Positions 1 through 64,000 of a stretch of 64,000 nt of DNA are shown here, piece by piece. The translations under genes and the position numbers were made by a program. The notes beneath the pieces were generated by a model that ran no database searches, was not told the origin of the DNA, and saw only the letters and a list, made by a program, of their open reading frames with translations. This DNA is from Pempheris klunzingeri. Its lineage: Eukaryota; Chordata; Actinopteri; Acropomatiformes; Pempheridae. Position 1 is the first letter of the stretch. Each line of letters starts with the position of its first letter. The stretch spans positions 5,492,006 to 5,556,005 of the forward strand of contig NC_092027.1 in NCBI RefSeq assembly GCF_042242105.1. Direction: 5' to 3'.

Positions 1-1185
1 GCCCACAGAGACGACATTCAGTCCACATACTCTAAGAGAGTACCCTGCTTATTTATTTATTGTACAGTCCTACAATGACTACATTAATGCTGAAGACTTC
101 AAATGGGTAAAACTTTTACTATCAAAATAAAAGTTTTAACCTTGCAGAACACTTTAAACACTTAAACACACTTTTTAAGCACTGTAAATTTAATATATTG
201 TTGGGATTTGGATGGTTGTTCAATTTTATGATGCTACGTTAAACTCTGGGAAAAAATATTTTTAACAATATCCTGACCACTGGAAAAAAGAACAACTAAT
301 CAAGAGAAACAAAATGAACTAGATTTGTCAGAAAACATTTTGAGCTCTTAATTTACTGACAGGGAACTAATGTAGAAGTATTCAGAACATTAAGTGGCTT
401 TTTAACAGGGACACGGTGCATTTATGCAAAAAATTTTAACTTAAAAGGTGAAACAAACAAAAAGCAGCAGCAAAAAAACAAAAACAGAAAAACCTGTTAT
501 TAGTCTGAGAACACAAAACATGGCAGATAGATGTTTGCGAGATTATTTTCAGGATGAGTCGGAGGCCCATTTGTCTGGTTCAAACAGTGCAAATTGTTCC
601 AGCCTCTTATTTCTATCATGTTCACACAGTGTCCTGTAATTTCAGCCTCAGCAAGGGGAAGACTGGCCTGGTGAAGCGGCACAAAAAGTTTTCCTGGTGG
701 ACAAGGAAAATAACTTCATCAAGTCCCATGCTGACCGGGGTCATTCCAATCAATGAACATTACGCTGCCCTCAATGTGTCTGTTAGAAATGCCCACATTA
801 GCACGCAGGCTAATTCTCCTAAACTGGAAAAACAGACGCCTCCCAGTTATGTTTTATGGCTGAACCAGAGAAGCTCAGAGTTATACTTCATGGTTCTGCC
901 AAATTTGGGAAAATGTGCCGTCTCTCCCTGGACTATGCTGAGTCTACACTGTAAAACTCTCTGTATGCAACTTGCAGACCTACAGGTATTATCATTATTT
1001 TTTTGACACACTGCATCAATGAATCTTTTCATATCAGACTCCTCCCTCACTTTTTGTGTTTGTATTTCTTTTTTATCGCAAAACTAAAACCACAATTATA
1101 AAAAAAAGAAATGAAAAGAAAAAGAAAAATTAGGAGTTGAACATATGTGAATCAGTGAGGAAATACAAAGGATTTTAAATCAGAA
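1..1185. other. Intergenic, no recognised gene
   Basis: This is AT-rich sequence with short open frames on both strands. The longest, about 150 codons at 554-1006, has no ATG-initiated homology I recognise, no flanking splice sites that extend it and no codon pattern unlike its surroundings. It could be 3' UTR of a gene beyond the left edge, but the sequence does not show that. Confidence 0.5.
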
Positions 1186-1400
1186 CCGAAAGAATTAGTC
1201 GATTATTGACTAGTCGATTGATGGAAACTTAAAAATCAACAACTATTTTGATAATCAATTCACTCTTAAAGTAATTTTCCAACCAAAAAACTCCAAACAT
1301 TCATTAGTCCCAGCTTCTCAAATATGGGGATTTTTTTCCTGCTAAATATCACAATTTAATTTTGACTTTAGGCCAGAAAAAATAAGCAATCTTAAGATGT
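1186..1400 (-). mobile_element. Diverged hAT-like MITE copy
   Basis: The sequence carries the typical arms of a repeat I know to be abundant in percomorph genomes: runs such as AGTCGATTATTGACTAGTCG and CAACTATTTTGATAATCAAT, followed by a CCCAGCTTCTCAAATATG core. The same core recurs near 20.6, 24.3, 42.7 and 57.8 kb in this window. It is non-coding and decayed, and its ends are approximate. Confidence 0.6.
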
Positions 1401-1981
1401 CCTATTGGGCTCTGGGAACTTGTGATGGACACTTCCATTGCTTTTGAACATTTTATTAAGCTTATTCACTTTTATACTTGATGAAAACATAACTGGTAAA
1501 TTGTTTGATACTGAAAATTAGCAGTCCTGCTTCCAAGAATACTTGTTACACAGATTTGACGAGTACAGCTAACAACTGCTGATAAATCTCTTATTATGTT
1601 TGGAATTAAATATACATGAACCCATAAATCAAAGGCTGTCACTATCTTAATATTTCAAAATCACAGTCCCTGATAAAGCGTTGCTCTTTGCAGCTCCTGA
1701 GGTGAAAAATGGCTGCAGCATGTGGTGAATGAATGGGTCAGTTACAGTGAACCAGTTTGGCCCTTTATTTTTTCCACCCTCCCAGTCCACCACTGGCCCC
1801 AACAACATCAATAATATACAAGCTGTGACTCACAAATTATGCCCCTGGCAAATTGATTAATGTCCTGCCATGCTCAATTGATTTGTAATTAACACAGGCA
1901 GCCGTTAACTGAACAGTATCCAATGGCTGGGGTAACTATGGCAGCAGCTGGTGTGAAAGGCTGCCCTTCAGACAGATATAA

Positions 1982-2009
1982 ACACACACACACACACACA
2001 CACACACAC
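1982..2009. repeat. (CA)n microsatellite
   Basis: This is an uninterrupted CA dinucleotide tract of about 28 bp. On the minus strand it generates a spurious Cys/Val-rich open frame. Confidence 0.95.
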
Positions 2010-2147
2010 GAAAGTGAGCCAGCCTCTCTCCGGCTTCAGACACACCTGACGGGATCACCACCTGCCTTTGACAGCCGACAAAGAATGACGTAGACCATAC
2101 AGGTAACCCGCGAGACTGGTTTGGGGGGCGCGCACGCACATGCACAT

Positions 2148-2148
<1 letters not shown>

Positions 2149-2200
<52 letters not shown>
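2149..2200. repeat. (CA)n microsatellite
   Basis: This is an uninterrupted CA tract of about 52 bp, preceded by an imperfect GCACGCACATGCACATG stretch. Confidence 0.95.
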
Positions 2201-2206
<6 letters not shown>

Positions 2207-2439
2207 TTCAGAGGCGCAAAACTAACCGCTGACAACCGATCCACCCAGTGTGTTATAACTTACTTGCTGGAGCAGGATGTGGGAATTTGAATTAAGTTTT
2301 TAAAGCTCATGGTAGCCTGGCAACTTATTTAGCCGCTTTAGATCAACATAACAGCCGTGCAGCTCCCACATGCTCAGTCATGGGGATCTAACTTGTGTCC
2401 AGCCCTGCACACTGTCTGCACATAGCTCCACCTGAACAC

Positions 2440-3180
2440 CAAATTAGCGCTGTTAAGCATGGCCGGGAGTCGGGGGATCCCACCTGTTGTTCCGATTTCC
2501 ATTCATGAGGCCTCTGTCCGGATGACCCGGCACCCAGTGATCACTTCTCCGTGCGCAGGGGAAAACTTGACTCCAGATCCGCTGGCCGACACGCCGCTTC
2601 CCGGCTACGCGGCTCCCCCGCTCCCCGGCTTCGGTCGCTGATGTGGAACCGGGCCGCTCGGGGTTCCCCTCGGCTGGAAGTCTTCTCCCCCGACCTGCCT
2701 TACAGCAACTGACAGCTAGAAGTTGAACAAAATGTCCCCGTTTGCGTCCTTCGCCGCTGTCGTTGCTGCATTTGACAGAAGAAGCACATTATTTTCCGTG
2801 TTGGGAATGTTTGCGAGAGTTTAAACACGGAGTTGGTTACATTTCTCTGATAGTCGTTAGCCGCGGTGGGTAAGCTAGCGGCGTCAACGTTAGTTAGCTT
2901 TAGCCGACGACTACTAGCAACTAACTGGCAACTCGACACACAACACTGGCATGAATATTTACCCGGTCAGAGGCTGAATTCGTCGTTCCTGTTGGTTAAC
3001 GTGACAATCCGGTGTTCGTCTTTATCAGACAGATATAAGGGGGCTCACTAGCCCGGCGTCCTCCTCGGTATCGGCGAGAAACCGGTCTGAAATCTGCTCT
3101 TACGCCGCCCTCCGGCTCCCTGATATAAAACTAGCTACAAGACAAAGACGGAACTTCCGGCGTGCTCCTTCAAAATAAAA
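2440..3180. promoter_or_regulatory. CpG-rich promoter-like island, orientation uncertain
   Basis: This block is GC- and CpG-rich against an AT-rich background, especially at 2560-2700 and 3050-3170. It contains CACTTCCGG-type ETS sequence: ACTTCCGGCG at about 3152-3161, which reads CGCCGGAAGT on the minus strand, typical of housekeeping promoters. A plus-strand donor-like GG/GTAAGC sits near 2869. A 60-codon frame at 2459-2641 starts with a good Kozak context (A at -3, G at +4), but I recognise no protein. It may be the olah promoter (olah has an acceptor at 4587-4588 ahead of its ATG) or the start of a minus-strand gene running off the left edge. Confidence 0.45.
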
Positions 3181-4588
3181 GCACGGCTAACTAACATGGT
3201 AACCAGCGTTAACAGGCAGATGTTTTAGAGCATCTGCATTAGAGCTACGGTGCCACATAGATTGTCTTTATAATTTATATTCACATTTATGTTGGGTGGG
3301 AAGCATATTTTTTTTCAACAAGTGGACATTTTGAGGTGTTTCCATTATTCAAAATGTAAGTTTATTGTCACTCTGGTTGCATCAGCACACTTATGTGATA
3401 CCCCTTGGCTGGGAGGATCTGTAACAGAAAGGATATATAAGATAAGAGATGGAATGACATTTAAAAAAATCTAAAATATATATTTAATAAAAAGATAAAT
3501 ATGTATAAGTATATGTTTAAGCAATATAAGTATATAAACTGGATGTAAAGTGAAGGGTGTTTTAGATCTGTATTAGAGCTACAGACCGTATGTTGTCTAT
3601 ATAATTTCTATTCAGATTAATATCGCTTTGTGCAATCCAGTCATCAGTGATGGAAAGCACATGTTCACTTTCATTTTCACTTTCAGCCCCTCATAAAAGG
3701 CTGCACAGGATGTTTCCTCCTTATTTGAACATTTTATTGTTGTTATATTATCTAATTCTGTATACTCTTGAACACTCAGATTAAACTACCTAGTGGTGTA
3801 CTTTCAAGAGTTTTGGCTCCATTTTGATCAAAAACATTATCAAAAAGCTGCCTACAAATTAATGCATCATAACAATGAAATCAAACAACATAATGGGCAC
3901 GGCAAGAAAATATTCTGTTAAAGGGCCATTCCGCATATTGAGCACTTACTTTTGATACTTTGAGCACATATTTCTGATAACTTTAGCCTTTATTTGAGTA
4001 AAAATTTGAATGCAGGACGTGTACTTTAAAAATGAGTATTTTTGACAGGGAAGATCGTGGTTTTCCGGTATGACACTGTTTAACTTTGTCTGACTTGACA
4101 AGGCTGTTGCTCCCTCCTCCTCCTCCTCTGAGGGAAATCCGTCAGGAAATACCAACTGTGGAAAACAACGTCACTTCCGAGAAACTATTTTCTCAACTAT
4201 ATACGTCATGTTTTAAAATAACTGCGTGTGTTTCAGGTATTGCAAGTTTACATCCAGTCCCATCCATCCAGGTATTAAAGCAGCACTTTGCGAAATATGA
4301 CATGGACCAACAGACACACAGTCTAAACCTGCTTCAGCCTGTTTGCATGCTTGCATGGACATACACACTCCACACTGTAGATGTCTCCAGAATCCATAGA
4401 TACAGCTTTACAGCAGCTCCATACATAAACCATAGAAGAAAATAACCAGGAAATGTTACACTTCAGCATGAGGAAGCACCACTGTTTTCCAGGGACAGGT
4501 TGAAACTTAACATTTGTATAATTTAAGGTAGTTGAGGTAAATTGTCTCTGCGCTCCAGCACCAGTGTTGCATGTGTGTTCTCTTGCAG
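3181..4588. other. Non-coding, interspersed repeat fragments
   Basis: No exon is recognised. About 3930-4045 carries the common fish repeat with TACTTTTGATACTTTGAG and GAATGCAGGACGTGTACTTT. About 4265-4440 resembles another dispersed element (AAAGCAGCACTTTGCGAAAT). If olah is driven from the island at 2.4-3.2 kb, this is its first intron. Confidence 0.4.
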
Positions 4589-4654
4589 GAGCACAAACTA
4601 CAGTCTCAGCAGATGTGAATCAGTCTTGGATCTTCACCCTCATGTTGAAATAGG
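4589..4654 (+). other. olah: olah 5' UTR portion of first coding exon
   Basis: A strong acceptor (TTCTCTTGCAG ending at 4588) lies 66 bp before the olah ATG. The coding exon is therefore probably preceded by at least one spliced non-coding exon. That exon was not located with confidence. Confidence 0.5.
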
Positions 4655-6415
4655 ATGGAGAAGGTGATCAGCTGCTTCAGGAACAGGCCGGACGCTGTGA
4701 GCAGGCTGATATGCTTCCCCTGGGCAGGTGGAGGGTCCATACACTACGCTCGCTGGGGAAATGTCCTCAACAGCTCCGTAGAGGGTAACACACCCTATAT
4801 GATACTGTATAAGTGCTGCACTTTGCACTGTTTACCTGTTTGCATGATTGTTGGCTGAATATTGCTAATGTGGTCTTTTATCTACAGTAAAAAAAAAAAA
4901 AAAAGGAATTATGGGATTTTGAGGTTTAAAATGATGTCCATGTCCTGTGAACAGAAAGTGTGACAGTATGATTGTACGTCTGCTCGAAGTGTTTTGAACA
5001 CTTTTTCTGTCACTTTCAGTGTTTGCTGTTAAACTCCCAGGCAGAGAGAGTCGAGCCAAAGAGCCGTTCTTTCAGGACATGCAGCAGATTGTGGACGAGG
5101 TTATCAGTGTGCTGTTACCTGTGCTGAGAGAGAAGCCGTTTGCTCTGTTTGGCCACAGGTATGACAACAATAAAGGCTTTACAGGCAACATTATAGGCCA
5201 TCTATCATGACTACACGCCTCAGTTATCTGTTTTTCCTTTTTCCATTTCACCACTTAAAACTCACAACGTTTCCTGGTCTGTTTCAGTTTTGGGGCCTTC
5301 ACGAGTTTTGCCGTTGCAGATGCTCTGAAGAGACTTCACAACCTCGAGCCCGTTCACATCTTCCTGTCTGGTGCCTCTGCACCTTATGTAAGTTCATTTA
5401 TTACTTTTAACTGGACTTCACCTGCAGGGCAGCTACAGGTCCTTAAAAAGTCTTAAAATGTCTTAAATTCACATTGTTTGTGTATTCTTATGTACTGTTG
5501 TGTGTGTTGAATATCCATTTTATGTAAATTTAACTGACAGTAAAGTAATCTGAATCTGAAGACCAAACATCTGTAAACTTAGAGGGAAGTAGAAATCCTG
5601 CACACATTGCTCACCTGTAATCACTGTATCTTATATACAGACTAACAGCTGAACACTAATAGTTTAGGCTCCTCTATAGCGGACACGGGTTCATGTTGTC
5701 AATCTGCCGTTAATATGTCGTCTTTAAGTCAGAGACGCGTATCAAAGCCCCAAAGAGAAGCGAGTTGTCTGATGATGATTTCCTCAAGTGGCTGACTTCC
5801 ATCGGAGGAACTCCTCCTGAGCTGCTGGCAAACCCTGAAGTCCTGAAGCTCTTCCTCCCTGCCCTGAAGGCCGACCTGCACGTCGTGGAGAACTACCGGT
5901 GGGCTGACAGCTTTGTTATTCTGTATTTCACCAGTCATTTAAAAAGAGTTTGTGATCCAGGTTGAATATCTCTTGTGATTTGAGCTGCTGACTTTCCTGC
6001 AGGTGTAACAAACCAGAGAGTCCGTTCCTCTCCTGCCCGGTCACATGTTTTGACGGAAAGGACGACGTTCCTCATGACTTACACGGTCAGCCTTCTGAAT
6101 TATTTCACTCTCTCTGCCCTATTATAGAGAGGGCTTGTGTAGGTTTCTGGAAAAGCTGATATTGCTCGAAAGTGCTTATTAGGCTTAAATGTCTGTAGGT
6201 GTTTCTGTCACTCAGTGCAGGTTATGTCCCTGTTTATACGTCATTAATTATATTCATGTGTTTAATCAACAGCGTGGAAAAGTATCACATCGGGGGATTT
6301 CACCATCAGGATGTTCGATGGATCTCATTTTTACCTGAAGGAGTCCGGAAATGAAAAACTAATATTAGACTACGTCACAAAGCAGCTGGAAACATCAGAA
6401 ATGGATTATTTGTGA
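4655..6415 (+). CDS. olah: Oleoyl-ACP hydrolase (medium-chain type II thioesterase), complete
   Basis: OLAH is the cytosolic type II thioesterase that releases medium-chain acyl groups from the acyl carrier domain of fatty acid synthase, ending synthesis early. Six coding exons keep frame: 4655-4784, 5020-5158, 5288-5387, 5729-5898, 6003-6085 and 6273-6415. Together they encode 254 aa (human OLAH is 265). The N-terminus has the thioesterase motif ICFPWAGGGS. The alpha/beta-hydrolase triad is visible: Ser90 in GHSFG (its codon is split by intron 2), Asp201 in FDGKDD and His226 in DGSHFYL. The Ser-His spacing of 136 residues equals that of the rat enzyme. SIGGTPPEL in exon 4 is a family signature. 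All introns are GT-AG. The gene faces slc9a3 tail to tail. I see no sign of decay, so it is probably functional. Confidence 0.95.
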
Positions 6416-6492
6416 TAAAATATGCACCATCACTGTATATTCTATCTAATTTAATGTGTTAACTTGTTTTTTTACTAATTCATTGTGATGGG

Positions 6493-6498
6493 AATAAA
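6493..6498 (+). terminator. olah: olah poly(A) signal
   Basis: A canonical AATAAA lies 78 bp after the olah stop codon, implying a short 3' UTR. Confidence 0.75.
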
Positions 6499-6611
6499 GT
6501 CTGAATACATTTTCAGGAGTGTAACATTGTGCGTCAGCTGTAATTGAACAGGTGTCTAGTGGTAATTAAAGTTATTTAATACGACTGGATTGGCTCCACA
6601 TTTATTAATAT

Positions 6612-6955
6612 TAGGGCTGCAACTAAGAATCTTTTTTCATTCATCAATCTGAGGGTTATTACAATTTTTAATTCATTAATAGGTCAGTTTACATTTTAGA
6701 AAACAGTTGGAAGATAGTTGAGTTTTTTTAAAAACTTTATTTACCTTGCTATTATGTTTCAGGTACATCACTCATTAATTAGCACCAGTTTGATCCAAAT
6801 ATGCCAGATTTAGCAAAAAGGCAAATTTTCATCAGCAGTCTGGTTAAATGTGCTTGGTTGGCAGGACTTATGCAGCACCATGTGTGGCATGCTTTTCTTG
6901 ATAAATCAATCAATCAATGATTAATCGGTTATTAGAGTAGCTGTGGATTACCTTT
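6612..6955 (+). mobile_element. hAT-like MITE copy between convergent genes
   Basis: The copy starts with TTAGGGCTGCAACTAAGAAT and ends around CAATGATTAATCGGTTATTA, the diagnostic outer arms of the same MITE family seen elsewhere in the window. The interior is highly diverged. It fills most of the gap between the olah and slc9a3 poly(A) signals. Family assignment is from memory of the consensus. Confidence 0.6.
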
Positions 6956-7021
6956 CTGACAATCTATTAATGATGAATTAACCAAACATTTCACTTACAC
7001 AGTTTAACAGACATAAAGACT

Positions 7022-7027
7022 TTTATT
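7022..7027 (-). terminator. slc9a3: slc9a3 poly(A) signal
   Basis: TTTATT on the plus strand reads AATAAA on the minus strand, about 710 bp beyond the slc9a3 stop. The 3' UTR would then occupy about 7005-7735. No coding feature is seen in that interval. Confidence 0.55.
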
Positions 7028-7735
7028 TTTAAATCAGTATTTGAAAAGTTAAAGTGTTCTTTGTTGGAGGTACATAAAATACATGTAACTGTTCTCTTGT
7101 GCACAGATTTAAGGTGGAAAAGTCCACACAATACCAAACTTCATTTGTGAATAAATATATCTTTATCATACATGTGATATTTTTACAGTGGTCTTATTCT
7201 TCAAGTTTAAAATTCAACCTTCAAATGAGAAAACACAAAAAAATGTCATTCAGATTACAGAGTTGGAATTATCTTCATAGCACTCTAATTCAAAGTATAA
7301 TCTTTATAAATATACACAATTCATAAATATCTACATTCTTGAAAAAGCTTTCTGCATCACATTCAGGGATAAGAAACTCCACAGGGACTGATCGGCAGTG
7401 TTTGACTGGTTTACCATGAGCGACAGGAGAAGATGTTCAACACAGGGCGGTAAATAACTCACCACTGAGTGTACTGGTTTGTTGCTTTATCTGCAGCTTC
7501 CCTTTGAGCACTGGAGGGTGAAGTTAGAGCAACAAGTGAAGCTGCCACAGGAGCGCAAAGGTCGCAGGGTTGTGAATGTTTTGTCTAGAAACTCGGGAAT
7601 AAGATTAAACAATGGCACGGAAAAGAAAACAGTCCCTAGTCAATAGTTTGAGAGTAGACGGTGCAAAGTCTGAGGTTTGGTTCTGTGTGTTTGGCCGCCA
7701 GGTTAAAGGGAGATGGAGCAGGGGAAGGGGTGCTG

Positions 7736-10700
7736 CTACATGTGGCCGTCGTCTCTGTGAGGGGGCGGCGGTGGAGGCGGAGGCAGCTGCTCGTCGTCCC
7801 TCTGCTGCGCGGCAGGAGCGTCGGCCAGCATGAAGGAGTCGGTGGAGTGCGCGCTGGTGCGGAGAGGGGCCAGGCGGCGCAGGTTACTGGGCGTCCACGG
7901 CAGCCTCACCTGGGCCCGCTGCGATGGAGCCACCGTGCTGCTGTCGAGCTCGGCCTCCGCCAGCCACGGGGGTATCTGCACCTGCACCATGGGGTCCATC
8001 TCCGGCATGAAGGCTGGATTCTCAATTCCAGCTGGATGAGAGGAAGAGCCAAATTAGTACTGACGGGGTTTTCTTATTATCTGACCCCAAGGTTTGAATC
8101 CACTGGGCCAAAATACCTTAGTGTATATGAAGCAGATAAAACTTCTTACACACTGATGCAGCTATTAACAATAGAATATCAGTCACATTTTACTACGGAA
8201 TGAGTACTTTTACTTTTGATACTTTGACACTAACAATACTTTTCCAATAACACTTTTAGAGTGTTTCATTGGTACTTTTACTCAAGTAAAGGATCCGAGC
8301 ACTTCCTCGACCTGTGGTTAAAGTTACGTGGACAGGATGGTGGATTTATGTTACCTCCTGCTCTGTAGGTGACCCTCATGGGGAACGAACCGCCTGATGC
8401 CTCATAACCAGAGGCGTTGTCTCCCTCTGAGAACTCAAAATCTAGGAAAAAAACAGAAGTTGTTGTTGTCAGTGAGAACTTGGACTATTCAGGGCTTTTA
8501 TATCGTTTTTAAAACTGAAACACAGACACAAACCTTCATCACCAGAATGGTAGGTTTTACTTTTGTCCACTGATTTTCCATTGGGCATCTGCAGCAGGTA
8601 GAGAGGTCATTTTTCTTTTGTTAAACACAGTTTTTAAAAAAATGAAAGCCATAATACACTTTTTTTTTACATTAGGGCTGGTATAAGGTATAACTTGCAA
8701 TTTTTTGTACTAGTGCCCATAAAATTCTACTTTTTTATCATCTTACTTTAGTTAATGTTGTGTGAGTAATGTTTGTTTCTGCAAAATAAGACTTCTGATT
8801 TAGCAAAAGAAACCAAAGTTCTAAAATCTTAAGTTATCTGAACACAATCAGTCACACAACAACTGTTTAACTAACTTGAATAAGCAAAATTATGTTTTAA
8901 ATTGGGTTCTCTCTGATGAGAAAATAAGTGCATCTCATACTGTAGATTGTCTAATAAAATTAATCCTGTGGCTCTGACCTTTTGCTGCTGGTCTTTCTTT
9001 GTGTGCTTGCTAATCGTCTTTGGTGGAGCTACGCCCATCTTTCCAGACTTAAAGGACTCCAAACGACTCCTCATGGTCCTCTGGAAGATCTCCTGCACTT
9101 CATTTTCATCTTTGTTGACATCGAAATGGGTCCGGCTGTACCTGTGCCGGTGCTATGAACCGGAGACAGGAGCAGGAGACAGTATGAGAATCTGACAACT
9201 GATTTTTGACAAGAATTTTAGACAAAACATTACTCAAGTTTCAGATAGTGTTTTTAAAAGGACACTCCACTAATTTTACACATAAAGTTCAGTTTACTCA
9301 TCATTTTGTATCATGTCCTCTGTGGCTCTAGGGGTTGTGGGTTGTTTTGCATCACAAACTCAGGGTGTATGTTTTGAAAGAAATTGGCAATTAGGAGGCA
9401 CATGGTATCTAATGAAAGACACTGTTGTGTTGCATTATGGGAACTGCATTGAGGGATTGAGGCTGAGTATTGACTAAAAATCAAGATATCTTGGGCTGTT
9501 TTAATGTCTAAGATGTGGTGGACATTGTGACTGAGTGTTTACCTGTTTCCTGCCCTTGTACAGATGCTGCTGCAGCAGGTGGTGAGAGTTAACATCCTCT
9601 GTTTCTCGCACACCATTCATGGTCTGCTCGTGCATTTCCAGGCTCACTGATGGCACAGGGTCTCTTCTACAGCGGGAAAAAATCATGTCTGTTATTTTAT
9701 GTCTTTATCACAGTCCAATGCTGCTGCTGCTGTCAGAGAAAGATCATTACCTCCACCGAGGACGTTATCTATTTGTTGTTGTATGTTTGTCAGTTTGTCA
9801 GCAAGATTACAGAAAAACTACTGACGTCATTTTCATAAAACTCAATGGCAGAGTGCAGCATGGGCCAAGGAAGAACCTATTACATTTTGGAGCGGATCCA
9901 GGTCCGACTCATTAATACTGGCAAACTGTAACACCAGTGTCTATGGCAAAGTGAATGACGTGGTGAACTTGAAGATCTGCATATCACAGAAGACTGGACT
10001 ATTGGCCTTTGCGGAGGTCTGTGCTCTTTTAGTTTCTACTAGTTTGGTTTGTTTCATGTGTGAAATAAATGCTGTGTTTGTAGCCACCAGGGAGCAGCGT
10101 CTGAGCACATCTAATAAGTAAGTAGGTGCTCAGTGTAAATGGTAAATCAATCCTTGTTTTGAACCTGTAAACAGTCAATATGCTTTTGGTATCTTACATT
10201 CTTGATGAAAAAAGTTTCTACACAATTAGATCTATGCAGTAAATACACTTTAAAGTGATTTACTGCATTGATCATAGAAACTTTTTTCATCAAATTTACA
10301 CTCTTTATGCTCCTTAGCAGAGATTCAGCCAGGTGAATCGGTGGTTATCCTGAGGTATCTTTTTATCTTTTTATTTAAAATGGCTATCTTCAAATTCATA
10401 ACTGACATTGCAGCTCACCTCATAGAGGACGTTGCATCTTGATCGTCTGATGCGTCAGCCGTGATGTCAGGCATGGCATCTGAGAATTCGGCACCAAACT
10501 TTTTCTTAAAGTCAACGAATGCAGTTTCGTGGCGGATAAACTCCAGAGAGCCTCTACGTTCACCCTGCAACAACGAGACCAGAAGACTTCCTTTACCAAC
10601 GGCCGCTGATCTTATGTCTGCTTGAATATGCTCTCCATACTCTACATATACAGCATATGGCCTCACCTCAGTCACGTAGCTCATGGCGTCCTGGAGGTTC

Positions 10701-12077
10701 AGCTGATGGAAGACGTTGAAGACGTAGTCGCGGTTCTTCCTCGCCGACGGCTTCATCAAAATCCACGACATCCACTTCTCCTCAAAATGATTCCACCTGC
10801 ATAGCAAGAGAGGAGATAATTGTAGCTTCATTCAAACAGTTATGCAATGTTACAAATTTAAAATGTTTTAGGATGTCTTTACATACTTGTCCCTCATGTA
10901 ATTATGTCCTATTTGTCCGGATATATCTTCTATGGCAACAAGCATGTGATCAAACACCTAAACAACAAGGACAGAGGTTCTGTATTAGTCGGACTGCAGC
11001 CTGGTAGTTTACAGATCTCGCTGTTGTTTCATTTTGAGCTTTACCTTGTTCTGCACTTTTTCTATGAGTGTGAGCTCGGACACTGCAGCTCTCTTTACTT
11101 TAAGCCAGGTGACCAGAGGTTTCATCGTTACTCCCTGCAGCACAAAGAGATTCAAGCCAAAGTTTGCACAATGAAGCTGTTCTGTGTTTTTTATGTAACT
11201 AATCTGTAAAAAACAAACAAATGCGTGTGTTATTTTAGCTGCAGAACAATAATTACCTGAAGAATGACAGTGAAGTACACCACGATGAGAGTAGTGCAGA
11301 CCATCAGATTCTTCTCCTTTATTTTGCTCTCATCCAGCATCGTAGCCAGGCCATATGCAACAGCCCCTCGCAGGCCACCGTAGCTCATAATCACCTGATC
11401 TATGAACTCGATGGGGACCAGCCGGAACTTGTTTAGGATCCAGGTGAGGAAAAAGACACCTGTTGTATACATGCACACAAACACAGTCAGATAGTGTACT
11501 GTGTGCACTCAAAACTGACTGTCAAAGACAAAATCTCACCGATTAATCTATACACGAAGATGAAGAGGAGCGTGAGGAGGATGAAGCCCGTGTTCCACAC
11601 CCAGATAGTCTTATCGATGGCGGAGATGCCGAGGAACACAAAGATGATGGTTTCTGATCCGTTGGCTAAAACCTTCATGACGTATCTGACTGTTGTGACG
11701 GACCTCTCGTCCATGTTCGCGTTGATGTACTTCTGGCAGCACATCCCACAGAAGACGATCCTACGGGACAAAAACACAGAATTAAACTGGCGTGCGCTAC
11801 TTTTTTTGCTTTCTTACAAAAAAATGTAAATGTATTAAAATGGACACAAAAGTAATAAAACAAATTAGATGTTTTTTTCATGAAATACTCACGAAAGGAT
11901 GGCAGACAGGGAGAGCATCTCAGCAGTCAGGTAGGAGAGGTATCCCAAGACGAAGACGAAGCCCGGCTCAATGATCTGGATGTTTTTAGTGCATCTGGTC
12001 ACAAGAGAGATCAACAGGCCAAACACAAAGCCCACAAGGGAACCACCAAACGCCACCACAAAGAAGGAAACTGGAGG

Positions 12078-12136
<59 letters not shown>

Positions 12137-15100
12137 GCATAAAAGGTTATTTTCATGTTATCCAGCATAACTTGGATTATATGCTCTTTGATGAACACCA
12201 AAATGGCCCTTTGGAAACATGTCTGCGCACATGCAGCACCTCTGAAGGACCGCAGGCTGTTACACCACACGTCCACTTACATTCTTCTCCATTAATGGGT
12301 AAATAAATGTCACTCCGTACTTATTCCTTTAATGATCTCCACAGCATCAATTTTGGATCCTCCCAGTGACACAAAGGCATCAAACACATTGAAGAGCACC
12401 TAAGAGAAGAAGACGAGAGTGAAAGGTTAAGGAATGGATATGATGGATATATATCTTGACACGCTAGAATCGCTGGACTACATCTGTGCATTTCTCCTTA
12501 TTTTTCTAATGATTGCTTATCTGCATCTCCTTAACTGTCTCTGAATTGTCACCAGGTTTCTTCCATCTTGTCCCTTTTTGTTTACAAACCTCAGAAAAAT
12601 TATATAATTTCTTGGTCATTTTCATGCTTTATTTGATAGGACAGAGTAGAGGATGGGGGTAAGAGAGAGAGAGCGGGGGTGACATAAAGCAAAGGGCCAC
12701 AGTCTGGACTCAAACCCGGGTCACTGCAGTTCAGACTCAGCCTAAATGGTACACACTCTAACTCTAACTACCTCAAAAGTGTGTATTTCACTCCAAGTAG
12801 TTAAATAATTGGCCCAATCCAATGATGACAAGTGACGTGTCATCACATCTGAGGAATATTTGGGGGTCAAAACATGAGAGACTAGGAACAAAACAGCAGT
12901 GTGCAGATATTTTTCAGTATTTTGGTGCAGATTATTGTTATCCAGCACCTGTGAAAAATATATGAATATAATATATGGATGTGGGTGCAAGTTCTAATGG
13001 TCACCACATTAAAATGCCCTAAATTGGAGCAGCTAAGTTTCGACATGAAAACCGTGCAGTGCTTTATTCAATAGGTGAGCAGACAGGTCAGAGAGGCCGT
13101 TTGACAGGTGTGGAAAGTTGAAAGTAACACCTTGTTATTCCGTTTCACTCCTCATTGTAATTTCAGCAGTGAATAGAGAGGTATTTCATGATTCATAACA
13201 CATACAAGCAATTCTGATTCTCATTAGATCAACCACCTCAAAGAGCACTTTGATAGAGCGGTGAGGGATTAAGTTCAGGCGCCTCACTCAGGGTAAAGGA
13301 AAGTTTTGAAGTGCAGAATGTTTGCGTTCTTTTCACTAAACGTCCAAATGTACTTTCTATTGATGGATGTCTCAGCACACTCACACACTGTTCTGCTTCT
13401 TCGGTTAAGGTTAAGTAGAGCAGTTGAATAGCAACGTAGCATACGAACCACTGTGACGCCGTCGTTCAGCAGCGACTCTCCAAACACCATGATGAAGAGG
13501 ACCTCGTTGACGTGGACTTGCTCAAACACAGCGATGACGGCCACAGGGTCCACGGCAGCAATCAGACTGCCGAAGAGAAGATACTGCAGCAGACCGATGT
13601 CCAGGTCACCTACGGCACACGGGGCGGCAGATACACTAAATTTACACTTTATACACTTTATTTAATGTAGCTGAGCAGGAAGCCGAAAGGGCCCGTAACA
13701 GATCTTATAAATCTTATGCCAAGCCCGTCTGATTCATTGCTGGATCTCTGTTCACTTTATGCTTTTAGCCACCACTTTGATCCAGGCTGTAATATCTCAA
13801 CAACTATTGGATGGATTGCCATGAAATTTGGTGCAGATAATCATGGAAATAACTTGTACAACTCCACCTCAGATCTCCAATCTTCAATTCCTCATCAAAT
13901 ATTAGCATCCTAGTGAAGAAGGCCCCATTCCTTTTAGCCTATATCTGTTTACATTTTAGCACATTTGCACCATTAAAGAATGCTGAACTAGCCACTTGTG
14001 CTTCCTGTTGGCAATGACACCCATGGATGTACAGACAACTATCAACAGGATATTTTTATACCAAAGAAAACTTAAAAACATGATTATTGTCAGGCAAGTT
14101 TTGAGATAAAAAATAGATTCTATGATATTTCTATGATATGTAAGCAGATTTTATGGAGACACTGACATCCCCAGACAGTGTAAGGCACACTCAATCTAAA
14201 AATATGTGTATCATGTAATTGTGACTCAGAGACGACACAAATGGTGGGCTACATTTAGGGGCCAAACTAACCTCGTTGGTTGTTTTAGAGCACCAGCATG
14301 CACCTGTCCCTTCCACTTCACACAGTATCTTTGCCTCATGTGTCTCCCTCCCCTCACAGTTTGAAAACCTCTGATCTACACATACCGCATACAGCTTGGT
14401 AAAGTGAAATGAAGTGACAGTCTCTCTTACCCATGGCTCCTCCCTTGTGACACCCCCACAGCGACAGCCCCAAGCTGGCGGCGTTCCAGCAGGTCCCGAT
14501 GACGGCGTACACCAGGATGGCCCCCATGTTGCTGAAGAAGAGCTTGTTTGGCATGGAGTAGCCCGCGTCCAGGATGATTTGAGGCAACAGGTAGAAGAAG
14601 AATACTGTTGGCGTCAGCGTGAAGGTCTGAACTTTGTCTGCGCCCCAAATGATCCCACCCAGAATGAAGCCAAAGCAGATGAGCAGGGCGCTCTCTGGGA
14701 TCACACTAGTCACATGGTGATTGGCCTCAATGACTAAGAGAAGAGAGGAGAAGAGACATTTCTAAGTTAGACTCAGTAATAATAAGAATTTTTGTAGCAT
14801 TTTGGGGAGGACTCTGTATTTAGTTTTTGGTCCTGGGGCTGACAAAGTTTTAAACTCACCGCATCATTACTAAACCATAGAGCGGTTGCAAAATTTGCAA
14901 ATGATCAACTGTTGCACTCAACTAAGAAAGTGGCAACTTTTGTTCTGGGCATATAATTAACCAGCATGATGGTGCATTTGAAGGTCCACAAATCTCTCTG
15001 TGTAACTAAAGACAGACTTTTGCTTCAGGGCTGGGAAGCTGGGAATTAATGGCCCGATAAAGTGTCACTTAAACTTATTTAATAATCAAACCAAAATACT

Positions 15101-16376
15101 TTTGTGATGCTGACATGTTCCTATTAAAAATAGTTGAAGATTAAGTTGAGGAAACTATGGATGAAGGTCTGTTATAATTCAATGCTGTGTTTATGTTCAT
15201 GTATTCTCTAAGATGAAAAAATTAAACAATAAAGTGGCTGTAAAAAGTCTAAAACTCTTGACAATCTGTGGAATTTCTAATAAAGTACAAACATGCATAA
15301 AAACAGAAGACGCTCTTCTGTTCTCTGGAACAGCATGCCGTGTTACGTTACATGATAACACAGACTACTGTTGGCTGTCTGTTGTGCCGCTGCAGCATGT
15401 GACACTATTTGTTACAATATTGGAGGCCAATTTAAAAATGTCTCCCTTTGCCAAAACATACTTTCTCATCAGGTGGATGAAACGTTTTCTCCACTGGAAT
15501 ATAATAAAGCAGTGGTTCTCAACCTTTTGGGTGTCAAGGACCCCCACATTGATACCCAGACCCGTATTTGATTAGATGTAGTCTCAGGGATCCCTGTGTG
15601 GAGATTTATTCCATAATTGTCTGTGCTGTAGATTAGCAGATTAACATTGAAGAGTGTGACACCTATGATGATGAAAATGATCAAGAGTACTTCCGCAGTG
15701 TTGTTCCAACACTTGAATCCACCAGTCTTTCTCATTGTTAAAGGCCCTGAAAAACCTTCCCTCCTTGCATAAAACTGTAGACAGAATCATTCATAAGTAT
15801 GCTAACATGTGGAGGTGTTCTCCAGTTTGTGATAACAGCACAACATTGTAATCATTTTACATTTGAAGGGTTAAAAATAGCTCAAAATTATCTTCTTTGA
15901 AAGATGAACGTAGCATCCAAACTATGTATGACACAACTCTGACGGCTATGCTCTCACCCCTCATAACGTCTTTTCTCAGCTCATTAGATCAGTCGTCACA
16001 TGAGATGACAAACAGCTAATAATTGGTTCAATTTTAGTCCATATCATGCAGTCTGCAAAATAAAAAAAAACACCTTTCCAGCGCATTTTACATCCTAAAA
16101 TGTCTGTTACATACCCAATTTAGCCAAACCAGCCACCAGTATCCATAATGCAACTAGATAAGGGGTCTCCACATGATGCCACTTAAAGGTCACGACGGGT
16201 ATTCCTGTGATGCTGGAGCCGTGGCCAGGTTCAGTCAAGTTTGATTTCGACAGCTTCCGATGGGGTTCCTGATGTGCTAGCGCCACGTCCCCGTTCACCC
16301 TTTTGACCCCTGAGAGGAGGCAGATCAGTAACACTGACCCCAACAGCCAGAGGTGGACATACCCACAGCGCTGCAT
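7736..16376 (-). CDS. slc9a3: Sodium/hydrogen exchanger 3 (NHE3), complete
   Basis: NHE3 is the apical Na+/H+ exchanger of gut, kidney and gill epithelia. Sixteen coding exons keep phase, 5' to 3': 16376-16115, 14733-14431, 13609-13449, 12399-12321, 12070-11893, 11760-11540, 11459-11257, 11134-11045, 10957-10887, 10796-10667, 10564-10419, 9666-9543, 9152-8979, 8588-8534, 8441-8355 and 8031-7736. They encode 859 aa (human 834). In order they show a signal peptide, the [16 protein letters not shown] first helix, the [20 protein letters not shown] core, [25 protein letters not shown], the ISGQIGHNY juxtamembrane region, GERRGS, and a tail ending in eight prolines and DGHM. The tail match (DSFMLAD) separates it from NHE1, NHE2 and NHE5. 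Oddities are PQ for the usual PP in the fourth helix, a weak exon 3 donor (GTTCGT) and Gly in place of Thr at -2 of the terminal PDZ ligand. Confidence 0.95.
8205..8320. repeat. Dispersed fish repeat fragment in an slc9a3 intron
   Basis: Runs such as TACTTTTACTTTTGATACTT and TACTTTTACTCAAGTAAAGG belong to a low-complexity-looking dispersed element. Related pieces appear near 3940, 20890, 26220 and 26520 in this window. Its boundaries are approximate. Confidence 0.45.
9750..10015 (+). repeat. Dispersed repeat with GGATTAC-type core
   Basis: The sequence includes AAGATTACAGAAAAACTACT, GGGCCAAGGAAGAACCTATT and TTTTGGAGCGGATCCAGGTC. I recognise these as parts of a repeat that is very common in fish genomes. 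It lies in the slc9a3 intron between exons 11 and 12 and accounts for the open frames at 9619-9915. I cannot name the family. Confidence 0.55.
10202..10293. repeat. Near-palindromic hairpin in slc9a3 intron 11
   Basis: The arms pair as follows. Positions 10202-10220 (TTGATGAAAAAAGTTTCTA) match 10275-10293 perfectly over 19 bp. Positions 10235-10243 (TGCAGTAAA) match 10259-10267 over 9 bp, and CACTT at 10246-10250 pairs with AAGTG at 10253-10257. An asymmetric internal loop and a tiny apex interrupt the stem. The 92-bp size suits a short MITE or a pre-miRNA-like fold. No other copy was seen in the window. Confidence 0.8.
12080..12135. repeat. (GA)n microsatellite forming a splice-site pyrimidine tract
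   Basis: This is about 56 bp of GA on the plus strand. On the slc9a3 coding strand it reads (CT)n and runs directly into CCCCCTCCAG, the acceptor of coding exon 5, whose first base is 12070. Confidence 0.95.
12598..12735 (-). mobile_element. tRNA-derived SINE-like element
   Basis: On the minus strand the element contains a near-consensus RNA polymerase III B box, GGGTTTGAGTCC (12706-12717), within ACCCGGGTTTGAGTCCAG. After it come TGTGGCCCTTTGCTTTATGT and a CT-rich tail running to AATAAAGCATGAAAATG. This resembles a widespread fish SINE whose copies read GACCCGGGTTCGANTCC. No clear A box is preserved and there are no obvious target-site duplications. It lies in slc9a3 intron 3. Confidence 0.6.
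13740..13990 (+). repeat. Dispersed repeat in slc9a3 intron 2
   Basis: The segment with TAATATCTCAACAACTATTG, GGATGGATTGCCATGAAATT and AGCATCCTAGTGAAGAAGGC matches by memory a very frequent interspersed repeat in percomorph fish. It has no coding function. Its ends are approximate. Confidence 0.5.
15505..15600 (+). repeat. Dispersed repeat in slc9a3 intron 1
   Basis: AGTGGTTCTCAACCTTTTGG followed by TGTCAAGGACCCCCACATTG is a recognisable common vertebrate-type repeat end. A reverse-oriented remnant (AAAGGTTGGGAACCACTGAG) occurs near 42568. Extent is uncertain. Confidence 0.45.
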
Positions 16377-16743
16377 TTGATCAAATGATTTAGGAAAACA
16401 GAGTAAAAGAGAAGCCACACTAAAAAAAAAAAGTCCTCCGTCTTGTCCCTGTACAACCTCAGATGTCAAGGAGGTGATCTGTTTGTACCAAGGCCAGACT
16501 GAACTGCCGGACACCGTGTCACACTTCTGATCCCTCCTTTTTTTTTTGTGGGTTTGTGCTTCCTCTGTCGTACTCACTCTTGTTTACTACCACTATCTTT
16601 TTTCACTGCTCTATCTCCTCTTTCGCTCTTAGTGCTCCATCTCTCTATCTCAGCCTGTGACTTTGTATCCTCATTCCTCCCACAGCCTGTGGTCAGCAGA
16701 GGGGGACCGGAGACTTAGGAAGAGCGCAGAACCCCGGACTCAG

Positions 16744-16753
16744 CCTTTTATAT
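16744..16753 (-). promoter_or_regulatory. slc9a3: TATA box of the proximal slc9a3 promoter
   Basis: The minus strand reads ATATAAAAGG, about 370 bp upstream of the slc9a3 ATG at 16376. Transcription would start near 16715. It lies just before a (GT)n tract. This marks the promoter used with the proximal first exon. Confidence 0.65.
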
Positions 16754-16768
16754 GTACAGTCTCTCCTC

Positions 16769-16779
16769 TATGACTAAGG

Positions 16780-16818
<39 letters not shown>
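16769..16818. repeat. (GT)n microsatellite upstream of slc9a3
   Basis: This is an uninterrupted GT tract of about 50 bp, roughly 20 bp upstream of the slc9a3 TATA box on the minus strand. Confidence 0.95.
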
Positions 16819-16821
<3 letters not shown>

Positions 16822-16952
16822 TGGAGGATTAAAGGGGGAGTAAGTGATGTGCAAGAAAGGTCTCCCGGTTATTCAGTCACATTTGAAACATTCACTGGTT
16901 TGTTTGTGCTATCTGGTCTCTAACACATCCCCTCAAGTTTGTCATGACACAT

Positions 16953-16956
<4 letters not shown>

Positions 16957-16991
<35 letters not shown>
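16957..16991. repeat. (GT)n microsatellite
   Basis: This is a second GT tract of about 35 bp, with 140 bp of unique sequence between it and the first. Confidence 0.95.
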
Positions 16992-16992
<1 letters not shown>

Positions 16993-17838
16993 GAATGAAT
17001 ACCTGTGTGTGTTTAGGAACATTTCCACTGGCTCTGTCTCACAGCTCTGATCTTAGTAATGATTGACGCTGACGTTGCTCAATCCTAGTTAAAGACTTCC
17101 CATCTCTTGACGTGAGAGGAATGAGACATCCATAAATAAACTACCACTACCATATAACGCAGCTACGATTCAGTTAATAAGCTTATTCCTTTGCTCTGTC
17201 ATGAATTTTTTGACATTACCTTCCATATCAAAATGAAATATCCGTCATTTAATGAAAACGATACAGATTTTTAAAGGATAAGTCTGCTGATATTCTATCA
17301 TTTTTATAATTATGCTGTCAGCACATCCAATGGGGAGACAAAAAAGCAAAAGTGAAACCTGTGCGTGGTCACAACCTGATATATCTTATTATCATGTGCC
17401 ACAGAGCTCTGTTGTTGTCCAAAAACTATTAAGATAAGGTACACTAGATGTTAATTCAGCCCAAGGGAAATTGTTGTAAAAACAAAAATGGGCTCCACTG
17501 TTGAACTGGGTGTTTCTTCATTACAATGAACATGGACACTGTAGTTTATTTTGACTCGCTGAGCAGTAAATCCTCTCTAAAACACCAAATGTGTATTAAT
17601 CAGCAGCTGAAAATAGTTATACTATTACTACTATTAACTCTTATTCTTAAACTAAAGAACCCAACTGTTTAAGGAACTTATTGAGCTTTTTGAAAAACTA
17701 AACTGTGTCATTAAAGCTTCATGACCTCTGTAGGAACATCAGACAGAACAGGGAGGTCAGGGACACATTAAGGCCCTACGCTTTTTAAAAGGAGGCAAAC
17801 TCAGATCCATGCATGGCTGAAACAAACATCTCTCCAAA

Positions 17839-17952
<114 letters not shown>

Positions 17953-20094
17953 AGGCTTTGTTTACATAGCACAGTTACAAAGTGCTTATAGCAGAAAGCT
18001 AAATGAACTAAAAGCCATGAAAATAAACTCATTGTAAAACTCAAAGTTAAAAAATCAAAAGGAATAAACAGTAAATTAAAATCAAATTCAAGTAAATAAG
18101 CAGGTGGCTCAAGTAAAATCAAGAAATGTTTTCCAATAAAAGTACGTTTAAGAAGACAGTTTAGGGTTTTAAGTTTTTTAAGTCAGTATTTATTCCCATA
18201 AGCGTTGATTCACTGAACTTGTTGCGTTATGACTGGCTGTTTTTTTTGGCCAACAGTCCCGTCCTGTTTGAGTAGGACAAGGGACAATGGCCTCATTGGT
18301 GAGATGGACTGGTTCGATGATTTGATACATGAAGTCTCACACAGGCAGGTGTGAACCAGCGAGTCTCTGCTAACAGCTTTATAGAACTATAGAATATCTA
18401 AAGTTGCTTATATGGAAATAAATTGCATCACGTATTATTTAACACAGTAAACTAATACAGTAACACAATGAGTTAATATAATTTAGCATGATTGCCAATG
18501 CTGATCCAATGACACAGTTTAACGACTGACTGACTTTGGTCTATTGAAGAGTTAAAGCAGCTTTATATCTGACAGACATTTTATTTGTTTCTGAATGCCT
18601 CAAATCATCTTTATGAGAACATTTAGCTGCACAGCCTGCACAGTCAAGCGTGAACTCACCTGTTCGGCCTTATTAACTAATGACCTAATACATCTTGCTT
18701 AACAGTGGCTGGCCTTCAACTTAAACCTTTCAATCATTCTAAAATGGCCACAGCTCTATGCACACTCAGAGCTCAGCTGCACAGAGAGGTCAACTTCATG
18801 CTGGAAATGAGAGGTCATTTAAAGGTTGTTTCCAGGCTGTAGTTACAGTTCAGGATTGCTGTGTTACTGTTAATCAAGCTGCTGTGAAAAATCTATTTTT
18901 GCTCAATAAAATGTGTCATTTGTGACCTCACCCAGAAAAAGCTTCATTGTGACATAAAGTACATGTAGATACGTTTATATTTTATTGTACATTCATGTTT
19001 TCCACCTGATACTATTCATCATGAGATGTAAAATGGGGATTACATCATCACCAACATTACAAGGAGCAACCTGTTGGGAGTGAAAAGGTCAGAGAGAGAA
19101 ATACCTAAAAAGAACATAAACCTTTGAAATGTGGAATAATGAACATTTTATTTTATAAAATGCTTCCAGATGATGCTTCCAGACCACAGAAGTTATGTTC
19201 ATGCACTAACTGGCAGGTGAAAAGGAAGCTTTCCGGCTCATTACAGATTCGTAAACCTGCATTCATTGTCCATTGTCCCTGAATTAGCTTGGAGCAGAGG
19301 GGACTGACTGCAGCGAGGAGGACGGAAGAAAGCAAGCATTGTAAATCAGTAGAGGAAATAACATCTGAAGAAAATTTGTCTGTACTTTAGAAAACTACCC
19401 ATGAAAGTATAAAGTCAACATTTATAGTATCTGAGATGACTTCATGCAACCAATCTGCTCCAGTTCCCTTAAAAATAAGTTTGCCAAATCAGTGTCGGTC
19501 CCTAAATCTCACTGAAAAACATGGCACTCTCAACTAGAAGTGTGTGCGCACATTTAAAGTTGAGTAAACGCTAATAACGTCCCGCCGCAGAACAAATGTC
19601 GCAGAGCTGTCCGGACTGAACAAACACTCATGAGTCCATTTTCTCTGTTTCCACAATATGAAATAGCAGATTTAGCTGTAACATTTACGAGATGTCCTCT
19701 AATCCTTGAGCAAATGTTTGCCTTCTACACAGCTCTACACAGCTCTTTCTATTGTATTTGTTTCAAGCGTAAGATAAATATGGTGTCTTTTGCAATCATT
19801 CTAATTCAAGAAAACTTTGAATACTTGCAAATCAGATTTTAAGATGTTAACCTCTCTAACCTGCAGAGTTAGAAGACATCTTCTAAAACCCTTCATAGCA
19901 TATTTCTTTTTATCATTAATAACCTTTTGTTCGAGTGACTGTCAGCACAAACATGGCCGTAACATTTTCAGCCAAAGGCAGCACAGACCTCATCTTCTAC
20001 TGTAACTACTTGGAGCCTCGTTGTGTCTTATTTCATTGTTCTGCATCATATACAGACGACCACAGTCCTGTATTTATGTCTGCGGAAGTATACA

Positions 20095-20098
<4 letters not shown>

Positions 20099-20138
<40 letters not shown>
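20099..20138. repeat. (CA)n microsatellite
   Basis: This is an uninterrupted CA tract of about 40 bp. Confidence 0.95.
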
Positions 20139-20140
<2 letters not shown>

Positions 20141-20554
20141 TGCATGCTCATTCATTTACATTGTCCACACCGCCTCAACCCATTTGTGTCTGTTGTGTAC
20201 ACATGAGATGCTAATGACCGGGTTCTGTGATCACAAGAAGAGTACTTCATCCGGTGGGATATTTAATAGAGGTCAACCTCTCTTAAGGCCCCCAGTTGTG
20301 TCTGATTCATGATCTCTGCAGTGTGTTTTGTGCAGGTCCAATCAAAGCAGGTCTCAGAAAACGTGTAAAGGGATATTGGGGGCGAGTGGGGCTGGGCGAT
20401 AAAACAATACATACAATAAAATTAGAAAATTAAAATAAAATATATTTTTCTATAAATACAGACTGAGGCAATGACCCCTTAAATATTTTCTTTGTCATTA
20501 CTGGACATGCAGGACTTTTGAATAATTATTATTTCATGTATTTAATGCACTGAT

Positions 20555-20845
20555 TTAATGATCAATCAGTGGTTTCTTGACTAAACTTCCATAAAGATCA
20601 TTTTATCACCATATCTATGACTATGAATTCATCGCCAACTGTTTTGACAATCAATTAAGTTTGAGTAATTTTTCTAAGGGAAGGAAGAAAAAAGAAAGCT
20701 TGGGAATGGGAATATTTTTCTGGTTTCTTTACCCCTCTGTGACAGTAAACTGGATATCTTTGGGTTGTGGACAAAACAACACATTTGAGGACATTTTGTA
20801 GACTGAACAACTAACTGATTAAGTACAGTGCAACTAGAACATCTG
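20555..20845 (+). mobile_element. hAT-like MITE copy
   Basis: It contains the family core TTTCTGGTTTCTTTACCCCT, CTGTGACAGTAAACTGGATA and TCTTTGGGTTGTGGACAAAA, which is shared closely with the copies at 57.8 kb and 24.4 kb. The ends are eroded. Confidence 0.7.
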
Positions 20846-21041
20846 TGAGGTACTATATTATACTATACTATACTAAATAAGTACTATATATAAGTATTTC
20901 TATTATTTATGTTACTTCATACTTGTACTCCTGATATGAGTGGGATATATAAAACATTAGAAACACCTCTCAGGTTTCAAATAACTGTTTTAGGGTTGTG
21001 TTAGATGTGGCTGTCCATGGATAGGACTTAATAGGACTCAC

Positions 21042-21369
21042 TGATTTTGCAGAGCCAGCAGACCAGGATCCAGAGGGTCACCAGGTACGGGGTGGAGACA
21101 TGATGCCACTTCCAGCTCACAATGGGCAGAGTGGTGATAGGTCCTCCTCCGTGACCACTGCTTTCATGTCCGGAGTCTCCGCTCGAGTCTTCCCCGTGCC
21201 CGGTGCCCGAGTCTTCCCCGTGCCCGGTGCCCGAGTCTGAGCTTGAGTTGGTCCCGTGATCGCTGCTCGCCGTATCTTCGTGTCCTGTGTCTTCACTGGC
21301 CAGACTCGGGCCTCTGGACACCATCAGCAGCATGCAGAGAAAAAGTGCAAGTCGCCCAGTAGAAGACAT
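21042..21369 (-). CDS. slc9a3: Orphan NHE3-type first coding exon (alternative exon 1 or remnant paralogue)
   Basis: This exon encodes 109 aa plus one base. It starts with a signal peptide (ATG at 21369, hydrophobic LALFLCMLLMV). Next comes an acidic Ser/Gly/His linker with GTGHGEDS repeats, then the conserved first membrane segment WKWHHVSTPYLVTLWILV, and it ends at A/GTGAGT. The proximal slc9a3 exon 1 has the matching [18 protein letters not shown] and the same phase 1 donor, so either exon could splice to exon 2 (acceptor at 14735-14734). No stop or frameshift disturbs it. No further NHE exons lie between the two. Either it is a distal alternative promoter and exon 1 giving an NHE3 with a different N-terminus, or it is what remains of a tandem slc9a3 copy. 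The intact frame and donor favour use. Confidence 0.8.
21185..21232 (-). repeat. 24-bp tandem duplication inside the orphan exon
   Basis: Two perfect 24-bp units (21185-21208 and 21209-21232) encode the repeated octapeptide GTGHGEDS. The exact identity suggests a recent expansion of an extracellular linker. Confidence 0.95.
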
Positions 21370-23514
21370 GTTTGGGAAAACTGCTCCACAAGCTCTTGGC
21401 TGACAGTTTTTTAATTTTTTAGGCTGAGTCAAGTGCTCAGGTCAACATCAGACTGTGTGTCTGTGTGAGTCTCTCATTCCTTTCCTCTCAGGTCTCTGTC
21501 ACTTTGTTCTTCCTTACACCCACATCTTTATCTGGCCTGAGCCTTGTGGCCCTCTTTGTACTCTGCTCTCTACAGCTTTTTAGAGCAGGTGAAGCTCAGC
21601 CCATCCTGATGCTGGTCTCTCTCCTCCCACTTTGAACCCAGACCAGCTAGTTTGGCCACTTTACTCAATGGAAGACTTGATGCTCTCCTACTTACTTTAT
21701 TGGCTGTGAATGCTGGGATGGGCAACTCTGACGACAGAGAGGGCCACAAAAGTTGTACCCTCGTTACCAGAGGGTCAGACTGTGACCATGCACTTCCACC
21801 AGTGGGATACTCACAATTAATCTATAACAGCTGCTAGTTTGGTGAGAAGAACACAATATATACCTGTGATTGAAGTTTTTCATACCAATATTTCTACTTT
21901 TTATATTTTCGAGCAAAAATGCCCAACATTCACCAGTTTAAACTTTTCTTTGTCTTATCTTTTTAGCTTTTTATGTGGCTGGTTTTAAGTTGTTACCTGG
22001 TCAAAACAGGCAATTTCAAGACAGTAGCACCTTAAGCTTTAGGAATTTGTGATGTCTGTGAGGTCTGAAAACATAACCATTAGGGTTATCTAAAAACTTG
22101 TGCTTGGATATTAATATTTTTAACGGCAAGTCCATGTTACAAACTGGAAGCCAGGGGTTTGAAAGACATATACATATATACATACATATACATATATATA
22201 CCTCTGCTGCATTGATTTTGAACACCTTTTAGTGACGTGCAGCTCAACACATCTTTGTAATGCAGCCCAGATAGCAATCCAGTGGGCCAAGGGGTCAAAG
22301 GGGTCAATTCTTATTTCTGACTTGTTCTTGATATTTCACTTTTTCTTTGAGAGATACTTGATTTTTTTCTAACATCTTCACACCTCTGACATTTGAAACA
22401 GCACAAACATCACTCTTTGGCTGAATATTTCCTCAATTCATCGATTAGTTGTTTGGCCTATACAATTCAGAAGAATTGGAGACATGCCAATCAGTTTTTC
22501 AGGAATATTCACCTGCATTTTCACTTTTGAGTAAGTAGTCTAGAACTGCTCAGCCTGGACCTAATGTAAAAGATCCAGCTAGTGAGAGAAATACAATTTT
22601 CAATACCTTATTTTTTGTCATTTTAACCAGGAGATTCTGGAAAAGGAAACATTAGATTGTATCTTCAAGGCACCTTCCTGGCTGAATGAATAATAAAAAA
22701 TAAATAAGACGGACTGACAGTTCTTCTTTAATTAACAGACCCTTCTACACTGTACTGTGTCGAGTTTCACATAAATGAATGCAAATAAGTATCCAATGAT
22801 ATGAGAACATGAAAGCGGTTTGACCCGTTTGTCTCCCTCATTGGAAAAGCACCCCTAACATCCCCTCCTCTTGCCACACTCCACAACAGTGACTGTGTTG
22901 AGCCTTCATTGCCACTATGCGTGTGTTTAGGTGACAGAAACTCGTAAATGAACCTTAGTTTGGACATGCCGTTTTTTTTCCACGAGTCGTTAATCAAGGT
23001 TTGCTTCCCTGTTGGGCACGATATCCGTGGTTAACATTTAAACAGCCATATCAGCTCCTATTCTCATTGGAGGGAAACCTGGGATACTCTATTCATTCTT
23101 ACTCTGCGTACGTCAGAGCATTTGGGATGTTGAGGGTCTTTCCAGAAACCCAGAAAGTGTTCAATAAATATTTTCTTAATATCTTGTTTCTGCATTATTG
23201 TCTAAGTGGCCAAAAGAGCTGTTTAATAACAAATAAAGTGAATTTTTGTATGACCAACCTTCCTATCTGGATCTTAATCTACAGCTTTTTATATCCTCAT
23301 AAGTGCAGTAGATTACCAGAAAATAACACCAAAAGTTCAGGATTCCTTGTCCTGTATTTGAAACATCTTATCATGTCCTCCTGTTTGACAACTGTTTGTG
23401 TTTTTCACCAATGGGGACAAATTAAGTTAAATAGCAGAATCAAAGAGTGGAGAAACATATGACATGCACATGTTTCCTCCTGAATGGTTCGGGGACTATG
23501 AAAATGAATGAAAT

Positions 23515-23620
23515 GCTACAGTACGGCCTTTACAGTCACCAGATCTCAACCCGGCTGAGCACCTTGGACTCTTCTGGACACATCAAACCTCACTGAAACC
23601 TGCACGGTCAGTTTCTCTTC
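23515..23620 (+). mobile_element. Tc1/mariner-derived fragment
   Basis: GGCCTTTACAGTCACCAGAT followed by CTCAACCCGGCTGAGCACCT translates in one frame to QSPDLNPAEH. This is the SPDLNP block near the catalytic end of Tc1/mariner DDE transposases. No other transposase blocks are joined to it, so it is a short decayed piece. Confidence 0.55.
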
Positions 23621-24235
23621 TGGGACACCAGCATGGACCTCAGCAGAGCTGTTTGCACGGCAGCTCTGTGGACAGTTTATGAGTAAACTGGCTGCAATGA
23701 TCGCTACCCAAGCTTAAGATAGATCTGACACCAGTATCTAAGGTCAGTGGTGATCAGAGGGTCTCTGTGAGGGCAGCAGGAAACAAAGAAGCGCCCGTGG
23801 CTGTGACTTGACCTGTAAGGTCAGACATCAACAGAAAACCTGTTGGAAGGAACCAGATCAGACCGGCACCAGGCCGCCATGGTGGTTTTGGTGTAAATAA
23901 AAGAACAAACTCAATGTTACACCATCAGAGTTACATTGAGTTGAGTTCCAAAGGCAATAAATCAACATCAATTTGTTATTCATAGTGCATTTATAACTAA
24001 AAATAATCAACACATCTGATAATCGATTGTTCATTTAAATCATTTATTGAGCAATAAGGCTGAGAGGCTAAAGCTAAGACAGCAGCTCCTCGAGGCTAAT
24101 GCTTGGAGCTAAATGCTATGCAATGTTAAACAATTAACTGAGTAAATAGAAAAATAACAAAGTTGGACATAATTAAAATAACCACAGTGCTGTTTAGCTC
24201 TACTGTCCGCTCAGTGAATGCATGTAATAGAGCCC

Positions 24236-24480
24236 AAACAACTGCTCGATTCATTTGATGATCTACAGAAAATTAATTGCAACTATTATGGTAATCGATC
24301 GATTGTTTCAGTCATTTCACAAGCAAACATGTGAAACATTCCCTGGTTCCAGCTTCAGAAATGTGAGGAGTGACTGCTTTTATTCATCATACATGATAGT
24401 AAATTGAATATCTTTTGGTTTTGGACTGTTTGATACAATTAGAAGACTTCACTGTGGATATTTCTCATTCATTTCCTTTT
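24236..24480 (+). mobile_element. hAT-like MITE copy
   Basis: It shows arms with CAACTGCTCGATTCATTTGA and ATGGTAATCGATCGATTG, and the core CCAGCTTCAGAAATGTGAGG and TAAATTGAATATCTTTTGGT, matching the family found elsewhere in the window. It is diverged and approximately bounded. Confidence 0.6.
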
Positions 24481-26819
24481 CTATTTTGCACTTTCGCGAC
24501 TGCTGCAGCGTCTTGATAACAGCGCAGGAGGGTCACACCTGCAGCTCAGTGGTTGTATGTTCACACGGACAACAGAGCACATGGTAGAAACACACAGTGC
24601 TGCACAAAGCTCCAGATCAAACACAAACATGAAAACCGACGGGAAGGTTTACAGTAATGCTGAGTCACGACGAGGAAGAAACATCAGCGAGAGTCAGACA
24701 CAAAGGAAACTGGAATCTTCCCCATTCTTGTGATGGTGATACCAGTTGTCAGTGTTTATATTTGGATTAGTCCCAGACAATATGTTTATCTGTTTCTTTT
24801 TCATATGCTGTTTCACTAATACAAAAATATAACTAAAAAACGTAAAGAACAAAAAAAGAAAGACGACAGTTGAGGAACAAGAAGGTCTTAAAAAAGTCTG
24901 AATTTTGGCACAACAAATACAGCTGTATTTTTCCCACCACTGAATGTAGCTGTTTAGGGAAAAGTCACTGCATGTTAATCTGCCTCACGGCCTGTTTATG
25001 GTGTCACATTGCAGAGGAAAGGATGTTTAATAAGAACAGTGAAACCTGCATGGACGTCAGTCGGATGAAGGACGAGTCGAGGTTTACACTTCAAGTGAGT
25101 AGCACAGAATTGTTGAACCAGCATAAAATCACTGAGGTGACCTTTGATATGTGCACCAATCTGATATTACAGAACTCATAAAACCCCTATAGTGTATTCT
25201 AACAAGTGATTGTCCACAATATAAATGTAATAACCCAGAATACGTTTCTACATGGTGTCATATCAACACTTTGATGCCGCATCATACATAGAAAATGACC
25301 ACGATGACATTCATACTGCACGCTCACAGCGTCACCACCACACCCAATTAATCATTTAACACCTGTCAGACTCTGCAGGAAACATGAAACACCAGAGAGA
25401 CATTTCTTTATTCAGAAAAGCAGAATTAGCCAATAAAATGAATCACTCACCTCAGGAATCTCAGCTGCTCATTGATGTTGATGTCAGTTCATTCAGGGTG
25501 TTTTTCTGTTTTAATATTGTTGTTTGCTGTGAGGAAAATCTCAGCCTGCACTTGTGATGCTGTTCAAAAAGACAAGAGAGCGATTAGAGGAGATTGTAAA
25601 AAGTATTTCCCTTAACACTGGGCTGCTCGTCAAATTGATACACATGAGCTGTGCTGTTGAATGTAGAAATGTGTCCTAGAACATTTTAGAATCAAAACAC
25701 ACAACAGGTTGTTTGGAGGACACTTTGCATTGCTGGAGCATTTATTCAACTTACTGTAAGACACATCTTCCACCTATTAATCATTAGAATTATTGACTGT
25801 TTCCCTTTTCTATGAATTATTTAACAGATGTCAGAGAATCACAATTATAATCAGGGGCATGGCCCAATGTGACTATCAATTAAAGTCAAAGATATCCACA
25901 TACTTTTTGTTCAAAAGTTGTTACTATATAATACCATTAGCTGTTTAACAAAGTAAAAAAAAGCCTGTGTGGTTGTAAGAGTCCAAATCCAGGCACTGCA
26001 GAGCAAAACTTCACCCAGAGTGCTGCAACTTATCTGACGGCCACTAGAGACTCCTATAAGCTCATCACACACATTAAAAGAGAGAATAAGACTGGTCAGC
26101 AGCAGTGGATGCAGTAAACTGGACAAAGTCTCTTCTAGTCGTTGCTGTTAGTCTGATGTTGTCTGAAACCTAATGTTTATTTGACACGTCACAGTGGGAA
26201 CAACAGATATAAATACTCAGACGTTCGTAAAAGTACAAAAGTATTTCCATCAAAATATACTTAATATAAATAATACTAAAGTGAAAGTGTTCACTGAGCA
26301 AATTCTTCTTCTTATTATTACTATTATTCTTATTATTATTCAATAATGTATACATCGCTTTGATGTTGAAGCTGGTAATCAATAAAGTTTTGTCATAATC
26401 TATAACTTTACATTGTCATTTATTTGTTAATTTTATTTTGCATTAAGAAGCAGAATCTGCAAATAAAGAGTACTACACTATATTAGGCTCTGGATGGTAG
26501 TACCAGTAGTAGTAGAAGAAAATGAAAATACACAAGTAAAGTACAAGTACCTCAAATTTGTACTTGAGTAAATGTACTTAGTACTTTCCTCCACTGCTAA
26601 CAGCTAACATTACCTTTTGTATGTATGTAAGACTGAATAAACGGTAAATTAATGCACTTAAATGTCTTTATAATCAATAAACCTTCAGTCAAACTCATCC
26701 CAGGTGATCAGATTAAACAGTCACACCAACTTCCACCGTGTTTATGATTCATATCCCAACCTGATCTCTAATAGCTCGCCGCTTCCTCTGCGCAGGTGTT
26801 AGCCTACCTGTTGATTCAC

Positions 26820-26934
26820 CATGCTAACAGGCTCACCGGTGCGCGCGCGGCGCCTCGCGCTCTGCTCACATGACGTTACCCAGCATTCTGCGGGACAGAA
26901 ACCGACAGAACATCAAGGAAGAGGATGAGGCTCG
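26820..26934 (+). promoter_or_regulatory. lipe: lipe core promoter and first exon
   Basis: This is a short CpG-dense block (GTGCGCGCGCGGCGCCTCGC) containing ACATGACGTTACC, which has a CRE-like TGACGT. It ends at a strong donor CTCG/GTGAGT (26934/26935). The next plus-strand acceptor with coding potential is at 29305-29306, giving lipe a first intron of about 2.4 kb. The exon contains an ATG at 26925 that is in frame with lipe (see findings). The exact transcription start is unknown. Confidence 0.6.
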
Positions 26935-29314
26935 GTGAGTGCAGGCGCCCAAAACACCCAACAAAACTCACATTTACACGCTCGTTCCCGCCGTGTTTGG
27001 CGCATTTGTGGCGTTTAGGGGATGTTAGCGGCGATTATGACACGCTGTCACAGTGTTTGGGCGGTTTTTCGTGGCTCTGAAGCCGAAAGCAACAGGAGGA
27101 TCGGTTGTTCGAGCCCGTCAAAGGTGTTATGGGTGAAGTTGTCACCCGTAGCAGATGGTGCTCTGCTCTATAACAGTGGGGGCGGATATATGAGCCTTTT
27201 AAAGCCTGAAGTTTGTGTGAAGAAACGACTGAAAATGGCGGGGATGTTTTTTTTAGCAGTGAGAGAAGCTGATGTCAGACATGAGTGTTGTGACAGAGGC
27301 TGTTTAAGGCACAACCCAGGCTTTTATTTTGGTGATTTTATTTTGGAGATTCAGCAGGCAGGACTGTAGCTACCACGAAGACACTCAGGTCAGGGCATCT
27401 GTCATTTTTCTGAATTTAGGGCTGCAATTACCAATACTTGAGGAATAATAATTTAATGGTATCATATATCGTACTGTAACAGTCACAGGGGACAGTTTTC
27501 TGCTTTGAGTGCTTTTATTTTTAATGCTCTAAGTACATTTTCCTGATTATGAATATAAATGGAATAACAGATTGTTGGTTTATTTGTTGGCAATAAGACA
27601 AATACAGAATAACACCAGACCTATCCTTATAAAATCTGATCAAGATATTTCTCAGCAGCTGATAGTTGTCTTTAAACATAACATGAACATTTTTGATAAA
27701 GTTCCCTGAAGTTTAATTGAAGCATTGTCTGACCTCAGAGCGTCGTCTCATAACGGAGACACTATTTCTAAATCAACACAAATATATCTTTAGCATTTTT
27801 GTTCTAGTTCTCACATTGCGCCCCATAATGTTAAGGAATTCTACATTGAAATATAATTAAAATCACAATGAAGAGGGGAAACACAATAATTTAAGAGAAT
27901 TAAATGAAACACAATGCAACAAAGCAAAGAGAAAACACAGTCAAAGATAAGAAGGCCAACTGTTTGACCACTTTTATCTCTGCTGTCATAGTTACAAAGC
28001 TATATGACAAATTATAATCACTATAATCCCGTCTGATGGGACAGGCGTTTATCTGTGATTAGACTTTGGGCAACTATTGACAACTCTCAACTTATGTCCT
28101 CTGTGTTGTTTGTTTCGGACGAACTGAGGAGAGTTTTACCTGTTACAATTACACACAGGCTGACTTTGATTTTCTTTACAGTCAATATTTTCTATTGTGA
28201 CTGTTTTTAAATGCTGAGCAGAAAATAGAAAAACACCTATAAGTGTGTGTCTAAACTGTGATAAAGCCTCCAGTGTTTATGAACATTGTCGTGACTAGAA
28301 CAGTGTCCTGATTTTACTTTGAGCTCCAGGCTGTGTGCGCTGACTGCTGCTGTTGGCAGAGAAGACATTTTCACGTTTTATCACATTTACAGCCGTTCTG
28401 CACAACGTGTGTCGTGCCTACATTAACATTAACATGATGGCTTTGTTGTAGTTTGGTAACATGTATGACTAATGTCAGTGAACTCTACATGTTATTTCCT
28501 GCTTACTCGTTATGTATGGTCATTTTCTCCCCATAGACTTCTATTAAAGAAGTGGACTTAGCCACCGTGACGTCATATTCAGGTGTATCATTTTATTTAT
28601 TAATTCATTCATTCATTCATTTTATTTTTGTTTTATTCTTTTATTTCTAGGGAGTCTACTGTAACATTTGATTACCCGTTTGGCTAATTCTGGCACATCT
28701 ACAACAGTGTTGATTAATAAACACTTTCCCTATTAAATGAATGGATTAATACAAAAATAATTGTTAGATGCAGCTTGGTGTAGCTTTTTAATTTAAACCA
28801 AAAAAAAGGTGTACATGAGGTGTTTTTCATTTTCAGAGTTTGTCACTTCTCTAGACAGGGAGTAGACTCTTGATGTACAAGCGTGTCTTGTCTCATTTTG
28901 GCGAATTTTTATTTCTTTTTTATTGACACTAAAGAGAAATTGCTTGAACAGAGACTAGAGTTTGTGCATCATGTGGCCTGTTGTTGTTTGTTGTAATTAA
29001 AATCATCTCCAGTGCTTGACGGCCTACTTTTAAAGTGCAATCCTCAGGCTGCACTGTGACTTCAACCCTTGACCAAACTGATAACAAGAGTGTAATCATC
29101 AGTGAGTTTCATTGCAGTAGATGAGGTCATTAAGATCTGTGTGTGTTTACCCTCAGGGTGATGGTCCCTTTTATTCGAGATGTAGCTACAGTTCACATCA
29201 CATGTCTGCTGTGTCGACAGCTACAGACGAGGCAGATAAAAAGGAGGTCTAAGAAATCCCTGACTCAGAGTTTTAACTCCTGCTCTTGTCTCTCCGTCTC
29301 TCACAGCCTCAGAC

Positions 29315-32300
29315 ATGGATTACAAGGTTGTGTTTGCAGCCTTGGAGACCGTATGTGAGGACAACATTTCTGTTATGTGTGGGCCTTCTGATTTGCCGTA
29401 TGGCGCTGTTGCCAAGCGCCTGGTCACATGTATGAAACGGATTCAGGAGCACGGCCGAGCCCTGGAGCCTGTGGTCGCCAGCTTCACCACCGTCTTCCAC
29501 CATTATGACTTTGACGCACAAACACCAGGGAATGGCTACCGCACACTGGTCAAGGTATGACTGATGCCTCTGACATTATGAGGTATTACCTTTTGTGAGA
29601 CAAAACAAACAAGTGTGTTTACTGTTTGGTTTTGGCTTGCAGTTGGTTAACAGCAGGGTTTTAAATGCACCATTTTAGATAATTACTAAAACATTAGGGC
29701 AGCAACTTACAATTACAATTACAATTGTGTTACAATTACAATTCATTATTTATTCTTTTGATTGCTATATTAGAAGATTTGAGCTATAAAATGTCAGAAA
29801 ATCGTGTAACCTGTACATTACAATTATAGCTAAACAATGAATTGCAATATTACTGTATGGCCAAGTACAATACCCACATCGCAGAGCTGTGATTTTTCAA
29901 ATCAAGGTCAAATGTGTCACAACATGCAGTTATAAAAGAAGCGCTGTAGTGCTACAGAAATGCCACAGCCTACAAATCATACATGTTTGTTTGGTATCCC
30001 ATCAAAAAAAATCACATCATCATCATCTTTATATTTTTCTCTCAGTGAAAATGAAATGCAAAAGTTACCGTTCCCTCTAAAATCATGTATTGTATCACAC
30101 TTACAATATCTGTCACAGTAATCGCAATATGTGATTTGTCCAAGAGTCAAAGTCCAAAACTATTTATTTATTTTAAAAGAAGACTGAAAAAATGCAGCAA
30201 ATATTCACACTATTGATTTATATATGCTGCACATTTATCAAAAGATAAGACTGGTGTTATTCTGTTTTTTTGTTATTGACAAAAATGATCACATAAAAGA
30301 TCAAAACAATGTGTTGATTTGTCTGTCCCCTCTCCCGTCAATGTGGCTCTTTCATTCTCTTTTTGATAGTTTCTGGACAACAATGGAGCTCTATGGCGGA
30401 GAAATGAGAAACGCTACATCAAGCTTTGACCACACAGACTTGCTATCATTGTTGGTTTTTGTAGGATTTGTTCACAATAACAAAAATGTGGTATATCACC
30501 ACGCTTATCGTTCAAATGACTCCTTTGTTTTTTATCTTTCTTTCAGGTCTTGCTTTCCTGCCTTTTGCACATCATTCACAAAGGCCGTTACATCGCCTCT
30601 AATTACAATGGTGCCTTCTTCCGGGCGGACCACAATGCCTCTGAGATGGAAGCGTACTGCAGCGCTCTGTGTCAGCTGAGGGCCCTGCTCCACCTCGCCC
30701 AGCAGCTGATCAACGACAACGACTACGGCCAGCTGTACTCCTTGCAGGACGGGGACCTGACCAACAAGTTTGTGCAGGAGTACAGCTCCATGCACAAAGC
30801 CTGTTTCTATGGCCGCTGTCTGGGCTTCCAGGTCAGTCAAAACCGACTGACTTCACATAATTCGCTTTTTATTTTCACACAATTTTTCAGTATGTTGTAA
30901 TTCCTTTTCTCACCAAAATGTGATTCAAATAACTTGTTGATTGTTCTGATCGCATGTAGTCAAACATCAGATATTTTAAAACTTGGGCCCTGCTTTAACA
31001 TAGGTGGGTTTGAATTGATAGGTACAAAAACTTTTGGAATTAGTCCAGTAGATTGTCTCAGCCAGCAGCTACAACCAGACTATGGACTATATACAGTATA
31101 TTGACTATAGACAATGACTGCAATAGATACTTTGGGGCAACTCATCCTTACAGAAGAAGTCCCATGAAAGTGATTTCAGTGAAGTGTCTAACAGCATTAT
31201 GTCTACAGAGATAGACCTGCAAGATCCTTTTTGTTAAACTAGCAACAGCAGTTAAAGTGCTGGCTTCAAAGCACCAGACTCCATTGACAAAAATAGTAAT
31301 TTTACCTCACAGAACATGGTAGTTGCTAGTCTAGTTGCTGTGGCTTTGGTGTTTTAACACCAAGGTAACTTATTTACTGTCCATTGTTTCTCTTTACAGT
31401 TCTCACCAACTCTACGTCCATTCCTTCAGACTGTTGTCATAAGCATGGTTTCATATGGAGAGACGTACGGTAAACAGCAGTCTGGCTTAGGTTAGTTTTT
31501 CATTTGTCTTCATATTGATGGAAGTCCTGCTTTGGCCTTTTCAGATGTGTTCATTGTTAAAATCACAACGTCCTCTTTCAGGTACGGCAGCCCTTTCCCT
31601 GCTCACATCAGGGAAGTACGTCATTGATCCAGAGTTGCGGGGCGCTGAGTTTGAACGTATTACCCAGAACCTGGACATGCAGTTCTGGAAGTCCTTCTGG
31701 AACCTCACAGAGTCCGGCCTGATAACAGTAGGCAGGGTCAAATGTTCTTCCACTCAGTCTGAAATTAGGTCCTATTTAATGTTTTATCTGCCTAATCCTC
31801 TACATGTCTTCCTCTGTCTTCCTCTGCAGGGCTTCAACAGAATAGCTTCTAGCCCAGTGCAGATGAACTTCACCCTGACTTTGCCTCCTGTCACTTTACG
31901 CCTCCAACTGGCCTCTGACCCCAATCTAACGACGACCGTGTCACCTCCAATAGCACACTGGGGCCCCGGGCCAGTCCACATGCGCCTCATCTCCTATGAG
32001 CTACGAGACGGACAGGTGAGGCTCCACAGGTCTAATACAGGGATGAGATGATTATCTGAAGAGAATGGCATGTTTTATTTCTCTGTGTCCTTCATTATTA
32101 ATGACCTTATGACCTCCTTTATAGGACAGTGAAGAGCTGCTAGCCTTTTCTCGAACCGATCCTCCCCCCATCACTGCGTCCCATCTCCCCTGGGTACAGA
32201 AGCAACCTCGCTCCCCCTGGCTGCTCATCCACTTCCACGGAGGGGGCTTCGTAGCCCAGACTTCCAGATCCCATGAGGTACAATACAGAATGCATAATTC

Positions 32301-34073
32301 CAAAAGTCATATGTTCATTACTTCTACTTAAGCTCTCAATCCCATTGTAATAAATAACTAAAATTTAGCACCAGATCTTCCAGTCTTACCAGATGTTTCA
32401 CAGTAATTAAATGCAATAAAAACAAGCAGCTGTTAGTGGTTTACAATTCATCACACACATTTTCTCTGTTCACCCCCTCATCAATCAGAATTATCTTCGA
32501 GGTTGGTCGAAGGAGTTGAGCGTACCTATTCTCTCCGTGGACTACTCTCTGTCACCTGAAGCGCCCTTCCCCAGAGCTCTGGAGGAATGTTTCTATGCCT
32601 ACTGCTGGGCTCTGAACAACTGTCACCTGCTGGGTATGTGTATGACGTCACTACACAGGACTATAGTTAACAAACAGGGAGAATCTGAATTATCTTTATT
32701 TTAACAGATTAAATTGTAATTCTCTCAATATTTGGGGAAAGAAAGTCAGAGTCAGAGAGGACCAGTAACTACATTTACATGCACATTAATATTCCCCTAT
32801 TATTCTGAACATAATATTATTCTGAATTTGATGTGTCATGTAAAAAGCATGTGAGATATGTTATTATTATTTGGGTTTTAAAAGCATCCTTCAGACATGT
32901 GTACAGCACATTCAGAATATGTGTCTCTATTAGGGGTTTTACCACAGTTTGCAGCACATGCTCTCTACGGTCAGCTCTGTGCATTGTAAACAAACCAACT
33001 AGCCAACAGTTTGTATGATCATGTTTGTGGGACTGTGTGACTTCAGTTTGTGTACTTCTCTAAATAGTCACTTACAGTTGCTGCATACGATGCTGCTTAC
33101 GGACAATACTGCCCAAACATGAGATAAAAATTAGTTTTGTTAATATGGAAATCAGTATTTCCAAGTATTAATGTGTGAATTCACTGCAACAAACATGTTC
33201 TTTTGCAAAAATGCAAATGTGCTTTATGTGCCAATGTATTCACACAATACAGATGGCTGTTTATACAGAACGCCATAGAGAATCTGCACACATTAACAAA
33301 TGCCCCATATTCCCTTTGCAGATGTAGATAGCACACACTGTTCCCTTTCCACTGTCCCTTTAAGGATATATTTAGTATGTACTAAATCTGGCATGTTAAC
33401 TTGTTATCTTTACATTATCAGAACATTGGAACGTGGAAAGTGCCACATGAGCCCACTCACATGCAGAAAAGTAAAGAAATGTGGTTCAATAAATAGGGTA
33501 TACTATAGGATTAAAGGTTAAATAGTATTATGGCTGCACCCAGTGGTATTTTTTATTGTATATTTAACTAACTAACTATTTATTATATTTTCAGATATTG
33601 TTTTGTCTATAAAATGTATGAAAAATCTCCATCAGAAATCAGAAGTGACATCTGTTAATGACCAATGTTTTGTCCAATATCATCTTGTCGTTTCAGCACG
33701 TAATTGTCGTGTAAAATGTCTCAGATAAAAACATCAAACGAACAGCCTGTTCTAAAATCCTCGCTCTTCATTAACATCAGTGAAATGTTTGTTAGTACTT
33801 CTGTCTTTGTGTCTCAGGCTCCACAGCAGAGCGGGTTTGTCTGGCAGGTGACAGCGCCGGAGGAAACCTCTGCATCACTGTGTCCATGAAGGCCATGTCC
33901 AGCGGCATCCGAGTCCCCGACGGCATCATGGCTGCCTACCCCGCCACCCTGCTCACCACTGACGCCTCGCCCTCCCGCCTGCTCACGCTCATCGACCCAT
34001 TGTTGCCTCTAGGTGTTCTCGCCAAATGCCTCAATGCTTATGCAGGTATGTAGGGGTGTGTGTGTGTGTGTGT

Positions 34074-34127
<54 letters not shown>

Positions 34128-36123
34128 CATGCCTCATTTAACAGAAGAGCACTTTCCGGCGTCACTGAAACCAAAAACAGAATCTTGATTTATGTGTAAA
34201 CCATGACAGGGATGAGAAGAAGCTTTGCTTCCTGTCGCCTACATTAAAGTAAACAGGATGATGGTTTTACGTTTGCAGTAAAATCAATCTAGATAGACTG
34301 ATTTCTAAATTTAGTTTAAAGGCACAGCATGCAGGATTTAGTGGCATCCAGCAGTGAGGTTTTCTTGTGCTAAATAATGAGTTTGACCTTCCATTTATCA
34401 AAATTTGGGTTCTCAAACTTCCCCACAACACAAACTGGTACTATTCTTTGTTCTTCTTCAGTGCCACTTAAAATTGTGAAAGATCCTTTAAATGTTCAGT
34501 ATTATCCAGCATTACCTGATCATGTTGTTGCCATGTAAACCGTGAGGAGAAAGTAATAATCAGGATTATTAATTAGTTAGTCTTCCTCTCTTGCTGGTGT
34601 CTTTTCTCTGTTTTTCTGATATATTTCATCCCTTGTTCATGTCACACCATCTCCCTCCCAGGTGTAGACTATCAGGCAGTGCAGCCTGCAGTGGGAAGCA
34701 GCAGTCTGAGCTCTCTGGGTAGAGAGACGGCCGTGCTGCTCGGTGATCTCACACAGGGAGCCTCCAACTGGATCCAGTCCTTTCTGGACCCCATGCGGAC
34801 TTCAGCTGGACCACGTTCACTGCCATCAGTGTCGAGGAGGTCCCAGAGCAACGAGGCTCCCGGGACGCCCACTCACTCCTCCACGGCAAACTGCGGAAGT
34901 CACATGAATTACCCAGATGGCTTTGAGCCCCTGCGCTCTGAGTGCGTGGCTTTTATTCGGCCGACTTCCTGCCCCATTATCAGGAACCCGTTTGTGTCGC
35001 CCCTGCTGGCCCCAAACGACCTGCTGAGAGGCCTGCCGCCTGTGCACATAGTGGTAAGAGAGCAGTGGGAGAGGTTCCCCTCATCCAGATAACAATTTAG
35101 TTTCATTTATTTTCAACATGGTGTGTAACTTCAGCAGAGGCACAGCTGCAAGTTTAGACACAGTCTTTCTAAAGCTACTAGAAGGGCCAGCAGAACATCT
35201 TCTTCCACCTGTGATCATAAATCATCATTTATCATAAATTTCTGGGGCAATGAGTCAGTAATTATTAGCCTGACTGAATTAACATTTTGTTTTACTTGAT
35301 GAATTGATTTTGAATCAGCGAGAACATTTGTTTTGGATCATGTCAGCACATTCTGAAGATCGTCTTGTCTGAGAGTTTTTTTGTTTTAAACGTTAATCGT
35401 ATTGAATTACACTTATGAACAAGGTTCACCACACTGAGGCTGGAAAGGATTATTATTTCATTACTTGATGTTTTTTAAATCAAATATTATATTGATTTTT
35501 CTATTGTTGATTTTTAAACACATAAAAATGAAAATTTAAAAGCCTGGAAAAACAGCCAAAGCATCAGATATATGAATTTGTATTCATTGGGCTAAAGCAT
35601 GCAAAAAACAGATGGGTCTTTCTGGCTCAGTGTTGTCCAGTTTCAAACACACACACACACACACACACACCATACGCCAGCTTCATTTTCATATTTATTG
35701 GGTCTATTATAGAGCTAGACTGATAAATATGCCAGGCAGATATTAGCTTATTGCAGATGTATACTTAGCAAGTCAGGCTAAAATCTAATGTTCTCTACAG
35801 AGTTTGCATTTTTTCCAGCTGACTGTATTCTGCCTTTGTCTCCTGACTCCCGGCAGGCCTCTGCTCTGGATGCCTTGCTGGATGACTCAGTGATGTTTGC
35901 CAAGAAGCTGCGAGACATGGGCCAGCCCGTGAGTCTGACGGTGATGGAGGACCTGCCTCATGGCTTTCTCAGCCTATCACAGCTCACCAAGGAGACAGAG
36001 GTCGCCTCAGAAGTCTGTGTGGAGCAAATGAAGAAGATATTTAAGCAAGAAAACCCGACACCTACTCTTCGCAAACGGCCAAAGCTGGAGGAGACTTATC
36101 AGAGCGCCAGCCCTTCTGGCTGA
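29315..36123 (+). CDS. lipe: Hormone-sensitive lipase, complete
   Basis: HSL is the cytosolic lipase that hydrolyses diacylglycerol, cholesteryl esters and retinyl esters at lipid droplets after PKA activation. Ten coding exons keep phase: 29315-29554, 30547-30831, 31400-31490, 31582-31727, 31830-32015, 32125-32277, 32489-32633, 33818-34045, 34662-35053 and 35857-36123. They encode 710 aa (human short form 775). The N-terminal HSL domain shows [11 protein letters not shown] and [17 protein letters not shown]. The catalytic domain has the oxyanion-hole HGGG (354-357), nucleophile Ser428 in GDSAGG, Asp627 in ALDALLD and His657 in DLPHGF. The regulatory insert has RRSQS at 550-554, matching the PKA/AMPK site pair RRSVS of mammalian HSL. 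The insert and the tail are shorter than in mammals. I chose the ATG that aligns with the mammalian adipose start. Teleosts often have two lipe paralogues, and which one this is cannot be told here. Confidence 0.95.
34055..34124. repeat. (GT)n microsatellite beside a lipe splice donor
   Basis: About 70 bp of GT, interrupted once by TATG, begins 9 bp after the lipe exon donor at 34046 and sits inside that intron. Confidence 0.93.
35648..35671. repeat. (CA)n microsatellite in the last lipe intron
   Basis: This is a short CA tract of about 24 bp. The following 35705-35765 resembles a dispersed repeat (AGACTGATAAATATGCCAGG, CAGATATTAGCTTATTGCAG). Confidence 0.85.
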
Positions 36124-36765
36124 TTTATATGTCGTTCCTGGGGCTTTGTTGTTCTTGGATGAAAATCAGATGTGACATAATGTGGCGCAATAAGTTTAAG
36201 AAAAGGAAAAAAAGTCCGGAAAGAATTCTGAGAGCGCAACAAAAACTGTAAAACTGGAGGAAGGAGCCTTTACTGCACAACATTTTCTGTCAGCAACGAT
36301 GATCTACAGAGCCTCTAAAATCGTTCTTTAACCAGCACTAATATAATCCTAAATAATAAGAAAGTATTTTTCTACCAAAATTTTCACCAGATGCACATTG
36401 AGATTTAACAGACTGACAGAAACGTCACCATAAGCAGCCCTCACAGGAACGTCTGAACTGATTATGTCGACAACGGGAGCTGTTGTGCCTTTAATTCAGG
36501 TGCTGCTGTATTTGCCTCAAGTATGAACAAATGCTTCATTACCAAACTGACCAGGATTAAAGGTTTACTTGCACTGTAGTATTATTATTACATTTGGATG
36601 AAATGTATAATCTTAGTTTGTCACGCGTTTACAACATATTGCTAAGGAGGCCTTCACCTTGTATTTACCAGCAGGATGTGGGTGTGCAAGTAACTTATTG
36701 TACTGTAAATGAATTCTTACTGTTTGTTAATATTAATATTTAACGCTGTTGTATTTAAAGTCTGG

Positions 36766-36771
36766 ATTAAA
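36766..36771 (+). terminator. lipe: lipe poly(A) signal
   Basis: An ATTAAA variant lies about 640 bp after the lipe stop, followed by a GT-rich stretch (TGTTTGTTGGG). This places the lipe transcript end about 500 bp before the trypsin ATG. Confidence 0.5.
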
Positions 36772-37221
36772 GCAAAACTACAAGGACTGTTTGTTGGGCT
36801 TATTTGAAGATTTTGGACATACCGTGTTGGGAAGTGAGAAGTTTTATATGAATCAGAAGTTGTGTAATTCGACTAGCCCTTATAAGCACTTTGGTTATTT
36901 TTGCATGTATTCTATAGAAACATAGTAGAAAATTACCAGAGAAAACAACCAGAGTCACAACACATTTCAAACCCAGACATTATAATACTGAATCAGACTG
37001 TTTTGATAAGCCCTGAATCTGACCACTTTAACACAGCTTGATGTTTCCCATCCCTCATGATAACTCTCCACTAAATGTTTGCACTGTGTCTCGTCACAGT
37101 TGTCAGAGTTCCCATACGGTACACGTAAGATGTTTTTGACATTTCTTTTTCTCCTCTTCAGCATCTTCTACTGGTCACTCCTCATTATCAGCTGTGATGT
37201 TGCCGTGGGAAGCAAACACGC

Positions 37222-37227
37222 TTTAAA
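37222..37227 (+). promoter_or_regulatory. TATA-like element of the trypsinogen gene
   Basis: TTTAAA lies 57 bp before the ATG, consistent with the short 5' UTR usual for pancreatic trypsinogens. An E-box CAGCTG and a TGGGAA motif lie just upstream (about 37190-37210). Their relative orientation differs from the classic PTF1 site, so no PTF1 site is claimed. Confidence 0.45.
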
Positions 37228-37283
37228 TTTGAGGAGTTAAATGAGATGCCTCCTCGTCAGTAGGCGTCCAAACCAAAGACGTA

Positions 37284-40006
<2,723 letters not shown>

Positions 40007-40957
40007 AGATCACATCTTTCTGCCGCTAGCTGCTCATTTCATGTCAGCACAACATTTATTCATGAGGTCTTGGACTTTTTGTGGACTGTGTTTTAACAAT
40101 GACAGTAAAATATCGGCAGTAACCAGCTAACACTATTTCTTGAACTTGAGTCACACAATTTTACTTCATCTGTCCTTTACTACTTTAGACCTGTCAGTGT
40201 TTTCTTGTGCTGGTTGGTTTTCTGGCTCAAATCCCTTCACAGACGAGATAAACATGTGGCAAACAGCAAAACCCTTCAGAACATTTTCAAGAATTATGAC
40301 AAAATGAGCAAATAATGTGCTTTACTTTAAGGTCTAACCCTACACTTAAACTGCATCACACCGCAATGATAATATAACTTTGACAAAGTGAATGCCTGAT
40401 ACTTAAAAATGAATCATACATGATTTCTGGTTATAAGGATCTAAACTTTGTAAACGAACATGTATGGTTCTTTAAAAATCACAGACAGAACATTAAGGTT
40501 CCTTGTCCTAAATTGCTTTTTTGAACACTTTTTAAATGCACTTTTTATATCCCTTGAGTGCTGTTTTTTAATGGCAGTAGCCAGCTTTAACTGGCATGAA
40601 ATTAGACAGCAGTGTGTTTACCTGAGTAGCACATTCTGACTCTCTTTCAGCTACTAATGAATCACAATTAGCTTTATTCATTGTGAACACATATAAGGAA
40701 TTTAATTTGTTTTTTCCACTGCTCTCATGTACTTAGACATAAATAGAAAGACAGGGAAACAAGAACAAAGTAAAAAAGTATACACACATTTAACCTCTAT
40801 GCACAATGTAAATGTATAAATATGTATAAAAGTAAATGTGTAAATATATAAATAATGGAGAATAGTGTCATGAAAATTCACATTTCTTTTTTATATCTAT
40901 GTACTAAAGACAGTACAAAATAATCTACGCATCCTCCCACCGCAGTACGCAGGTGTG
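40007..40957. other. Trypsinogen 3' UTR and intergenic gap
   Basis: No canonical AATAAA follows the trypsin stop closely. The AGTAAA-type variant near 40101 is the best candidate for its poly(A) signal. The remainder is AT-rich unique sequence with no exon recognised. Confidence 0.4.
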
Positions 40958-40971
40958 ACAGCAGGTGGCAG
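40958..40971 (+). promoter_or_regulatory. CTCF-like motif upstream of ddx6
   Basis: ACAGCAGGTGGCAG matches the vertebrate CTCF core CCASYAGRKGGCRS at 13 of 14 positions. It lies at the edge of the ddx6 promoter, between a tissue-restricted protease gene and a housekeeping gene. This is motif evidence only. Confidence 0.35.
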
Positions 40972-41184
40972 CAGCGTCGTGGAGCCTCACATGTAATAAG
41001 CAGCAGAGAGAGACGCCGAGGAAGAGGAGACGAAGAAGAAGGCGACCATGTTGATTTAAAGGAAGAAGAAACACAATAGAGGCGATTTATTTCAAGTAAA
41101 ATTCAGATACAAAAGCGAATTGCAACGGAAATAGTTGATCAACCGCACACTGGGTATCTCTTGTAAAATATCAGAGAAACTAAG
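40972..41184 (+). other. ddx6: ddx6 promoter-proximal region and non-coding first exon
   Basis: This is purine-rich sequence (GAGGAAGAGGAGACGAAGAA) ending at a good donor AAG/GTAGGT (41184/41185). The next acceptor (TTTTTTAG at 42915) leads into the exon that carries the ddx6 ATG, so this is most simply the non-coding first exon. The transcription start was not determined. Confidence 0.55.
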
Positions 41185-42599
41185 GTAGGTTTGCTGTGAC
41201 TTGGAGCCACGCAGTTTCCGTTCAAAACATCCGAGTTGTTGTGAGCTGGCTAGCACGGAGCTAACGTTAGCGAGTGGAGTTATTTGTGCTAAATTAGCCT
41301 CGAAGCTAACGAGCTTGCTAATTGTGCTATTAGTTAGCTCTAACGGTTACATTATGAAGGACGGTAACGTTTACGATATGTACCGTTATTTTCGCTAGAC
41401 TTTACACACGTTGTCATATTATTTAATTAAAATCTTAGTAAACGTCTGAAACGCGAGTGTTGCTACGGCTTAGCGGTTAGTTAGCTTTGAGCTAACACTG
41501 GCTTAGCTTTAACTCATTAGCCTAATGTCGCTGATGTTTCTTTTGAGACGCAGCATCGAGGAAACGTTGATAACTTATTGAATCACAAATATCGGAGCTA
41601 CACCGATGGTTAGATTGTGTTAAAATTATTTTTATTTTTTGGAAAACTGGTAAAAAGTAAGTTGTTGTTTATTTGAATCGAAACCGAATGGCTGAGGCTC
41701 GAGTTTGTAGCTAGCTAAAGTAAATTAACACAAAGTTAGCATCAGTTTCTGATCATTTTTATATATTGTAATTGCGAAGCTAGTTTCTGTCAGACCTGGA
41801 GACTTTACTGCAGGTCAGTCTTGATTTAAATCAGTTTGGGCTCAGATAATCTGTCCCTCAGACCGCCACCTGGCAAGCTCACCTGCGCAATCCCAAACCA
41901 TTTAGCGAATTAGCCGCTAAAGCCTTTCACTGCTATAAAGTCTGTAGAAGTATGTGTTATCAAAGTTACGACTAACTTACTTTCATTATTGCCTCATATC
42001 ACAACAGCGTTGTAGACGATTGCTTGTTTAGTTTGTCTAATGTCAGAAAAGTCAAGCTCCCGTGACAAGTTAATACCAGGGACAAAAGGTGGTATAAGGT
42101 TAGCTAGATAAGTAAATAAATAAATGGATGCTGACTTCATCCCCTAGGGGAAATTAAGGTATCCAGTAGCTCACATTTACAAACAATAGAATGGACAAAT
42201 AATAAATAGTAAGTCTTAAAAGTCAGTGAAACCCGTATAAAAACTGCACATCATTAAATAAAAAATCTGAAGTAAAACCTAAATGAATAAGGCACTATTG
42301 CACATTGTCCCTGGAGAGGGGCAGCTGAAGACAGAGAGAAATATTGAAAGGTTATTGAAATAGTGTCTGTCTGGTTCCCACTCTGGTGGCCAAGATGCAA
42401 CCAGAGGGCTTGTGAGATTAACAACAACAACATAGGTGTGGAGGAAAATTCTGCTACACATTTTCATGTTCCTTTGTTTTTTTTTCCTGCATAGATTTTT
42501 ATCTTCAGGTGTTGTCAAAGTAATTCATACCAAGCAATTGGAGAAAGGAGTATTTCTTGAATGAGAAAAGGTTGGGAACCACTGAGTTTTATATCACTA

Positions 42600-42842
42600 G
42601 GTGACCCAGATATAATTAGTTGGTAACCATTTTGATCAATTAATGGTTATTTAAGCAAAATGTCCTTGTTACAGATTCTCACACTGAAGGATCTGCTATT
42701 TTTCTTTATCTTAAACTGAATAGTGTTTCTCAGGCTAAACAAGTATTTGCTTTAGGAAAATTTTCTGACATGTTATAGACGAACTGGACAAGAAAAAAAA
42801 CAAACAGTAATTGATAATGGAAGTAAATAGTTGGAGCCCTAC
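42600..42842 (-). mobile_element. hAT-like MITE copy in ddx6 intron 1
   Basis: Outer arms ATAATTAGTTGGTAACCATT and TAGTTGGAGCCCTA enclose a diverged interior. It ends about 75 bp before the ddx6 exon 2 acceptor. Confidence 0.55.
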
Positions 42843-42915
42843 TTATGCAGTTTGGTCTAACAGCTCCAACTTTTGGTTGGATAATTATGTATGTTTGTAT
42901 TGGTTTATTTTTTAG

Positions 42916-43767
42916 GTGAAAAGTTGTTTGTTGGCTGACTTTGAGGAGGCAGCGGGTTGATCACGGCCACACTCACACACCGACCTGAAAACCTGTGGTG
43001 TCCGGGGAGAGAGGGTCAAGCAACTGGAGGAGAAAGGAAACGCACACTGAGGACTCAAAAGGGGTGGAAAGCTTTTTGGCTTTGGACTAGATACCCCCTT
43101 GTATGATTTGTGATTTCAGGATTCAGTTTTTTTCACACGTGGACCGACGGGTATCCACACGGTGGGAATAAACGGAGAGCATTACAGACTATATGATTTT
43201 GGGGAAAAACTTGTACAAAGTTGGACATCCTTTTTTTCAAAGACAGGGATATTGAGCAACTCTTATGGACTCAAAGTGGAAACAGGAAATATTGTTCAAT
43301 TTAGAAAGAGAAGATAAAGCGTTGAACTAAGATTATACTGAAGAAGCTGTCCCCCAAGTGCAGATTGCCTTAGTTGTTCTATTTCAGGACTTGAACCGCT
43401 TTGATACTTGTTCACATATAATTTTTCTATATTGTGAGCAAGTATATTCATGCATATGAATGCAGATTTCTCTTCATTTTGAAGAGCTCTTGTGTATAAA
43501 CGTGTTTTTGGTTTTTGTGTTTTGTTTTTGTTCTTGTACGTCAGTCACTCTGTTGTTGAAGGGGACCGAACTGCACGTACATGTGTATATGTAAATACTA
43601 CGAATTGACTTCTGTTGTGAAAGCTTTGGACTTAAAAAGAATAGAGAATATTGTTTGTTAATGCTTTATTAAACTTTTTTACTTTTGAAGAGAATTTTTA
43701 AAAAGAAAAACCTAAGAGGCAAAAATCTCATACTTTGAAGAAAAAAAACCCACGGAAAACAGGAAAA
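42916..43767 (+). other. ddx6: ddx6 long 5' leader with upstream ORFs
   Basis: The exon carrying the ddx6 ATG runs back 852 nt to an acceptor at 42915. It contains several short upstream ORFs, including ATGs at 43103 (22 codons), 43193 (20 codons) and 43265 (21 codons), plus short ones around 43452. Each ends before the main ATG. Such a leader should reduce initiation at the main start, though how many transcripts include it is unknown. Confidence 0.55.
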
Positions 43768-48574
<4,807 letters not shown>

Positions 48575-49349
48575 AACAGGTGAGACGCGTGAAGATGATT
48601 ATTTGACTTTTGTCGCATGAATAACACAAGACCCGTCCTCCTAATCTGAGTTTCATCTTCCCTCCAGGACAGTAGGACACACCGGGCTTTTGCACAGACA
48701 TCAGCGCTAGCACACAGGCTTCAGGCAACTCTTCAGTTTCACATTTCACACTCGTTTTCAAAGCCTGTCGAATGGATTTAAAGGCTGTTTGTTTTCGTTT
48801 TTAAGCATTTCCTTACCTTTTCAACAAAGAGAGCTGCCTCATCCGTTTTTTTTAAGTTAAACTATATTGTTCTGCACCAAACTCCGACTGGACCGTGCAT
48901 CCTGTGCATGATCTTAGCATATTTTTCCCAAAATGTATCTTGGTTAGACAACAGTGCAAATGAGTATCAAAGCTGTGTTGAACCTGTCGCCCTTGGAGGC
49001 TGTTTTCATCGCCAGCAGAAAGGTTGGCCTCTTTTTAAAGTTACGTTTGTGCACTGAACACCAGCCATCGTTCTGTCCACTTAACACTGTTGTTGTCACT
49101 TAAGTGCCTTACTTACTCCCACGTGCACTCATCCATTCATCCTAACCTGCTGTCTTCTGTCATGCAGCAGAGTACGAGCACAAATGATATGAATTAAATA
49201 GCAACCTGAGTTTATTTAGACATCCATTATGCAAGAGAAAAAGACGACACACACATTCGCTCTCTTCTGCTGAGAGGTGTGTTAAACACGGCTCAAACTC
49301 CTTAAAAACCATCCTGAATGTGAACGTTTATTTTCAATGTGAACGTTGC

Positions 49350-49355
49350 AATAAA
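49350..49355 (+). terminator. ddx6: Candidate proximal ddx6 poly(A) signal
   Basis: AATAAA lies about 780 bp after the ddx6 stop, followed by a moderately GT-rich stretch. Confidence 0.5.
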
Positions 49356-52300
49356 AAAGGGCAGCTTTATTTAAATACTGCGTGACTGTTTTTCCCTCTC
49401 ACTACAAATAATACGCTAGCAGAGATGTACGAGAAGACGGCTGAAGACGCGAGCCCCCGTACTCATTTATGGATGCTGGCGTGCCACCACACAAACGCAG
49501 CACAGCAGGGGACGTTAATGGCAGCCTCATGCTGTTTACATTATGGCTGCTGCTGGTGACTTTTCCCGCAGAGGTTCTTTTACATAAAATATAATCACAT
49601 TCGGCTGGTGAATCGCTGGTAGATGAAAAACTGGTTTTCGCTCCTCCTCGTAGATACGACACAGGACTAACGCGTCAGACTGGTTCAGAACAGCTTTGAT
49701 ACCCACATTTGCCTTCACTACACTGATACACTGTTTAGTACCAAGAAATGGTTATTTTGTAGAAGTTGGTGCAAAACAATAGTTTAAATTCCATCACCCC
49801 CCCCCCCAATGCTACAGTTCAGTTATATTGTGCAAATACAAAATTTGATTAATTACAGGAACTTTTTTTCCAAATCCTGAGACAAAACTTTCATTTGAAG
49901 CCCCATCACGACAAAATAGAAGTTGGTGAATGTATTCGTTGCCAATGTATACTCTCTATAGCCCAGTGGATGAATGCCAAGCTCTTAAACATATTTGACT
50001 GTCTTTGTTTGTATTGCTGCTGTTGCATTAGAAAATCCTCTTCAGGCTCTGCTTTTATGAAAATGTGTACTGGATATGAAATGGCTTCATGGACCACAGG
50101 GTGATGAAACCTGCTCAGTCTATAAAGGACCACATTGACCCTTTAAAAAGAAAAAAAAAAAGGGTCAGTTTTCTCTTTGCAGCAGCAGCGATATCTTTTT
50201 TTCTTTTTGTTTCCCCCACCACAGCTATGTTTTATGATTATAAAATGTGAGGATTATCGTGTTGTGAGGGGTGGTCTCTGTGTTTGAAAGCAAAACTGTA
50301 GCATCTTTGAACAGGCAGCTGTGACTTCCTTGTTTTTGTCCTCCCCTTACAGAGCGTCAGTAATGATAAAAAAAAGACATAAAAAGAAAGTATTTTTGCT
50401 TTTAAGATTTATTTTTGATGTTGCTTAAAGCAATTTGAAAAGGGGGGGCTGTGAGGCTTTAGCACTGGGTAACGTCTGGAGGTGTTTTTTTTTCTTCGTT
50501 TGTTTGTTTTTTTGAGTGGGTTTGCAGAAGCCAAGTGTTTTATCAGATGTTCTCTGGGCATCTTGAATCTTTCCTTCTCTCTGGTACTTAAAAAAAAAAA
50601 AATCCAAAAGCTTCTGTTTTAAAGGCGTTTCCTATCAAAACTACACAAAATGCCTTGTTTCCTCCTTTTTTTTAAGTGCCAGAGAGAGCGTTGGGTTTCT
50701 GGAAAGCGTTGAAGCACTGTGATCCTCTTGAACCTGTTCCAAGTTTGTGTGTTCGATGATCAAAGTGCTCTGATCTGTTTTCAGCAACTCGATCCATTAT
50801 TTTTTTTTTTCCACTAGGGCAATCTTTATACGAGGTGTTATGAATCATTTTGAGGAAACAGAATTGTAAATGATTCATTGTTTACACTAGTCGTTTACAA
50901 TTATACAAAAAAAGAAAATACTTTGCTTCATTGGCAGAGGAGGAGGAGGTAGATTTTTGTTTTCCTTTTTTTTTTTTCTTGAAATGGATTTTCAGGATTT
51001 ACATTGAAGCAAAACCAAAAAAGGAGAATGTCGTATGAGTGTGTGTTTGAGAGGCATTTAGGTGTGTGCTTGAGTCAGGAGAGGCCTGTGAGTGAGTGAG
51101 TGAGTGAGTGTGTGAGTGTGTGTGAGAGAGAGAGACACGTGCAGGATACTATTTGAACTGTGTGTGTGTGTTTGTGTTTTGCTTGAGAGATAAAGATGAG
51201 ATGTGTGTTTGTTAAGAATCACTACGTTTACATGCAGCTTCAACTTTCTGGATGTTCTGCAACATTAACAGCTCAACTTGGAAAAAATCACACGAGTAAT
51301 TGGGATGACAGTAATAAATAAGAAACAAACAGATGAGGATAAACTGTCCTACTAAACAGTTTGAGGCTGCATGTAAGCGTTACTTGTTGTACGTCTCTGT
51401 TTTTGCGTGTGTTTTCATGTGCAGACTTGTGTGTTTTCGTTGGCGGTGAACGGTGACATAAATATCAGTGTGGATGTTCAGTCACAGGGATGTAGTTTCT
51501 TTTTGTGTGTGTGTGTTTCTTTTCCATCTCCTGCCTCATCCAGGAGTTCAACTTTGTTGACATACATCTCATTTCCAATGACAAATTTCTGCTTTTCTGT
51601 ATTTTGTTTTCTTTGTTTTATGTCCCTGATCACATCCCAGAAGTCATTCCATGATCTCCTTTGTGACCCAGCAGAGATTACAGACATTTAGAGCCGAATG
51701 CATCGTAGTGGGATAGTTGTGGAATTTTTCATGTTCCTTCTTTCTAACATTAGAAATATTCCCCAACTATTGTCATTAACTAAACATTAGACGTCATCCC
51801 AGACTTTTGCCTGGAATCGGCACCTAAAACTCCACAAAATCTTATTTTTTTTAGCTCCAGCCATGTGTGATATCAGTTATAACGTTTTCCTCGCTGAGAT
51901 CTCAGAACAAGGCAGCATCTTAAAAAATGGCTGCAAAGGGGATTACTGAGAGCTTCGTGTTGGATCAAACTCGTGCATCAGTGGTCATAAAGAAGGTTAT
52001 GAATGTATGAATGCAGTATTGAATGAATGAATGATGAGAGATTCAGTTGATTTTTGTCATCTTGTGTTGTCAAGTGTCTGTGTGTGCACTCTGGCCTGTG
52101 GAGTCAGTAGTGCTGAGGGGTGGGAGGGATGTTCGTCAAAAACCTGATTGAAAAGGGTAACTATTAAAAAAAATGATAATTAAAATTGGAAAGAATCATG
52201 GGTGAGGATTTGGGTACAAAAAAGCAGTCTGGGATTGCTGTGATTCTAAATAGGTGGACATAAGAAAAAAAAAAATCAACACCTTGACTTAAAACTAGTA

Positions 52301-53110
52301 TTAATGGCTGAACCACCCTTAATATTTCTACTGTGCATACCTAAATTGAATTGGATCCCTTAATTTGCTGCACTAATGTAGACTCACCCACACTTTCAGC
52401 CAAACTTAATGATGAGCTAGTAGTAATCTGAGGGTACATTTACAGCAGTATTTCCCCTGCAACATGGATAGAAAACAGTGGTGTTAAGACTATAAATTGG
52501 CTCTCAAATTATTCTTTTTGTGTTTCACTGTAGCTGGGAATGCAGTTGCTACAGTATTTTCCCTGTGACATGGATAAAGTAAAGGAGTGGTAATACAGAA
52601 TTATTCCAAATTGGCTTCCAAAAATGTTGGTTCAATCAAACCCTTGTACTTAAAATCCTGTTTTCTTTTTTTTTTTTTTCTTTTTTTAAAAAAAACAAGC
52701 CCGTCTGTACACAGTTTTTACATAAGTTGTTCAGTCTTCTCTGTACTTATTGGTACTTTGGTGACCCTGCTCCTCCCAAAACAATTTTCAGCCCCAAGTT
52801 CAAGCAAGTTTCGTCATTTTGAACTTCAGTTGTAACAGCCTAAAACCAGACTCCGTGTTTAGGATGTCTATTTATTTTCCTCCCTCACTGTCCTATGATT
52901 TCTTCTTACGTGCCATTAGAATAAAACCTGTAATGATTGGGTGATACTACAAAAACGTCTTTCTCGAAATGTTCATCCTTTTTAATGCTTTGGTTTGTTT
53001 TCTTTCCTTACAAAATGCATCGAGGAGGCACGAGGTGTCTCTACGACCTGTGCTGATCACTCTGTCCTCTACTGTTGTAACTTGGAAATACATGCAGGGG
53101 TATAAAACTC

Positions 53111-53116
53111 AATAAA
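53111..53116 (+). terminator. ddx6: Candidate distal ddx6 poly(A) signal
   Basis: AATAAA is followed 30 bp later by a long T tract (53146-53169), a good downstream element. It is the last strong signal before the tomm40 promoter. Confidence 0.5.
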
Positions 53117-53169
53117 TTGAACTGAAATGTTCACGGCCTCTCCTCTTTTTTTTTTTTTTTTTTTTTTTT

Positions 53170-54100
53170 ACTGTGTCACACTGTTTTTGTTAATATGATT
53201 ATTGTATATTTGTTTAGGAATTTAAACCACTTCAACTCATTAGCACTGAACTCACATTTTGCTATTGTTAAAGATTGAATGCTTTTTATTACTTTGGAAA
53301 AAAACAACCTCCATTATTGTATATCTTTGCAGCCCGGTGTTGTGAAGGGACCATGTGCCAAAATCTAATATAAACAATATTTACATTTTACCTTAAATTC
53401 TGCACACATGATGGACATTGCTAAATAAGGTTGTGTTTATTGAAACTACTAATTGACACACAGGTTTACCGGGTGGCCGTGGGTCCTTTTTTAAAATGTC
53501 TTAAATTCACTTTTACTGATAAAAGACCTTAAAAAGTATTAAATAGTCTCTGTGTAGGAAGGTTTTGAATATTTATTCACTGAATGCTGTAAGCCTGGTC
53601 TAAAATCCACTCCAAGAAAAAAATGCCTGAGCGTTTAATATTTGAAATCAGAGTTGAAGCCAAATGTCTTATCACAGTTTGGCTTCATTCAACATATCTT
53701 GTGCAACTACAGCTACAACAGTTTTAGTTAACTGAACAAACTATCATCATTTTGATGTACTTATGCTTTTGAACTCAAGGCACTTGTAATTATACGATTG
53801 TATTTTCACATTTAATGTTAATGTTCATTGCAAATCTGGCCTTATATGTAGGGCGGTATTCAATTTCACAAAGGCTTAAAATTCAACTTGCTGATCCATG
53901 TAGTCACCCTGGTTGTGTGATGGTTTCTGGGTCTAATGCCATATTATGACGCTGCCTTTATAAGAGCATAGAAAATGTTTTGGTGCCTTTTATGATGCCA
54001 ATTAAAATTCCATTTAAAAATGTCTGCCTTTGGGGACCAGCAGGCTGCCATTTGACCTTGACAACATTTCTTCTACAACACCCGCTCTGCCGTCTGCAGG
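53170..54100. other. Intergenic between ddx6 and tomm40
   Basis: AT-rich unique sequence with no exon or repeat that I can name. Confidence 0.5.
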
Positions 54101-54405
54101 TGACGTCAAGTTCTCCACCAATCAGCAACCTCAGAGTAAAAGACCCCGCCCCTTTGCAACTGACTGCATTTCGATTAGCCAATAGTGTTTGAGTATGACT
54201 GTGACGCCGTCAACACCAAGCCACGCCCCCGCTCTTTCGACACATAAAAATGACTGACAGTTCTTTTCGCCAATCATTTCCGAGAATTATGGTCGACCAT
54301 CCAATCACAACGCGTCTTCAGTAAACAGGCGGGCCTTACGTCACACTTCTTCTTTGGTGGTATCGGATTCAACTTCCGGCTGCATCGTCCTCTGGAAATC
54401 ACAAC
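54101..54405 (+). promoter_or_regulatory. tomm40: tomm40 promoter and non-coding first exon
   Basis: A perfect CRE palindrome TGACGTCA (54101-54108) is followed by four CCAAT boxes (54118-54122, 54179-54183, 54270-54274 and 54301-54305). Two GC boxes (CCCCGCCCC at 54144-54152 and CCACGCCCCC at 54221-54230) and an ACTTCCGG ETS-type site near 54373 are also present. A donor CAAC/GTGAGT closes the first exon at 54405, and the next acceptor (55651-55652) leads directly into the tomm40 ATG. This is a typical TATA-less housekeeping layout. Confidence 0.75.
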
Positions 54406-55653
54406 GTGAGTAGCTATCGTTAGCTGTGTGTTTTATATAACAAGAGGTTTCACTGGCAATAAATCATCATATTAGCTATTTTTCTCAGCAGTTGTGACCT
54501 GATAAAGTGACTTTTGTTTTCCTTCACCGGTAGCAGCTGTTTGTTCCAGAGCTGCCAGCTGCTAGCTAAAAAGCTAGCAGGCAGGTTAACCACTGCACTG
54601 AATGGTGCTAAGTAGCTAGCTTAGCTTACTTTTTCATGCTGTACGTGCTGCTGGTTTCATTCAAAACACGTTCTACGTCTTATAAACAGAGCAGCACCAT
54701 TTTCTTACCTATTTCCATCACATAGTTATTGTTATTTTACATCAGCCGGTCTCTCTCGCCTGCTGCTGCTCTAACTTCATTTGAATGAGCATGAGAGCTG
54801 TGTGAAAGGTTAAAGGGGCACTCCACCTATTACTTCCAGGACAACCTCAGATTCTTTTGGTGTCGACTCATATGAAGATACATGAAAAAAGCAGGTCTTA
54901 TGTAGTTAGTCAGTCGTGCAAGGTAATTTAACCAAAAGCTAGTGGGTGTAAAGCTATAGTGTGAATGCACTGTGTTTAATCCTGATAACATCAACTCTGC
55001 CGTCATAAAACTGGATTTGTCTCCCATCCTTCCCATCCATCCTGTGGGGTGTGAATGCTGCAGTATAGAGTCATTTTTAACTGAAAGTCTGCATTATAAG
55101 TTGCACATGTGTTTGAAAGACACTGACACATATTGAGTTGTATTATGGGAAATCTAGGATCCATATACTTGTGAATGGACCCATACTGGGGGTTAAAGGT
55201 CAGGAGGATATCTTTGCCTCTGCACCTTCAGTTCTTTTCTTTAAATCTGTCTCTTGTGAGTTGCAGCAATTTAGCGGCTTAAATATGTTAAATTGCTTTA
55301 CACCTTTTGAGCATCCTGCCTGCGCTAATAACTGTACACTGTGGCTGATGAAAGATTTGCTTTTTTTCTTGATTTTACATCATAATGAATTAAATGTTTG
55401 TGAACTGGGGACCATTTGATGAGGTCACTTTGGGCTGTAGGATATTCTGACAGTCATTTTTCACTTTTCTCTAATGTTTTGTAGACCAAATGATTAATTG
55501 AGAAAATAAACAGCAGATTAATGGTTAACAAAATAATCATTAGATGCACCACTACTGTAAATACTCAATGGCACCACAATATTCTCTCTTGGTTTTATCT
55601 CAGTCATCTCTCACCCTCTGTCATGCTGTATCCTTTCATTTCTCCCTGACAGA

Positions 55654-58600
55654 ATGGGCAGTGTTTTGGCTGCCAGCTCCCCCAACCCTCCACCACCAGC
55701 CTCTGGCGGTGCTGCCGTCCCGGGGTTGACGGTGCCGCCAGGCTTTGGGATGCCCCCGGTGTCCTCAGTTATACCCCCCAGTGAGGCAGCCACGGGACAG
55801 CAGGAGGGGGCAGAAAACTCTTTGCCTAACCCGGGTGCATTTGATGAGTGTCATCGCAAGTGCAAAGGTAAGCGGGCATAAATTGAAGACATAATGTGGT
55901 CTGTGAGCACGCTGTGGAGCCCTGTACATCAAGTTAACATGTATTGGTCAGAAACAGCAAAATCATGAAGAGCCCTATCACTTCCTTATGTCTTATCTGC
56001 ATCTGCATGTGTTTTTCTCCTCAGAGGTTTTCCCTATGCAGATGGAAGGCGTCAGGCTAGTTGTCAACAAGGGCCTTAGCAACCACTTCCAGGTCAGTTA
56101 AGTCCCTTATGACATCTTCCCCTGTAGATATCGATCTCTTACTAACTGATACATGAAATAAAGCCGGACTACGTCTCTATAACACTGAGCTTTAAAAGCT
56201 CTGATAATTGAGCTGCATGTGATTTCATCTTCTCCTTCCTTAGTCATTGGATTGTATGAGACTTTTCCATTTAGGTGCAAATGTGTATCTCAGCAATTCT
56301 ACCAAAGAAAGTGAACTGTAAATGTGCTAAAGGTACATTTTTAATTGTGCCTTTTTAAACTGTCTTTAAGGTGAATCACACCGTACTGCTAAGCACCCTG
56401 GGAGATTCCACCTACAGGTTTGGTGCGACGTACGTCGGATCAAAGCAGACGGGGCCAGCAGAGGTGTGCTGCAGCAAAGTCACTCTGTGAACTGCATCTG
56501 TAAGACTTTTATATTTTCTTCATGCACGAACTGTAATGTAAAAGTACAGCTCTGTTTTTGTCCAGTTTTTTCCAGTCATGGTGGGAGACATGGACAACAG
56601 TGGCAGCCTTAACGCCCAGATCATCCACCAGATCGGCAGCACAATACGATCCAAAATGGCCTTCCAGGTAAAGCTTCAAACTGTTTTTCCCCTGTTGGGT
56701 GTTTTTAGCATAGTTTTAAATACCACCATAATCTCACCACAGTAGGAAACAAACTTTCCAGTGCTCTCTGGACAATATCTTGGTCACAGTTCTTAAATAA
56801 CCAAATTAAGCAGATAAAAGATATGTGTATGCTTTGTGTTAATGTAAAGGCTAAAACCCACTGGAAGTGTCTGGTTGCGTTCCCGCTGTGACACGGCTGC
56901 TGGACCTGATTGTGTCCTCTATAGTTAATTCATTAAATCCCAGCAGAAGTGCTGCGGCGCATCTCGGAAGCAGCTCGGCGCTCCGCTAAAGATATATGCC
57001 TAATCTATTTTTGACAGAAGCAGCACAGAGAAGAGGAGGCAGGCAGGCAACTTCAATTGTATATTCCACTACGACATCAATATTATTTTATAATCTGTGG
57101 CAACAGGCCAGATGTTAAGTGATCAGAGGGTTTTTATAACATCAGGGATGACAACGAACGCAACGCAGATGAGCTCTGTGGGGTTTCAGGGTAAAAAATG
57201 TTTAGCAGCTGATTGAAAATATCAATATTGCCCTTAAAAGTCCTGTTTTAGTCTTTGATGTTAACTCAAAACCTGTCATGTCCTCAGACACAACAACAGA
57301 AGTTTGTGAACTGGCAAGGCGACGCTGAGATCAGGGGAGAAGATTACACTGCAACCATCACACTCGGAAACCCAGACGTCCTCGTCGGCTCTGGTAGGTC
57401 TTCAGTCAGCAGAGCTGCAGACATGTTACCATTCTGTCACCCAAAGACTAAAATTACTCTCCGTCCCTCAGGTGTTTTAGGATTGTTATGTGTCAAAGTA
57501 TATTTTATAATTTGAACAAGCAAAGTTTAGCTCTGAACCTGAACGCCTCTCGCTGTCCTCGTCATCAGGTATTGTTGTAACACACTACCTCCAGTCCATA
57601 ACGCCGGCTCTGGCTCTGGGAGGGGAGCTGGTTTACCACCGCAGGCCCGGAGAGGAAGGCACAGTGATGTCTCTAGTTGGCAGATACACAGGTGAGACGC
57701 AGGTTATTGTTGGCATGTTGTCTGGACTAGAGCTGCAACAATGACACGATAAATCAATTAGTTGTCAACTATTAGATTAATCACCAGCCATTTTGATCAT
57801 TTTTTGTGGAAAAGAGTAATAACTGTCTGATTCCAGCTTGTTCAGTGTGAATATTTTCTGGTTTCTTTGCTCCTCTGTGACAGTAAACGGAACATATTTT
57901 GGGTTGTGGACAGAATAAGACATTTGAAGATGTCATCTTAGACTTTGGGAAACACAGATCAACATTTTTTTTTTTTTTGACATTTTATGGACCAAACAAC
58001 AGATCAAATAATTGAGAAAAGAATTGACTAATCAGTCCTCAACAGTGAAAATAATATTTAGCTGCAGCCCTGGTCTGGACTGATGGATCTTCTTGGGCGT
58101 CATGAGTCCATTTTTGTCATTTGGTTAAACTAGTGTTGACCTCCTCTGTGCAGGCAGTAACTACATCGCCACTCTGACGCTTGGCTCAGCGGGAGCTCAC
58201 GCTTCGTACTATCACAAAGCCAACGAGCAGGTAACTTCCTTCCCTTTCACTCGCCCTGTTTGTCAGACTGTCGCTGATTATTATGATTCCCTTAACTTGA
58301 CTTACTGGAAATGCTCCCTGACCCTGTTAGTTTGGATCTAACTTCCTGCTGCCCTTCTCTAACAGTTGCAGGTCGGTGTGGAGTTTGAGGCGAGCACCCG
58401 CATGCAAGACACCAGCGTGTCATTCGGCTACCAGTTAGATGTTCCTAAAGCCAATTTACTGTTTAAAGGTACGACGTGTTTACACTCTGTTTCAGGGGAA
58501 ACACTAAACACTTCCATTGATTACCACAGTGATTATCCTGCACAGGGAGCCGTACAAAGACTTCTTTACCAGCCAAATATGTTTGCTGTAGATTACAAAC

Positions 58601-59626
58601 TGTCAAATCAATACATTTACCAGCCAGTTTAATACCAGATGACACGTTGTGTCCTGATTTTGTTTATTCGTCAAGCAAGACAGAAAATGTTGGTTTATTG
58701 CTGTAAGAATCATTCCTTTCTTTGGCACTGGTGAAATGCCTCGCAAACTATATTTATGTAAATGGACTGATTTGACAGTTTTCCAGTTGTTGTCATAGTA
58801 AAGGATAAACTTTTTAAACCTTGGCCTTAGTTTTACGTATTTTGGTTTCAAAACGACTACAGCTATGAGCTACGGTCTGTGAAAATGTCCCTGTGTGACT
58901 TTGGGGTTTTAAAGGTTTACTTTAGATCCAACATAATATTTCTGTAACTCAAAAAACTAACTGATCTAAGCAGCTGTAGACCAGCAACTTCTGCACTCTG
59001 TGAGGAGTTTGGTGTGTTTTGAAAAGAGTGATAATAGCAGCTGTTTGTGGTTAAACAAAGAGGATTTCGCAGGTCTGTCTCTGCAGGAATCCTCTCTGTA
59101 ATGTTGTCTGACATTTCATGTAACAACCTGAGTCTGTCTGAGGCAGAAACAAACCCCTTTAATGGACACGCATTGTTTGGCAGCATAGCCTCAAAGGATT
59201 ACATTACAGCCCGCCGGAGGTGATCTACTGGACCAATTCCAAAATGTTTAGTACCTATCAGTCATTTTGAAGCCAAAATATGTAAGAATATGTCCCAGGT
59301 TAAACTTCAACATGGTAAACATTAACAATATTCATATGTTTTTAATGTTTTAATTTCTATCAGATGATAAACGGGACAGTACACAACCATACATATCTGT
59401 AGATGCTTTTTTAAAAACTTTTTATATTTCTTAAACCCTTTTCTATGTAGACCCATCTAATATTCTGTCTCCTGTTCCTCTGTCAGGCTCCATAGACAGT
59501 AACTGGGTAGTTGGTGCAACGTTAGAAAAGAAGCTGCTCCCGCTGCCGCTCTCTCTGGTCCTCAGCACCTTCCTCAACCACCGCAAGAACAAGTTCCAGT
59601 GCGGCTTCGGCGTCACTATCGGTTAG
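55654..59626 (+). CDS. tomm40: Mitochondrial import receptor subunit TOM40, complete
   Basis: Tom40 is the beta-barrel channel through which nearly all nuclear-encoded proteins enter mitochondria. Nine coding exons keep phase: 55654-55867, 56025-56092, 56371-56463, 56566-56667, 57288-57393, 57569-57691, 58154-58230, 58366-58468 and 59487-59626. They encode 341 aa (human 361). A Pro/Ala/Gly-rich cytosolic N-terminus (residues 1-55) is followed by FDECHRKCK and the Porin_3 barrel, with [73 protein letters not shown] and the C-terminal beta-signal region CGFGVTIG. Most of the difference from human lies in the N-terminal tail. The gene is intact. Its downstream neighbour is an apolipoprotein, as in human TOMM40-APOE. 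Confidence 0.97.
57729..58071 (+). mobile_element. hAT-like MITE, nearly full length, in tomm40 intron
   Basis: This is the best preserved family copy in the window, about 343 bp. Its ends form short inverted repeats (AGAGCTGCAAC at the left, GCTGCAGCCCT at the right). Inside are ATCAATTAGTTGTCAACTAT and CTCCTCTGTGACAGTAAACG. It is non-autonomous with no coding capacity. The hAT assignment is from memory and no clear 8-bp duplication is visible. Confidence 0.75.
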
Positions 59627-59789
59627 ACCGACTGAGCCCGCAGACGGACTTCACAGAACGGACAGACTCACCGTGGACGATCAGACTTTGCCATGTACAC
59701 GACTGTGTGTCCCGTCACCTCGACCCGTCACCTGATTCGGCCATTCTCATGTTATTGCTTTCCCAGAACGCGTTTCATCACACGTGGTG

Positions 59790-59795
59790 AATAAA
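59790..59795 (+). terminator. tomm40: tomm40 poly(A) signal
   Basis: AATAAA lies 164 bp after the tomm40 stop, giving a short 3' UTR. Confidence 0.75.
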
Positions 59796-61492
59796 AGGTA
59801 ATAATGTAAATCCAATGCATTTAATCCCATACGATTAATCGCCTGAATGATCAGAAATGTAACAAATATCATGATTGGTCAGGAATAGACATCAGAAAGA
59901 CGTAACACATTACTGAGACATTACAGAACTACAGAGCTCTTTGTTTTTGCCATTGAGTTCAGTGCCTGTCGCTCCAGTTTTGCATTTTATTCTTGTTTTT
60001 TTACTGTAAAGTCTGTCTTGGCGTGCAGTGAACGAATTGTTGTTCTTTGCTTGTTTAAAGGTGATTTATTGGTTACAGACAAGTTTACCAGCCGTCAGGA
60101 AGGAGTGTACTGTACTGTACTGCGTGGCACGATCACAATCCATCACCCGTTTTGTTGCCGTTTTTATGTTAGGAAACGTATATATGACCTGTATATACCT
60201 CTTGGAAACTGATGAATACAATTTCTTACAAAAACTGCACGTTTGTGGTCGTTTTCCTTCGGTGGATCTCGTCTCTGCTGGAGCGTGAGTGCATGGGACG
60301 GAGCGCTGTTTTCTTGTTTTCTAACCACGGGTCCCAGATAGATTAGATTACAGAACAATATGTCAGTTCACACAGACATTTGCAGTAACGTCTCCATTTC
60401 ATTCATCTTTTCCACAATCCTGGCTAAAAGGGTTGTTGTAATCCAGCAGGACTGATTTAGGTAAGTAAACCAGGCAGAAGATCTGCATCATGAAGAACAG
60501 TGGATTAGTGCTTATAGCCTTAAATATGAGTAAATAGCAGTTTTGAAATTATTAAAGTTTTTAATATTGTATATTGATGTTATGTAGCACTTATTAGAAT
60601 GGATATTACATCCTTTATTAAAATAGAAAAGACTGATATTTGGTCGCCAAATGTGTTGTAAAACCTTTTGAATTGCATTTTAATAGAGTGAATAAATACA
60701 CTACTCACAGAAAGTTAGGGATATTTGACTTTCAGGTGAAATATATGGAAAATGGAAAAAGTTAATGCTACAGCGATATTATATCCGTCTGAGGACTTCC
60801 TGTTTGAAGCCTCCAGTGTTGAGGTGCTGCTGATCAACTGTTAGGTGTCGTCTTGGTCTCATGATGTCAGAATGTGAACGGCAGGATGAGGAGGACTGTT
60901 TAAATACCAATTCTAACTGAAGCAGGAAATGTATTGGTGGATTCATGGATCAAACCTGTTGTGAATTTTGCTGTTAAGCTTCTTGTTAGAGAACAGCAAC
61001 TTGTGTAGAAAGTACTGAAACACTGAACAGTTGGACATGTGCATTCAAAAGTTTAGAGAAGGTCACATTAAGTTCACCTGGAAAGGTTAGAATGCATTTT
61101 AGGTTCATCCTGAAATTTCACCTGAAAGCCGAATATCCCTAACTTTTAGTGAGTAGTGTATATTAAGACGAATGATAAGTCTGCTTTGATGTAACTTGTC
61201 ATTGTAGACGCTCCAGTATCACTAAACAGATGCACCAGATTTAAACTAAAGAGATTTCCTGTATATTTTTATTTTATTTTATGTAGTTTTTGTAAGTACA
61301 CAATATTTCTTCAGTTTTTCTGAAGTCTCTCTTCTATTTTTATTTCATTTACCTAAAATATTCTCTCACCTAGTTTCAGTTTTTAGTTTGGTGACTGTAA
61401 ACACCTTCGGTACATTTAGTCAGTTTGAATCATTCATCTGTCGTTTCCCTTATTAAGACACCAAGAAATCAAAGTTGCTGGTGAAATATTTG
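59796..61492. other. Intergenic between convergent tomm40 and the apolipoprotein gene
   Basis: Apart from the Tc1/mariner-type MITE at 60699-61158 this is unique AT-rich sequence. No exon was recognised. Confidence 0.55.
60699..61158. mobile_element. Tc1/mariner-type MITE with intact terminal inverted repeats
   Basis: This is a 460-bp element bounded by CACTACTCAC at the left and GTGAGTAGTG at the right. The inverted repeat continues inward (AAAGTTAGGGATATTTGACT and TTTCAGGTGAAAT at the left, and the complementary ATTTCACCTGAAA and AATATCCCTAACTTTTAGTG at the right), about 45 bp per arm with few mismatches. TA dinucleotides flank both ends (60697-60698 and 61159-61160), the Tc1/mariner target duplication. 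No transposase frame is present. Confidence 0.88.
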
Positions 61493-61498
61493 TTTAAT
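61493..61498 (-). terminator. apoa4: Apolipoprotein gene poly(A) signal
   Basis: ATTAAA on the minus strand lies about 70 bp after the stop codon, giving a short 3' UTR typical of exchangeable apolipoproteins. Confidence 0.55.
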
Positions 61499-61567
61499 AA
61501 AATACACACTGGGTGATGTGAAAATAAATATTTGTTGTTTGGAGGTTGTGATGATGGAGAAGTCTGT

Positions 61568-62520
61568 TTACTGGGTCTTCTTGGTGAAAGACTCCCACAG
61601 AGCCGTCAGCTGAGCCTGCAGGTCCTGAGCGCTGGCGTCCAGCTTGGACTTCAGCTCCTCTCCGTATGGAGTCAGCTTCTGCTGGATCTCCTGGGTTTTC
61701 TGGGTCAGCTGGGCCTCAAAGCTCTGGGCCAGTGGGGTCATGCTCCTCTGAAACTCATCCAGGCTCTGCTCGAGCTTGTCCTTCATCTCCTCGGTGTAGG
61801 GAACCATCTGGGCCTGCAGCTCGCTCACGCTCTTATCCAGCTGCCCCTTCAGCTCCTGGCTCTTCTGCAGCAGGACGGCCTTCAGCGCCTCGGGGTCCAT
61901 GGCCTCGGCGTAGGGGCCGGCCTCCTTCTTCAGCTCCTCCACCTGGGTCTGGAGCTGAGCCACCATCTTCTCGGCGTAGGGCTGCAGGTTGGCGCTCACG
62001 GCGGTCAGATCCTTCTCCAGGCGAGCCTTCAGCTGCTCGGCCTCCTGGGTAAACTTGGTCATGAAGTCCTGGGTCAGAGGAGCCGCCTGAGTGCGGAGAG
62101 CAACGACGTACTGGTTGACTGTGTCAGCACTCTGAGAGATCCTGGTACTGATAAACAGAAAAAAAAAGAGTTAATACATTGAAACAAATGGTGCACGTCT
62201 AATACCATTAGTCTTCTTCATGAAGCTGAGTCTTACTTCACTTCCTGTCCCATCTCAGACTCTCTGATCTGCTTCAGGGAGTCCTCAGCAGTGAGCGTTG
62301 CTTTAGCTACGTAGTCCCAGAAAGCATCCTTCACCATATCCAGACTGCTCTTGGGCGGCTCCTGCCACAGGATGTTGGCATTGCAAACTGTGGATGAAAC
62401 AGCCAGTTTAGCACAGAGGTTTAACATTGATTCACCAGCTGTGGTTTACTTGTTTTTATCAGGGAAGAAAAATCACTCACCAGAGAAAAGAGCAAGCGCG
62501 AGAACCACAAGTACCTTCAT
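61568..62520 (-). CDS. apoa4: Apolipoprotein A-IV-like exchangeable apolipoprotein, complete
   Basis: This is a secreted amphipathic-helix lipoprotein. Three coding exons keep phase, 5' to 3': 62520-62481, 62387-62237 and 62147-61568. They encode 256 aa. A signal peptide MKVLVVLALALF is followed by a mature protein that begins near NANILWQEPP and contains DAFWDYVAKATLTAEDSLKQ. Exon 3 holds Pro-punctuated 22/33-residue helical repeats (LQPYAEKM, GPYAEAMDPE, VPYTEEMKDK, TPYGEELKSK) and ends LWESFTKKTQ. Length, the DAFWDYVAKAT block and the GQEV run match the teleost ApoA-IV family better than ApoA-I or ApoE. The coding part of the exon layout (signal exon, N-terminal exon, long repeat exon) is that of the APOA/APOE superfamily. 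Teleosts carry several tandem apoa4 copies and this one could be any of them. Confidence 0.9.
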
Positions 62521-62725
62521 GATTGAATTTGACTCTGTTGGATAAAGAAAATGAATGAACAGTTAAAAAAAACAAGTTTTATCTGACTTTTATCTGAATT
62601 CAGTCATGAGTTTGTGAGAAGTGGTTCAATAATAATAAAATGTTACCTTGCAGAGGCAGCTTGTCTCTTCTTCACCCTGTGTCTGATGACTTGTGTCGTG
62701 CAGTCTGCCATTCGCAGGTTTTATA
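62521..62725 (-). promoter_or_regulatory. apoa4: Promoter and non-coding first exon of the apolipoprotein gene
   Basis: On the minus strand TATAAAA (62719-62725) stands about 30 bp before the expected start near 62690. The non-coding first exon runs to the donor AAG/GTAACA at 62647. The acceptor ATCCAACAG (62535) begins the 14-nt untranslated part of exon 2 ahead of the ATG at 62520. A TATA box plus a small non-coding exon 1 is the classic structure for this family. Confidence 0.8.
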
Positions 62726-64000
62726 GCCATGTTGGAGGGTAAAGTCCTTCTCTGGGTGCCCAGTTGGACAGATCCTTGTCACCGCTGTCACTCCACGTCA
62801 TAATGAATGTCATCTCCTCCCGTCATCCTGCGATAGCGTATTCTCTGGCATCTCAGTGGGCTAAGTAGTGGTTTATACACCTAAAAAAGCAGGAATCACA
62901 CAGGAGACAGTGACTGCTGGGCAAAATGGTGTTTAAATCCTTTGTATAATAACTTTAAAAGGAATTATAAGGAGGATTATTGTCCCAGGGGGAGATTTGA
63001 TCTCACAGCCAGTTCATCTAACACTGAAAGTGGCCTAATAAAAATAGTCATAGTCATAAAAATTCATATTTCTGGCCACCTGATGAATTTGAGTCTAATA
63101 TTTACTCTCTTTTTAGCTCCGTTTTTGGTCTCCACCACCTCCGGAGATGAATAATCAGCTCTTTAGCTGCTAAACGCAAGGCTTTGTTCACCAGCTGGTC
63201 GCTAACTGTGCTGTCCGTGTGAGCAGTGGGAGAGATTAGTCACTTCTTTATCAATTTATCACTTTATTATACTATTATTTAGTTTTTTAGAGGATGATGG
63301 GTTGCTGTGAGTGTGCACAGGACTTGTGGGTTTAAGTTCAAACTGTGATAAATGTGCTACAGACTTTCTGTAAGCCAGAAAACCTGAACATGGAGGTGGT
63401 GCCCCTCCCTAATTTTTGCCCATATTCAGAGAATCTTTGTCAGCAGCCAGAACATTTACAGCTCCACGGCTCAAATGTTGTGAGAAAACAGTCCTAGTTT
63501 GGCACTTTTATTTCCAAAATGTCTTCAGCTTCATGAGAGTCTCCCTGTAATTTGCTTCTTTTGCTTCTTAATCAGTAGTTTCTCCTCCTCCGTCTTATCA
63601 GTCTGTCACCTGGGAATTGTTGCATAAGGAAACATGACATTCCTCAGTAAAGATAATCTGCAGGTCAGAGGTCACAACTGGATCAAAGTCGTTATCTAAT
63701 CTGCTGACTTTTCTTACTTCTGCTGCCGAGCTTTCTGTGTTAACGTGTGTCAGACATGAGTAACCCAAATCCATGTCACCTGGGGGTTTTTCACCAATCT
63801 GAATTAAATATGCACACCAGTTAACGTGCACTCTATCTTATGGGTTTATACTGATTCTGTGATATTGTATACAAGTGTGTGTTTTGTGAGATTGGCCTGC
63901 ATACGTTTATTTTTTTATCATGCGAGTAAAACTTATGAAACACGGTTTACTTCTGTATTATTATCCAACAACAGTTACAACATCAGTTTCAAGTTTCAAA
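62726..64000. other. Intergenic, right edge
   Basis: No exon is recognised. About 63110-63235 (TTTTTGGTCTCCACCACCTC, AGCTCTTTAGCTGCTAAACG) resembles a dispersed percomorph repeat. The rest is unique AT-rich sequence. Confidence 0.45.

Follow-up and report, generated by a model that had tools for sequence, protein, structure and literature searches.

In fish, NHE3 is one of the main Na+/H+ exchangers in the kidney, the gut and the ionocytes of the gill, and it is an unsettled question how one gene serves the apical membrane in gill, the apical membrane in gut and sometimes basolateral membranes. In the window analysed here, a stretch of 64,000 nucleotides from Pempheris klunzingeri, a second exon-like open frame lies upstream of the coding first exon of slc9a3, and the locus raises the question of whether it is used. 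We consider it likely that this distal exon serves slc9a3 as a working alternative first exon with its own promoter, a prediction made from the sequence.

Anatomy of the slc9a3 locus

The features on which the argument is built, together with the neighbouring genes, are as follows.

21042..21369, minus strand: predicted distal (alternative) coding first exon of slc9a3 (open frame, homology to the proximal exon, coding score)
21036..21041, minus strand: donor GTGAGT of the distal exon (sequence and splice-site matrix)
21298..21369, minus strand: signal-peptide-like stretch, residues 1-24 (Kyte-Doolittle 11-residue mean 3.1)
21130..21297, minus strand: acidic His/Gly/Ser linker, residues 25-80 (composition, translation)
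21184..21238, minus strand: in-frame 24-bp tandem repeat within the linker, 2.3 perfect copies (Tandem Repeats Finder)
21043..21129, minus strand: first-helix block LPIVSWKWHHVSTPYLVTLWILVCWLCKI, residues 81-109 (19/29 residues shared with the proximal exon; alignment at the beginning of the human NHE1 and NHE3 chains)
21370..21669, minus strand: putative core promoter and 5' leader of the distal exon (TATA-like sequence: just a poor CTAAAAA at 21583)
16746..16752, minus strand: TATAAAA element 376 nt 5' of the proximal ATG (motif scan)
16115..16376, minus strand: proximal coding first exon of slc9a3, 262 nt, phase 1, donor GTATGT (human NHE3 match, E 5.4e-07)
14431..14733, minus strand: slc9a3 exon 2, with the acceptor that either first exon would use (Pfam Na_H_Exchanger, E 3.7e-15)
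13449-13609, 12321-12399, 11893-12070, 11540-11760, 11257-11459, 11045-11134, 10887-10957, minus strand: slc9a3 exons 3-9 (GT-AG borders, open joined frame)
10667-10796, 10419-10564, 9543-9666, 8979-9152, 8534-8588, 8355-8441, 7736-8031, minus strand: slc9a3 exons 10-16 (GT-AG borders, open joined frame)
4998-5962, plus strand: thioesterase, OLAH-like (Pfam)
30520-36120, plus strand: hormone-sensitive lipase (Pfam)
38369-38851, plus strand: trypsin (Pfam)
44364-44696, plus strand: DEAD-box helicase (Pfam)
61571-62170, minus strand: apolipoprotein A1/A4/E domain (Pfam)

The gene body encodes an NHE3-type exchanger. Beyond the first exon lie 15 more between 14733 and 7736, which show GT-AG borders and join into a single open frame. 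Residues 82-602 of a 636-residue model that starts with the distal exon and runs to exon 11 (exons 1d-11) matched human NHE3 (7x2u) with an E-value of 1.1e-237, versus 5.8e-136 for NHE1. The proximal first exon has no acceptor of its own and, searched against solved structures, displays a clear preference for NHE3. Over the 13 kb that separate slc9a3 from the lipase gene, the distal exon was found and no other gene was recognised.

The distal exon comprises 328 nt on the minus strand (window 21369-21042), i.e., 109 codons plus one nucleotide without a stop. Translation, the ATG at 21369 and the donor GTGAGT directly 3' of 21042 bear out the coordinates, strand, length and frame given in the earlier note, as does the distance from 21042 to 16376 (4.67 kb) its spacing of 4.7 kb. 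A start codon, a signal-peptide-like hydrophobic stretch, an acidic His/Gly/Ser linker and the first helix of an NHE protein follow each other in this order. Both first exons end in phase 1 and reach the same border of exon 2 (14733-14431, with an acceptor ending in cttag), across which the distal frame continues as KI-I-IEANHHV. The spliced model has 881 codons and no stop with the distal exon, and 859 codons with the proximal one.

The donor had been called a good phase 1 donor that fits exon 2. Its phase and the in-frame join are as claimed; its strength is moderate, with a score of 5.35 that exceeds three of the other 11 donors scored by a simple matrix of splice-site frequencies. The intron side (GTGAGT) is perfect and the exon side (TCA) weak, and 5.6% of the 3827 GT 9-mers on the minus strand reach the same score. 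Beyond this donor the open reading frame (21028-21441) continues for just five codons to a stop, so that an unspliced reading is possible: with its own ATG and signal-peptide-like start, the exon could begin a short separate secreted or membrane peptide, or another transcription unit, that is not spliced to exon 2. We regard this as highly improbable, as the homology to the NHE first helix stops precisely where the known exon does, and the phase is that required by exon 2. No use is known for a first helix that is truncated and stands by itself.

Predicted products of the two first exons and the climbing perch numbering

The hydrophobic start of the distal product, described earlier as a signal peptide, is indeed present (11-residue mean 3.1) and is better termed signal-peptide-like, since the assignment comes from hydropathy and the -3/-1 rule. 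By the same rule, cleavage may be guessed to occur after SLA (A24). The acidic repeat linker is as had been described: among its 56 residues (26-81 as counted), 12 are acidic, six are His and none is Lys or Arg, and the perfect 24-bp tandem repeat within it preserves the reading frame. One N-S-S sequon was read from the translation of the linker.

A search within the window aligned the distal with the proximal exon at 24 identical residues of 38 (E 6e-13), which substantiates the parallel drawn earlier between the two helix blocks. The alignment spans about ten linker residues (GHGGGPITTLPIV in the distal exon) and runs through the first helix; upstream of it, the two first exons have nothing recognisable in common except a hydrophobic start in each. 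The lumenal N-termini, which the earlier note took to be entirely different, are therefore nearly so, with the exception of those ten or so linker residues.

The designation ‘NHE3-type’ for the distal helix is sustained by the locus and by the likeness to the proximal exon, and less so by the sequence of the exon by itself. Searched alone against solved structures, the distal exon gave E 0.0044 for human NHE1 and E 0.01 for human NHE3. Its helix is identical to that of human NHE3 at 14 of 28 positions, to that of NHE1 at 12 and to that of the proximal exon at 19, and it contains a tryptophan and two cysteines (CWLCKI) that are not shared at all positions by the proximal exon, human NHE3 and NHE1. 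At cut-off, Pfam recognised no family in either first exon.

We have compared both models with the gill Nhe3 of the climbing perch (Anabas testudineus), whose cDNA (KU555941) was completed by 5' RACE and encodes 876 aa; according to the parts of PMC5701670 covered here, the protein occupies the apical membrane of one type of ionocyte and the basolateral membrane of a second type. In the same parts, a single N-terminus is reported and an alternative first exon is not mentioned. The 5' RACE primer matches our exon 2 at 14560-14583 with two mismatches. Nine numbered perch positions, namely eight conserved residues and an antibody epitope at 736, were placed in both models. The perch numbers are lower than those of the distal-exon model by three at seven of the nine positions, by four at the epitope and by two at S344, an anchor placed by residue identity that deviates by one from the rest (in the window model, Ala occupies the position six residues beyond E338). 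Relative to the proximal-exon model, the perch numbers are higher by 18-20, mostly by 19.

In residue numbering and in total length (876 aa, against 881 for the distal and 859 for the proximal model), the published perch protein thus resembles the distal-exon model to within a few residues. The earliest numbered position, F151, falls in exon 2, and so the length offset arises in exon 1 or in the first part of exon 2. Given the offsets to both models, the perch gill protein would have a first exon of about 106 codons, which is near the 109 of the distal exon and away from the 87 of the proximal one; this is a fit of length, not of sequence. Alternatively, a perch proximal exon about 19 codons longer than the one seen here could result in the same numbering.

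Coding constraint and the possibility of a lost tandem copy

The reading frame of the distal exon has a codon-usage score of +0.26 per codon, and that of the proximal exon +0.02, with the score trained on slc9a3 exons 2-11 and the background taken from the same intergenic region. Among 3000 intergenic draws of 327 nt, each scored in the best of six frames, the maximum was -0.07, below the distal exon. GC3 of the distal exon (0.67) compares with 0.68 for exons 2-11, while its flanks have 37-41% GC. Within the 29-codon helix block, 19 residues are identical in the two first exons and nine of these 19 use different codons; dS amounted to 1.78 (14.5 of 21.3 sites) and dN to 0.35, giving a ratio of 0.20, a rough estimate that comes from about 21 synonymous sites and averages over both branches. 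Synonymous sites are thus near saturation, and the amino acids are largely kept.

We simulated neutral decay of the exon with 4000 copies per step, assuming 0.1 indels per substitution, 80% of them frame-shifting, and counting as intact those copies that kept the ATG, the donor GT and an open unshifted frame. At 0.02 substitutions per site, 43.7% of the copies were intact; this share fell to 3.8% at 0.08 and to 0.1% at 0.2. With substitutions alone, and no indels, 6.9% were intact at 0.2 substitutions per site. The dN/dS ratio of 0.20 over both branches, the coding score and the simulation all point to coding constraint on the distal exon. A long-dead relic is unlikely, because synonymous sites are near-saturated with amino acids kept, the coding bias is strong and simulated decay is fast. 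A recently dead relic is still compatible with the sequence, given the 6.9% of copies that stayed intact at 0.2 under substitution alone.

Such a relic would be the recently orphaned and unused first exon of a tandem slc9a3 paralogue that lost exons 2 onward by deletion. Zebrafish has two such genes, named slc9a3.1/slc9a3.2 or Nhe3a/Nhe3b, slc9a3.2 being the name of a duplicate gene. They lie in tandem, which makes tandem copies plausible. In zebrafish, more than one slc9a3 product is likewise made, but from separate genes and not from alternative first exons of one gene. A young relic would, moreover, still look intact, as did nearly half of the simulated copies at the smallest of these distances. 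We searched by tblastn with the proximal exon and with exons 2-11, 13 and 16 over 16377-29300 and found no convincing remnants of these later exons. Between the two first exons, a weak exon-3-like stretch (about 19344-19108, minus strand) has 31.6% identity over 79 residues with one stop, but its E-value of 0.70, for a region of 12.9 kb, is at chance level. Three core-exon matches in the real region had an E-value of 1 or less, against none in a reversed control. The stretch, the most suggestive of the matches, may be a chance likeness or what is left of a vanished tandem copy.

Over the whole window, tblastn with slc9a3 pieces gave second copies only at chance level besides the two first exons. 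Two matches antisense to the hormone-sensitive lipase gene (E 0.018 at 33923-33801, and another at 34174) and low-complexity matches (an exon 4 repeat, 0.028; 0.034 at 61675) were set aside as chance. A scan of a prokaryote genome collection for relatives returned 82 pattern matches, none of which was confirmed.

With an intact frame, a coding bias and a length that fits the perch gill cDNA all arguing for use, we judge the unused relic to be quite unlikely. The earlier note had left a choice between an isoform and a paralogue remnant. The isoform is favoured here, and the remnant found no convincing support in the search for exons 2-11, 13 and 16, though it is possible as an origin: the distal exon may derive from a lost tandem paralogue and have been captured by the surviving gene as an alternative first exon that is in use. 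Since this scenario concerns origin, it shares its anatomy with the alternative-first-exon reading and is compatible with it, and it would explain why the two exons have diverged almost to saturation and why they lie 4.7 kb apart. Against it, the searched exons yielded no convincing remnant of a lost gene body, and plain duplication of promoter and exon 1 is equally good as an origin, so that we hold capture to be rather unlikely. The helix comparison does not decide here: an attempt to date the split of the two exons by a four-sequence comparison with human NHE3 and NHE1 was set aside, because identities between proximal and distal and between proximal and human NHE3 helices are equal (19/28 each), with four derived states on each side, and this tie cannot place the split before or after that of fish and tetrapods.

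An alternative first exon of slc9a3 is favoured overall by the intact start, frame and donor, the join to exon 2, the signs of constraint, the coding bias and the perch gill cDNA numbering. The moderate donor, the divergent residues of the helix and the poor promoter-like sequence upstream weigh against it. The argument made earlier, that conservation of frame, signal peptide and donor speaks for use, carries over for frame and donor, with the in-frame join, the kept amino acids and the gene-like coding bias added to it.

Predicted isoforms, promoter region and known systems

For the alternative first exon, we propose that a second promoter upstream of 21369 would drive transcription and that the distal exon would be spliced through its phase-1 donor to exon 2 at 14733, the proximal first exon being skipped. 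Both mRNAs would encode the same exchanger core and regulatory tail, and the two forms would be distinguished by their signal peptides, by their exofacial N-terminal tails and by the outer portion of helix 1. After cleavage, some 56 residues of the distal form would make up its exofacial tail, which is strongly acidic, contains much His, Gly and Ser and has neither Lys nor Arg; a variant first helix follows. Tissue-specific use is likely, with the distal form in gill ionocytes and the proximal one in kidney and intestine, or the reverse. The promoter, the tissue split and an effect of the tail on transport are what we infer from this anatomy, and that the acidic tail attracts Na+ or buffers H+ at the outer mouth of the exchanger is speculation.

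A good TATA box was sought upstream of the distal exon and not found; only CTAAAAA elements occur there, the farthest 214 nt before the ATG. Ten motif consensuses were scanned, with unremarkable counts and no convincing tissue signal. The two leaders have a 40-nt likeness (distal side at 21524) that was as high in 2 of 200 mononucleotide shuffles of 1 kb each and in 0 of 200 for the near regions. Among real window segments, 8 of 628 scored as high, and two of these eight belong to the proximal leader; in the reverse direction the count was 12 of 839. A shared promoter is not claimed on this likeness, since several unrelated segments of the window are equally similar. The proximal leader region includes a forkhead-type consensus TGTTTACW at 16581 (plus strand), to which we give no weight, because about 0.35 such sites are expected per 1.5 kb.

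In the banded houndshark (Triakis scyllium), one NHE3 gene reportedly gives rise to two N-termini, which the work of Li et al. in 2013 is said to have attributed to alternative promoters, with a gill form and a kidney/intestine form. On that account, the houndshark gene would resemble the slc9a3 described here in drawing two N-termini from one gene, and this kind of arrangement is thus probably already known from shark. The houndshark forms are NHE3 isoforms of an elasmobranch, whereas the two-exon arrangement here is known from genome sequence alone. By analogy with them, and with the perch cDNA coming from gill, the distal form is probably the gill or ionocyte form. A further conjecture, which we rate as unlikely, is that having two first exons goes back to early vertebrates, with sharks retaining the arrangement and tetrapods having lost it. 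The water-facing tail of the gill form would then concentrate Na+ and act as a buffer or relay for H+ at the exchanger mouth, aiding NHE3 in low-Na+ water, and the 24-bp repeats would let salinity tune the length of the tail between species.

A comparable design is that of other epithelial transporters with alternative promoters, such as NBCe1 (SLC4A4). The N-termini of NBCe1 are cytoplasmic, whereas the part that differs here consists of a signal peptide, an exofacial tail and a helix. As predicted for slc9a3 in this window, NBCe1 (KNBC1) is reported to have a shared transporter core and N-termini that differ by promoter (Abuladze et al. 2000).

Among the matches listed in the open-licence literature, we found no paper on an alternative first exon of teleost slc9a3. 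The parts of PMC11148202 covered here present NHE3 splice variants as uncharacterised in vertebrates, in conflict with what is reported of the houndshark. Database isoforms may already include the distal exon, among them the isoforms X1-X3 of Lates calcarifer that appear in a table in the covered parts of PMC5701670.

If two forms exist, expression studies with primers in shared exons would have averaged them, and the different signal peptides and exofacial tails would offer a handle for isoform-specific probes, antibodies and knock-outs. Should the distal exon be general in percomorphs, the annotation of the slc9a3 N-terminus from single cDNAs would be incomplete. In stickleback, slc9a3.2 is called a splicing variant and is expressed in kidney and not in posterior intestine, according to the parts of PMC12181344 covered here. 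This discrepancy in naming suggests that published work may confuse copies of the gene with isoforms.
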